DNA of 64,000 nucleotides from Lunularia cruciata (Eukaryota; Streptophyta; Marchantiopsida; Lunulariales; Lunulariaceae): positions 43,414,333-43,478,332 of the forward strand of contig OX419756.1 of NCBI GenBank assembly GCA_948567375.1. Direction: 5' to 3'. Shown here in pieces: positions 1 through 64,000 of the stretch. Under the pieces are notes generated by a model. That model was not told where the DNA came from. It worked only from the letters and a program-made list of their open reading frames with translations, and ran no database searches. Made by a program: the position numbers and the translations under genes. Each line of letters starts with the position of its first letter. The first letter of the stretch is position 1.

Positions 1-249
1 GGCTTCTTGAAGGCACAAAAGTCGAAGATCACCTTTGGCTGGAACATAGATCTGGTCCGCATGGAATAGAAGGCCTTCCTTGAAGGAGAAGGTGTTGTAC
101 TCCTTGTCACCTGTTGTTAGCCGACCATGTACCATTTGGAAGAAGGGATCTTGCTATAGAGGTAACCAAAACTTGTTATGAATCTTGGGATCAATGGACA
201 TCGTCGTAATTGCTGCCGTGATAAGAGGAAGAGACTTCAAATCAGGTCG

Positions 250-897
250 TCATGATAGAGCATCAGGAATGACATGGAACCGACCTGGTTTGTACTCAAT
301 TTTGATGTCAAACAATTGGAGTTGTTCTTCCCATCGATGATGTCGACTCTTCATGTGCTCTAGGTGTAAGGTCTGCAACAATGGCTTGTGATCAGTTCGC
401 ATGATCACTTGTTTCCCCAAGAGATAATGCCTCCATACCTTGGTGGCATATACCATTGCAAGTTGTTCCCGATCTCGAGCAGAGTAATTTCTTTCAGTTG
501 TATTTAGTCGGCAAGACACAAAGGCAATAGGATGTAGTCCATTTGGAAATTCTTGTTGCAACACAGCTCCAATTGCAAAGTTAGAAGCATCAAAATCAAC
601 CACACAAGGTAGTTGAGGATCATATGGTTGAAGAATGGGTCTTGAAGACACCATATGCTTTAACTTCTGGAATGCTTCTTCATGCTTGGTGGTCCATTGG
701 AAGCTCAAGTTCTTTCCCAAGAGGTTAGTCAATGGTGCAGCCACGTGAGCATAATAGTGGATGAACCGTCTGTAAAAGTTGGCCAATCCATTGAATGCTC
801 GTACTTTGGTAGCATCCTTTGGGGTAGGCCAATCAGTAATGGCCTTGATCTTCTCTTCTTCCATCTTGATCCCCTCTGATGAGATCTTATGACCCAA
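250..897 (-). pseudogene. E1 RT connection and RNase H
   Basis: The segment starts with VRAFNGLANFYRRFI, the gypsy RT thumb, and proceeds to RNase H with VVDFDASNFAIGAVLQQ, TERNYSARDREQLAMVYA, WRHYLLGKQVIMRTDHKPL and a terminal HVIPDALS. The catalytic acidic residues D, E and D are visible. It removes RNA from the cDNA hybrid during replication. Confidence 0.88.
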
Positions 898-949
898 GAA
901 GGTAACCTCCTTCTGCCAAAAAGCACACTTTGACTTCTTGCAGTAAAAT

Positions 950-1770
950 TTCCACTATCGTAGTCGTCTTAGGACTTCTCGCACATGATTCATGTGTTTT
1001 GCCTCTGTCCTACTAAAGATTAAGATATCATCTAAGAACACTACCACAGACTGATCCAATAGCCCCTCCAACACCCAATGCATTTGATCCATGAAGACTG
1101 CTAGAGCATTAGTGAGTCCGAAAGGTAGAACTCTCCACTCAAAATGTCCATACCTTGTGCGAAAGGCAGTCTTTTGCACGTCCTCTCCTTCAATAGGAAT
1201 TTGCCAATAGCCGCTATGAAGATCTAGCTTGGAAAAGTAGTGTGCTCCACTTAATTGATCAAGCAAGTCATCGATCTGAGGCAAGAGATATGCATTCTTC
1301 ATGGTTTGCTTATTGAGCCCACGGTAATCAATACAGAAACGAAGTCCTCCATCCTTCTTTGGAACAAATAGTACCGGTGCTCCCCAAGGAGAGGTACTAT
1401 GTCATATGAAATCCTTCTCCAACAACTCTGTCAGTGTTGTTCTCAACTCCTCCAACTCCTTTGGTGAGAGCCAATAGATTGGTCTACTCACTGGAGTACT
1501 CCCTGGCAATAACTCAATCTTGAAGGGCATACCTCGATCAGAGGGTAATCCCTTTGGCAGATCATCCGGAAACACATCTGCAAACTCCTGAACTATCCGA
1601 TCAACCGTTGCTTGATGCGGCACTTGGCCCTCCTCAGATTGTTCTTGTGCAATCGGCTTGATCCACACCGCGAATACAAACTTATCTTCCTCTAAAGCTT
1701 GCTCTATGGCTGCTTCATTAACAAACTTCCCTTCTAGGGACTCATCTCTCTTCCGAGCTTGCTCCATGGT
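950..1770 (-). pseudogene. E1 reverse transcriptase
   Basis: The N-terminal entry region ([27 protein letters not shown]) is at about 1400-1767. The palm is at 955-1302, with [33 protein letters not shown] and the catalytic [12 protein letters not shown] (DD pair). These are diagnostic Ty3/gypsy motifs. Broken fossil. Confidence 0.88.
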
Positions 1771-1909
1771 TGCCTTCTTGGCAAACTTCCCATCTTGGGA
1801 CTCATCTCCCTTCCAGATTCGCTCTATGGCTACCTTCTTGACAAACTTCCCATCTTGGGACTGACTATTCTTAGGTGTCTTACTCAGAGGTGCCAGACAA
1901 CCTAATCAA

Positions 1910-2298
1910 AAATTCCTACCTTGGTGTTGTACTTGAATTTGGTGTCGGGTCCAATCAAATTGAACCTTATGACATTCAAGCCAAGGTAGACCCAGAATGA
2001 TATCATAGTGTAGAGGTGCCACTACAAACCTCATACACTCCAAATACTCCTTCCCAATCTTGAAGGTAATAAGATGCAAGGTGCAGAATGTAGAACCCTT
2101 TCTACCATCCGCCATCATCAAACTACTTCCAATCACTGGCTTGATAGGAATACCCAATTCCTTTGCTACTTGCATAGACATGCAATTCTCTGAACTTCCA
2201 GAATCAACCAAAATTCTACAACCCTGATTAGATATCATACCTTGCAAGTGAAGTAGACTTGCATAGGTTGAGCCTTCAATTCCATTGGAACTAATCAA
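1910..2298 (-). pseudogene. E1 retropepsin (aspartic protease)
   Basis: The core CRILVDSGSSENCMS carries the D-S-G active-site triplet, followed by LGIPIKP and ending with DIILGLPWL, the standard flap and C-terminal motif of plant Ty3/gypsy proteases. This enzyme matures Gag-Pol. It lies directly upstream of reverse transcriptase in the normal gypsy order. Confidence 0.85.
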
Positions 2299-2389
2299 GC
2301 TCCCAGTAGGTGGCTTGAAATCTCCTACTGGGATTCCTCATTTCCCTGATCATTCCGCTCCACAACCTCCACTTGGGCAACTTGTCGAG

Positions 2390-3200
2390 GTCGTCCATTC
2401 TTGAGTGGACATTCAGCAATGGGATGCCCCAACTGGTGACAATAAAAACAACCTCCATTTTGTCATAATCTTTCTCTATCTGTTGTGCCAAGTGGTCTTC
2501 ATTGGATAGCATCAATCTCCATTGGTACCGGTTCTTCCACTCGTGGTACTAGTGGGTTTTGTGTAGGTCGAGGTCAAGACCAAGTTGTCGCAACTAAGGA
2601 ATCAAAATGCTCAGCCAATTGCATGGCTTCTTCTACATTCTGTGGCTCTCGCATGGTCACCTCCAATTTGGTTCGTGACTTCAATCCTCGCACAAATTGA
2701 TCCAAAACTTCACTTTCTTGGATATCTGGAATTTGCATGATGATATTCTGAAATTGTATGATGTAGCTTCTCACTGAGCCAATCTGCCTCAACTCCGCCA
2801 ATTTATCTCGTGCAGCTCGGGTGGCATTTATAGTCTGAAATCAACCAAGTATTGCATCCTTGAATTCTGCCCATGTAAAAATTGGTGTAACAATTTGTCG
2901 TTTAGCTCTTTCTACTCAGAATCGCCACCAAAGTTTTGCCACTCCATCCAACTGGCTAGAAGCCAAGAGAATTTGTTTCCGCTTGTCTTGAAGATTGGTG
3001 GCTTCAAAGTAACGTTCACAGTCAAACACAAAATTCTCCACTGTGCTTGGAAGATTCTTGCCTTCAAACACCTTGGGTTTCGGAAATCGAATGCGATCTT
3101 CTCCATCTCAAACTGGCGCTCTGTCTATCTGTTCTCATCGTTGCTGGTCTCGTCCATCCAACAATCGAGTAAGATGCTCGATTTGTTGTTGCATTGCAAG
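2390..3200 (-). pseudogene. E1 gag region with CCHC knuckle
   Basis: The 2574-2801 stretch reads as the retrotransposon Gag core (SYIIQFQNIIMQIPD, LDQFVRGLKSRTKLEV, ending in an EEAMQLAEHFDSL helix). At about 2398-2455 a zinc knuckle CFYCHQLGHPIAEC follows, the nucleic-acid-binding tail of the capsid protein. Gag packages the element RNA in cytoplasmic particles. Fossil, broken. Confidence 0.8.
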
Positions 3201-3482
3201 GATAACATCCGGTATTGCCGCCATCGCTACTACTCTATTCCACTACTCGTAATTTATGTAGTTGATTAACACATAGATACAACACGTCCACCGTTCTCCA
3301 TAAGTTACAACTGGAAGTATCAAGGGTTCCTCTGACACGGTGATCATATGTAGAAAATCCTGCCCAAAGCATGAGGTGATGAATTGTGTGAAACGATGCT
3401 TTGGTAATATCTGGACATGAAAGTCCCAATGGTTTGGCAAAAGTGGATTTGGTGGTCCATAAATTCCATCCATCCCATTCTT

Positions 3483-3494
3483 GCTCTGATACCA
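3483..3494 (-). other. Primer binding site of E1 (initiator tRNA-Met)
   Basis: The minus strand reads TGGTATCAGAGC one base inside the LTR. This is the usual plant initiator-methionine tRNA complement used by chromoviruses and copia elements. Confidence 0.9.
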
Positions 3495-3495
3495 A

Positions 3496-3907
3496 TGTAA
3501 AAGACCAAAACCGAGGAGAGAAATAGGAGAATGGAAGCTCACATTGGGACACTTGAATGAGGGAAAACTCCGAATGCCTAGCATGAGCTTTGGCTTTGGT
3601 ATTTATAGGTAGCATACAAGGCCCTTGAGAAGCTTCTCAAGAAGCTTCCTCAAGCCGCTTTCTTAGAGTGCAAGCCAAGTTAACTAGGAAGCTTCTCAAG
3701 AAGCTTCCTTCTAGAAGCCGCCTACTTGGCATGCAAGCTAAGCTAGTTGGAAGCTTCTAGAAGCTACTTACTTAAGGTGCAAGCTAAGCTAACCGGGAAG
3801 CTTCCCAAGAAGCTTCCTAGATACTTTCGGAATATTCTAGGCTAATTTGTCTTATGTGCTACTTCGTGAGCATGACTAACTTCGTCGCTAAACTCCATAT
3901 TGTTACA
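3496..3907 (-). repeat. 5' LTR of E1 (412 bp)
   Basis: The boundaries are TG...CA (TGTAAAAGACC to TTGTTACA in plus orientation) and abut the primer site. Related copies are the solo LTR at 43077-43479 and the LTR at 37222-37575, both with the same ends. Internally there is a TATA box and a run of GAAGCTTC palindromes. Confidence 0.92.
3599..3816 (-). promoter_or_regulatory. U3 promoter of E1: TATA box plus heat-shock-element-like array
   Basis: On the minus strand CTATAAATA (3600-3608) is a good TATA box. Just upstream lie GAAGCTTC palindromes at 3629, 3641, 3688, 3700, 3797 and 3809, plus GAAgcTTCtaGAAgc at 3750-3764. Each GAAnnTTC is a pair of inverted nGAAn units, the module bound by heat-shock factors; 3750-3764 has three correctly spaced units. 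The placement immediately 5' of a TATA box is what a working heat-responsive promoter would show. Activity is inferred, not seen. Confidence 0.65.
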
Positions 3908-4639
3908 TGATCTAGATGTGAAATTTGGTTTGGTAATATCTAGAATGATATTATACATGATGGTCAAAATAGATCAGATGGGAATATCACCAAAAGAGTA
4001 CTTCTACTAATAGGGCATAAACCAAAATAGACTTGAAAACCTTAGAACCAATAGCTAGACATATGATTTAAAGGTGAGAATTGGTTTGATAACATTTGGA
4101 AAGATAGTACAAATGATGGACTAAACAGATCAGAAAGAGGTATCACCAAAAGAGGACTTCTACTAATAAAATAGGAATTGAAATATGCCTAAAATCTTTG
4201 AAAGCAATTTTGGAGGTCTAAACGTATGAATTAGACCTCAAAAGTTTGTTGGCACACCCCCCCCCCCCCCCCCCCCAATATTAGAGGAAAGGTTGGCCTT
4301 CCCTCTCCCTTGGTTTTTCTTGTCAAGAGCTTTTCAATGGTACCTTACCCATGTGATTTTGAGATTCCTACAAGAAGATTCCCTAAAAGATTCCCTCTGG
4401 TCAAAGCTCATTTGACCAACTAGATAGGACCTAGACCAACATGTCACCCATCCAAGTAAGTAATCCAAGGGTGGAGCTTGCTGACATGTCACCTATCTGT
4501 GTGCTTAATCCTATGGTGGAGCTTCCTTGGAGGAGATCCTCTTTGTCTATATAATAAAGAGAAGGTGCTCCTTTGGGGCATCAAATGATTGAGTGTGAAA
4601 TCTGTGTTTTCTCTCTTCTCTTGTCCTCAGAGTATTACA
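3908..4639 (+). repeat. 5' LTR of E2 (partial)
   Basis: Aligns by eye with the 739-bp LTR of E11 and with 13575-14312. It ends in TATTACA next to the primer site. A TATA-like ATATAATAAA lies near 4550. It contains a 20-base C run at 4257-4276 that the sister LTRs lack. Confidence 0.9.
4257..4276 (+). repeat. Homopolymer of 20 C
   Basis: An uninterrupted C run inside the E2 5' LTR. The equivalent stretch in the E11 LTR is the short mixed tract TTCCCCTCCC. The complementary G20 could form a G-quadruplex. Its true length may be uncertain because homopolymers are prone to sequencing error. Confidence 0.95.
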
Positions 4640-4640
4640 A

Positions 4641-4652
4641 TGGTATCAGAGC
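4641..4652 (+). other. Primer binding site of E2 (initiator tRNA-Met)
   Basis: TGGTATCAGAGC, one base after the LTR end, as in E11 at 50333-50344. Confidence 0.9.
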
Positions 4653-4779
4653 AAGTGTTTTAGTCCAAGAGAGTGGATCACACCTCTTGGAAGAGCACAA
4701 ACTATTGAAACTAAGTAATTTGAGGTGGAAAACATAGAGTAATCGCTAGACTTAGGAAGGACTTTAGAGAGCAAATGGG

Positions 4780-5209
4780 ATGGATGCACCGGGAGGACAA
4801 TTTCTTGCACCTAGTTTTCCATTCTCACATCCATTCCACATCAAGGTTATGTACATCCAGCATGAGCAAATGAGGGTATCGCTAGTCTATCGATTTGGTG
4901 CAAAATTCATGGACAAGATGATGAACTCACCAAACCCGGTGATTCTACCTACGGTGATATATGACAGAGAGTGGGATTTGACAATCTACATTCTATTATG
5001 ATGATATGGATGTGAATGTCCCAAATCCTCTCCCTTTCAACACTCAAGTAGAAATCCGTGATGTAGTGCGACCAAAAGTGATGTATAGGGATTTTATGGT
5101 TAGGAATTTTGGTGAAGAGTATTATCAACGAGTGATAGCTTCTAAGGTCCCAATAGTAGTTCCGATAGTTTTTGCGCCTTCCAAAGTGATCATATTGACT
5201 TTATATTGA
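4780..5209 (+). pseudogene. Leader ORFs of E2 upstream of gag
   Basis: Two short reading frames (4780-5001, 73 aa; 5006-5209, 67 aa) lie between the primer site and gag. Both occur again in E11 at 50469-50900 with the same order and similar spacing. They resemble one another: a VMY entry, a central FG(A/E) segment, then P-V-I-(L/V)-P-V and a hydrophobic I-L-T-L/I-Y-I-L end. That suggests an ancient internal duplication. I do not recognise the family; no function is claimed. Confidence 0.55.
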
Positions 5210-5229
5210 AGTAGACATTAGCAATTGAG

Positions 5230-6262
5230 TGTTACAAGAACCATGGATCTGCAATTGCAAGAGTTGGTGCAAGGAATGCAAGGGATATCAAATGAATTTT
5301 GAGAGATTAAGATGACCATGGAGACATTACAAAGTCAAGTGCAAATCCTCACCAAAAATCAAGCAATGCAAGAAGAAGAGCCATCTCAAAACCCAATACT
5401 TGGGACTGAAGTACTTGGAGAGGCACTTGTGCCTACAAACCCTATAAATGATGAGGCCACATTGCTACTCCGGATAAAGAAGACCTGCAACATTGAGCCT
5501 TACAAGGAGCAGTGTACAATGGGAGTAGTGGAAAATTGGATCTCAAGAATGAATCAATATTTCTAATTATTCTCAATAGAGATCACAAAGCAGGTTGTAG
5601 GTGTATTTGCATATCGGTGCTTGACCGATAAAGCACTTACATAGTATGATGCTTGGGAATGATCCATGTTGGCAGAGAGAAGGGAGGTCACGTGGACAGC
5701 AGTGCAAGAAGGATTGGTGAAGAATTTCCAAGTGGTGGCTTCCATGCAGATAACCTGAGCCCGACTATGGAGATTGAGACAGAAGAATATCGTACAAGAG
5801 TATGTGGAGGCATTTTTGGATCTACAAGTTGCAATAACCGACATGAGTCCAACAGAGGCTCTTGACAATTTCAAATGAGGGTTGAAGGAGCAGATTTGCC
5901 AAGAAGTCATGGTGCAAAATCCTCGTATGGTATTTGAGGCCATTGCTTGCATAGAGAATAGTAGGAGCATTGGGTGGAGGTGAAGGAGTAGTTCCACCTC
6001 AACATTATTGGGCAGAAATGCTACACATGGGTGGACCAGTATCGATGGAATTGGGTAACCTTTAATTTTGAGATCTAGGAGCACGACCGCTTCAAGGGAA
6101 GCGTGGATGGGTAGAAAGAACAAAGAGATAGAGTTCCACAAGGAGAAGGAACTCAATGAGAACAACACCATTGTTATAATTGTGGTCGTACTGGGCACAT
6201 ATCTACCAGCTATTGTACTCATTTCCCTAAAGGCCCTTGGCCTTTGTATAGGCAAACTTTGA
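5230..6262 (+). pseudogene. E2 gag region
   Basis: Homologous to the better-preserved E11 gag at 50946-51950. The segment around 5312-5566 has a short coiled coil (METLQSQVQILTKNQAMQEEE) and the CNIEPYKEQCT stretch that precedes the capsid core. Downstream remnants match the E11 capsid and knuckle region. Strongly decayed. Confidence 0.7.
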
Positions 6263-6429
6263 ACAACATGGAGATGTATATTAAAGAGGAGGAGGTGAAA
6301 TCACTTTGGAAAACAAAGATTGCCAATAAATGTACCTTGCGGCCTTACTGGCTCAATAAGGAAGTAGAGAAGCAAGGCAAGGAAGAAGACTAACGCGCAA
6401 AGATCCCAAAAAGCAACCTCACAATTGAT

Positions 6430-8071
6430 TGTTGTGAATGGAGTCCTAGAAGGTAATCAAGTGAGAGTACTAGTAGATCCGGGAGCAACAAAGAATTTCT
6501 TGTCTTGCTCTGGTGCAATAAGATTGTGAATGGATCTAAAGAGAGATGGGAGTGAAGAAGTAGAGTTACCTAACGGGAAAACATAGAGGATTGAATCATT
6601 ACCTAGATGGGTAACACTCTCTGTAGGAGAATATCAGGAAGCAATTGAGTGGCGAGTGATACAATTAGCTCATTATGATGCAATCTTAGGCATACCATGG
6701 ATGGAGCATTACAACCCTATGGTAGATTGGAGGAAGAAAGTAGTGAGAACCCACCAATGGTCAACCATTGAGGTTAAAGAAAAATCACACAAGCAAGAAC
6801 TTCCTCTATATGTCATAGGGACGGCAACTATCTATAAGACCGATAGATGTTTCATGGGTCTAATAAGAGAAGTCCAGAGTGCACAACTCGATAGACAAAT
6901 TCTTGAGAAATTGAAGGATGTGGTGGATGGTTTCAAGATGTCTTTCCCAATGATCTACCCTTGGGATTACCACCAAAAAGGAGAGTATAATCATAAAATT
7001 GAGACATTCCCAAGGAAGACACCTCCTTGTAAGGTCCCATATCGCCTATCACTTCATGAGTTGGTGGAGTGTAAGATGCAAATTGAGGAGATGTTGCAGA
7101 AAGGGTTCATTCAACCTAGCATATAACCATATGGGGCTCCTATCTTTTTTTTGAAGAAGAAGGACGATACAATGTGCTTGTGCATTGACTATTGAGGTCT
7201 TAATCAGTAAATAATAAAGAAAAAATACCCCTTACCTTGCATGGATGACCTATTTGATCAACTTTATGGAGCAAGATACTTCACCAAATTGGATGTGGGG
7301 AGCGGTTATAATCAAATCCAAATTGCAGAGGAGGATGTGTACAAAATTGCCTTTTGAATTAGGTATGGCCACTTTGAGTATCTTGTGATGCATTTTGGCC
7401 TCACCAATGCACCTGCCACTTTCATGAGTCTAATGAATGACATATTTTGTCCATACTTGGATAAGTTTGTTATTGTCTTCTTGGACAATATCTTAGTATA
7501 CAGTAGCACAATATGGAACACAAACAACATCTATGAGAAGTCCTCTAGATTCTAGGACAGAATTGATTGTATGCCAAAATCTCAAAGTGCAAGTTTGGCA
7601 AGTTTGAAGTAGACTACTTGGGGCATAGAGTAAGTGTAGAGTGCATTCAAGTATTGATGGATAAAATAGAGGTCATCAAAAAATGGAGTGCCCTAGAAGA
7701 TCAGACTCAACTCAAGAGCTTCTTGGGGTTGATGAGATTCTATTGTAGATTCATCAAGGACTTCTCCAAGGTTGCATAACCTTTAACAACACTACTTGGC
7801 AAGTGGAAAAAGTGGATATAGAGAACCGCACAAGAGTTGGCCTTTCAAGAATTGAAAGCTACCTTGCTACATGCACCAATCTTGAAGTGGTATGACCCAA
7901 AACATCCAATCAATTTGGCTATAGATGCATCAAGCGTAGCGTTAGGAGCAGTCCTACAACAAGACTGGCATGATGGATGGCATCCAATTGTATATTTCTC
8001 TCAAAAGTTGTTACTAGCAGAGCGCAACTACCACACCATAGAATGAGAAGAGCTAGCCATTTTTTTTGCAA
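6430..8071 (+). pseudogene. E2 protease, RT and first part of RNase H
   Basis: 6656-7126 gives YDAILGIPWMEHYNP, the C-terminal protease motif, leading into the RT entry (PYRLSLHELVECKMQIEEML). RT remnants are at about 7130-7550. 7567-7779 holds the thumb (CKFGKFEVDYLGHRV, LGLMRFYCRFIKDFSKV). 7837-8046 has the RNase H start INLAIDASSVALGAVLQQ. The region aligns with E11 throughout and ends at the E12a insertion. Confidence 0.82.
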
Positions 8072-8444
8072 CCAAGTGTGGTACCCACATTTTTGTTTTT
8101 TTTTTTTGCAATTTGGAAGAAGAAGTGTATAGAGAAGTCAAATTGCGCATGTATGGCCAAAGAAGGCAAAGAAAATTGTCATCGAGATGGAACCCAAGGT
8201 AACGTGACTTTGGGTCATAAGGCAAAGTAATTGGAATTGTCCTCTCAACATACAACCCAAAGTAAGGAGTCTTCGTATCGGGGTGCTCAACCCAAGGCAA
8301 GGACAGTGTAACAACTTTTTGTCGGGGTGAGACATTCAAGAAAGGACCGCTCAAAACTGGTGGTCATACACGTGAAGGACACTTGACAATGATGGGAGCA
8401 TGCAGGAGGTCTGATTTCTTAATAGAAACTTGAATTGAAGAAAG

Positions 8445-9317
8445 ATGAAGAAGGCACGACGTTATAAAAATTGTGCTAAAGACAAAGCAATGACAAGCAA
8501 TTTCCCATTGTCGTTAAGAAGTAGTCTTGAAGGAGATCATGGGAAGGGAAGTAGAGTCGAAGACGCGCTGGTGTGTCAAGAGGAAATCAAGAGAGTTAAT
8601 CCAGGAATCAGTAAGAAGAATAGTCTCCAGCCCAGAGTGGAAGAGATAAAGATGGGAGGAGGGAAGAAGAACTCCAAATTTGTAGTGAGAAATCATGCAA
8701 TTTGGAGGTTAGATGTGATTGCAAGAATTGAGGTCTTGAGCAAGCTACGGTACATATTCTTGGCATGGAACTGGAATGTTAGCTTTCCAGGGTTCATGAT
8801 TGAGATCATCGAGAGTAAGTGTCTCAATGGCCTTGAGGGGGAAGGGAAGAGAGGAAATCCGGCTTGATGGATAGAGTCAGATTGGAGGTTAGTACTTGGG
8901 AGAGAAGCAGGCGCGGAGCATGGTGCCACGTTCTTGGGGAAGGGAGAGGTAGCCAAAGAAACTCAGGAAGTGAGAGATGTCTTCTCTTCGAAGCGCACAA
9001 AGAATGGTTACAAAATAGAGAGCTATAAGGATCTTGTCAAGAGAGGGATTATGAGTGCTCTAATAGCAATCTTGAAGCCAGGGAGAACGACTTATGTGAT
9101 GAAGCACCAAGTAGTGTTCTTCCATAAGATTTTTGCAAGAGAGCCAATTAATTGGGCAAAGTGTCTTCATGGGAGGACAAGACAAATGGTGTGGGATTTG
9201 CTGGACAAGTTGCCTCCACATTACATTGTGTCGTTTGCAGCCCATTTCTATATGGGGCTTAACTTGCTCAATGCGCAGAGCATAATAAGATGGTGCCGCA
9301 TGTCTATCCCGACTTAA
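8445..9317 (+). pseudogene. E12a N-terminal protein region
   Basis: Two conserved blocks are shared with E12b: FLAWNWN..FPGFM.EI followed by EGKRGNPA (about 8740-8865), and VVFFHKIFA..P.NWAKCLH with LPPHYIVSFAAHFYMGL (about 9110-9260). The aromatic-rich helical look is reminiscent of plant retroelement Gag or plant-mobile-type domains, but I cannot assign a family. Conservation between two diverged copies suggests the region once encoded a functional protein. Confidence 0.6.
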
Positions 9318-9574
9318 GAAGAGATGTCAATACAGAGGAGCAGCAATACATTCTTTAGATCAGGAGCAGTGATGAGTACTACGTGTAGATGGGGTAGAGT
9401 GTGCAGTTGGAAGTGAGTACTCCAAAGTCAAAGAAGAGGAGTCGACAAGGAGAAGAAGAAGTAGAGGAAGCAAGACCTTGGAAGGCTAGAAGGGTAAACC
9501 TGAGGAAAAAGCTAGTGTTAGTCACATTGTTGGACAAAGAATCAGAAGGATAAGCCAAGTGCAAGTCCAAAGAT

Positions 9575-11080
9575 TTGGAGAGGGAAGAAGAACCCAAGTT
9601 CACATTGCAGAGTGGAGACACAAGTAGTGATTGCAATGATGGAGTGGAGATGAAATTGGTACCTGAAGAAGAGGAGGACAAGATGGAAATAGAGGAGAAA
9701 AGTAACTCAAAATTGGAAGATGAAGTTCTAGAGCAAGAGGAGAAGAGAGTTACAATTTAGAGAGGAGTTTGTTCCAGACGGAAGGTGAAGTATGAGGCGG
9801 GGCCAAGTAAGGTAAGAAAAGAGGAGGATGGAAGTTTGGGGAGCAAAGAATCCATAACCATAAGGCGACTGCGGCTTAGAAGGCAAGTGTCGAGTGAGGA
9901 AGAGGTGAAGAAGAAGATAAGTCCGCAAGTTGAGGTAACTCTGAGTGAAGGAGTAGAGTATCTGTGGGAGGTTGTGTGCTTGTTGTTAGGGAAGTTAGAG
10001 CACAAGAAGAAGGACATGCAATCAAAGTGTCTAGAGGTGAAGACGGTGTTGCAAGTGTTAGCTCAATTAGAAGAAGAGAACTCGGAATTAAAGAAGAGGA
10101 TAATCCAAGGTGAGGAGGAAAGGGAAGTACTACAAGTAGATGCAGTAGTACAAAATCAAGTGATTGAGAATTTGAAGAGAGAAGTGAGGAATAGGGAGGA
10201 ACTTATAGAACAAAGCAACATAGCAAGGGAAAGACAAGTAGCTAAGTATGAAATCTTGAAGTAGCAGTTTGCTGATTCGAGATTAGAAATTATCCATGCT
10301 ATGGTAAGAGTAGCAAAAAAAGAGCAAGAGCTCAATAGGGTGATGGAGAGTGTAGAAGAGAAAAAGCAGCTCTCGCAAAGAGAGTTGATAGTGAGATATA
10401 GAGAGGAAGAAAGTTTGAGAGAGTTACTTTGCAATCAAGAGGAGAAGATTGTGCAGAAGGAGAAGGAGAAGGAAACTATGAAATCCGAGTTCAAAGTGGA
10501 ATTGGCAATATACAAAGAAGATTGGCTTGCAGATCAAGAACAAGAGAGGAAAATGAGATTAGAGCCATTGAAGGAGATCATGATCAAGATGAATGTGATG
10601 CTAAGTGTAGAGACCAACGTGCGCATTGAAGAAACAAGACTGCACGAGTTGAAGTTGTTGGTGCAGGAGATGAGGAGGCAAAATGCAAAGGATAAAGATT
10701 TGAATATGTTGTTGATCAGTCTCCAAACTTGTGTAGATAGGAAGATATTGGAGGTAGAAGACAATATCACAATTAGATTAGATTTAGTTAAGTTAGAGAT
10801 AGATAAACTTTGGAAGGATGTAAGAGCAAAACCCAAAGTAGATAACATAGGAGTGTAGATGTCTTTGGAGTTACCATCAGAGACATTGGAGAAGAGTGAG
10901 TTGGGAGATAAGGAGTTAGATAGATTACCCACTCATGGAATTGCAGATCAAAAAAGAGAATTGTTAGAATTGGTAGAGGAGTTAGGAGTTATGAAACCCA
11001 AGGAAAGAGTAGTAGTGAGTGAAGTTACTTTGGGATCAGGATTGAAAACCGAGGAAGAAGTAGATATCAGATCAGATTAG
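9575..11080 (+). pseudogene. E12a coiled-coil region
   Basis: An acidic, Glu/Lys-rich stretch leads into long heptad-like segments (LAQLEEENSELKKRI at about 10050-10130; more at 10301-10560). A sharply conserved block follows, RLHELKLLVQE, then VDRK(I/M)LEVEDN and RLDL (about 10630-10800). The C terminus ends EVDIRSD. E12b has the same blocks in the same order and ends EVDIGSD. This looks like a structural or scaffold protein; function unknown. Confidence 0.65.
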
Positions 11081-11873
11081 AAACAAATTTGAGATCTGAA
11101 GAGGCAAATATGAAGAGGTGTATTGTCATTTTGGATCTGCAAGTAGGAAGAGTTGTTATAGAACGTATAGTTGTTAGAACAGTCATTTGCTTCACTATTT
11201 AAGAGTGGCATTTGCAGTCATATGTTGTTCAATGCTCATAATTTCAAAGAATAAATAAAGCAAAGTGTTGTGGAGCAGTGCTCATTGCTTGAGCTTGATT
11301 TCGAGTATCAACATTGTGTTTGTGTTTGTGAGTGTTGGGAGAATTTCAAAGTGCAAGTTTGTGTGTTTGTTGGATGTTGGATTACACAGCCTTGATCTTC
11401 ATTCTGTGTGTTGGATTGTGAGTGAAGTGCAATTGAAGCAATGCCTTGACAGATCTGAGAGGAATTGTAGTGTTGGTAGTATTTTGCATTTGCGAGTGCA
11501 GTGCAAAGCTGATGTGAAGAAATTTTGATCAAGGAAGTTGTGTCTTTAGTGGAAGGGTGGAACACAATTCTGAGGCAAAGTTGTTTTGTAGTGAAGTGCC
11601 ATTTTTTGGAGAGCCTGAATCATCACAATCAAGATTGTTTGGAAAGATTTGATGGAGTTGTGATTGAGAAGTGTTAATATGTGGCAAGACTGCGAGTTAG
11701 TGCTTGTTACTCTCTTTTGGGTGTGGTTTCTACCTAAGAGATTAAAGACGCAACCAAGAAGAACTACATTGTGACATTTGACTTTGTATTTGACCAATTA
11801 TGACTAGTATCTCTACGGGAATAAACTTTACTTACCCAATTGCCGCAAAAGTGATATTTGTCGGGTTGTCACA
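11081..11873 (+). other. E12a 3' noncoding region
   Basis: About 790 bases, conserved with 59574-60365. It contains CTATTTAAG (about 11200) and AATAAATAAAG (about 11250), which resemble a TATA box and polyadenylation signals, so it may be a former promoter/terminator unit. No copy of it is visible at the 5' end of either element. Confidence 0.5.
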
Positions 11874-11878
11874 CCAAG

Positions 11879-13550
11879 CATTGGAAGCACTATTTGGGCG
11901 AGAAGGCATTTGTAGTAGAGATAGACCACAAACCTCTAGTCTACCTCAAGACACAAAAGGGTCTATCTTGTTGCCAGATTTGGTGGGCAGAGTGGCAACA
12001 ACAATTCAACATGACAATCACCTACATGGAAGGTAAGAAGCAACTTGCAGATGCAGTCACCCGCATGCCAATGGCCAACAACTTGGTGGTAGAGGTTAAG
12101 ATTAACCTTGAATTCTAGCTAGAGATTCTGGCCAATACAAAAACTGATCCACAGATTGTAGAAGTGCAATCATCCAAAGGTGTCACCAGCACCCAAGGAC
12201 TCACCTTTTGTAATGGTAAATTATGGATCTCAAATGTCCAAAAATTATGCACCACCATTCTAGTGAAATGTCATGATTTGGCCATTGCCGGTCATGTTGG
12301 AGTGGACAAGACCTTGGATGCAATCTAGCGCCATTACTATTGGCCCAAGATGAGCAATGATGTGATGGACTATGTGCACAACTGCCTACTTTGTCAACAG
12401 AACAAAGCTTTTAATCAAGCTCTTGCCAAGCTCCTTCAACCTCTCCCCACTCCTACCCAATGTTAGGAACAAGTGAGTATGGATCTTGTTTGTGAATTAC
12501 CCAAGATCACCTTAGGGTTTGACTCCATCACCTCCGTGGTCTTTGTGGACCAGCTCAGCAAAATGATTCATGTACGCCCTACCACCGAGGATGTGACCGC
12601 TCCACAACTAGCTCAATTATACTTGGATGTAGTCTTCTCTCACCATGGCTTGTCTAGAGTACTCATCACCAATAGAGGCACTCAATTCACCAATTTTTTT
12701 GGGCAAATATTCTTTAGTTTCTTCAAAACCAAGTTGGCCATGTCCACAGCTTACCAACCACAAACAGATGGAGAAATAGTGCAAGCTTATTGCACAATTG
12801 AAGACATGTTACGCGGCTTCACCTTAGAAGAGCAAGAGAGGTGGGACGCCCTACTCCCATTGGTGGAATTTGCTTACAACAATTTAGTGAATGCATCCAC
12901 CTAGGTCTCTCCATTCTTCTTCATGTACAGTAAGCATCTCTTCACACCTTCTAGCTTGATGAAGATCCGCCCAATGGCTACCAAGGTCAATGCAGTCAAC
13001 ACATTTGTTTCAAGAATCCAACAAGGTGTGGAGAGCGCCAAGCACAGATTACATATTGCACAAAATAGACAGGAGCAGTATGCTGCTGCACACCATAGGC
13101 ACATGGAGTTCAAAGTTGGGGATCAAGTGTGGCTATCAACAACCAACCTCACATTAGTTGGACCTTGTAAGCTCCAACCTCGTTTTATTGGGCCTTTCTT
13201 GATTCTTTGTCAAGTCGGCGCTGTGGCCTATCACCTTGAGCAACCACCACACATGAAGATCCATCTAGTGTTCTATGTTTCCTTACTATGTAGATATGCT
13301 TCCTAATCAGACTATTGTCATTCCACATAAGACATTTGACCTTGTCCGACACTCATTGATGGCATAGAGGAATATGAAGTGGAGCGTATTCTCCAAAAAC
13401 ACATGCATGGTGCTCGCCATCCTTAGATGGACTATCTAGTATAGTGGAAAGGTTGCCTCTTCTGTGAAGCAACTTGGAAGCCTGCTGCCAATTTGACACA
13501 TGCACCGATGTTGGTGCAAGCGTTTGAGCAACAATTGCACAACAAGGACG
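11879..13550 (+). pseudogene. E2 RNase H end, integrase and chromodomain
   Basis: Resumes exactly after E12a. VVEIDHKPLVYLK closes RNase H. The zinc-binding HHCC module is at about 12290-12420. The integrase core at 12473-12904 has DLVCELPKIT, HHGLSRVLITNRGTQF and the downstream acidic helix region. 12923-13306 holds the C-terminal GPF-like part (RPRFIGPF equivalent, MKIHLVF). Chromodomain remnants lie at about 13370-13490. It aligns with E11 throughout. Confidence 0.82.
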
Positions 13551-13574
13551 TTACGTATTAAAAGGAGGGAAGTC

Positions 13575-14312
13575 TATAATACCAAGAGCTAGCCATATGA
13601 TCTAGATGTGAAATTTGGTTTGGTAACATCTTGAATGATGTTATACATGATGGTCAAAATAGATCAGATAGAAGTATCACCAAAAGAGTACTTCTACTAA
13701 TAGGGCATAAACTAAAATAGACTTGAAAGCCTTAAAACCAATAGCTAGACATATGATTTGAAGGTGAGAATTGGTTTGGTAACATCTGGAAGGATGTTAC
13801 ACATGATGGACTAAACAGATCAGAAAGAGGTATCACCAAAAGGAGACTTCAAAAAATAGAGTAAGAACTAAAATATGCCTGAAATCTTTGAAGGCAATTT
13901 TTGAGGCCTAAATAGATGAATTAGGCCTCAAAATTATGTCAATTGCCTCTCCAACAAAGAAAAGGTTGGCCTTCCCTTGCCCCTGGTTTGTCTCATCGAG
14001 AGCTTTCCAACGGTACCTTACTCATGTGATTCTGAGATTCTTATAGGAAAATTCCCTAAAAGATTCCCTCCAACCCAAGCTTGTTTGACCAACCAGATAG
14101 GACCTAGACCAAGATGTCACCCATCTAAGTAAGTAATCCAAGGGTGGAGCTTGCTGACATGTCACCTATCTATGTGCCTAATCCTATGGTGGAGCTTCCT
14201 TGGAGGAGATACTCTTTGTCTATATAATAAAGAGAAGGTGCTCCTTTGGCGCATCAAATGATTGAGTGTGAAATCTGTGTTTTCTCTCTTCTCTTGTCCT
14301 CGGACTATTATA
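13575..14312 (+). repeat. 3' LTR of E2 (738 bp)
   Basis: Begins after the purine tract AAAGGAGGGAAG, equivalent to the E11 3' LTR start at 55461, and ends next to E3 sequence. A TATA-like ATATAATAAA lies at about 14221-14230. Confidence 0.9.
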
Positions 14313-14445
14313 GAGTATTGAGAGGATCCAAAATCCTACACCACTTGGAAGAAAGAGTTTGTCTAAGTGCTTTCTATATAGAAAGAAGGGACATTAGGCA
14401 AGTTCATGTACATTGACATTTGAGAGAAGAGATTGAAGGAAGAGA

Positions 14446-14718
14446 TTGAGGGAAACAAGAGGCTTACTTGACCTGGGTTTTCATGTTAGACCTTCTTCAC
14501 CAAGATTGGGAGGGAGAATATCTAAGACCAAGGAGTTGTGTAAGGTTTGTGGAGTGGAAGGACTTCCAAAAGGACATGAATGTAGTGGAGTAAAAGCACT
14601 TTTGGAGACTTTGGTGAAGGATCTTGGAGAGAGTCTTAGTACAGCTACAAAAATACTACTACCTTCATCACTAGTTCTCAAGATTAATGATGGAGATAAT
14701 CTTTCAACTTATGGATAA
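14446..14718 (+). pseudogene. E3 ORF1 upstream of gag, Cys/His motif
   Basis: A 90-aa frame before gag with LCKVCGVEGLPKGHEC, a Cys/His cluster that may bind zinc, preceded by LLDLGFHVRPSSPRLGGR. The same ORF in E9 (45147-45603) carries a clean CCHC knuckle upstream. Extra ORFs before gag are known in Tat/Ogre elements, and this fits that pattern; the function is unknown. Confidence 0.6.
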
Positions 14719-14925
14719 ACTATCCACAAGAGTTTGTTTAATATGCACTTTAGGATTTGATGTTGCTATAGAAATCTTGGAGTAACTTGAACCTTTTGTG
14801 TTCCCTAGAGTAGATTATTCTTAGATGGTATTAGTCATGTATATACTCTATTAGTTATAGAGTGAGAGAAAAGAAAAGAGAAAAAGAAAAAAGTTGAGAG
14901 AAAAGAAAGATAGTGAGGAGTTAAG

Positions 14926-15830
14926 ATGAGGAAACTTCAGGTTTTCTTTGGCAAGGATGGAGAAGATGTGGAGGCCTTTGTGAGAGACTTCAAGAGAGCT
15001 TGCATAGGAAAAAATGAGAGGAGTAAGAATGAGTGGGCCTCATTATTACCAGATTTCTTTAAAGATGCAGCATTTACATGGTATGATTTAGAATACCAAA
15101 AAAAAAGAGGAGAGATAGGGAAGGAGAATCTTGGGAGAATTTTCTTCCAAATGAGAGTTATGAGAGATTGATGAGTGTGGTTACCTTTCTCAAACAAGGA
15201 GATGGAGAGAAAGTGAGAGTCTATGTGGAAAGAGTGGAAAAGTTAGAGTCCAGATTTTGCATAATGTTAAAGAACAATGGGGATGATGTGAAGACTACTA
15301 TGATTGGCATAGGGGCCATGCTCACCAAGAATTTTGTGGGAGGATTGAGACCACAAATTAGAAGCAAGGTGAGATATGAGAAACCTTCTTCCAAGGTTGA
15401 AACTATCAAGATTACAATTTGTATGGAGGAGAGTTTGGAAGGGGATGAGAGTGATTTGGTGGTGAAGGAGGTTGTGCATCCTCCTCAAGGTTACAAGTAT
15501 GGTGGAACTTCTAATAATTTGGTGGCAAGGGTTGCATCACAAGTAGTAGTTGCTCCAGTTCTTGCACCTCCACCAAAGGATCCACTTCAAACTATCACAG
15601 AACAACTTGCAGATCTCAAGATCAATGTGGTGCAACTATGGGAAAAGAGAGAGGTGGATCAAAATGTGGGGAGAGGGCTTAGGAGTTATGGAAGTTATTT
15701 ATATAGAGGAGGCCAGCCAACCAACCAACAGTTTTAATGAGAAATTGTTTTGGTTGTGGAGGAAGAGGTCACATCCAAAGGAATTGCCCAAATTCCACTT
15801 ACCATGGAGGAAGGGGTTATGAAGGAGCCA
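14926..15830 (+). pseudogene. E3 gag with CCHC knuckle
   Basis: The start region gives VFFGKDGEDVEAFVRDFKRA and WASLLPDFFKDAAFTWY, the retrotransposon Gag core. It continues with VRVYVERVEKLESRF and FVGGLRPQIRSKV. A knuckle CFGCGGRGHIQRNC lies at about 15743-15785. It matches E9 gag closely. Broken. Confidence 0.82.
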
Positions 15831-16329
15831 ATAGAGGGAAAGAAGGAGGTAGTGAAACCCAAGGGGCTCCTAATCCAAAGAAAGGTAAGGAGATAGCATC
15901 TATAGATGTGGTTGAGAGCAAGTATGAGAAGGGAGAGTGCTCAAACTCCAAGAGTCTTAATTTGGAGCTTTTGGCACAAGAGAAGAAGAGAGCTCGTTTT
16001 GCAAAGGATGTGCATTCTTCTCAAGGATTTACTCCTATGCCTACTAGGAGCACTCACACAAGCACTTCAACACCATCAACAACAAAGACTCCAAGGAAGA
16101 AGTTGGGGATGGAGGACTTCTTGATCTCAAAGCAACAATGGAACTACAATGTCTTGGAGGATGTTGGTAGTCACAAGGCTAACATCACAATGGGCCAATT
16201 GATTGCTTTGAATCCTACTTTGAGAAAGGAGCTTAGAGGTGGTTTGAGTTCTACAAGGAGCAAGAGGAAGAAGAAGGCAAAAGCTCTAGTTTCAATGGGG
16301 GTGGTGGATGCCAAGCCAACACCATGGGA

Positions 16330-19300
16330 GGCTTGTGAATATGCCTCCAAGATTGATGTGAGAGTGAATGGTCACAACATCAAGGATGCATTGGTTGATG
16401 GAGGATCAGTAGTGAATGCCATGTCAAAAAGGTTGATGAAGAAGTTGGGTATGATACCCTCAAGACCTTCAACATTTGTGGTAAGCATGGTAAACAAACA
16501 ACAAGTTTGACCAGTAGGAGCAATGCACAAGGTGGTAGTTTTAGTTATAGGAGTTCAAAATCTCATGAATTTTTAAGTCTTGAATGATTTAAGCTATGAC
16601 TTACTTTTTTGGAGGCCATGGTTGAGAGCAGCATGCACAACTGATTGATGGCACAAAGGGTAATTGAGAATTGGGCCATCAAACCATAGAGTCACAATTC
16701 TTGTGACTAATACCTCCAACACTTCACATTTAGATACACCATCTTCTGATTATTGGGAATCAGATTCTAAGAAGGAGCTTCAAGTGTGGACACAAGCATG
16801 GAGGAGGAGCCTTCCACAGAGGAGGATGAATCTGAATTGGATTCAAATGTGTATCCTTTGTGTGCTATAGATTTTTCACCTAAGCCAAAGGTTTTGAAGA
16901 ACCTAGATAAATCACCATTGACACTTGAGGAAGTAGAGAGAAGGTTAGCTACCCTCAAGTATGGCCCAAATGTTAACAAGGAGGAGAAGGAGAGATTTGA
17001 GGAGATTTTTTGCAAGTTCATCCATGTGTTTGCTTTTAGTTACAAGGATTTGAAGGAAGTTACCGTGGAGGAACACAAGATAGAGGTGGAGTCACATGCA
17101 AGACCAATTCACCAAAAGCAATGACGCATTAGCCCACCAATATCTTTGGTTGTGAAGGAGGAGATTGATAAGCTCAAGGAGGCTACATTATCTTTGAGGT
17201 GGAGATTTTAGAATGGGTGTCTCCAATTGTCATTGCAAAGAAAAAGAATGGTAAGCTTTGGGTATGTGTGGATTACAAGAAGGACTACTATCCATTACTA
17301 TTCATTGATGAGATCTTGGAAGAGGTTGCAGGTCATGAGAGGCACAGTTTTGGAGATGGCTATAGTGGATATAACCAAATCAAGATTGCACCAGAGCATC
17401 AACAAGATTGCACCACATTCACCACACCGTGGGGGACTTATGCTTTCAAGGTCATGCCCTTTGGGCTTTGTAATGCTCCAGCCACATTCCAATGGTTCAT
17501 GAACAAGGTATTTGAACCTTTCATTGGGAAATTTGTTAGGGACTTCATTGATGACTTTTGTGTCTATGGGAGCAAGGAGGAGTACTTTGAGCACCTAATC
17601 AAGATCTTGCAATGCTTGGATGAGGCAAATGCATCACTCAACCCAGAGAAGTGCATTTTTGGATGTTAAGATGGTCTAATTTTGGGGCACATCATCTCCA
17701 AGGATGGAATAGCAGTTGATCTTAAGAAGGTGAGGAAAATCTCGGACCTTCCATTCCCTTCAAGCTTGACACAATTACACCAATTCTTGGGGATGGTTGG
17801 GTACTATAGGAGGTTTATCTTTTCATTTTCCAACAAGGCTTATGCATTTACCATCTAAATGAAGAAGAGTGTAGATTACAAGGTGATTTTGGAGGACAAG
17901 GAAGCTCTCAAATCTTTTGAGGAGCTCAAGCAATCCCTTGTTTTAGCTCCAATTCTTGCTAAACCTGATTGGAGTAAGCCTTTCATCCTCTATATTGATG
18001 TTTCTAATGTAGCTATAGGATGCACTCTTAGTCAATTAGACAAAGATAGGCATGATCATCCAACAGCTAATGCTAGTAGGCAAATGGTTTCAGTAGAAAA
18101 GAACTACTCTATCACGGAGAGAGAAGGATTGGTAGTGATCTTTGGTCTCAAGAAGTTTAGACACTACTTGATTGGAAGGAAAGTCACCATTGTCACAGAT
18201 CACAAGGCTTTGAAGTACATCTTCAACAAGCCTAATGTTGAAGGGAGACTAGCAAGGTAGATGATACTCTTGTTTGAGTATGACTACACCATTGAGGATA
18301 GGCCACGAAAGAAACATGCAAATGTTGATTTGTTATCTAGAGCCTATGATCATGATGGAGATGAACCAGTGGATGATTCCTTCTTGGATGAGGAGCTCAT
18401 GACAATCTCAATCACTCAAGAGGTTCCAATGGAGTACAAGGAGATTGTGGATTTTGTGACAAGAGGTAACTATCCAGAAGGGATGCATGCTAGGGAGAGG
18501 AAGGCCCTTGTAGCAAGATCTAGACCTTACACAATAGTGGAGGATATTCTTTCCCACCAAGGAGCAGATGGTCTACTTTGAAGAGTAGTGGGTAAGGAAG
18601 AGTCTATCCTACTTATATAGGAGTTTCATGAAGGTTTAGTGTGTGGAGAACACTTTGCAGGAAAGGTGATTGCTTTCAAGATTCTAGATGCAGGTTATCA
18701 TTGGAAAGGGATTTTCAAGAATTGTCTTGATTATTGCAAAACTTGTCATGTTTGTCAATCTTTTGCTAGAAATTCTACATCCACTCCACCACTTAGATCA
18801 ATTCCATTGCTAGGACATTTTGAGAAGTGGAGAATTGATTTTGTAGGTCCTCTCAATAGAACCCCAAGGAACAATTGGTAATTTATGGTAGTTACTGATT
18901 ATCTTACCAAGTGGGTTGAGGCTAAACCATTGAGGGACAAGAATGAAGATGAAGTTGGTAGATTTCTTTATGAACGCATTATCACTAGGTTTGGATGCCC
19001 TTTGGAGTTGGTTTCTTATAGAGGAGGAGAGTTTATAGGAAGCATTACTACAGCCATGCTACGACATCTCTCTATCACACATAGAGTAACTACATCCTAT
19101 AAGACAAATTCCAATGGCTTGGCAGAGAGAACCAATCAGACCTTGTGCATGATGTTGGCCAAAGATGCAGAAATGGAGAGGGCTAAACATCATTGGGACA
19201 AGAGGATTCATGCAGTTTTGTGGGAGTATAGGACAACCATGAAGACTTCCACCAAATATTCTCCATTTCAATTGGTATATGGTATTGAGTCTACCTTACT

Positions 19301-19373
19301 TATTCACTTTGATCTTCCTACCTTCCAAAGCATTCATAGGAGTTTGAAGAAAGCACAAGGAGGTGATGCATAG
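16330..19373 (+). pseudogene. E3 pol: protease, RT, RNase H, integrase
   Basis: Protease: HNIKDALVDGGSVVNAMS at about 16370-16425 (D-G-G active site). RT: WVSPIVIAKKKNGKL, GYSGYNQIKI, MPFGLCNAPATF and FVRDFIDDFCVYG (17199-17669). RNase H: FILYIDVSNVAIGCTL, ITEREGLVVIFGLKKF and VTDHKALKYIF (17859-18260). Integrase: CHVCQSFARNS, FEKWRIDFVGPLNR, VTDYLTKWVEAKPL, GGEFIGSI and the NGLAERTNQTLC block (18639-19373). Domain order is standard Ty3/gypsy. Confidence 0.86.
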
Positions 19374-19748
19374 AAGTCAAGGAAGGAACAACTCATGAAA
19401 TTAGGAGAGGCAAGAGCAATTGTTATGATTTGAGTGGAGTAAGCCCAAAGGAAACAAAAGGAGAGCTATGACAAGAAGTAAGGCAAGAAGAAGGTAGAGC
19501 CTTTCAAAGGAGGTGATTAGTTAATGTTGTTTGATTCTATTCAATTCAAGAGAGTGCAAAAGAAGCTTTTGTCTAAGTACTTTGGACCTTTCATAGTGGA
19601 GAAGGTGTGGGGCAATTACACCTATGATCTTAGGGAGTGGGGAGGAAGACACTTTGATAGAATTAACCATGATAAGTTGAAGATGTATCATAGAAGGTAA
19701 AGAGACCTTCACTTTGAGGACAAAGTGAAAACTTAGTCCAAGAGTAAA

Positions 19749-20436
19749 TGTAACACCCATTTGTGCATGTGTGTGATATTGTGATATTTAGCTTGGTATT
19801 ACAAGTACTTGAGAGATATTATTTATATAGAGATAAAGGATGGTTCTATATTAGTCATGATTAGCAAAAGTTAGTCATAGCTAAGTAGAGGGGACCTTAC
19901 TTTAGAGGAAGTGGAAAAGATGAGCACAACTACTTTGGATTCTAGTGTGTTGACTTGATATTATTCCTAGGTATTTGGCTTTGAGGAAAGAGTTGAGAAC
20001 TCGTGGGCCCGCAAGACTTTTTGTTTTGGATTCTTCTATAGTCCAAGGATAGCCCATGTGAAGGAATTTTTGACTTAGTGGTTGAATCAAGATAAGATCA
20101 CATGCTTAGTGGAATATGCCCATATGAATGGATATTCCTTTCTATTTTTTACTTTACTTGATTTTTAGCCTAGTAACTTGAGTTAATCCAGTAATTAGTA
20201 ACTTTGGTGCATGACTATTTCACAACTATATAAAAAAAGGGGTGAGGAGATACTCATCATCCTTTCATTTGCAACTATCTCTCTCTCATTGAGTTCTCTA
20301 GTGAGCAATCTCTTGAGTATTGGAGTGTTATCCTTGGAGTATGATGGAGTTGGGGTTCCTTGCCTTCTTAGTCCATGATGTGCGACCATAATAGCCATTA
20401 GAGGTTCATCTTGAGTGAGAGATAGGCCGGATCATA
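19749..20436 (+). repeat. 3' LTR of E3 (688 bp)
   Basis: Starts TGTAACACCC and ends in GGCCGGATCATA. Homologous to the E9 LTRs (38940-39630 and 46462-47151), the lone LTR at 26846-27535 and the old copy at 22555-23148. A TATA-like CTATATAAAA lies near 20226. Confidence 0.9.
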
Positions 20437-22554
20437 GGTCACCTCTTTATTCCCCTAGCCTTGGAGTTACATGGAGCAATGGACATGACATTTGACACAT
20501 TTGTCAAGGAGTGCATGAGAGCTTATCATATTAACGCCAAGGGGTACCACTCCCACTCTCATACTTTGTAACATACTTTAGACATCATGTGTCCATTTCT
20601 CTATGGAGAGCATTGGTTGGTGCAATCCAAAGGAGAGCAATCACACTAGGTGATGCTTCTTTGGATGCTCCAATAGTTTGTAGATCTTATGACGCATACC
20701 TGGGATATCTGAGGTGCAGTAGGGCAGATTTCTCATGTTTGTCTCTCCCTTGTACGGCTTGATGGGGTCTTCCCATTGCTCTTGTGTTTTATGTGGTTGC
20801 CTTTTTTTTCCTTGTTTTAATAACCTAGATGTGTTATCTTTATGTGTTTTAACAAAGGGAAATAAAAAAATCCCACATAACAAAAACAAATCCACATCTT
20901 GAATTCTTCTTTTGGTTCATTGAGCAGAAAATACATATAGATTAGAAACTCCCTGGTTACCATCATAGGGAATAAAGGGTAAAGATTTTAGAGGATAAAA
21001 CTGAAAATTATTTATGAAATCATGATTGAAAGGTTTCAAATTCAGAATACAAGAAGGGAAATTATTAATAATGTGATTAAATCAATAATTGAATGACCTT
21101 ATTAAAATAAAAAATCTATATGTAATCTTAGCACAATAATAAGAGATCATGTAAGGAATCCAGTTTTCTTTAATAAATAAATAAATAGATAAATTAAAAA
21201 AATGTAAAAAAAATGTTATGAAAGTGTATGATGTGAATCAGGTAAAATAATGCAATAATTATACAATGAATGATGCTTGTTTTGGAGAGAAATATGCATC
21301 CCTTAGAAAGAAAATATTTTATCAAGAAAAATTTTCAAAAACACAAGAAACCCTTATGGAGTCTTTTTTGAGGAAAATCCAAAAGACCCAAATCAAAGGA
21401 GTAATCTTAAATATATCACTTCATGCAGCGTGTTTAGATTTCATGGAAAGATATATGACTTTATAAAAGAAATATTTGCCTTTTAATATGCTATTCAATA
21501 ATGGCTATAATTTTGTAATGGCTATAATTTTGTAATGCCTACATAAAATCTTCACATTAAGTTTTTAGGTGTACACACATTTTTTAGCATGCATTTCACA
21601 ATTGGTGTATTTTTGCTTTGATAAGCATTAAGGGAGATTGTGCTTTACAATGTATTCAATAGAGGTTAGTTAAGTTCTAGCAAAACTTAGTTTTCCAAAT
21701 TTGACTTCCAAAATGCATTATTAGAGATTGAGTTATGATTACTAGTTTGGAACTTGTAATTGTGTTTTTCAATTAAAATTTTCAATTTTGATTTATTATG
21801 TCAGCTGAATCTACAAGAAACTGAGTTCTATGATTGAAAGCTATACTTATTCTTTTAATAAGCTATCCTCTACAAGTCTAAAAATTTCTATGTCTCAACA
21901 TGTTACCATTTTCTCCTAGTGCACTATGCAAGATGCAAAAATTTCAAAGTAAACATATGAAAATGGCTAAAATATACTCCAGCCCTAAAAATAAGAGTGC
22001 AACAATTGTGCTTAAAATATAATCTAATGCTAAAATTGTGCAAAGAAAGCTTTAGAGAATGTTATAAAAATATATTTCTAGTTTAAGAGCTCTTAGAAAT
22101 GCTTACTAGTTGTAACTAGATTGGTAGGTGTTTGTACCTATCACATAATCTAAATATACAAATGCAGTTGGAAATGCATTACTTTTGAATAGAGTTTTAA
22201 TCTCCAAGAAAATGAGTACATATGCTTTGTAGAATGTTCTATTGTTCCATCTAATCATACTTTATAATAGACAGATTATACATCCAAGTATTTGATTAAG
22301 CTTGGAGTTAAAATAATGTAGTAGTAAAGAAGTGTAACTATAAATCAATGCAAATTGACTTGAAGGTAACCTAAGCAAGACAATACATTGTATGAGATAA
22401 GGCTAGAGGAGTTATATTAATACATAGTTAGTATACTAAAATCCAAATTAGTTTTCAAATCTTTATTCTTCATGTATGCTCTATCAAGATATCTGGTTTG
22501 GTTTTGCTTATAGTTGAAAGATATTATTTCTATGCAGTTTAACAAAACTTCTAA
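20437..22554 (+). other. Intergenic AT-rich DNA, no gene recognised
   Basis: No coding region, tRNA or recognisable element. The short block 20744-20800 (CTCTCCCTTGTACGGCTTGA, then GGGGTCTT.CCAT) recurs at about 35000-35050, so at least this part is repetitive. The rest is AT-rich, with only short and unsupported reading frames. Confidence 0.6.
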
Positions 22555-23148
22555 CTAGGCGTGATAGCTAAAGTTGAGGTATAGATACAATAAAGGTGGT
22601 CATATTTTAGAGGAGTTTGAAAGAAAAATATCATTCCTTGGGATCCTAGTGCAATGAATTTTTATAGTCTCTAGATATTTAGCTCTGAGGAAAGTCTTAC
22701 AATTTCTTAGGTCCACTACTCTTTTTGGTATGACTAGTTCAAGGATAGCCCATGTGAAGGAAAGTTTTAGTTAGTTGTTGGGTTAAGATAAGAATACAAG
22801 CTTATGGAGATTATTCATATTAGTATGGGCTATCCTCTTAGACTTCTGACTTTAGATGACATTTTCCTTGGTACTTTAAACACTCTAGTTAGAAGTAGTT
22901 TTTGGGATGTACAAATCTCATGCGTATATATACAAGGGATGAGGTTGTATTCAAAATTCTTCCATTTGTAGCTTTTTCTTCCTCTTCAACTAGTTCTCTA
23001 ATGAGTAATGTTTTGAGTCTTAGAGTTCCCTTGTAATTTTAGTCCTAGAGGAGTATCATGGAGTTTATTCTCCACTTTCTTAGTGTATAGTGTGATACTT
23101 TGAAAACCATCCAAGGTTCATCTTGAGTGAGCAACATGTTGGCTCACA
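22555..23148 (+). repeat. Old diverged Athila/Tat-like LTR
   Basis: Resembles the E3 3' LTR in order and content: TTTAGCTCTGAGGAAAG, TTCAAGGATAGCCCATGTGA, a TATATATACAAGGG TATA region, AGTTCTCTAATGAG and CATCTTGAGTGAG, ending GTTGGCTCACA. Divergence is clearly higher than among the other copies, so this is an ancient solo LTR or fragment. Left border approximate. Confidence 0.7.
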
Positions 23149-24031
23149 TCTTTGTATAGGGAATGTTATTCATACAATCATATATTATACAAAAGGAGGC
23201 TATAAGAGCTTACTTGGAGAGAATATTAAGAGAGAGAGGAGAGTTCAACTAATGTAAGTTAAATATGACCCATTTTATAACTTAAGTCCATTGTAATTTT
23301 TTGATTTGATATCTTACATCTTGTTTATATGGGAGAATATGGAGTTATTAAGTAAGGTAGACTAAGGTAGAATTGTAAGTTCTGGAATTAAATTGATTTT
23401 TGGGAAATTCTTTCATTTTGAGATCTTGAAGTGAGAAGTAATCTGCATGTAATTGTGTAAGTTTCTCCACACAATTACATGAGCTTTGAAATTTTGTATA
23501 AAGATAAAAAAAATTCAATTTGAATTGGAATGTTTTGAAATTGATTTCAAAACATTCCAACTAATAGATAGAGTACATTCTAGTCCTAAAATTATAGAGA
23601 GATAATGTTTATAGAGAAAATTATGACATTCTAAAGTAAAGGGGGTGACAACATTTGGAAAGAGGAGTGCTGGATAGAGAGTAGCCTAGACCATAATCTT
23701 GATGACAAGTGCTGCAATTTTGCTTGATAGGATGATTTCAAGTGGTGCCTAAGTGCGCAAAATTTCAAAGAGGTTTGATTTACATTATGAGAGCAATAAT
23801 GATTCACATGATGAGAAGAATCTCATTCCTTGAATGTTTGCTTCTCATTCATTAGGAGTATAATAATGGAAAAAACACATTGGCTTAACTGAATTATATT
23901 GCAATATCCAAATACCTTTATAACTATCACTTATGACCATTTTACTATAGAAATAAAGACCAACTACTGCAACAAATATAGAGAAATTGCTACAAGTTGT
24001 TTTTATTGATGTTATAGAACATACCAGATTG
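23149..24031 (+). other. AT-rich spacer with two perfect hairpins
   Basis: No gene recognised. Hairpin 1 at 23446-23481 has arms CATGTAATTGTGT and its complement around a 10-base loop. Hairpin 2 at 23525-23560 has 16-base arms starting TTGGAATGTTTTGAAA around a 4-base loop (TTGA). Such stems are common in MITE remnants, but no terminal inverted repeats or duplications were found. Confidence 0.6.
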
Positions 24032-25008
24032 AGTCAAACCTTCCAATTTTTCATTTTAGTACACCAATAATGGATAAGTTTCACATTCAAGTTAAATAAA
24101 CAAGGTACTTGTCAAAACATATAACCCACGTTATAGAAGCAAGTAGTTTACTAATAGAGAATCACCATGTTAATCAAGAATATCTCTCTCTTTTTCAAAG
24201 ACCCCATAACTACACTCTTACCACACTTTACTCAAAGTGTGCTATGTTTAGAGAAATGGAATCACCCATGAAGTGCTTGCATAATACATCTTCTTAACAA
24301 TAGCAAAAAGTAAGCAACTTGAGCCATGTACAAAAAGTCATGTACAATAACAACCGAGGTGAAAACTTGGAGTGATGATAACAGAACCTGCATTCTAAAA
24401 GTTCTTTAATGTGGGTTCCAACCATGAGAACGAATTTCACCATGAAGAGTAAAATTGTTTTCTCCTCTTGACTGGAATTTTCAAGGTCCTTTTCAATAAC
24501 TACATCTTTTGAAAATTTAACTTGCACCTTGGTATATTATATGTTCTTTGTCCCGAGAATCGTCATTTCCCATGGCGGATTCTTGAATTTTATTGGGGAT
24601 CTTTCAAATAATATTCTATTTGAATTTCTCAAAGGACAAAGGAATGTAAAAAAAACTCAATATTACTAAATTATTGATTTTTTTCCATTAACCGTGTTGA
24701 ACTCTAATGTTTTATGTTATTTTGCTCAACTCCATTCGGATGGCCATTTACGAAAACATAGTTTACAACTTTTCATGATTTCAAGAGAAGCTAGGACAGA
24801 CATGATCCACATCAACGTGGGTAGTCAACTAGATCTGCAAGCATAGGGTGTAGATGAATAGTGTCAACTTAGAGGTGAAGTGAAGTATAAAGCTGCGATT
24901 CTCACACTCTCCAAGATTTCAATTAGTCCGGTCATCAATATCACCATACTAAACTCAGTATCTCGCTTCTCACATTCTACAAGATTTTGGATTAGTCTTG
25001 TCATTGTA
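24032..25008 (+). repeat. Left arm of a long inverted repeat
   Basis: This ~1-kb segment recurs in reverse complement at about 35640-37092. Matching landmarks include AGAAGCAAGTAGTTTA, AGAGAAGCTAGGACAGA, GGTAGTCAACTAGATCTGCA and AGTATCTCGCTTCTC. Identity is moderate by eye. No coding content recognised. Confidence 0.75.
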
Positions 25009-25923
25009 CATATTTAGTACTACGGGAATTTACCTCAGAAATTTCACTCAAGATTCTACATCACTGTAACAATTTCTACAGACATTAAAATTAGAATTTG
25101 ACATTACTGTAACAAATTGCTACAGAAATGATATGGACCTCTTGTACACTAGCAACTATGGAAATGTGCTTTTAAAATAGTTTCATTCAAGATTCGCTAT
25201 CGACGACGGGAGTTACCTAATTTTCTCAATTTTCTAGTGCACCCAACTTTGCGTATAGGGTCACATCATATAGTAGACCATGCAAAAAAACCTCAAGTCC
25301 GTTAACGTTGAGTTTGTTTCGAGATCTATGATCTTAATTTACTGATAGTCTCCATTATAATATTAGAACACGGTCTGTCGGATTGTATGTCATCCGGCCG
25401 GTCCGTTTTGGGTAATCGAAAAATGATATGTTTGTCCATTCCATGGATTTTGGATAAAGGTCACATCTCTGTCCGCCTGTTAGGTGATTTTAGGGTTGGG
25501 TGGAATGTGTCTTAGGTCCTTTCAGCAAGACCTCTAAAGAATCAAGAATTACAAACAATAAGAGCGGGAACTCTAAAGTATCAAGAACTATATGCGAAAT
25601 GTGGTGTACGATGAAGCTTTAGCTCTCCAATGAGTTATATTGTGGCCGGCTACATGTCCTTCTAGTTTGTTAAGAAACATAGAATAGACCCGAACAGCTG
25701 CCTACAAGAATTTGATTGTACTGTTTCAATCATTTCGGACTGGTTACTACAAATATGTGCAAGTGTGAAGTAACTCATTGAATCAGATTATGTAGAATTA
25801 ATCCATAAGTAGAGTATCACTGCCTGGGACTCCAAGTGGTACTTAATTTAAGACTACATTAAATCCATAAGTAATGTCTGGTCAGATAACAAGTAGAGAT
25901 ATTTGTAGGGCCATTTTCACTCA
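25009..25923 (+). other. Intergenic DNA, nothing recognised
   Basis: Mixed-composition DNA (a CCGGCCGGTCCG patch near 25394) with no frame, RNA gene or element I can support. Confidence 0.5.
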
Positions 25924-26505
25924 AAAATTGGAAGATCGAGGAGGGGTCGTCAGGCTAGTAGTCCTATTGGGAAAATAAGATGGATGGTCATAGGACTGTA
26001 ATTGTCCTATGAGATTCTATGTGTGTGAGGAGGAGTTGTGCCATCAATTTCAGTGTCCGGGCTAACCTTGTACACCACTAGCTAAGAAAGTGGCACTACC
26101 ACAATCAGCATAGTCTCCTTCTTGCTCAAATTCTCCCCTGTTACTGTTTTAATAAAGCCAAGGGTCCACTCTCGTTCCTCTCAGTCTCCAAAAAGATGGT
26201 AGGTTACCTATGCTAAAATTGGAAGATCGAGGAGGGGTCGTCAGGCTAGTAGTCCTATTGGGAAAATAAGATGGATGGTCATAGGACTGTAATTGTCCTA
26301 TGAGATTCTATGTGTGTGAGGAGGAGTTGTGCCATCAATTTCAGTGTCCGGGCTAACCTTGTACACCACTAGCTAAGAAAGTGGCACTACCACAATCAGC
26401 ATAGTCTCCTTCTTGCTCAAATTCTCCCCTGTTACTGTTTTAATAAAGCCAAGGGTCCACTCTCGTTCCTCTCAGTCTCCAAAAAGATGGTAGGTTACCT
26501 ATGCT
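25924..26505 (+). repeat. Perfect tandem duplication, 2 x 291 bp
   Basis: Copy 1 is 25924-26214 and copy 2 is 26215-26505. Read base by base I find no difference between them. Both begin AAAATTGGAAGATCGAGG and end GGTTACCTATGCT. Identity implies a very recent event or an assembly artefact. No coding function recognised. Confidence 0.93.
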
Positions 26506-26845
26506 AAAATATCAATTTTGTCATCTTCTCCCCAAAGTCCACCTTTGGCCTGATGTAGGAGCTGTTACTGTTTTAATGAAGCCAATGGTCCACTCTCGTA
26601 CCTCTCAGTCTCCAAAAGGATGGTGGGTTTCCTATGCTAAAATACCAATTTTTTCATCTTCTCCCCAAAGTCCACCTTTGGCCTTATGTAGCACACACCT
26701 TCTACCTTAAACACCTCGTCAATATTGTAACACCCGATGGTAGGTTTCCTATGCTCAAATACCAATTTTTTCAACTTCTCCCCAAAGTCCACCTTTGGCC
26801 TGATGTAGAAGCACACACCTTCTACCTTAAACACCTCGTCAATAT
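26506..26845 (+). repeat. Ladder of diverged ~100-120-bp tandem units
   Basis: Units containing TCTTCTCCCCAAAGTCCACC start at about 26501, 26633 and 26750. The last two continue through CTTCTACCTTAAACACCTCG to AATATTGTA(A/G)CACC. On the minus strand they translate to repeated VDFGEKLKKLVF peptides, not assigned to any family. The last unit runs directly into an LTR that begins with the same TGTARCACC bases. Confidence 0.75.
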
Positions 26846-27535
26846 TGTAGCACCAATTTGTACATATATGTACTATTGTGATATTTAGTTTGGTATTATA
26901 AGTACTTGAGAGATATTATTTATACAGAGATAAGTATGGTTCTACAGTAATCATGATTAGGTAAAGTTGCTCATAGCTAAGATAGAGTAGACCTTACTTT
27001 AGAGAAAGTGGAAAAGATGAGCACCACTATTTTGGATTCTAGTGTGTTGACTTGGTATTATTCTTAGGTGTTTGGCTTTGAGAAAAGAGTTGAAAACTCT
27101 TGGGCCCGCAAGACTTTTTAGTTTGGATTCTTCTATAGTCCAAGGATAGCACATGTGAAGGAATCCTTTGACTTAATAGTTGGATCAAGATAAGATCACA
27201 TGCTTAGGAGAATATTCTCATTAGTATGGATATTCTTTTAGTTTTTTGACTTTATTTGACTTTTAGTCTAGTAACTTGAGTTACTCCAGTAATTAGTAAC
27301 TTTGGTGCATAACTATTTCACAAGTATATAAACAAGGGGTGAGGTGATACTCATCATCCTTTCAGTTGCAACTATCTCTCTCTCATTGAGTTCTCTAGTG
27401 AACAATGGCTTGAGTCTTGGAGTGTTAGCCTTGGAGGAGTATGATGGAGTTGGGGTTCCTTCCCTTCTTGTCCATGATGTGCTACCATAACAGCCATCAG
27501 AGGTTTTTTCTAAGTGAGAGATAGGCCGGCTCATA
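26846..27535 (+). repeat. Lone Athila/Tat-like LTR (690 bp)
   Basis: Full length against E3 and E9 LTRs: starts TGTAGCACCAATTTG and ends GGCCGGCTCATA. The flanks (AATAT left, GTACA right) do not match, so this is not a clean solo-LTR insertion. Its left border coincides with a tandem-repeat edge and its right border with the methyltransferase fossil. Confidence 0.85.
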
Positions 27536-27539
27536 GTAC

Positions 27540-28510
27540 ATCCTACGTTGCTCTACTAAGCCAAGGCTCACAATCCAAGTCAAACAATTCAGGTCCATAG
27601 CCTGACCTAACACTTGATGCTTGGATGCCTTTGACACTACTGAAACAACGGTAATACGAGTGTGAAAACCCATCACCTGCTTTGTCTCATCAGAATTGGG
27701 CTCCACCAATTGTTATAACTATGAGTCCCAAAACCAATCTAGGACCTCCCTCTCAAAAAGCATGAGAGCTTGGAAAACTCATAAGTGTGGGAAAAGTGGC
27801 TCTAGGCTGTCCAACAAGGTTCACCACTACCATAGGTGACCTATCAACCACTACTATCATTTAAGACTGATGCACAACATTCAAGATACCATCAACAATG
27901 ATGTGGTCTAATTGTTGAATCCCGTCATAAGCATGCTATAGAACCTCTCTACATAAGAGGTTCATAAACCAAATACAAAGATGATGAGCTCGTGATCCCA
28001 GTGTGGCTGCATCTAACAAAACAGTAGGTCCCATCCAAGAATGGACCTAATATGTACTCACCACCACTTTGGTGCAAGAATCACCCATCAAAGGAACATT
28101 CTCCAAAAGATAAGCTAGGGAAATGGACTAATGGACATAGAGATGTCAAAGTATGTGTAACATCTCCCAAAACACACAAAAATAGGCATCTTGAAGACCC
28201 AAATATTGCCAACATGTTTATGTCCTTGATATGGCCATCCAGCAATCGCCAAGTGAATAGGACCATGTCTCTCCAAGTCCTACATCCCCAACAAGGAAAT
28301 ATCTACTAGTAGGGTCATGTGGTAACCCTTGACTGTTGACATTGATAATAACTCAAGATACCAATAAGCCAAGTGTACCACATGATGTAGAGAGATTTGC
28401 CTATCAGTCTCATCTCTCTCTACATACAAGTACCTCTATACTCGTATACCCGGCTGTAGGACCGCAACTAGTCCAATGCTAATCCCACCAAATAACTCCA
28501 ATAAACATAC
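27540..28510 (-). pseudogene. E6 cytosine-5 DNA methyltransferase domain
   Basis: Motifs appear in correct order on the minus strand. Motif I, which binds S-adenosylmethionine, is LELFGGISIGL at 28469-28504, followed by a motif II-like RYLYVERDE. The motif IV neighbourhood is HLAIAGWP at about 28226-28258, with GHxxxG after it. Motif VI is ENVPLMGD at 28080-28104. A motif VIII-like LGSRAHHL lies near 28000-27975, and a C-terminal MDLNCLTWIVSLGL at about 27562-27604 matches the end of the catalytic fold. The order and spacing fit a compact C5 methyltransferase (Pfam DNA_methylase). If once active it would have methylated cytosine in DNA. Fossil, broken. Confidence 0.72.
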
Positions 28511-28879
28511 TCTATGTACTAGATACTACCAAGCAATGAGTGTGGTATCCAAAGGTGCAAGGTAGTTGACTTTAGAGGCTCATCCTCACACTCATCTCTT
28601 GATGGTACATAGGTTCCACTCCAAGCATGTTGCACCAACCGATCTACACATTGCTACAATGCCTCCTCTAAACTCCACAATGGAACATCCAAGGTAGATG
28701 GAACAATCCCACTTGTACTCCAAATTTGAGTGATCTTTTCTGGTATTGGAGTATCCTCTACATAGGTGCTCCCCACCAATAAATCATCGGGCCAAGTAAC
28801 TACATCACTGAAAGCAAAAACTGATGATGCCATGGTCTCAAACTGTAGTGAGCCAAGACTACCACTATTGAAGCATATT

Positions 28880-29240
28880 GGTAGGCAACATACTTGTCAC
28901 TCACCTGACTGCCAACTTGGTCAATAGAAGGTTGTCTCCTTCCGATAGTCGAAACTGAAACCTTGCTCTCCCAAGTAGCACATCATATGACTTAACTATT
29001 GTTGCAATAGTCTGAGCTCTCACCATTGAGCTATCAATTAGGTGACTAGGATGAACCTAGACAAAAAGCTCCCCATGTGTGATGCACTATGTCAAACCAC
29101 CACCTAGAGATGTTTGGATCTGAAATGGACACCTCTCTACATTGGTCTTTTGTAACTCCACATTGACAACGACAACCTTCCCCAACATAAGAGGCTACAC
29201 ACTAGAGTCAAGTAAGACCCTCTGTGGTGTATACACCTTC
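28880..29240 (-). pseudogene. E6 retropepsin
   Basis: TPQRVLLDSSV at the low end of the 29195-29695 frame, followed by QPLMLGK and ERCPFQIQTSLGG, matches the D-S/T-G region of a retropepsin. Further on are SSMVRAQT and KSYDVLLG, the C-terminal part. The copy in E10 reads RVLLDFGV at about 63030-63055 and MLYPMGFTIDYWEE, YRPGWQS at about 62740-62806. It would cleave the polyprotein. Confidence 0.62.
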
Positions 29241-29950
29241 CTTGAAGGTCCCACCAAATGAAAAATCCCCTTCTGGTTATCCAACAAGGCAACACCAGGT
29301 GTAAACCGTGCTCGCTCAAAGGCCGGTCTAGCTAGTAACTCCTCCAATCTAGCCATTGTTGCCTGCCACAAACCATTGGTAACTGAGCAAATCCCATGCT
29401 CCTCAACCAAGTCAACTCCACTATCAACCACCTCTACTCTAGTAGTGAGGACCACATCATCCCTACCCTCACAAAGCATGGCATCCAATCGGAACATTGG
29501 GGTTGGGTCAACTCCCAATGTACACATGTTATTGGCTGAAAATAAAGGATAGTGCATAATCAGCTGAGCCACCTCCAACATTATGCTAGACTTAGTCCAT
29601 GCAGTAGTAGGTGGTTGACTAGTAGGTAGTCCATAATGCACCCCATCACCACCTACCACACTTGCATTAAGATGTCTAAGAGCCATAGATGACATCTATA
29701 GGGCCTTAGAGAGCGTGAAAGACTAAGGAAGTCTGACCTATCTCTCAACTTCTCCTCTCTGTGGGTCCAACTCCACTGATGCTCCTCTATGCTCTGGAGC
29801 ATATACTTCACTCCTAGTCACTACGGTGGAGGCATCTACCTGTGCTGCTCCGCACATGAAATCCAAAGCATCTCTATCACCATCATATGAAGTAGAAGCC
29901 TCTACACCCAAATTTGATCTCCTCTGAGCTATGGCCATGCTAGCCAATCT

Positions 29951-30170
29951 CTACTCCAACTGCTCAATGCAAGTAGCCATGGCTGTATCGGAAGTAAGGG
30001 CAGGAACTGCACCTCTACTAGGTGTGGATCCTCTACCACCACCTCTACCACCTTGTCCTCTATGACCTAGAACTCCTCTACCACCTGCCAAAGCAACCCT
30101 ACCACTACGTAACTCCAAGTGTAGGTCAAAGCACCAATCACTAGAGTGACCAAATTGTGGCAATGCTCAC
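29951..30170 (-). pseudogene. E6 zinc-knuckle and Gly/Arg-rich linker
   Basis: GHSSDWCFDLH is the second half of a CCHC knuckle, followed by a GGRGVLGHRGQGGRGGGRGS nucleic-acid-binding linker. It lies between Gag and protease, as in Gag-Pol precursors. Confidence 0.6.
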
Positions 30171-30695
30171 ACTACCTTTGTGTTGGCTATGATGCACCAA
30201 AGGTATCAAGTATGTTGCCCTTAGGATATTATCTCTTGTGATGAGGTCTACCACAAGTCCAACAAGCAACACCACTACTCATTGGCTTCTATTGACCCAA
30301 AAATGAAGGTAAGGGTCTAGCTACAGTAGGCCTTCCACTCATAGGATATGAGTGACATAGGATCTGGACTATCCACCCTGTCCTCAAAAACCAATTGAGC
30401 GTGGTGCACTTTATTGCACTCTAGAAGTAGTCACAGTTATGGATGAGGTCTCCCTACCAAATCTAGATGTCACTACTCTCTCCTCCACCATATTGAGCTC
30501 AATATGATCAGCCAAACCAAAGACCATAGCCAAAGTAGCCTGTAACAACGTAGCATCACAAACTCTATCTCACAACTCCTTGTCTAGTATCCCATACCAA
30601 AACTGGACTACTTGGGCCTCAATAACTCCTTGAGTGAAATTGATCAGCCGTCTCATGCAAGTGTATGCCTCATGTAGGGTCTCTCCAACCTTCTG

Positions 30696-31076
30696 CTAGA
30701 ACTCCTGCAAGCTCCTCAACTTATCAATCTGCACTCCATGGTAGTTTTGCCTCAAACATTGGAAGAACTCCACCATGGGGTTAAACCTTGGTACTATGCC
30801 ACCTCCTATAGTGGTACTTCCACTTGTAGTAGCACTATCTCTAACTAGTGCACCTCCACTAGCTCCACCAATGCTACTTGTGCTAGAACTTGTAGGTATA
30901 GCCAATCTACCCTTGGCAACCGAGCCTGAAGTGATAGAGATATAGTTTAGAGACCAATACCGTCCCCATAACTCAATCTCCTCAAAGTGCGCTCTCCTAA
31001 ACTCATGGTAGTCATCCATTGGCAAACTTTCCAAGTGCTGAAATAATCTCTTCCATACCATGAAAGGTGTGAACAA
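30696..31076 (-). pseudogene. E6 Gag-like region
   Basis: A 126-aa stretch with AHFEEIELWGRYWSLNYIS, a Ser/Thr-rich linker, and FNPMVEFFQCLRQNYHGVQ, followed downstream by RLINFTQGVIEAQVVQFW-type residues typical of the retrotransposon Gag core. This is the expected nucleocapsid precursor upstream of a protease. Lineage not resolved. Confidence 0.6.
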
Positions 31077-31100
31077 AGTTGGGTTCCATATTTATTGTAG

Positions 31101-33000
31101 ATCACACCAACTATCAAACTCTTGGATGGTCATCCAACTTAATGGTACTCATTGTACCAAAACAATGCCTAGGACCTTTGGAGACCCCATAAATCTTATC
31201 CATGTCTCATAACAATGGTGAAGATACACCAAGTGCACTCTCAATTGAATCAACTCTTATGTCAAACTCCAACTCAAAGTCAATCTCCTCCCTCATTGGG
31301 ACTTGAGATACAAGTTGATACCGAGCGCCACCTTAAGTAAACCCATTACATACTACAACGCTATCTCTTCTAGAATCTCCAAAGATCTCCGTTGTGACAA
31401 AATAACCACAAAGCGCCAACCGCAACCGCAAGTACCCCACCAAGTACCAACACCAACTAAGCACCACAAAGTGCCAGATACCAATTGAACACTACCCACT
31501 AATCTAACTCTAACTCAGACAACTACATTAGGAGAAGTGCGACTTGTAACCTGCCATCACAACATGCACTTTCACAATCTGCAGGTCGTCACTTCCTACC
31601 TCACCGGAAAGAAACAAAGGTAGTCTTATTGATCATCACTCTAGCCTCACCATTGAGAGCACACCAAAGCACCAACACTCTAAATTCAAGACACCTCACA
31701 CAAACGTGGTGCACAAACGAGAAGCAGAGAATGAAGGAGGTCCAATCACAAGAAATCATAAAGTAGCTCGGGATCAACTTTGTCACCATTTGGCATCTGA
31801 CAAAATAGGAGTTCCTATCTACATCCTAAGTTACTAGGATCACCAAGAATGGGATCAAACAACCTCTCCTATCCAAAGCTACAAGTGTATAGATAATAGT
31901 GGAACAGTCATTAGGACAACAAGTGAGGGTGGACCAATTGGCAAGGGCACCAATCTAGGAACCAAAGATCTAGGGATCAAACCTTGTTGCGCACAATCTA
32001 GAAGGATGGGCAGATTTGGCCAAACAATGACCAAGATCTACTCCAAACTAGCTAGCCTCATGCCAACAAGTTGGCTTGCTGGCCCTTCTAGGCCTTTGTA
32101 GCCTCTCATAGCCCACAACCATATGCCTCGAAGCCTCTAAATACCCAAATGAAGCCTTTCTTTTTGCCACTTTGAACCCTCTCTAAATATGGCAAGACTC
32201 CTCTAAATCTGTGAAACTCCTCCAACTCAAGTGAAAATCCTCCAAATCTGGCCAAAATCTGACGGAAACTCTAGCAAAAATTAACAAAATCCCTAAAGTT
32301 GGCAACCACCAAATCCTCCACTAACTCTTCACTCAAGCTAAATTGAAAAAAATGGTTTCTACAAATCACAAATTCACAAGGGTGGGTACCCAACTCCACC
32401 TTCAATTTCACTTTCTGAACCCAAATCGTAACAAATTGGTCTTGCTTTCACCTCCTAAGCTCAAAGTCATAACTACCATTTGAAAATTGCTTCTCTTTGC
32501 TTGAAATTTGGCCAGCACTTCCGCACACCATCTGCCTCATTGCCAAATTTGCATCAATCAAATGAGCTTCTACACATTAGGGAAAACTTGAATTTTGATC
32601 AAGGTACCAACGATGAGTGAGTCTTGGACATACCACCAACACTCTCAATTCCTATACTCGATTTCCTCCCTAACTTCACTTCTCTAATGTAATCAATTTT
32701 TTTACACCACTTGAATCAACTCCAATTTAGATCAATACTTTGATTTGTCACTCTATAAACTGCCAAAAATTGGGTACTGATTACAATCAAGTCACACCCA
32801 CTCTAGCTAAGAGAATCCAAGTGACGCTCACCAGCTTCTGTCCACCATAGCCAGGAAATCGAAGGCTTAACATTAGAGAAGTGAGCTCTTTGGAACTGCA
32901 CTTTGAAAGTATACCCCTAGACTCAAAAACTCTAACGGTCTAAAACCCTAATGGTCCCATTGACAGCACACCCAATGGTGCAAATGGTGCAAATTGACGA
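31101..33000 (-). other. Region upstream of E6, possible leader or LTR
   Basis: Noncoding on both strands. The minus strand would be the 5' leader of E6. No LTR pair, primer site or family could be fixed because no second copy lies in the window. GCGCCACC and AACCGCAACCGCAAG patches near 31325-31430 are the only distinctive features. Confidence 0.35.
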
Positions 33001-34860
33001 TGGGCTCTACCATGAAGTCAGTACCCCGTACATGAAATATGACCATCGGAAAGTAGTCTATGAATGATGGCTAAAATACCTCTAACTACTATCACTATGA
33101 CTTCATTGTCCAAGCAATCTAGATGCGACACTACAAATGGCATGACATGGAGTACTTCTCCAAGTGGATTGAGTTGGTGATACTTCTTGACAATTGCAAT
33201 GAAGAGACAACGTACTCATTCTTAGATTAGGTTTTTAGTCATTTTGGTGCACTAGTTAAAGTCTTGATTGATCAAGATATAGAGTTATTGGGACAATTTA
33301 AAGTCTTGTGTGATAATGTCTTGATTGATCAGTGTACTATTTCTTAGATCACTCTAAGGTAGATGGCTTAACAAAGAGAGTGGTTTAGACAATGAAGAGA
33401 AGATTGTGTAAGTATGGTTTATAGACATTCCACTTAGGAGATTGGGATCTTCAATTACCTTGGTTGGCCATGGTATCTATTCAGCTGGCTAGCCTCCTTA
33501 GTATCCTTCTCTCCTTAATTTTTACTCTATAGATCAGATCTAGATTTACCTATAGCCATTTATTGCAATATTATTGTAATTTTGGACTTGGATGATCCAA
33601 ATATATGGATGAGTGCATGTTCTCAATGGATAGAGATAGTTTGGACAGTGATGACACAGAACTTAGCAATTGCTTAGCATAGGGATACCTTATGCTATGT
33701 TACTATTCAAGGAAGAGGTTATAGATCCTTGATCTATTGATTTCATTCGGTGACAAAATATTTACAACAAACTACACCGACGACACTTGATGTTACTACA
33801 TGCCACATTATCTTGAGAGTGCATGAGATTTTGCCTTCTAAAGTCCTCATGTTAGAAGGATGTGATGGTGTTGTTTGGAAGGAGCATGTTTGCAATTGTG
33901 AACCATGCCACCTCCCAAATATTGATGGCATTCTGGACCCAAGCTTGGTAGTTGTATGTGCAAGCTTATGATGTATGTTATGTGGCTCTTTTGGTGGAGT
34001 TATTACTATATTGGTATGTGATAGCTATTTGAGAGGATAGCATATGGAATGTGTGACTCCTCCCTTCATGGTAGTTCCTCAAGGATAGTGGTTATATCTT
34101 TGATGTACTTGACCTACAACTAGTTCACTCTTTATGTGATATAGATTACAAACAAGTAATTAACAATGGAACTCAATAGCACTTGGCCTCCTGATCTTTG
34201 CACACCATAGTGAATATCACATATCACTTGGAGTAGCTGGCTATCTGGAGTTAGAGGGACCTAACTGTCGGCCTAACTAGGGGAGTGGTTGTCTTTCCTT
34301 AATTCATAATATGTGAACTATTTAGTTCCATGGAACAGGTCCAATCTCAAATCCATTTTGTAACAACATCTTGATTTCTTTCAAGTAATCTATGTAATGC
34401 CCTAAGTTGCGGAAGTAGTGAATACCTAATGAAGTTGAAGCAGTAATACAATATAATACAACAACTCTATTCATATTTGTTTGACTTGCAAGTCCTATAG
34501 TTCCACAAAATAGAAAAAGACTCCGATTTGATCAAAGCTTTTGATATGTCATCAAATTTTAATTAAATTTTATTGTAATTTATTGGTATCAATCAATATT
34601 TTATTTCAAACTTCTTTTTCCTTCTTTTAATTATTCATTTCTGGATTTCATAGCAACCTACGAATCCACAACAACGCTGGAATGTAGTATCATGTTGGAA
34701 AAGAAGATCATCTATAATCACGTGGAGGAGGAAAGCTATATACAATACTCCAAATAATCATATATAACTCTATACAATGATCTGCAAACATGGATATCTT
34801 TGGATATATCCAAAATTATATATGAATCAAGAATTGTTCGAATATCCAAAGAATATATGT
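33001..34860 (+). other. Intergenic AT-rich DNA, nothing recognised
   Basis: No gene, RNA or element supported. Short frames (for example 33743-33971) overlap on opposite strands and show no family motifs. Confidence 0.5.
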
Positions 34861-34869
34861 GTTCGGAAA

Positions 34870-35080
34870 GTGGTTTTGTGGTGTCCAGCACACGCCGTCC
34901 TACGCTTGTCAGCTGCTAGATTCCGGCCCCCAGCAGCACGTCTACAAAAGAACGGCGGACCGCGCATCGCGGTAGAGTCCAAAAGAGTTACTCTTTTTCT
35001 CTCCCTGTACGGGCTGATGGGGTCTTACCATCCTTCGTGTTTCCTAAACTGTCGCCCTTTTCACTAAAAAGGGTCCTTAG
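34870..35080 (+). other. GC-rich island with a block shared with 20744-20800
   Basis: About 34880-34980 is unusually GC-rich for this window (CACGCCGTCC, CCGGCCCCCAG, GCGGACCGCGCATCGCGG). It is followed by CTCTCCCTGTACGGGCTGAT and GGGGTCTT.CCAT...CGTGTTT, which also occur at 20744-20800. The shared block suggests a dispersed repeat, possibly the end of an unrecognised element. No tRNA boxes identified. Confidence 0.45.
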
Positions 35081-35639
35081 ATGTCTTTGGTGTATATTCA
35101 AATCATATATGTCACAGAGTTGGATATACCAAACAAAAATAGAGACAATAACGTGGTAGTAAAGTAAAAGCGAGATTTTTTTCAACTCATGTATAAGGAA
35201 CGTGATGCAAAATCAAACGAGAGCATAAAACTAGCATCAAACTCAAAGGGAAAATATGATGACTAATGATAAATTATAGGGCCCATTAATTTGCTCCAGA
35301 AAGTTAATGGGACAATGCTGAGTCTTTTTAAACTCATGAGAAATCGTTTTTTGTGTGATTTGTGAGATTTGTCACAACTCACGACTCATGGAGATACATG
35401 ATTCTCTCCTGACACGAGTTGAAACGAGGATATAGGGACTTCGCGTAGAACCTTTATGTATCTATAGTTTTCGCCTTACTAACCAACAATTGTTCGTTAG
35501 CAATTCTGTTTTTCAATGCCGGATGACATCACTTACGAGACTTTAAAAGATTCGAGAGGTTGTTTCTAAATAGATTATTTATTGAAAAATCTAGCTGGGT
35601 ATATAGAGTGTGCTCAGTATGCATCTGCACATGCTACGA

Positions 35640-37092
35640 TGACAAGACTAATTAAAAAATCCTTGTAGGCGGGGAGAAGCGAGATACTCAGTTTAGTACG
35701 GTAAGGAACAGGTAAAGTGTGTTTTCTTTGGTTTATGAGGCTTTGGTGGGCTCCATTACTTTAGTCACCCCTTGAGGTTTAATCTCATCCAATTTAAAGA
35801 GAAGATGTTAATTGTTGTTAATGATTCCCGTTCTTTTAAGGGAGATATGGCAATACTAAGACAGCCAGTAGGAGGAGATGGATATCGGGTGAACTAAAAA
35901 TTGCAAGTGTAAGACATGAATTCAGCTAGTCAGGTTGGGTCCTCGTCGTAGGTAGTGAATATCTCTGTATGACAGATACTTCAGGAGCTGTAGAGAGAAG
36001 AATGACAGTCTTTCCAGCTCGTAATGTTGTCAATGATAAGAAATTTCTTATAAGTAATTAGTGACTTCTTTGATAAGTAATTACTTATCAAAGAAGAGCG
36101 AGGTCTATTCTTGGGACCACTGGCCAAGGAGATAAGTGAGATCTCCAAGGGAGCTCTTTCTACGCCTGACAAGGAAGCTAAGGCAATATTGATGACCAGA
36201 CTAACTGAAATCTTGGACAGTGTGAGAATTGCAGATATAGACTTAACTATACTTCTAAACTGGCAATTTTATTCATATGCACCCTAAGTTTGCAGATCTA
36301 GTTGACTACCCACGTTTGCTTGTTGTGGATCATTTCTGTCCTAGCTTCTCTTGAATTCATGAAAAGTTCTAAACTATGTTCTCGTAAATGCACATCGGAT
36401 AGGGGAAGAGCAAAATAAACATAAAACAGTGGAGTTCATCATGGTTAATAAAAATAAAAATTTAGTAATATTGGATTTTATTTACTTCCATTTTTCCTTT
36501 GAGAAATTGAAATAGAGAATATTTGAAAGATCCCAGAAAAAATTCAAGAATCTTCCATTGGAAAAGATGATTCTCGGGGCAAAAAACATATAAGATGCTA
36601 GATGCAAGTTAAATTTTAAAGATTTACTTATCGAAAAGGACCTTTACAAAACCAGGCAAAACGAGTAAAATATTAACTCTTCATAGTGGAATTGTTCTCA
36701 TGGTTGGACCTACATTACAGTAACTTTTAGAATCCAGTTTCTATTGTCATCACTCCAAGTTTTCACCTCAGTTGTTTTTTACATGACCTCTTGTACATGG
36801 TTCATGTTGCTTAATTTTTGCTATTGTTAAGAAGATATATTATGCAAGCACTTAATGGCTGATACCATTTTCTCTAAACATAGCACACTTTGAGAGCCCT
36901 TGATTTTGAGCAACATGTGGTAAGTGTGTCGTTATAGTCTTAATTAACATGCTGATTCTATATTATTAAACTACTTGCTTCTAAAAGATGGCCCATATCT
37001 TTTGCAATGGACACATAAATTTTCATATTTAACTTGAATGATAAACTTATCCATTATAGTTGTTCTAAAATGAAAAATTATAAAGTTTGACT
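35640..37092 (-). repeat. Right arm of the long inverted repeat
   Basis: Reverse complement of 24032-25008, with about 480 extra bases (about 35700-36180) that the left arm lacks. It ends exactly where an Athila/Tat-like LTR fragment begins (37093). The extra segment contains a 32-bp perfect palindrome. Confidence 0.72.
36065..36096 (+). repeat. 32-bp perfect palindrome
   Basis: Arms CTTCTTTGATAAGTAA and its exact complement with no loop. It can extrude as a cruciform. It sits in the segment that distinguishes the right inverted-repeat arm from the left. Confidence 0.95.
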
Positions 37093-37221
37093 TGTGAGCC
37101 TAATTTCACTTAAGATGAACCTCTAATGGCTATTAAGGTAGTGCATCATGAGCTAAGAAGGCAAAGAACCCAAGCTCTATCACACAAATTCAAGTTTAAA
37201 ACTCCAAGGCACATCCAAGAC
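37093..37221 (-). repeat. Athila/Tat-like LTR end fragment
   Basis: TGTGAGCC, then AAGATGAACCTCTAATGGCT and AACTCCAAGGC, match the first ~130 bases (plus orientation) of the E9 LTRs. It is cut by the LTR of E7. Confidence 0.8.
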
Positions 37222-37575
37222 TGTAGAAGACCAAGACAAAGGAGAGAAATAGGAGAATGGAAGCTCACATTGGGACACTTGAATGTGGGAAACTCCGACT
37301 GCCTAGCATGAGTTTTGGCTATTGTATTTATAGGGATCATACAAGGCACTTGAAAAGCTTCTCAAGAAGCTTCCTTCTAGAAGCCGCTTACTTGGCATGT
37401 AAACTAAGCTAGTTGGAAGCTTCTAGAAGCTTCCTTCTAGAAGCTACCTACTTGGGGTGCAAGCTAAGCTAGCCAAGAAGCTTCCTAGATACTCTTGGAA
37501 TATTCTCAACTAATTTGTTTTATTTTCTACTTTTTTAGTCTTACTAACTTTGTTGTTAAACTCCATACAGTTACA
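37222..37575 (-). repeat. 3' LTR of E7 (354 bp) with perfect HSE
   Basis: Ends TGTAGAAGACC / CAGTTACA, related to 3496-3907. TATA box on the minus strand at 37325-37333. GAAGCTTCTAGAAGCTTC at 37416-37433 is a perfect nGAAnnTTCnnGAAnnTTC, four heat-shock-factor units in ideal phase. A further GAAGCTTC lies at 37366-37373. Confidence 0.85.
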
Positions 37576-38520
37576 TATTCCTCCACCACTAGTTGGTGAC
37601 GTCCTTGTTGCTAGTGAAGCTTTGAACTCCTAGATGGCCGATCATGCATTTTGGAGATGAGAAATAGATTCCCATGTGGCATCATGAAGGGGATACCCTT
37701 TCCAAAGGACCTTGTACTCCATATGTTGTTGACGGCCATGTTGAATATGGTGACGTGCAAGGATACTATCAACTTAGTACTCCTAATGATTATTGACAAG
37801 GACAAGAGGAGGCGGAAGTTGGACTAAAGAGGAAAAAGAAGATGGGTTAGAAACAAAGGGTTTCAACTTGGAATATGAAATGCAGGATGGATGCGCATAT
37901 GACAAGGCAAGGCAAGAGACAATTTGGGTGATATCAAAGAGTCCAATCCAATTAGGGGCAAGTTTACAAACTTAGGTATCAAGTGTGAGGGGGAGGTTAT
38001 TTGGATGAGAGCATGACCTTATCACCAACTTGAAAGTTGAGATCACGACGATGGTGATCCATGTATTGTTTCTACCGATTTTGAGCAACAAGGAGATGAG
38101 ACTTGGCTTGTTGGAGGGATTGGGAGATGGTGGTCAAGAGGGTGGAAGTATGAGAGACATGAGATGGAGGAAGAGCAAGAAGGGAATCTGGAACAAGTGG
38201 GTCTTGGCCAAAATTGAGAAAGAAAGGAGAGAATCCAATGCTTGCATTTTTAGAATTATTGTATGCAAACTCCGCAGCTGCAAGACATTTATCCCAATTA
38301 GTATGGTGAATGTTGACAAAGGCACAAAGTATATCTTCCAAGGTGCGATTTGCACATTCAGTTTTTCCATCAATTTGAGGATGATAAGCTGTGGACAAAG
38401 CAAGCTTGGTGCTGAGTATTTGGAAGAGTGCTTGCCAAAACTTTCCAATGAAGCAAGGATCATGGTTGGAAATGAGTACATGTGGCATCCCATGATGCTT
38501 GCTGCCCTTAGCACTTATGG
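37222..38520 (-). mobile_element. E7: E1-family chromovirus fragment
   Basis: 3' LTR (37222-37575), then chromodomain-like coding on the minus strand at about 37640-37720 (WKGYPLHDATWE), then integrase at about 38080-38500 (HGMPHVLISNHDP, LALSTAYHPQIDGKTECANR, AAEFAYNNSKNAS). The upstream half is missing and the right border abuts E8 at about 38520-38575. Its LTR is the third copy of the heat-shock-like promoter. Confidence 0.82.
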
Positions 38521-38574
38521 CTGATAGGTTAACTTGCAGCTTGGTAATTGGGATGCCACCTGCTGAGTAAGTAT

Positions 38575-38939
38575 TAGGGCACATACCTATTATGCCTGTG
38601 GAAGACAACATTGTTAGTTGGAGAACTGTGGATAATGTGTCTATAGAGGAATTGGTAATGTGCAGAATCGAGCACTTTAACCTAACACCACAAAGAATAC
38701 AAGTGGCACGCGAGAAGGTGAAGGAAGCGCGGCTGAGGAACAAAGTATACTTTGACAATGCTCACCGACTGCAACCAGTGCCTATTAATGAAGGGGATTG
38801 GGTGCTGATTTCTAATAACAGCCTAGACGTACAGCATTTGACCCTCAGAAGTTTGCTTGCCGTTGGCATGGCCCATTTGTTGTTACCAAAGTTCACAAGA
38901 ATGCCACCTACAGTGTGCAAGAGCTAGATGGTACTGAAC
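38575..38939 (+). pseudogene. E8: gypsy integrase C-terminal region, left part
   Basis: Frame 38592-38927 gives IQVAREKVKEARLRNKVYFDNAHRL and PINEGDWVLISNN, the C-terminal tail of a Ty3/gypsy integrase. It is interrupted by E9 at 38940; the right flank at 47152 continues the same element after a GAAC duplication. Its branch is unclear and differs from the other families here. Confidence 0.7.
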
Positions 38940-39630
38940 TGTGAGCCGGCCTGTCTCTCACTCAGGATGAACCTCTGATGGCTATTATGGTAGCGCACCA
39001 TGGACTAAGAAGGCAAGGAACCCAAACTCCATCATACTCTTCCAAGGCTAACACTCCAAGACTCAAGATATTGCTCACTAGAGAACTCAATGAGAGAGAG
39101 ATAGTTGCAAATGAAAGGATGATGAGTACTTCCTCACCCCTTGTTTATATACTTGTGAAATAGTTACATACCAAAGTTACTAATTACCATAGTAACTCAA
39201 GTTACTAGACTAAAAGTCAAGTAAAGTCCAAAAGTAGAAAGGAATATCTATTCACATGGGCATATTCCCCTAAGCATGTGGTCTTATCTTGACCCAACCA
39301 CTAAGTCAAGGATTCCTTCACATGGGCTATCCTTAGACTAAAGAAGAATCCAAAACAAAAAGGCTTGCGGGCCCAAGAGTTCTCAACTCTTTCCTCAAAG
39401 CCAAACACCTAGGAATAATAACAAGTCAACACACTAAAATCCAAGATAGTGGTGCTCATCTTTTCTACTTCCTCTAAAGTAAGGTCCCCTCTATCTTAGC
39501 TATGACTAACTTTAGCTAACCATGACTAATATAGAACCATCTTTATCTCTATATAAATAATATCTCTTAAGTACTTGTAATACCAAGCTAAATATCACAA
39601 TACCACACACATGCACAAATGGGTGTTACA
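38940..39630 (-). repeat. 3' LTR of E9 (691 bp)
   Basis: Same ends as the 5' LTR. It is preceded on the minus strand by the purine-rich tract GGGGGTAAA, the likely plus-strand primer. Confidence 0.92.
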
Positions 39631-39679
39631 TTTACCCCCGGACTAAGTTTTCACTTTGTCCTCAAAGTGAAGGTCTCTC

Positions 39680-40680
39680 TACCTTCTATGGTACATCTTC
39701 AACTTATCATGGGTAATCCTATCAAAGTGTCTTCCTCCCAACTCCTTGAGATCATAGGTGTAATTGCCCCACACCTTCTCCACTATGAAAGGTCCAAAGT
39801 ACTTAGGCAAAAACTTCTTTTGCACTCTCTTGAATTGAATGGAATCAAACAACATTACCCAATCACCTTCTTTGAAAGTCTCCACCTTCTTCTTGCCTTG
39901 CCTCTTGTCATAGCTCTCCTTTTGTTTCCTTTGGGCTTGCTCCACTTGAACCATAGCAACTGCTCTTGCCTCTTCCAACTCCATGAGTTGATCCTTCCTT
40001 GACTTCTCTGCATCACCTCCTTGTGCTTTCTTCAATCTCCTATGAATGCTTTGGAAGGTAGGAAGATCAAAGTGAATAGGTAAGGTAGAATCAATACTAT
40101 ATACCAATTGAAATGGAGAATATCCGATGGAAGTCTTCATGGTTGTCCTATACTCCCACAAAACTGCATGAATCCTCTTGTCCCAATGATGTTTAGCTCC
40201 CTCCATTACTGCATCTTTGGCCAACATCATGCACAAGGTCTGATTGGTTCTCTCTGCCAAGCCATTAGAATTTGGCTTTTAGGATGTAGTTACTCTATGT
40301 GTGATAGAGAAATGTCATAGCATGGCTGTAGTAATGCTTCATGTAAACTCTCCTCCTCTATGAGAAACCAACTCCAAAGGGCATCCAAACCTAGTGATAA
40401 TGGGTTCATAAAGAAATCTACCCACTTCATCTTCATTCTTGTCCCTCAATGGTCTAGCACTCAACCCACTTGGTAAGGTAATCAGTAACTACCACAATGT
40501 ACCGATTATTCCTTGGGGTTCTATTGAGAGGACCTACAAAATCAATTCCCCACTTCTCAAAAGGTCCTAGCAATGGAATTGATCTAAGTGGTGGAGTGGA
40601 TGTAGACTTTCTAGCAAAATCTTGACAAACATGACAAGTTTTTCAATAATCAAGACAATCCTTGAAAACCCTTCTCCAAT
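39680..40680 (-). pseudogene. E9 integrase
   Basis: AERTNQTLCMMLAKDAVMEG, WDKRIHAVLWEYRTTMKTS and SPFQLVYSIDSTLP, and the C-terminal domain with EGDWVMLFDS, LPKYFGPFIVEKVWGNY and THDKLKMYHRR. The DFVGP/SDRG parts lie at about 40300-40600. The enzyme inserts cDNA into chromosomes. No chromodomain follows. Confidence 0.84.
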
Positions 40681-40681
40681 A

Positions 40682-41440
40682 TTAACCTGCATCTAGAATC
40701 TTGAAAGCAGTCACCTTTCCTGCAAAGTGTCCTCTACATACTAAACCTTCATGAAACTCCTTTATGAGTAGGATAGACTCTTCCTTACCCACTGCTCCTC
40801 GAAGTAGACCATCTGCTCCTTGGTGAAAAAGAATATCCTCCACCATTGTGTAAGGTCTAGATCTTGCTGCAAGGGCCTTCCTCTCCCTAGCATGCATCCC
40901 TTTTGGATAGTTACTTTTTGTCACAAAATCCACAATCTCCTTGTACTCCATTGGAACCTCTTGAGTGATTGAGATTGTCATGAGCTCCTCATCCGGGAAG
41001 GAATCATCCATTGGCTCATCTACATCATGATCATAGGCTCTAGATAACAAATCAGCATTTGCATGTTTCTTTCTTGGCCTATCCTCAATGGTGTAGTCAT
41101 ACTCAGACAAGAGTATCATCCACCTTGCTAGTCTCCCTTCAACATTAGGCTTGTTGAAGATGTACTTCAAAGCCTTGTGATCCGTGACAATGGTGGCTTT
41201 CCCTCCAATCAAGTAGTGTCTAAACTTCTTGAGACCAAAGATCACTGCCAACCCTTCTCTCTCTATGAAAGAGCAGTTCTTCTCTGCTGAAACCATCTGC
41301 CTACTAGCATAAGCTATTGGATGATCATGCCCATCTTGGTCTAATTGACTAAGAGTGCATCCTATAGCTACATTAGAAGCATCAATGAAGAGGATGAAAG
41401 GCTTACTCCAATCAGGTTTAGCAAGAATTGGAGCTACAAC
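40682..41440 (-). pseudogene. E9 RNase H and linker
   Basis: FIEREGLAVIFGLKKFRHYL, TIVTDHKALKYIFNKP, LSEYDYTIEDRPRKKHANAD and LLSRAY, then an acidic linker with the start of the integrase zinc module (HEGLVCRGHFAGKVTAFKIL). Confidence 0.86.
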
Positions 41441-42360
41441 AAGGCATTACTTGAGCTCCTCAAAAGCTTTGAGAGCCTCCTTGTCCTCCAAAATCACCAT
41501 GTAATCTACACCCTTCTTCATGTAGATGGTCAATGCATAAGCCTTGTTGGAAAATGAGAAGATGAACCTCCTATAGTATCCAACCATCCCCAAGAATTGC
41601 CGTAACTTTGTCAAGCTTGAAGGGAATGGAAGGTCTGAGATTTTCTTCACCTTCTCAAGATCAATTGCTATTCCATCCTTGGAGATGATGTGCCCCAAAA
41701 GTAGACCTTCTTCACATCCAAAAATGCACTTCTCTGGGTTGAGTGATGCATTTGCCTCATCCAAGCGTTGCAAGACTTTGATTAGGTGCTCAAAGTGCTC
41801 CGCCTTGCTTCCATAGACACAAAAGTCATCAATGAAGTCTCTCACAAATTTCCCAATGAAAGGTTCAAATACCTTGTTCATGAACCGTTGGAATGTGGCT
41901 GGAGCATTGCAAAGCCCAAAAGGCATGACCTTGAAAGCGTAAGTTCCCCAAGGTGTGGTGAATGTGGTGAGTTGTTGATGCTTTGGTGCAATCTTGATTT
42001 GGTTCTATCCAATATAACCATCTCCAAAACTGTACCTCTCATGACCTGCAACCTCCTCCAAGATCTCATCAATGAATGGCAATGGGTAGCAGTCCTTCTT
42101 GGTAACAACATTGAGCTTCTTGTAATCCACACATACTCGAAGCTTGCCATTCTTTTTCTTCACAATGACAATTGGAGACACCCATTCTGAATTCTCTACC
42201 TCAAAGATAAATCTAGCCTCCTTGAGCTTATCAATCTCCTCCTTCACAACCAAAGATATTGGTGGGCTAATGCAACGTTGCTTTTGGCGGATTGGTCTTG
42301 CATGTGACTCCTTCTCTATCTTGTGCTCCTCCAAGGTGGCTTCCTTCAAATCCTTGTAAC
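41440..42360 (-). pseudogene. E9 reverse transcriptase
   Basis: WVSPIVIVKKKNGKLRVCVD, YPLPFIDEILEEV, MPFGLCNAPATFQRFM, FVRDFIDDFCVYGSK (DD catalytic pair), LNPEKCIFGC, LLGHIISKDGI and LGMVGYYRRFI. Typical Athila/Tat-branch palm and thumb. Confidence 0.88.
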
Positions 42361-42899
42361 TAAAAGCAAACACATGGATGAACTTGTGGAAAATCTCCTC
42401 AAATCTCACCTTCTCCTCCTTGGTAACATTTGGGCCATACTTGAGGGTAGCTAACCTTCTCTCTACCTCCTCAAGTGTCAATGGTGATTTGTCTGGGTCC
42501 TTTAAAACCTCTGGCTTAGGTGCAAAATCCATAGCACACAAAGGATACACATCTGAATCAGATTCAGATTCATCCTCCTCCATGGAAGTCTCCTCTTCCA
42601 TGCTTGTGTCCACACCTGAAGCTCCTTCTTCAGAATCTGATTCCCAATAATCAAAAGATGGTGTATCTGAATGTGAAGTGTTGGTGGTGTTAGTCACAGG
42701 AACTGTGACTCTATGGTTTGATGGCCCAATCCTCAAGTACCCTTTGTGCCATCGATCAGTTGTGCGTGCTGCTCTCAACCATGGCCTCCCAAGAAGTAAG
42801 TCATAGCTTGAATCCTTCAAGACTTGGAAAGTCATGAGATTTTGAACTCCCATAACTGAAATTATCAGTTTATCCATCACCCCTACTAGTTGAACTTGT

Positions 42900-43076
42900 T
42901 GCTTGTTTGCCATGCTCACCACAAATGTTGAAGGTCTTGAGGGTATCATACCCAACTTCTTCATCAACCTTTTTGACATAGCATTTACTGTTGATCCTCC
43001 ATCAACCAATGCATCCTTGATGTTGTGACCATTCACTCTCACATCAATCTTGGAGGCATATTCACAAGCCTCCCAT
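42900..43076 (-). pseudogene. E9 retropepsin
   Basis: NIKDALVDGGSTVNAMSKRL at about 42960-43030 carries the D-G-G active-site triplet and continues to YDLLLGRPWLRAA near 42770-42810. The solo LTR at 43077 separates it from gag. Confidence 0.82.
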
Positions 43077-43479
43077 TGTAAAAGACCAAAACCAAGGAGA
43101 GAAATAGGAGAATGGAAACTCACATTGGGACACTTGATGAGGGAAAACTACGAATGCCTAGCATGAGCTTTGGCTTTGGTATTTATAGGTAGCATACAAG
43201 GCCCTTGAGAAGCTTTTCAAGAAGCTTCCTCAAGCCGCTTTCTTAGAGTGCAAGCCAAGTTAACTAGGAAGCTTCGCAAGAAGCTTCCTTCTAGAAGCCG
43301 CCTACTTGGAGCTTCTAGAAGCTTCCTTCTAGAAGCTACTTACTTAAGGTGCAAGCTAAGCTAACCGGGAAGCTTGCCAAGAAGCTTCCTAGATACTTCC
43401 GGAATATTCTAGGCTACTTTGTCTTATGTGCTACTTTGTAAGCCCGACTAACTTTGTCGCTAAACCCCATATTGTTACA
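43077..43479 (-). repeat. Solo LTR of the E1 family, TSD CCCAT
   Basis: 403 bp with TGTAAAAGACC / TTGTTACA ends. CCCAT at 43072-43076 is repeated at 43480-43484. The empty site is preserved in E3 at about 16322 (ACCATGGGAGGCTTGTG). It arose by LTR-LTR recombination of a full E1-family insertion. It retains the TATA box and GAAnnTTC array, including TTCTAGAAGCTTC at 43313-43325. Confidence 0.95.
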
Positions 43480-43959
43480 CCCATGGTGTTGGCTTGGCAT
43501 CTACCACCCCCATTGATACTGGAACTTTTGCCTTCTTCTTCCTTTTGCTCCTTGTAGAACTCAAATCACCTCTAAGCTCCTTTCTCAAGGTAGGGTTCAA
43601 AGCAATCAATTGGCCCACTATGATGTTAGCCTTGTGACTACTAACATCCTCCAACGCATTGTAGTTCTATTGTTGCTTTGAAATCAACAAATCCTCCATC
43701 CCCAACTTCTTCCTTGGAGTCTTTGTTGTTGATGGTATTGAGGTGCGAGTGCTCCTAGTAGATATAGGAGTATCCTTGCTTGGAGTAAATCCTTGAGAAG
43801 AGTGAACATCCTCTGCAAAATGAGCTCTCTTCTTCTCTTGTGCCAAAAGCTCCAAATTAAGACTCTTGGAGTTTGAGCACTCTCCCTTCTCATACTTGCT
43901 CTCCACCACATCTATGGATGCTATCCCCTTACCTTTGTTTGGATTAGGAGCCACTTGGG

Positions 43960-44910
43960 TTTCACTACCATCCTCTTTCCCTCTATTGGCTCCCTCATAA
44001 CCCCTCCATGGTAAGTGGAATTTGGGCAATTCCTTTGGATATGGCCTCTTCCTCCACAACCAAAACAATTTCTATCATTGAAATTTTTGGCTGGTTGAAC
44101 TCCTCTATATGGATTGTTTCTATAACTCCTAGGCCCTCTCCCTACATTCTGATCCACCTCTCTCTTCTCCCATAGTTGCACCACATTGATCTTGAGATCC
44201 GCAAGTTGTTATGTGATGGTTTGAAGTGGATCCTTTGGTGGAGGTGCAAGAATTGGAGCAACTACTACTTGTGGTGCAACCCTTGTCACCAAAGTATCAG
44301 AAGTTCTACCATACTTGTAGCCTTGAGGAGGATGCACAACCTCCTTCACCACCAAATCACTCTCATCCCCTTCCAAACTCTCATCCATACAAATTGCGAT
44401 CTTGATAGCTTCAACCTTGGAAGAAGGTTTCTCATATCTCACCTTGCTTCTAATTTGTGGTCTCAACCCTCCCATAAAATTCTTGGTGAGCATGGCCTCT
44501 ATGCCAATCATTGTAGTCTCCACATCATCTCCACCCTTCCTCAACATTATGCGAAATTTGGACTCTAACTTTTCCACTCTTTCCACATAGACTCTCACTT
44601 TCTCTCCATCTCCTTGCTTGAGAAATGTAACCTCACTCATCAATCTCTCATAATTCTCATCAAGAAGAAAGTTCTCAATGAGTGTTGAAGTCAAAGTCTC
44701 CCAAGACTCCTCTCCCCCATCTCTCCTCTCTCTCTTTTGGTATTCCGACTCATACCATGTAAGTGCTGCATCTTCAAAGAAATCTGGTAATAATGAGGCC
44801 CACTCATTCTTCCTCCTCTCATTTTTTCCTATGCAAGCTCTCTTGAAGTCTCTCACAAAGGCCTCCACATCTTCTCCATCCTTGCCAAAGAAAACCAGAA
44901 GTTTCCCCAT
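43960..44910 (-). pseudogene. E9 gag with CCHC knuckle
   Basis: Opens MGKLLVFFGKDGEDVEAF and runs through WASLLPDFFEDAALTWYESE, VRVYVERVEKLESKF and FMGGLRPQIRSKVRYEKP, a complete Gag capsid core of about 230 aa. The knuckle CFGCGGRGHIQRNC follows at about 44030-44075. It is the best-preserved gag of this family in the window. Confidence 0.86.
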
Positions 44911-45146
44911 CTTAACCTCTCACTATCTTTCTCTTCTCTCAAATTTTTTTCTTCTCTTTTCTTTTCTCTCACTCTATGACTAATAGAGTATATACATGAC
45001 TAACACCATTTGAGAGTAATCCACCCTAGGGAACACAAAAGGCTCAGGTTGCTCCAAGATTTCTATAGCAACATCAAATCCTAGAGTGCATATTAATCAA
45101 ACCCTCATGGATAGTTTATCCATAAGTTGAAAGATTATCTCCATCA

Positions 45147-45603
45147 CTAATCTTGAGAACTAGCTGATGAAGGTGGTAGTATTTCTGTAGCTGTACTAAG
45201 ACTCTCTCCAAGATCCTTCACCAAAGTCTCCACTACACTCATGTCCTTTTGGAAGTCCTTCAACTCCCTAAACCTCACATAACTCCTTGGTCTTAGATCT
45301 TCTCCCTCCCAATCTTGGTGAAGAAGGTTCAACATGCAAACCCAAGTCAAGTAAGTCTCTCCTTTCCCTCAATCTCTTGCTCTTAAAGGTCAATGGACAA
45401 GAACTGACCTTATGTTCCTTCTCTCCACACAGAAAGCACTTAGACTCATTCTTTCTTCCAAGTGGTGTAGGTTTTTGGATCCTCTCAACACTCTCTTCAA
45501 ATTCTGTTGTAAACTCTCTCTTCCTCAAATCCACCCCTACAATCATCTCAAACCCTTGGGGAACCTTGCATAATCTTAATTTCCACTCTTGATGACCCTC
45601 CAT
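45147..45603 (-). pseudogene. E9 ORF1 upstream of gag, CCHC knuckle
   Basis: The 111-aa frame 45268-45603 contains CFLCGEKEHKVSSC, a clean C-x2-C-x4-H-x4-C zinc knuckle, then LLDLGLHVEPSSPRLGGR. A following stretch (VETLVKDLGESLSTATEIL) is shared with E3. It precedes the Gag start at 44910 by about 400 bases. Gag has its own knuckle, so this is an additional nucleic-acid-binding protein. Function unknown. Confidence 0.65.
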
Positions 45604-46440
45604 GTTCCCAAGATGAATCTAAACACTCAAACATGCTTTTTGTTGATCTCAAACTCCTCATGCATGAGATCTCCACTCTGTAGAATTGACCCTTCCTCAT
45701 AATGTCACTCCAATCTCCCAACCAGTATGTTACAGTCCTCTGAAATTTTTTACACTTGATCACAACTTTAGGGCGGCTCTCCCTACAAAATTTCAGATCT
45801 TTTCATTGAGCCATTTGGCCTAGATACATTTCTATTCAACACACATATTTCATATTTGGTCTGAAAACCACCCCTCTTACTTCAAAAACTCATAACTCTT
45901 TGTGCAAGAACGATCTCTCTCTAATTTTTGTGGCGCAGGTAGTATACAATGCATTAAATTTTCTTGGTTATTTTTAGGACAATTCACTGAAAGTTGAAGA
46001 AATGGAAGACTCTATACAATTTTCCAAAGAGCATGCAGTTGCGGAAGCACTTTACCCTATCAACTTTCAAAAATTCTAGCCTAGTGCGCATAGTAGCTCT
46101 CACAATAATTTCAAGTGTGATAACTAAAAGATAACCCAAGCTATCATGTATAGAAATTTCAAGTCCAGATCTCAAACTTGAGATTTTGCCCAAAATCACC
46201 TTAATCCCCAAAATCTGCAATCCACCTCACACAATCTCTCCAATTCCTCTCATGTGTACAAGATTTACAAAATCATCTCAAAGACATCATAATGAACTAC
46301 AAGGTATACAAATGGATCTTGGTTCTTTAACATAAGTTCAGCACTCTCCTCTCCTAATGTTCTCTCCAAGTGAGCTCTCAGAGCCTCCTCCTGCCTAATG
46401 TAGAATTGAACGCGGAACATTATCTTGCCTTCTAGAGAGG

Positions 46441-46457
46441 TCCCGGCAACGGAACCA
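46441..46457 (-). other. Primer binding site of E9 (tRNA-Asp-like)
   Basis: The minus strand reads TGGTTCCGTTGCCGGGA four bases inside the LTR. Athila/Tat elements commonly use TGGCGCCGTTGCCGGGGA, complementary to tRNA-Asp. This is close but differs at the third-to-fifth positions, so another tRNA cannot be excluded. Confidence 0.75.
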
Positions 46458-46461
46458 AAAA

Positions 46462-47151
46462 TGTGAGCCGGCTTGTCTCTCACTTAAGATGAACCTCTGA
46501 TGGCTATTATGGTAGCGCACCATGGACTAAGAAGGCAAGGAACCCAAACTCCATCATACTCCTCCAAGGCTAACACTCCAAGACTCAAGACATTGCTCAC
46601 TAGAGAACTCAATGAGAGAGATAGTTGCAAATAAAAGGATGATGAGTACCTCCTCACTCCTTGTTTATATACCTATGAAATAGTTATGTACCAAAGTTAC
46701 TAATTACCGTAGTAACTCAAGTTACTAGACTAAAAGTCAAGTAAAGTCCAAAAATAAAAAGGAATATCCATTCACATGGGCATATTCCCCTAAGCATATG
46801 GTCTTATCTTGACCCAACCACTAAGTCAAGGATTCCTTCACATGGGCTATCCTTGGACTAAAGAAGAATCCAAAACAAAAAGGCGTACGGGCCCAAGAGT
46901 TCTCAACTCTTTCCTCAAAGCCAAACACCTAGGAATAATACCAAGTCAACACACTAAAATCCAAAATAGTGGTGCTCAGCTTTTCTACTTCCTCTAAAGT
47001 AAGGTCCCCTCTATCTTAGCTATGACTAACTTTAGCTAACCATGACTAATATAGAATCATCCTTTATCTCTATATAAATAATATCTCTTAAGTACTTGTA
47101 ATACCAAGCTAAATATCACAATACCACACACATGCATAAATGGGTGTTACA
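46462..47151 (-). repeat. 5' LTR of E9 (690 bp)
   Basis: TGTAACACCC...GGCTCACA on the minus strand. A GTATATAAAC TATA region lies at about 46665-46675. Confidence 0.92.
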
Positions 47152-48527
47152 GAACATCATTTGCCATATGCAAGGAAAAGGGTTAAACTTTTCAAGAGGC
47201 AATTTGGAACTAAGGAGGAAAGAGATCGTGACTTTAGCTCTGGAGGTGATTTAGAAGATGCCACTAAAGAAAGTTGATATTGATCACTCGGGACTAGGTG
47301 GTGCAGACCGGTGGCTGCACATGATTGGTGGGGGTGGATGTCATCGGGAAAATAATCTACACATAGTATTGGTGCCATTTGGTGTGAGTTTTTCATGTTA
47401 GAGAACTCAAGGATTTATGTTATGGTGAAACTGGTAGTTGTTTTGTGTTTCTGTTAGCTCAAGGACTTTCTCTTGTGTTAAGGGAGGGAGGAAATTGAGT
47501 GGTGGATTTTCTTTAATGTTACATAAACTCAGAGGTTTATTTGCATGTCACTTAAGTGTTGAAGTTTGTTTATGTTATTGGGGGGTCTCAAGAGTATTTA
47601 AGTTAGTGGCAGTAGCAAAAGGATGGGGCAGGCAGAAAAGATCGGAGAAGTGTTTTGGGCAGGACATAGAAGTAAGGAGAAGGAGAGAATTATCAAAAAT
47701 TTTGTCAGGAGAGAGATCTCAAAAGGGTTTGAGAAGACATGGAATTTGAGAAGAGAAAAGGTTTTTAGGAGAAATGCTATCCAAGAGTGGAATTTTTGGA
47801 CAGTGAGAAGTTTCAAGAGATGAGAGGGCTGGCAGTGAGGGTTTTCGGGAAGTGGCAGAAGGGTTTGAGAAGACAGGGAATTTGAGAAGAGAAAAGTTTT
47901 GGGAGTGGAGAAAAATGTCATCCATGAGTTGAGTTTACAATGAGTGTTTCAGGAGAATGACATAACAAAGAGTTCCGGGGAATGCCAAAGAAGGGAGTGA
48001 AAGAGAAGGAAGTGACTTGTTTTCAAGAAAGGTGTGAGCAGTCTTTCAGGAGAATGACATAACAAAGAGTTCGGGTGAATGACAGAGAAGGAAGTGATTA
48101 GTTTTAGGACAAGAATAAAGAAGAAGTGGAACAAGAACCTATTGACCAAAGAACAGACTTGGAGAAGATATCAGACGGGGTCACGACAGAACAGAGGGCT
48201 AAGAATTGTAAGGGTTAGGATGTAGAACTTGCTCAGTTCTCCTCCTTTGCGTACATGCTTTGCTGTTGAAGATTTTAGTCGGTCATTGTATTGTTTGAAG
48301 CTGCTTGGGTTTCCCTTGAAAAATTTATAATTGCAAGGCTTTGGGATTATGATAAATATATAATTCCTTGATGAATGTAAATCTTTAGTCCATGAATAGT
48401 ATAAATGAGAGGACTCTAGTTTCGGAGCTCTCAGTCTTAGCCAAGCCGCATTTCCAAGACCTATCACTGACCTGATCATGATTATTTGAACCTGGCCATA
48501 GGACTGTGATTCGTTAGAGGAATTACA
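47152..48527 (+). mobile_element. E8 right part: pol end and probable 3' LTR
   Basis: The first ~80 bases continue the integrase tail reached at 38939 and end the coding region. Beyond lies noncoding DNA with purine tract AGGGAGGGAGG (about 47481-47491), GAGTATTTAAG near 47592 and GTATAAATGAGAGG near 48400, which fit an LTR. No second LTR is in the window, so its borders are not fixed. Confidence 0.5.
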
Positions 48528-49089
48528 TCACAACCCATTGAATGCAACTAAATATGGACAGAACTTTAACATTGGCAATGAAGCTTGAACAATACGATTG
48601 TGCCAATGAGGCCAATCCAAGAAGCCATTTACCATGAGCCTACATTTAGAAAGATCGGTAGCAAGCTGCTCTAGCAAGAAGGACTGCCAGCCGGGCAAGT
48701 AGAGAGAGCGTTTGATTACAAAAAGGCTTTGAACAATTGACAAGCCAAGCAGTTTGAGCGCAAGCAGCCAGATGCCTGGCGCACTCCTGAGACCAACCGA
48801 TCCCCATGACATAAGTGGAAACCATGTTGGGGACTCTTGGGGCTTGTGCTTAGATGTTAGGACCAGTTGGAGTTGGAGAAAGGAGCGAGGACAAATTGGA
48901 CTAATCTAATTAGTTAGTTGTGTTGAGGTAGAGATGGGGCCAGAGGCTTCATCTGCAGCTATGACAAGGGAACAAGAGATCTCACTGATTGTCATGGCAA
49001 CCATGAGAGCCATTAAGGATCAAGATGAGGAAAGAGATAGGGTGAAAGCGTTGTCTTCACAAGTCATGAGCATCCACAGGACTAGCACC
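48528..49089 (+). other. Noncoding DNA with one short Gag-like start
   Basis: 48934-49128 reads MGPEASSAAMTREQEISLIV, then a charged helix (KDQDEERDRVKALSSQV); it resembles the N-terminus of a plant gypsy Gag but is too short to assign. The rest shows nothing recognisable. Confidence 0.35.
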
Positions 49090-49480
49090 CAACATCAAAA
49101 TATCATCAACACTAAGGTGATCCCATAGTTGAATCCCATCATAAGCCTGCCATAGAACCTCTCTAGGTAAGAGGTTCTTCCACCAAAGACAAAGATGATG
49201 AGCCCATGATCCTAGTTTGGCTACATCTAACAACATGGTAGGTCCCATCTAAGAACAGACATAAAGTATATTTGCCACTACTTGGGTACAAGAATCACCC
49301 ATCAAAGGGATGTTCTCCAACATGTAAGCTAGAGAAATGGAATGATGAACCTAGAGATGTTGTATTATACGTAACATCTCCCAAAACACACTAGAATGGG
49401 GATCGTGGAGACCAAGACCTTGGCTAACACAAGTATGTACTTGATATGGCCATCCTAAAATCAACAAATGAATAGGACCG
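49090..49480 (-). pseudogene. E10: second methyltransferase-bearing fossil, C-terminal part
   Basis: Homologous to 27890-28260 of E6. It carries ENIPLMGD (motif VI, 49294-49318), LGSWAHHLCLWW (motif VIII-like, about 49195) and the motif IV neighbourhood at about 49441-49475. It stops at AATAGGACCG where segment Y begins; the rest of the domain is at 62093 onward. Confidence 0.72.
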
Positions 49481-49592
49481 TTGTCGTGTTGTGGTTTGCA
49501 TAGGCCGTAAGAAAGTGACTAATCAATTTTATCTCCACATTAGTGGGGTAGGTTGTTTGCTAGATCCAACGGATGAGATGCTGCTAGGTGAG

Positions 49593-50331
49593 TGTAATAC
49601 CAAGGGTTAGCCATATGATCTAGATGTGAAATTTGGTTTGGTAACATCTAGAATGATTTTATACATGATGGTCAAAATAGATCAGATAGAAGTATCACCA
49701 AAAGAGTACTTCTACTAATAAGGCAGAAACCAAAATAGACTTGAGAACCTTAGAACCAATAGCTAGACATATGATTTAAAGGTGAGAATTGGTTTGGTAA
49801 CATCTGGAAGGATATTACACATGATGGAATAAACAGATCAGAAAGAGGTATCACCAAAAGAGGACTTCTACTAATAGAGTAGGAATAGAAATATGCCTGA
49901 AATCTTTGAAGGCAATTTCGGAAACCTAAATAGATGAATTAGGCTTTGAAAATGTGTAGATTCCCCTCCCAACAGAGGATAGGCTGGCCTTCCCTCCCCC
50001 CTGCTTTGTCTCGTCGAGAGCTTTCCAACGGTACCTTACTCACGTGATTATGAGATTCCTACAAGAAGATTCCCTAAAAGATTCCCTCCGGTCAAAGCTT
50101 GTTTGACCAACCAGATAGGACCTAGACCAGACAGGTCACCCATCCAAGTAAGTAATCCAAGGGTGGAGCTTGCTGACATGTCACCTATCTGTGTCCCTAA
50201 TCCTATGGTGGAGCTTCCTTGGAGGAGATCCTCTTTGTCTATATAATAAAGAGAAGGTGCTCCCTTGGGGCATCGAATGTTTGAGTTTACAATCTGTGTT
50301 TTCTCTCTTCTCTTGTCCTCGGAATATTACA
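49593..50331 (+). repeat. 5' LTR of E11 (739 bp)
   Basis: TGTAATACCA...GGAATATTACA. A TATA box ATATAATAAA lies at 50241-50250, with the leader start expected about 30 bases downstream. Confidence 0.95.
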
Positions 50332-50332
50332 A

Positions 50333-50344
50333 TGGTATCAGAGC
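50333..50344 (+). other. Primer binding site of E11 (initiator tRNA-Met)
   Basis: TGGTATCAGAGC, one base after the LTR. Confidence 0.93.
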
Positions 50345-50468
50345 GAGTGTTCTAGTCCAAGAGAGTGGATCACCCCTCTTGGAATAGCACGAACCACTGA
50401 AATTGAGTAATTTGAGGTGGAGAACATAGAGTAATCGCTAGACTTAGGAAGGACTTTAGAGAGCGGAT

Positions 50469-50900
50469 GTGATGGATGCGCCGGGGGGACAATTTCCCAC
50501 ACCTAGCTTTCCATTCTCAAACCCATTCCATATCAAGGTTATGTACATCCAGCGTGAGCAGATGAGAGTATCGCTAGTTTATCACTTTGGTGCGGAATTC
50601 ATGGACAGAGTGATGAACTCACAAAACCCAGTGATTCTACTTGTGGTGATATATGACAGAAGTGGGATTTGATGATCTACATTCTATTATGATAATATGG
50701 ATATGAATGTCCCAAATCCTCTCCCTTTCAACACTCAAGTAGAAATCCGTTATGTAGTGAGGCCGAAAGTGATGTTTAGAGATTTTGTGGTTAGGCATTT
50801 TGGTGAGGAGTATTATCAACGAGTGATAGCTTCTAAGGTCCCAATGGTAGTTCCGATAGTTCGTGCACCTTCCAGAGTGATTATATTGACTCTGTATTGA
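50469..50900 (+). pseudogene. Leader ORFs of E11 upstream of gag
   Basis: Two frames (50469-50672 and 50697-50900, 67 aa each) sit between the primer site and gag, as in E2. The first opens MMDAPGGQFPTPSFPF and includes FGAEFMDRVMNS; the second includes NPLPFNTQVEIRYVVRPKVM and FGEEYYQRVIASKVPMVVPI. They share a VMY...FG(A/E)(E)...P(V/M)...I pattern. Canonical chromoviruses do not have such ORFs. They might be a split 5' extension of Gag; function unknown. Confidence 0.6.
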
Positions 50901-50945
50901 AGTAGACGTTAGCAATTGGGTGTTGCAGGAACCATGGATCCGTAG

Positions 50946-51950
50946 TTGCAAGAGCTGGTGCAAGGAATGCAAGGGATGTTGAATGAATTTCAAGAGATTA
51001 AGATGACCATGGAGACATTACAAAGTCAAGTGCAGATTCTTAGGCACGATCAAGCCATGCAAGAAGAAGAGCTATCTCAAAACCCAATACTTGTGACTGA
51101 AGTACTTGGAGAGGCACCCGTGCCTACAAACCCTATCAATGATGAAGCCACATTGCTACTCCGGATGAAGAAGACCTGCAACATTGAGCCTTACAAGGAG
51201 TAGCGTACGATGAGAGTAGTGGAGAATTGGATCTCGAGAATGAATCGATATTTTTGATTGTTCTCAACAGAGATCACAGAGCATGTTGCAGGTGTGTTTG
51301 CATGTGGGTACTTGACCGATAAAGCCCTCACATGGTATGATGCTTGGGAACGATCTATGCTGGCAGAGAGAAGGGAGGTCACATGGACAGCAATGCAAGA
51401 AGGACAGCTGAAGAATTTCCAATCGGTGGATTTTGTGCAGATGGCTCGAACCCGACTATGGGGATTGAGACAAAAGAATAGCGTACAAGAGTATGTGGAG
51501 GCATTTCTGGATCTACAAGTTGCAATTACCGACATGAGTCCAGCAGAGGCTCTTGACAATTTCAAACGAGGGTTGAAAGAGCGGATTTGCCAAGAAGTCA
51601 TGGTGCAAAACCCTTGCACGGTATTTGAAGCTATTGCTTGTGCGCAGAGAATAGCCGGAGCATTAGGTGGAGGTGAAGGAGTAGTTCCACCTCAACATTA
51701 TCGGGCAGAAATGCCACACATGGGTGGACCAATACCGATGGAATTAGGCAACCTTCGATTCCGGCATCAAGGAGCACGGCCGCTTCAAGGGGAGCGGGGA
51801 CGGGTAGAAGAACAAAGAGATGGAGTCCCACAAGGAGAAGGGACTCAAGGAGAACAACGCCGTTATTACAATTGTGGCCGTATTGGGCACATATGTACCA
51901 ATTGTTGCACTCGTTTCCCTAGAGGCCCTCGGCCTTTGTACAGGTGATCT
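50946..51950 (+). pseudogene. E11 gag
   Basis: N-terminal coiled coil (MNEFQEIKMTMETLQSQVQI) at 50979-51040, then the Gag core with LTDKALTWYDAWERSML, FVQMARTRLWGLRQ, VQEYVEAFLDLQVAIT and ALDNFKRGLKERICQEVM. A basic Gly/Arg/Gln-rich linker leads to the knuckle CGRIGHICTNC at about 51873-51905. It would form the particle shell and bind RNA. Confidence 0.87.
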
Positions 51951-52059
51951 TTGAACAACATGGAGAGGCACATTGAAGAGGAGGAGGTGGAAACCACTTC
52001 AAAAAACAAAGATTGCCAGTAAATGTACCTTGCGGCCTTACTGGCTCAATAAAGAAGCA

Positions 52060-52420
52060 GAGAAGCGAGGGAAGGAAGAAGAATAAGGTGCAAATATCCC
52101 AAAAGGCAACCTCACAATTGATTGTTGTGAATGGAATCCTAGAAGGTAATCAAGTGAGAGTATTAATAGATCCGGGAGCAACAGAGAATTTCTTGTCTCG
52201 CTCTATTGCAATAAGCTTGGGAATGGATCTAGAGAGAGATAGAAGTGAAGAAGTAGAGTTACCAAATGGGCAAAAAAAGAGGATTGAATCATTACCTAGA
52301 TAGGTAACCCTCTCTGTAGGAGAATATCAGGAAGCAATTGAGTGGCGAGTGATACAATTAGCCCGTTATGATGCAATTTTAGGCATGCCATGGATGGAGC
52401 AGTACAACCCAATGGTGGAT
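52060..52420 (+). pseudogene. E11 retropepsin
   Basis: VRVLIDPGATENFLSRSIA (D-x-G active site region) at about 52160-52215 and [15 protein letters not shown] at about 52365-52410, the two hallmark halves of the gypsy protease. Confidence 0.86.
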
Positions 52421-52599
52421 TGGAGGAAGAAAGTAGTGAGAACCTACCAATGGTCAATCATTGGGGTTAAAGAAAAATCACACATGCAGAAACTGCCTCT
52501 ATATGTCGTAGGGACAACAACTATTTGTAAGACCAATAGATGTTTTATGGGTCTAATAAGAGAAGTCCTGAGTGCACAACTCGCTGGGCAAATTCCTGA

Positions 52600-53480
52600 G
52601 AAATTGAAGGATGTGGTGGATGAGTTTCAAGATGTCTTTCCCGATGATCTACCCTCAGGATTACCACCTAAAAGGCGAGTAGATCACAAAATAGAGACAC
52701 TCCCGGGGAAGACACCTCCTTGTAAGGCCCCATATCGCCTATCACCTCATGAGTTGGAGGAGTGTAAGACTCAAATTGAGGAGATGCTACCAAAAGGGTT
52801 CATCCAACCTAGCGTATCACCATATGGGGCCCCTATCTTGTTTGTGAAGAAGAAGGATGGTACAATGCGCATGTGCATTGACTATCGGGGTCTCAATCAG
52901 CAAACAGTGAAGAACAAATACCCCTTACCTTGCATGGATGACCTGTTTGATCAACTCCATGGAGCGAGATACTTCACCAAACTGGACTTGCAAAGCGGTT
53001 ACAATCAAATCCGAATTGCAGAGGAGGATGTATACAAAACTGCCTTTCGAACCAGGTATGGCCACTTTGAGTATCTTGTGATGCCTTTTGGCCTCACCAA
53101 TGCGCCTGCCACTTTCATGAGCCTAATGAATGACATATTTCGTCCATACTTGGATAAGTCTGTTATCGTCTTCTTGGATGATATCTTAGTATATAGTAGC
53201 ACAATGATAGAACACAAACAACATCTACAAGAGGTCCTCCAGATTCTAAGACAGAATTAGTTGTACGCCAAAATCTCAAAGTGTGAGTTTGGCAAGTCTG
53301 AAGTAGACTACTTAGGGCATAGAGTAAGTGCAAAAGGCATTCAAGTATTGACAGATAAAATAGAGGTCATTCAAAAATGGAGTGCCTCAGAAGATCAGAC
53401 TCAACTTAAGAGCTTCTTGGGGTTGACGGGATTCTATCGTAGATTTGTCAAGGACTTCTCCAAGGTTGCACAGCCTTTAA
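52600..53480 (+). pseudogene. E11 reverse transcriptase
   Basis: [18 protein letters not shown] entry, [53 protein letters not shown] and [12 protein letters not shown] (catalytic DD), then the thumb CEFGKSEVDYLGHRVS and LGLTGFYRRFVKDFSKV. Complete set of Ty3/gypsy RT motifs. Confidence 0.92.
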
Positions 53481-53589
53481 CGGCACTACTTGGCAAGGGG
53501 AAGAAGTGGACATGGGGAACCGCACAAGAGTTGGCCTTTCAAGAATTGAAGGCCGCTTTGCCACATGCACCAATCTTCACGTGGTATGA

Positions 53590-53950
53590 CCCAAAACGTC
53601 CAATCAAGTTGGCTACGGATGCATCAAGCATAGCAATAGGAGCAGTCCTACAACAAGAGTGGCATGACGGATGGCATCCAATTGCATATTTCTCTCAAAA
53701 GTTGCTACCGGTAGAGCACAACTACCACACCACAGAACGAGAAGAGCTGGCCATCGTTCTAGCAACCAAGCATTGGAAGCACTACCTGGGCGAGAAGGCA
53801 TTTGTAGTAGAGATAGACCACAAACCTCTAGTCTACCTCAAGATGCAGAAGGATCTATCTCGTCGCCAAATTCGGTGGGCAGAGTGGCGACAACGCTTCA
53901 ACATGACAATCACCTACGTAGAAGGTAAGAAGCAACTTGCAGATGCATTC
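53590..53950 (+). pseudogene. E11 RNase H
   Basis: KLATDASSIAIGAVLQQEW, TEREELAIVLATKHWKHYL, VVEIDHKPLVYL and the end region VEGKKQLADAF. Catalytic D, E and D are visible. The equivalent point in E2 near TTCTAGCAACCAAG is where E12a inserted. Confidence 0.9.
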
Positions 53951-54099
53951 ACCCACATGCCAATGGCCAACAACTTGGTGGTAGAGGTTAAGATTAACCT
54001 TGAATTTTGGCAAGAGATTCTAGCTGCTACAAATACTGACCCACAGATTGTAGAAGCGCAATCGTCCAAAGGTGTCACCAGCACCCAAGGACTCACCTT

Positions 54100-55160
54100 T
54101 TGGGAGGGCCAATTGTGGATCCCAAATGTCCCAAAATTATGCACCACCATTCTAGCGGAATGTCATGATTCGGCCATTGCAGCTCATGTCGGAGTGGACA
54201 AGACCTTGGAGGCAGTCAAGCGCCATTACTATTGGCCCAAGATGAGCAACGATGTGATGGACTATGTGCGTAGCTGCCTACTTTGTCAACAGAAAAAAGC
54301 TTCTAATCAAGCTCCTGCAGGGCTCCTTCAACCTCTCCCCACTCCTACCCAACGTTGGGAACAAGTGAGTATGGATCTCGTCTGTGAATTACCCAAGACC
54401 ACCTCAGGGTTTGACTCCATTGTGGTCTTTGTGGACCGGCTCAACAAAATGATTCATGTACGCCCTACCACCAAGGAGGTGACCGCTCCACAACTAGCTC
54501 AACTATACTTAGATGCAATCTTTGCTCACCATGGCTTGTCTAGAGTACTCATCACCGATAGAGGCACCCAATTCACTAGTTTGTTTTGGCGAACACTCTT
54601 TGGTTTCTTCAAAACCAAGTTGGCCATGTCTACAGCTTACCACCCACAAACAGATGGCCAAACAGAGCGGGCTAATTGCACGATTGAAGACATGTTACGC
54701 AGCTTCACCTTAGAAGAGCAAGAGAGGTGGGACACCCTACTACCGTTGGTGGAATTTGCTTACAACAATTCAGTGAATGCCTCCACCCAAGTCACTCCGT
54801 TCTTCCTCATGTATGGTGAGCATCCCTTCACACCTTCTAGCTTGATGAAGATCCGTCCAGTGACTACCAAGGTTGATGCAGTCAACACATTTGTTTCTAG
54901 AATCCAACAAGGTGTGGAGAGCGCCAAGCACAAGTTATAGATTGCACAAAATTGACAAAAGCAGTATGTTGATGCACACTATCGGCACATGGAGTTCAAT
55001 GTTGGGGATCAAGTGTGGCTATCGACAACCAACCTCACATTAATTGGATCTCGTAAGCTCAGACCTCGTTTTATTGGGCCTTTCTCGATTCTTCATTGCA
55101 TCGGCGTTGTGGCCTATCACCCTGAGCTACCACCACACATGAAGATCCATCCAGTGTTCC
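54100..55160 (+). pseudogene. E11 integrase
   Basis: The HHCC zinc module HVGVDKTLEAVKRHYYWP...CLLCQQKK is at about 54185-54295. The core has MDLVCELPKT (first D), LITDRGTQFTSLF (second D), the STAYHPQTDGQTERAN helix (E) and LPLVEFAYNNSVNAS. The C-terminal domain has FNVGDQVWLSTTNL and RPRFIGPFSIL. Confidence 0.9.
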
Positions 55161-55239
55161 ATGTCTCCCTATTACGCAAATATGCTCCCCGATCAGGCCA
55201 AGGTACTTCCACACAGGACATTCTACCTTGCCCGACAGT

Positions 55240-55425
55240 CATTGATGGCATAGAGGAATATGAAGTGGAGTGGATTCTCCAAAAGCGCATGCGTGGTACT
55301 TGCCATCCGCGGGTGGAATATCTAGTACAATGGAAAGGTTACCCCCTCTATGAAGCAACCTGGGAACCCGCTGCCAATTTGGCACATGCACCAGTGTTGG
55401 TGCAAGCATTTGAGCAACAATTGCA
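55240..55425 (+). pseudogene. E11 chromodomain
   Basis: EYEVEWILQKRM, then VEYLVQWKGYPLYEATWEP and LVQAFEQQ. This is the classic chromodomain ending of chromovirus integrases, which guides insertion toward methylated histone H3 in heterochromatin. Aromatic-cage residues (Y, W) are recognisable. It explains the preference for repeat-rich targets. Confidence 0.9.
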
Positions 55426-55445
55426 CAACGAGGATGTTGCGTCTT

Positions 55446-55458
55446 AAAAGGAGGGAGG
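55446..55458 (+). other. Polypurine tract of E11
   Basis: AAAAGGAGGGAGG immediately before the 3' LTR; primer for plus-strand cDNA. Confidence 0.85.
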
Positions 55459-55460
55459 TC

Positions 55461-56199
55461 TGTAATACCAAGGGTTAGCCATATGATCTAGATGTGAAAT
55501 TCGATTTGGTAACATCTAGAATGATGTTATACATGATGGTCAAAATAGATCAGATAGAAATATCACCAAAAGAGTACTTCTACTAATAGGGCAGAAACCA
55601 AAATAGACTTGAGAACCTTAGAACCAATAGCTAGACATATGATTTAAAGGTGAGAATTGGTTTGGTAACATCTGGAAGGATGTTACACATGATGGACTAA
55701 ACAGATCAGAAAGAGGTATCACCAAAAGAGGACTTCTACTAATAGAGTAGGAACAGAAATATGCCTGAAATCTTTGAAGGCAATTTCGGAGGCCTAAAAG
55801 GATGAATTAGGCCTTGAAAATGTGCAGATTCCCGTCCCAATAGAGGAAAGGCTGGCCTTCCCTCCCCCTTGCTTTGTCTCGTCGAGAGCTTTCCAACGGT
55901 ACCTTACTCATGTGATTCTGAGATTCCTACAAGAAGATTCCCTAAAAGATTCCCTCCGGTCAAAGCTTGTTTGACCAACCAGATAGGACCTAGACCAGAC
56001 ATGTCACCCATCCAAGTAAGTAATCCAAGGGTGGAGCTTGCTGACATGTCACCTATCTGTGTCCCTAATCCTATGGTGGAGCTTCCTTGGAGGAGATCCT
56101 CTTTGTCTATATAATAAAGAGAAGGTGCTCCCTTGGTGCATCGAATGTTTGAGTGTACAATCTGTGTTTTCTCTCTTCTCTTGTCCTCGGAGTATTACA
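55461..56199 (+). repeat. 3' LTR of E11 (739 bp)
   Basis: Same length and ends as the 5' LTR. A TATA box lies at about 56109-56118. Confidence 0.95.
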
Positions 56200-56204
56200 G
56201 TGAG

Positions 56205-56594
56205 CCATCTATGTACATGTATGTGATTGGCCACATGGATTACAATCTTATCATGTTTGAGGGCTCTAATGAATAAAGATGAGGGTGAGTGGAGAGACGG
56301 GTGTGTTTTAGTTGAGGAGTCTCGTGGAAGAGGAGGATGTTGGGAGTGAAAGTTTTAGCAAAGAGCGAGTGTTAGAGCATCAGAGGAAGCATTTGAGCAT
56401 GAGATGTCCCATGTTCCCGATCTGCCACTCCTGAATCCTTTTCTCATCTGGCTTCAGATTTTACACCATGACAAATTACGGGATTGGTTGGTGGTATGTT
56501 TTGGGGTGGTATTTGTGGAATTGATGATGGGAAACCCGGATCCTATTGTCCTTTTAGTGCTTACTTATGAAAATGTCTGGGACTTGACAATATG
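56205..56594 (+). pseudogene. Y segment with a leader-ORF relative
   Basis: Frame 56404-56646 reads DLPLLNPFLIWLQ, FVELMMGNPDPIVLLVLTYE and VWDLTICV, resembling the first leader ORF of E2 (FMDKMMNSPNPVILPTVIYD, WDLTIY). E12b is inserted into its end. It shows that this small ORF family exists outside the E2/E11 family. Confidence 0.55.
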
Positions 56595-56810
56595 TGTGGT
56601 ATCCACATTTTTTTTGTTTTTTTCAAAATGGAGAAGAAGTGTATAGAGAAGTCGGATTGCGCCTGTATGACCAAAGAAGGCAAAGAAAAGAGTCCTCGGG
56701 ATAAAAACCGAGGTAGTGTGGCTTTGGTTCATAAGATCGGACTTGCCTTGTCAGCATGAAACCCAAAGTCAACTTCGGGTCAAGACGTGAAGAAAAAGCC
56801 AAAGACAAAG

Positions 56811-56832
56811 ATAGAGAGAGAGAGAGAGAGAG
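56811..56832 (+). repeat. (GA)n microsatellite
   Basis: About eleven GA units within the 5' noncoding part of E12b; absent from E12a. Confidence 0.9.
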
Positions 56833-57007
56833 ACTTTGTACTAGGCGGTACGAGCGGATCCGAAGAACCTGTAACAAAATTCTTCGGAGTCGGCGTAATC
56901 AAGAAAGTACGGGGGAAGAAATAATGACCTCATGATCAAGAACTTCTTGATAGTGACAGGCAACAACTTCACCGAATCAGAAATTTGAGAGGAGTAGTGA
57001 CTGAAGA

Positions 57008-57980
57008 GTGACTGATTGGCACAGGACTATAAAATTACAAGGTGTGCAAGAAGAAGGAGCCATGTCCACTCGCTACCCAGTGCCTATTCAGAGTCAACCA
57101 AAAATAATGCAAATTGCAAATCCGCAAGAAGAGGAGTGGGTTAGGATTTCGGGGACAATCTTCCATAAGAGAAAAGTGAGGAAGCACAAGATGGCACTGA
57201 AAGTGAGCAAGCAGAGTGCGGTGAGAGGGCTTGCAATTTGTCAATTAGAAGTAATAGCGTGGATCAAAGTCTTGACAAGACTTCATATCACATTCTTGGC
57301 CTGGAACTGGAATTTCAGATTTCCAGGTTTCATGGTAGAAATTGCAGCCAACAATTGCAAGGATGGGCCAAAGCATGAGGGGAAGAGAGGGAATCCTGCT
57401 CGATGGATGGAGGCGGATTAGTGAGTAGTGTTGGGAAGGGAAGCCGGAGAGGTAGGAGGTACCACCTTCTATCAGAAGTGTGATGCTTCAAAAGAAACGG
57501 CCAATGTTAGGAAGTCGTTCAATTGACCCCGCACGAAGAATGGGTATAAGGTGGATAGCTATAGAGACCCTGAGTGGAGAGGAATTGTAAGCGCGATGAT
57601 GGCCATGTTCAAGCTAGAGCAAACCACATATGTTACTATGCAATAGGTGGTGTTCTTTCACCAAATATTTGCGGGAGAGGCAGTAGATTGGGCGAAGTGC
57701 TTGCATCAAAGAGTGTGGTAGATGATTTCAGGATGGAGAATGGATATGCCACCACACTATTTTGTGCCATTTGCAGCGCACTTTTATTTTGGGTTGAGCT
57801 TACTAACTTCGGAAGAGCAAAGTCAAATGAGGTCGGACTTTCATCCAGATTTGCGCAAGGAAGTCAATATAGATGAGCGATATTATATGGAGAGAGTGCG
57901 AGAGAGAGATAGGTACTACAAAGAGAGTAAGAGAGAAAAGATCATAGCAATTGACCTTCCAAGGGCGTGGTAGAGGACCA
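57008..57980 (+). pseudogene. E12b N-terminal protein region
   Basis: Blocks FLAWNWNFRFPGFMVEI with EGKRGNPARWMEAD (about 57290-57420), NGYKVDSYRDP, VVFFHQIFAGEAVDWAKCLH (about 57650-57705) and MPPHYFVPFAAHFYFGLSLL (about 57745-57805). A charged helix follows (YYMERVRERDRYYKESK). Same order as in E12a. Unknown family; resemblance to Gag or plant-mobile-type helical domains is only suggestive. Confidence 0.62.
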
Positions 57981-58006
57981 AGCCTGAGAGTTGTGGTGCG
58001 AGCCCG

Positions 58007-59573
58007 ATGGCCGTGATAGTGAAGTCAAAGGAAGTCTTGCAGGAGGAAGAAGAAGAATCAGAAGGAGAAACCGGATCAAAGGGAGGAGTGTCAAGCAAAG
58101 AAGAGGAGTTTACACTACAAAGCAAAGAATCAAGTAGTAGCAGCAAAGGCGAGGCGGAAGTTCAGCAAGTGATACAGCCAATGGAAGGGGTCAAAAGCCG
58201 AGTCCCGAGGTTTCCATGCTGGAACAATGCAATAAGAAGAAAGGAGAAGAAGTTGAAGCACAACCTCAAGCGGCCACACATGATAATGTTCTAAGTGTAT
58301 TGGCAGTAGGACCTAGTAACCTAACTCAAAAAGAGGGAGAAAGTTCTGAGGAGGAAACTTTGAAGGTGCAAAGATCTTGACTTTGGAGCAAGGTACCAAA
58401 TATAGAAGAGTCGGAACCCAAAGTCCGAGCCAAGGATGCAAGGTGCAAAGGAGTGGACTATTTGTCCAGAGTATTATGCCCATTGTTGGCAATGTTGCAG
58501 TAGAAGAAGTTGGAGATGATAAGTGCCAAGCTCGACGTACCTGATGAATTAGGGGTGGTAAAAACCTGGAGTGCCAAAACTTCGTTGTTACAAAGTAAGC
58601 TTACAAGAGTGGAGATGGAGGTTGAAGAACTTTGGGTTGAGGAGGTTCTTTGGAGTAAGCACTTTGAGGTGACAAGGGAAGAGCTAGTCAAGAATTGTGA
58701 GGAAGTGAAGGAGATGACTGCAATGACTGCAGGATTGAGGGGAGAACTCGCAGCAGTGCGTGTTGAGTTGATACACTCCAAGGCAATTGTTGCGGTGATG
58801 GAGCAAGAGTTGGAGCGCCTTAAGAAGAGGGTAGCGGAGAAAGATCAGGCCTGGCCACGAGAGTTGACAGAGATAGTAGAGAAGAAGATCGTTTGAGAGG
58901 GTTGATACGAGAGGCAGAGGAACAACTCTTTGTACATCAGAAGGAGAAGGAAGCATTGAAAGCTAAATTTGAAGATGAGCTTCAGATGTATCGTAGTGAA
59001 TTGGAAGAAGAGAGGAAGAAGGAAAAGTGTACGGTGATGGAAGAAACTAGTGAAGTAGAAGGTGTCGTTAATGAAATTAAGGCCATGCTGAGTACAGAAG
59101 TGGAGTGTAAACTCAAAGAAGCCAGGTTGCATGAGTTAAAGTTGCTAGTGCAGGAAACGCGTAAGAGGAAAGTGAAGGACACCGAGTTGAATAATCTGTT
59201 AATCCGGCTGCGAGATCATGTAGATAGGAAGATGTTAGAGGTGGAGGACAATGTGTGTCTTAGACTAGACCTTATTAGGACAAAGTTAGCTAAACTTTGT
59301 AGTGAGGTAGAAGAAGTACGAAGACCCAAAGTTGCAGAAATAGGAGTGCAAGTGTCTTTGGATTTGACATTTGACACTTTAGAGAGGAGTGGGTCGGAAG
59401 ATAAAGTAGTAGTAAGATTACCCAAGACCTCAATTGTAGATCAGAGTGGAGAATTAGTAGAATTGGTAGAGGATGTAGGAGTTATGAGATCCAAGGATAG
59501 GATAGTCATAAGTGAGGTTACTTCGGGTTTGGGTTTGAAATCCGATGATGAAGTAGACATCGGATCGGATTAG
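58007..59573 (+). pseudogene. E12b coiled-coil region
   Basis: Acidic Ser/Glu-rich segment (EEEEESEGETGSKGG), then coiled coils at 58510-58896 (MEVEELWVEEVLWSKHFEV; LERLKKRVAEKDQAW) and 58893-59573. It contains the conserved RLHELKLLVQETRKRK, VDRKMLEVEDN and RLDLIRTKLAKL and ends EVDIGSD. The C-terminal block is the best-conserved part against E12a. Confidence 0.66.
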
Positions 59574-60365
59574 AAATAGAATCAAGATTTGAAGAGGCAG
59601 ATGTGAAGAGGTGCATTGTCATTTCGGATCTGCAGGTTAGAAGAGTTGATGTAGAATGGTATTTTGTTAGAACTGCCATTTGCTTCAATATTTAAGGGAA
59701 GCACTCGCAGTCATATGTTGTTCAGTGCTCATTATTTCCAAGAATAGATCAAGCAAAGTGTTGTGAAGCAGTGCTCGTCGCTTGAGCTTGATTCCGAGTA
59801 TCAACATTATGATTGTGTTTGTGAGTGTGTGGAGAAATTCAAAATGCATGTCAGAGTGCATGTTGGATGTTGGATTCCACAACCTTGATCTGCATTCTAT
59901 GTGTTTGATCCTGAGTGAAGTGCAATCAAAGCAATGCATTGACAAGTCTGAGAGGAATTGTAGTGCTCGTAGTATTCTGCATTTGTGAGTGCAATGCAAA
60001 GTTGATGTGAAGCAAGTTTGATCAAGGAAGTTGTGCCTTTAGTGGAGGGGTGGAACACAATTCTGAGGCAAAGTCATTTTGCAGTGAAGTGTTGTTCTCA
60101 AAAGAGCTTGAATCATCACAATCAAGATTGTTTGGAAAGATTTGATGGAGTTGTGATTATGGAGTGTTAATTTGTGACAAGACTGTGAATCAGTGCTTGT
60201 TACTCTCTTCTGGGTGTGGTTTCTACCTAAGAGATTAAAGATGCAACCAAGAAGAACTGAAGTTGTTACTTTGCTTCGTATTTGACCAATTCTAACTCGT
60301 ATCTCTACGGGAACAAACTTTACTTACCCAATTACTGCAAAAGTGATATTTGCCGGGTTGTCACA
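59574..60365 (+). other. E12b 3' noncoding region
   Basis: Conserved with 11081-11873, including AATATTTAAG, AAGAATAGATCAAGC, GGTGTGGTTTCTACCTAAGA and TACTTACCCAATT near the end. Confidence 0.55.
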
Positions 60366-60370
60366 ATATG

Positions 60371-62092
60371 TGTCCTACTTTAAATGGGGAATGCCTAAAT
60401 TTTGGTGCATAAGCTTCAAGGTGGAGTTGTGGGGTCCATTTGTCAATAAAGTAAAAAGACTAAAGGACAAATGTGCAAGAGCTTGGGTCCCAAGAGAGAA
60501 GGCTGGAGTTTTTTGACCATCGGGGGAGTTTGGAAACATCATTTGGACAATGGAGACCAAGGTTGGAAAAAAGAGATGACAAGCTACAATATGAAGACAG
60601 AAATCACATAATTTGAGCTAAGTATGAGAGGGATATGATCAATTGAGTCAAAGGGGATAGAATTCATACTCAGGAGAATAGAGTAGGCAATTGGGAGAGC
60701 TTCTTGAGACATTTTCACTATCTATTAGTAGAATTGGAGAGTAGACATAGTGCTTACGGTACTGAGCACAATAAATTTCAGTTTTGGGTCAATCTCAAAT
60801 CAGATCTAATTGATGAAGTTGAAGCTTATGGGATGTAAGGTGTTGGAGAAGAGCTAATGATCAAGTTTGGAGTTTTGGTCACTTCTCAAGTTGTGGTTCA
60901 AATTTCCTTATGAAAATTTCCAAGGTTGTTGGTGGGTACGTTTTGCACCTCTATGCAAAGGTTTCATGTGAATTATTCAAATAGAGAACTCTAGGTCTTG
61001 GATCAAGTATACTTGGGTTTGTAGAGCTCACAAGTTAGCCTAGCTCAGGAATTGATCCACATCTTTGAATTGGGGTTGGATTAGGCTACCAAAAATTGCA
61101 AGAGTTTAGAAAATAACACAAACAGCTACTGTGGAAGAAAATTTTAGTTCTAGATCTATAAAAAGTGAGATCTGATGCAAAACATTCTGTTGAAAATACT
61201 ATCATAAGCTTGGTAGAGAGCAGTTTTATCTTTCATCTTGATTGGATATCGGTTCTCCTATCTTGTGACTATGATTGAGTGCTTTAGGTTGCCAGAGTGT
61301 TTGTGAGGATCAATTGTATTTCTGAATCAGAAATCAGGGGAAAATTTGGCAGGAACCAGGAGCAAACCCTAAAAAGGGGACTTTGAAATTAGGGTGAAAG
61401 TTGCAAAACTCTGGCCAACTTTGAGAGCTTGTCTGAGAGTTGTAGTGATCTTATTGAAGTGTATTTTATATCATTGGAAAGCTGATCTCACAAGCTTTCC
61501 CTTGAATTCTAGAGCTCTTGAATCCAAGCTATACAGAAATAGGTATATTCATATGAGCTACACAGAGTTTTCCTCATCAAAAAGACATAGAAAGTCCCCA
61601 CATGGAAGTAGAAATTTGTTGAGATCTGAAGTACAAATGGGAGGAGGCTTGGAGTACATGTTAAAATGAGCTTGATGACAAAGCAAGAAGGCTTTGAAGC
61701 TCTTTTTGATCAAAAGTACAGAGAGTTGTTGCCGTATTCTTGTGATTGGATCCTCTCTGTATTTGTATGCCTGTTTGTACGCACAGTTGGCTTGGATTGG
61801 TGTGCGGGCATTGCGCTTAGATTATTTCCTTGTAGGAGTGCTCTGTATTTCTCCTTGGTAATGCTAGAAGTGATAACCAGCCAACAAGGAGTGCATGTTG
61901 TGATGACACGTTAGGTCGCCCGACACTACCCTTCCCGATAGCAAGAATATTAGTTACGAGAAAGGAGGGTTCCGGTGATAGGGTCACACACGTGTTCAGT
62001 CAAGTCCTTAGGGGTTTACCTCTAGCCTTTGATCTGTTTTCTCCACAGTAGGCACCCTATGTGTTCCCAGAGAGAGAAAAGAAAAGTATGAT
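60371..62092 (+). other. Remainder of segment Y, no gene recognised
   Basis: Mostly noncoding. Short frames at 61394-61669 and 61666-61914 carry no motif I can name. The style (long leader-like DNA with scattered short frames) fits a decayed retroelement leader. Confidence 0.4.
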
Positions 62093-63090
62093 ACCGTGTC
62101 TCTCCAAATCCTACATCCCTAGCAAAGCATGTCTACCAATATGATCTTTTGGTAACCCTTGATTGCTGACATCAATAATAACTTATGATACTAAGAGGCC
62201 AAGTGTATTGCATGATGTATAGAGGCTTGCCTGACAATCTCATCTCTCTTCACATACAAGTACCTCTCTACTTGTATACTTTCTTGTAATATCTTAGTTA
62301 GTCCAATGCTAATCCCACCAAACAACTCCAATAGACATACTCCCTCTATTGGATACTACCAAGCAACAAGTGTGGTATCCAAAGATGACAGCATAATTGA
62401 CTCCAAAAGCTTATCTTCACATTGGTCTCTTGGTGGTACAAAAGCTCCACTCCAAGCCTATTGCACCAATTGATCTACATGTTATTGCAATATCTACTCA
62501 AAACTCCACAATGGAACATCCAAGGTGGATGAACAATCCCACTCATACTCCAAATCCAAGTGATTTCCTTTGGTAATAGAGTATCCTCTACATGGGTGTG
62601 TTCTCCTCCAATAAATCACTAGGCCAAGTAACAGAACCATTGAAAGCTGAAACTAATGCCATGGTCCTTGCTTGTAGTGAGCCAAGACTGCCACTACTAA
62701 AGTGTATACATAAGCAACAAACTTGTACCTCACTTGATTGCCAACCTGGTCTATAGGAGGTTATCTCCTCCCAATAGTCAATAGTAAAACCCATGGGGTA
62801 TAACACTACTCCACCAACTAGTACATCATATGACTCTACTATTGTAATGCAATGGCCTGAGTTCTCACCACATAGCTATCAATCGGATGATTGGTTTGAA
62901 TCTAGACAATGAGCTCTCTACATATGATGTACTATGTAGAACTATCTCCAAAACATGTTTAGATCTGAAATGGACACCTCTTCATATCAATCTTCTGTAA
63001 CTCCAACCTTCCTTAACATAAGGAGCTACACACCAAAGTCTAACAAGACCCTCTATGGTATTTAGACCTTCCTTGAAGGTCCCTACTAAC
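62093..63090 (-). pseudogene. E10: second methyltransferase-bearing fossil, N-terminal part
   Basis: Homologous to 28268-29240 of E6. Methyltransferase motif I LELFGGISIGL is at 62299-62334. The spacer includes VTWPSDLLEENTPM (about 62590-62640). Further up are MLYPMGFTIDYWEE and YRPGWQS (62740-62806) and the retropepsin RVLLDFGV (about 63030-63055). Homology stops at about 63090. Confidence 0.72.
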
Positions 63091-64000
63091 GGTGTCATGG
63101 GGATTTTTGGTCTCAAGAATGGGCCATGCATTTGGCTACTTGCGCTTAGACTGCTCTGTTTGTCAATGATTCAAAACTTCTTATAATCAAGCCTTGTCTT
63201 TACTCTTGCTTGGATGGCAGTCTCCTTCTTGCTGAAGCAGCTTGGCTACAACTACTCTTGAGTGTAAGCTCCTCTTAATGGTTTCTCATGTTGGGCTTCA
63301 TTGGGATAATCTTGATCTTCAAGTTTCACTAACTAATGTTCAATATTGGGTTTGGGGTTAATGGGGTGGTGGTGGATTTTGTCTAACAAGTCACAAGTCC
63401 TATGGCCAGTTTCAGATCACTATGACCAGGTCAATGGCAAGACCTGCTTGTGTAATTGGATTAGGAGCTCCAAGAATGGAGTACTTTCCTTGACACTATT
63501 CATGGACCAAAATATTCACATCCAATCAAGGAGAACCACATATGCATCACAATACCAAGCCTTGCAGTTTATAAATCTTTAGGGGAAACCCAATCAGCTC
63601 CAGACCATACAATGACCACACCTAAAGTTTTTTAACTATCCAAGCATGTAAAAGAGAAGTGAAATCAACCACGCTCTAACCACTATCTCTTACAACCTTT
63701 CATCTTCTTGTTCTACTGCAAATGCTTTCAAGATTTTCTCCAATTCTTCTCTATCGGCAGATTCTCCTTTGAGACTTCTCCCTTTTGTCTTGTCACAATT
63801 CCAAAGGTCAACTCCAAAAAATTTCTCTCATTACTCTTTATCTCTTTCCAGCCCAACCCTTCACTCCTTGGGACCTTTTGCCATCTATCTCTGTCCAATC
63901 TAGACCTTCCCCTCAAGGGTTCCTCTGTCCAGACCTCAATTCACTTTTGATGCTTCATCTCCTTTCTTCCTCTCTATTTAGGCAAGCAAACCTCTCTCAC
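63091..64000 (+). other. Right edge, nothing recognised
   Basis: No homology to other parts of the window and no coding motif. Short frames at 63346-63582 and 63708-63950 are unsupported. Confidence 0.45.

What the first reader, a model, noticed from the sequence alone, without database searches (positions are those of the whole stretch)
27536..31100. Retroelement fossil carrying its own cytosine-5 DNA methyltransferase
Seen: Gag-like region, knuckle, retropepsin, then methyltransferase motif I (LELFGGISIGL), the motif IV neighbourhood, motif VI (ENVPLMGD), a motif VIII-like block and the C-terminal MDLNCLTWIVSL, all in order on one strand. Established: C5 methyltransferases use these motifs in this order, and acquired methyltransferases have been described in dinoflagellate and charophyte retrotransposons. 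Inference: a land-plant lineage of such elements exists here and may have written methylation on its own copies.
Basis: partly seen in the sequence, partly recalled or inferred. Interest (0 to 1): 0.92.

Follow-up and report, generated by a model that had tools for sequence, protein, structure and literature searches.

The report
Dead retroelement carrying a DNA methyltransferase
The stretch is the worn-out front half of a plant jumping gene (gag, protease) fused to a DNMT3-type DNA methyltransferase, one of a family whose more intact relatives sit in liverworts, peat mosses and green algae, so a DNA-marking enzyme has travelled inside self-copying DNA in land plants too.

Summary
Confirmed and extended. 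Minus strand 31203-27539 follows residues 1-1204 of a 1278-residue Marchantia polymorpha protein (P0069): gag, zinc knuckle, protease, C5-methyltransferase, in eight blocks with 28 in-frame stops. A second copy (63083-62093 plus 49479-49078) is split by a 12.6-kb insertion with a 5-bp target duplication. The decayed pieces miss PF00145, but three searches gave 219 relatives, best E 1.3e-71 for the window's own profile. The enzyme is DNMT3-type, not CMT/MET or DRM. Named hosts: Marchantia, Calypogeia, Riccia, Sphagnum, Closterium, Mesostigma. Both copies fall in a supported clade whose named members are all bryophytes. In relatives the enzyme sits between protease and reverse transcriptase, or, in a second clade, between RT and integrase. 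The window copies are dead: even codon decay, catalytic Cys changed to Tyr in both. The precedent is KnitGypsy-Dnmt3 of Klebsormidium (PMC5890265); nine paper searches listed no land-plant case. Self-methylation is inference; the precedent's enzyme gave none in yeast, judged inconclusive there.

The parts
30375..31203 (-). copy 1: gag-like region, start Met conserved at 31203
   Evidence: tblastn to P0069 residues 1-25 (31203-31129) and 27-270 (31127-30375, 56% identity)
30220..30339 (-). copy 1: zinc knuckle, decayed (CxxC and H kept, last Cys lost)
   Evidence: tblastn to P0069 280-316, aligned to CWTCGGDHQRRDC
28964..30151 (-). copy 1: spacer and retropepsin-like region (active-site block about 29177-29215)
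   Evidence: tblastn to P0069 341-721; to P0018 27-233 at 29590-28970; two relatives scanned, P0087 and P0122, have Asp-protease Pfam matches below the curated cut-off
28591..28962 (-). copy 1: linker between protease and methyltransferase
   Evidence: tblastn to P0069 727-850
28205..28561 (-). copy 1: DNMT3-type methyltransferase, motifs I to IV; motif I 28501-28469; catalytic codon 28231-28229 reads Tyr
   Evidence: tblastn to P0069 864-982 and P0002 30-148, 61%; codon
27732..28199 (-). copy 1: methyltransferase motifs VI (ENVPLMGD) to VIII and the following region
   Evidence: tblastn to P0069 985-1140
27539..27730 (-). copy 1: C-terminal methyltransferase block (LGQAMDLNCLTWIVSLG), truncated at 27539
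   Evidence: tblastn to P0069 1141-1204
26846..27537 (+). long terminal repeat of another family (that of the element at 38937-47151) that abuts and truncates copy 1
   Evidence: 88% identical to 39630-38935 and 47151-46464; no target duplication seen at its ends
62093..63083 (-). copy 2, upstream half: protease end, linker, methyltransferase motif I
   Evidence: 76% identical to 28262-29252; tblastn to P0069 654-707, 708-791 and 814-951
49078..49479 (-). copy 2, downstream half: methyltransferase motifs IV to VIII; catalytic codon 49446-49444 reads Tyr
   Evidence: 49090-49479 is 80% identical to 27875-28264; tblastn to P0069 963-1090 at 49479-49096 and to P0025/P0028 down to 49078
49482..62092 (.). 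12,611-bp insertion that splits copy 2, itself holding a chromodomain Ty3/gypsy element (about 49593-56199)
   Evidence: ACCGT at 49477-49481 and 62093-62097; LTRs 49593-50334 and 55461-56202 96.6% identical, GTGAG on both sides; RNase H, integrase, Chromo domains

Best explanation
Two decayed copies of a Ty3/gypsy-type LTR retrotransposon lineage of streptophytes whose polyprotein carries a DNMT3-type cytosine-5 methyltransferase, in the bryophyte-type clade between protease and reverse transcriptase. In a working relative the enzyme would be made as part of Gag-Pol, packaged in the particle, cut out by the protease, and would methylate newly made element DNA (cDNA or the fresh insertion), so that a new copy enters the genome already marked. 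Shown: domain content and order, DNMT3 kinship, conserved catalytic residues in relatives, agreement of RT and methyltransferase distances, and that the window copies are dead. Inferred: packaging, cleavage, cDNA as substrate, and the benefit (looking like self DNA, resisting attack on foreign DNA, or damping its own activity so that the host tolerates it). I hold the identity part near 0.95 and the self-methylation part near 0.45; the figure below is for the whole.
For: Colinear match of 31203-27539 to P0069 residues 1-1204. 219 relatives in three searches: best E 1.3e-71 with the window's own profile; 7.5e-186 and 2.7e-153 (59) with relatives as queries. Profile of 20 relatives against PDB: DNMT3A 4.9e-17, chains named DRM2 from 1e-5, DNMT2 and HhaI near 4e-4 to 5e-4, none named DNMT1 or CMT among the 52 sequences at E up to 10. 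Motifs I, IV, VI, VIII, X in unrearranged order. AlphaFold model of P0002 (mean pLDDT 63.2, pTM 0.72; blocks of residues 31-140 at 77-88) best matches DNMT3A, Foldseek E 3e-13. Catalytic Cys in 86 of 90 near-complete relatives, motif VI Glu in 89 of 90. Protease before methyltransferase in 54 of 54; of 28 with RT, 15 have RT after it and 13 before it. RT and DNMT distances agree, r 0.838 over 20 proteins, 0 of 9999 permutations as high. The window pair joins 22 relatives, 13 of them named and all bryophyte, in a clade with SH-aLRT 99. Two SymbioDIRS-Dnmt3 enzymes methylated CG de novo in yeast: PMC5890265 (abstract; sections 9, 10, 11 read).
Against: No window piece scores against PF00145. No RT, integrase or LTR of this family was identified in the window, so the element type is taken from relatives. 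Both window copies have Tyr at the catalytic Cys and share two stops (IAW*Y, GM*DL), so their common source may already have been dead. KnitGypsy-Dnmt3, the nearest described system, showed no methylation in yeast (inconclusive by its authors). CpG loss is as strong in element A, where I found no methyltransferase, so there is no special trace of self-methylation.
Confidence: 0.7

Rival explanations
1. A fragment of an ordinary host methyltransferase gene (CMT, MET1, DRM or DNMT3) picked up once by chance by a retroelement.
For: Plants do carry such genes, and retroelements can carry host gene pieces (general knowledge).
Against: Protease and methyltransferase in the same order in 54 of 219 relatives, with named hosts from liverworts, Sphagnum, Closterium and Mesostigma; two copies in this window; relatives found are retroelement-type proteins; no DNMT1 or CMT chain matched.
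Confidence: 0.02
2. The lineage in this genome had a catalytically dead methyltransferase before these copies were made, so the domain had no enzymatic role here (kept for DNA or RNA binding, or merely a defective subfamily moved in trans).
For: Tyr for Cys in both copies and two stops shared; differences between copies 74/66/75 at codon positions 1/2/3 of 349/347/349 sites, no third-position excess.
Against: Most other stops are not shared; Tyr also occurs in 2 of 90 relatives, so the change can recur; only two copies seen.
Confidence: 0.3
3. The enzyme acts on RNA (genomic RNA or primer tRNA) rather than DNA.
For: PMC5890265 (section 11) offers RNA methylation for the Symbiodinium LINE enzyme; neither that enzyme nor KnitGypsy-Dnmt3 methylated DNA in yeast (section 10).
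Against: Nearer to DNMT3A/B than to DNMT2 (5e-17 against 4e-4); the yeast result is inconclusive by its authors.
Confidence: 0.12
4. The methyltransferase works on the host or on chromatin: it marks the integration site or dampens the element's own expression so that the host tolerates it.
For: 20 of 219 relatives also carry a PHD finger, behind the integrase in P0109; PHD fingers read histone tails (general knowledge).
Against: None of the 22 relatives in the window's clade shows a PHD match, though few of them reach past RT, so absence is not shown; no expression or methylome data.
Confidence: 0.15

Closest known systems
KnitGypsy-Dnmt3 of the charophyte Klebsormidium nitens (PMC5890265; abstract, sections 9, 10, 11 and passages read)
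   Same: Gypsy-type LTR retrotransposon with an unrearranged DNMT3-type domain in the Pol reading frame; conserved key residues; streptophyte host
   Different: Its sequence and exact domain order were not available here, so direct kinship is untested; the paper calls it an acquisition in the K. nitens lineage and a word search of its text found no Marchantia and no moss; here the family reaches bryophytes, Closterium and Mesostigma
SymbioDIRS-Dnmt3 and SymbioLINE-Dnmt of Symbiodinium (PMC5890265)
   Same: Retrotransposon-borne cytosine methyltransferase; domain order differs between the DIRS structures
   Different: DIRS and LINE elements, not Ty3/gypsy; dinoflagellate hosts
Animal DNMT3A/DNMT3B, and bryophyte DNMT3 (PMC6453930: start of abstract in a listing, and two passages)
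   Same: Same catalytic domain type and motif order for the animal enzymes; bryophyte host DNMT3 was not compared
   Different: Host genes, not fused to gag, protease and RT
Plant DRM methyltransferases
   Same: DNMT3-related
   Different: DRM domains are rearranged (PMC5890265, section 9); here the order is the ordinary one and the match is weaker

Membership tests
C5 cytosine methyltransferase (PF00145) | profile match above the Pfam cut-off | tested here: inconclusive
   window pieces: none; relatives above the cut-off of 22 bits: 6 of 8 and 6 of 7
C5 cytosine methyltransferase (PF00145) | catalytic Cys in motif IV | tested here: not met
   Tyr in both window copies; Cys in 86 of 90 relatives, Tyr in 2, gap in 2. 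The window copies are pseudogenes of the family
DNMT3 type | closest to DNMT3 among solved methyltransferases, motifs in unrearranged order | tested here: met
   (on relatives); the profile of the two window copies also ranks DNMT3A first, E 0.0017
MET1/CMT (DNMT1 type) | match to DNMT1/CMT | tested here: not met
   no chain named DNMT1 or CMT among 52 sequences at E up to 10
Ty3/gypsy LTR retrotransposon | gag and knuckle, protease, RT-RNase H followed by integrase | tested here: met
   on relatives: P0107 and P0109 carry RT, RNase H, integrase in that order by Pfam; P0100 (Sphagnum) shows gag, protease, methyltransferase, RT, integrase by blastp with seed domains
Ty3/gypsy LTR retrotransposon | own LTRs, RT and integrase present in the window | tested here: not met
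   no RT match of this family beside either copy; copy 1 truncated at 27539 by a foreign LTR; no LTR pair defined
KnitGypsy-Dnmt3 | sequence kinship of methyltransferase and RT | not testable with these tools

The most novel reading that the evidence does not exclude
A single ancient capture: one Ty3/gypsy lineage took up a DNMT3 domain before land plants arose and has carried it, mostly with catalytic residues intact, from Mesostigma and Closterium to liverworts, Sphagnum and the plant of this window, while the domain came to sit in at least two places in the polyprotein (before RT; between RNase H and integrase, with a PHD finger added). Retrotransposon-borne DNA methylation would then be an old, standing trait of streptophyte genomes and not an oddity of one alga.
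Probability: 0.4. Interest if true: 0.78.

Novelty: new member of a known kind. Interest (0 to 1): 0.6.

Why it matters
Plants silence retrotransposons by cytosine methylation; an element that brings its own methyltransferase turns the silencing mark into something the element itself may control. In the literature I could search this is described for dinoflagellates and one charophyte. Long open frames of the family are annotated in Marchantia polymorpha, a standard laboratory plant, which makes the question testable: does the element methylate its own cDNA or insertion, and does it gain from it?

Tried and rejected
Pfam scan of the decayed pieces, split and X-joined: no methyltransferase hit; solved by relatives. 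One scan of viral contigs and one of prokaryote genome contigs with alignment A3: 17 and 12 pattern matches, no relative confirmed. Search of the window's own genome: nine attempts with one and the same request, none answered, so copy number and host are unknown. Codon-position test between the two copies: no third-position excess (it covers three of the four aligned stretches of copy 2), so no evidence that the domain was under selection in this genome. CpG depletion (o/e 0.17, 0.05, 0.12 in the copies; 0.28 window; 0.45 in a younger chromovirus; 0.14 in element A) fits long methylation but cannot tell self from host methylation. The idea that 48281-48811 and 63093-63617 (inverted, 71%) are terminal repeats of copy 2 was dropped: copy 2 lacks gag on that side. 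The solo-LTR reading of 26846-27537 is not proven: no target duplication. RT tree: the 22 methyltransferase-linked rows part from 4 partial RT rows of other gypsy elements of the window (96/97), but these few rows of one genome cannot prove a single capture; 9 of 23 inner branches were open. DNMT tree: quick search, SH-aLRT only, 34 of 90 inner branches open, the one outgroup row partial and very long; no host DNMT3 of plants was included.
Full report
What is there. In copy 1 the minus strand from 31203 to 27539 follows the first 1204 residues of P0069, a 1278-residue protein named hypothetical protein Mp_4g09160 of Marchantia polymorpha, in eight blocks in changing frames. The blocks carry 28 in-frame stops in all. 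Block identities are 41.5-57.6%. The same query reached at most 27.7 bits in 20 dinucleotide shuffles of the window, against 250 bits for the best real block. The order is gag-like region with its start Met, zinc knuckle, spacer and protease, linker, methyltransferase. The similarity ends at 27539, where the LTR of another family (26846-27537) begins.

Second copy. Window 63083-62093 and 49479-49090 match neighbouring parts of copy 1 (29252-28262 and 28264-27875). ACCGT stands at both inner ends, 49477-49481 and 62093-62097, so one copy was split by one insertion of 12,611 bp, which in turn holds a younger chromodomain gypsy element with 96.6% identical LTRs and GTGAG on both sides.

Is it a methyltransferase. 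The decayed letters alone do not pass Pfam. A profile of the two copies gave 68 relatives at E up to 0.001, best 1.3e-71, and ranks DNMT3A first among solved structures, weakly (E 0.0017). A search with P0002 at polyprotein length gave 59 (only the 7993 candidates sharing most words were scored), and a profile of eight diverse rows gave 126, of which 120 were listed (same limit); together 219 different proteins. Relatives match PF00145 above its cut-off in 6 of 8 and 6 of 7. A profile of 20 relatives matches DNMT3A (4.9e-17) and DNMT3B best; chains 4onj and 4onq, named only 'DNA methyltransferase' and recalled by me as a plant DRM, follow at 5e-9 and 1.6e-7, then DRM2 from 1e-5, DNMT2 and HhaI near 4e-4 to 5e-4; no chain named DNMT1 or CMT is among the 52 listed. 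Motif order is unrearranged. The predicted fold of P0002 is of middling confidence (mean pLDDT 63.2, pTM 0.72; residues 245-310 poor); its best matches are DNMT3A chains and the 50 rows shown, of 158 at E up to 0.001, are entries of DNMT3 proteins.

Is it a retroelement lineage. By blastp with seed domains over all 219 proteins, 54 show a protease match and the methyltransferase, protease first in all; 28 show RT and methyltransferase, 15 with RT after it and 13 with RT before it; 132 show the methyltransferase alone and say nothing on order. P0107 has methyltransferase, RT, RNase H, integrase; P0109 has RT, RNase H, methyltransferase, integrase, PHD finger (Pfam). Rows whose source name gives an organism: Marchantia polymorpha 21 (partly several assemblies of one species), M. 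paleacea 1, Calypogeia fissa 3, Riccia sorocarpa 1, Sphagnum 3, Closterium 1 (P0122), Mesostigma viride 1 (P0170, read from the label Mesvir1), and one bacterial metagenome bin (P0130, probably misbinned); the rest name none.

Tree. Of 219 proteins, the 90 that cover at least 80% of the domain model were used with the two window rows and a partial DNMT3A row (quick search, SH-aLRT only, 34 of 90 inner branches open). The window rows pair with each other (100) and lie in a 24-row set (99); of its 22 other rows 13 are named, 11 Marchantia, 1 Calypogeia, 1 Sphagnum. Their place within it is unresolved and their shared branch is long (0.51). All 13 rows with RT before methyltransferase lie in one 23-row set (96), which holds no row with the other order. 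In an RT tree of 26 rows the same 13 form a set (96/98), and the 22 methyltransferase-linked rows part from four partial RT rows of other gypsy elements of the window (96/97). RT and methyltransferase distances correlate over the 20 proteins that have both (r 0.838; 0 of 9999 permutations as high), as if the two domains had travelled together.

State of the window copies. Differences between the two copies fall evenly on codon positions (74, 66, 75 of 349, 347, 349; summed), the mark of neutral drift. Both read WPYQ for WPCQ; two stops are shared (IAW*Y, GM*DL), most others are not. So either their source was already defective or these changes recurred; of 90 relatives 2 also have Tyr there and 2 a gap. 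CpG o/e is 0.17, 0.05 and 0.12 in the pieces, 0.28 in the whole window, 0.45 in the younger chromovirus and 0.14 in element A, where I found no methyltransferase: old methylated DNA, but no special trace of self-methylation.

How it probably works. In relatives of the bryophyte type the enzyme lies within the polyprotein between protease and RT. The likeliest course is packaging, release by the protease, and methylation of the element's cDNA or fresh insertion. Packaging, release and substrate are inferred. PMC5890265 showed CG methylation in yeast by two SymbioDIRS-Dnmt3 enzymes and none by SymbioLINE-Dnmt and KnitGypsy-Dnmt3, the latter called inconclusive since human DNMT3B failed as well (section 10); its discussion offers cDNA methylation as self-marking (section 11).

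Known or new. The closest described system is KnitGypsy-Dnmt3 of Klebsormidium nitens (PMC5890265; abstract, sections 9, 10, 11 and passages). A word search of that text found no Marchantia and no moss. PMC12344493 (passages) says that some DNMT3 members are embedded in retrotransposons, as reported in streptophytes and dinoflagellates, citing the same paper. In PMC6453930, PMC9516144 and PMC10952607 (passages only) I saw no retrotransposon-borne DNMT3. Nine answered paper searches listed no title or abstract start that reports methyltransferase-bearing retrotransposons in land plants; most of the papers listed were not opened, and subscription papers and most preprints are not held. Hence: new member of a known kind, with a wider host range and a second domain arrangement that would deserve a report of their own.

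Limits. No DNA of the relatives was at hand, so constraint was judged from conserved residues, not dN/dS. Kinship with KnitGypsy-Dnmt3 and with plant host DNMT3 genes is untested.

Noticed in passing
P0109 and others, not in the window: A second clade of relatives has the methyltransferase between RT/RNase H and integrase, often with a PHD finger behind the integrase (20 of 219 rows show a PHD match); apart from one EukProt label without an organism (P0156), these rows carry no name that tells the host.
   Followed up: partly
8077-11872 and 56594-60365: Two stretches with matching parts (65-81% identity in three pieces) and long open frames rich in charged, coiled-coil-like sequence; four of these frames gave no Pfam hit. 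One lies inside a chromovirus copy, the other belongs to the insertion in copy 2. Possibly a large non-autonomous element.
   Followed up: partly
49593-56202 and 3907-14313: Chromodomain Ty3/gypsy element: one full copy with 96.6% identical LTRs, GTGAG duplication and long open RNase H-integrase-Chromo frames, so fairly young; an older copy at 3907-14313 is interrupted.
   Followed up: partly
38937-47151 and 14312-20441: Gypsy element with 95.8% identical LTRs and an inverted partial copy; its LTR also abuts copy 1 at 26846-27537.
   Followed up: partly
25924-26854: Tandem repeat array (a 291-bp pair 100% identical, and shorter units) right beside the LTR that truncates copy 1; the units contain the first bases of that LTR.
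   Followed up: no
48281-48811 and 63093-63617: Inverted pair (71%) flanking copy 2 on both sides; origin unclear.
   Followed up: partly
P0130: A relative named as a bacterial MAG protein (Candidatus Obscuribacterales) sits among gag-protease-methyltransferase rows in the tree: probably contamination of the bin.
   Followed up: no
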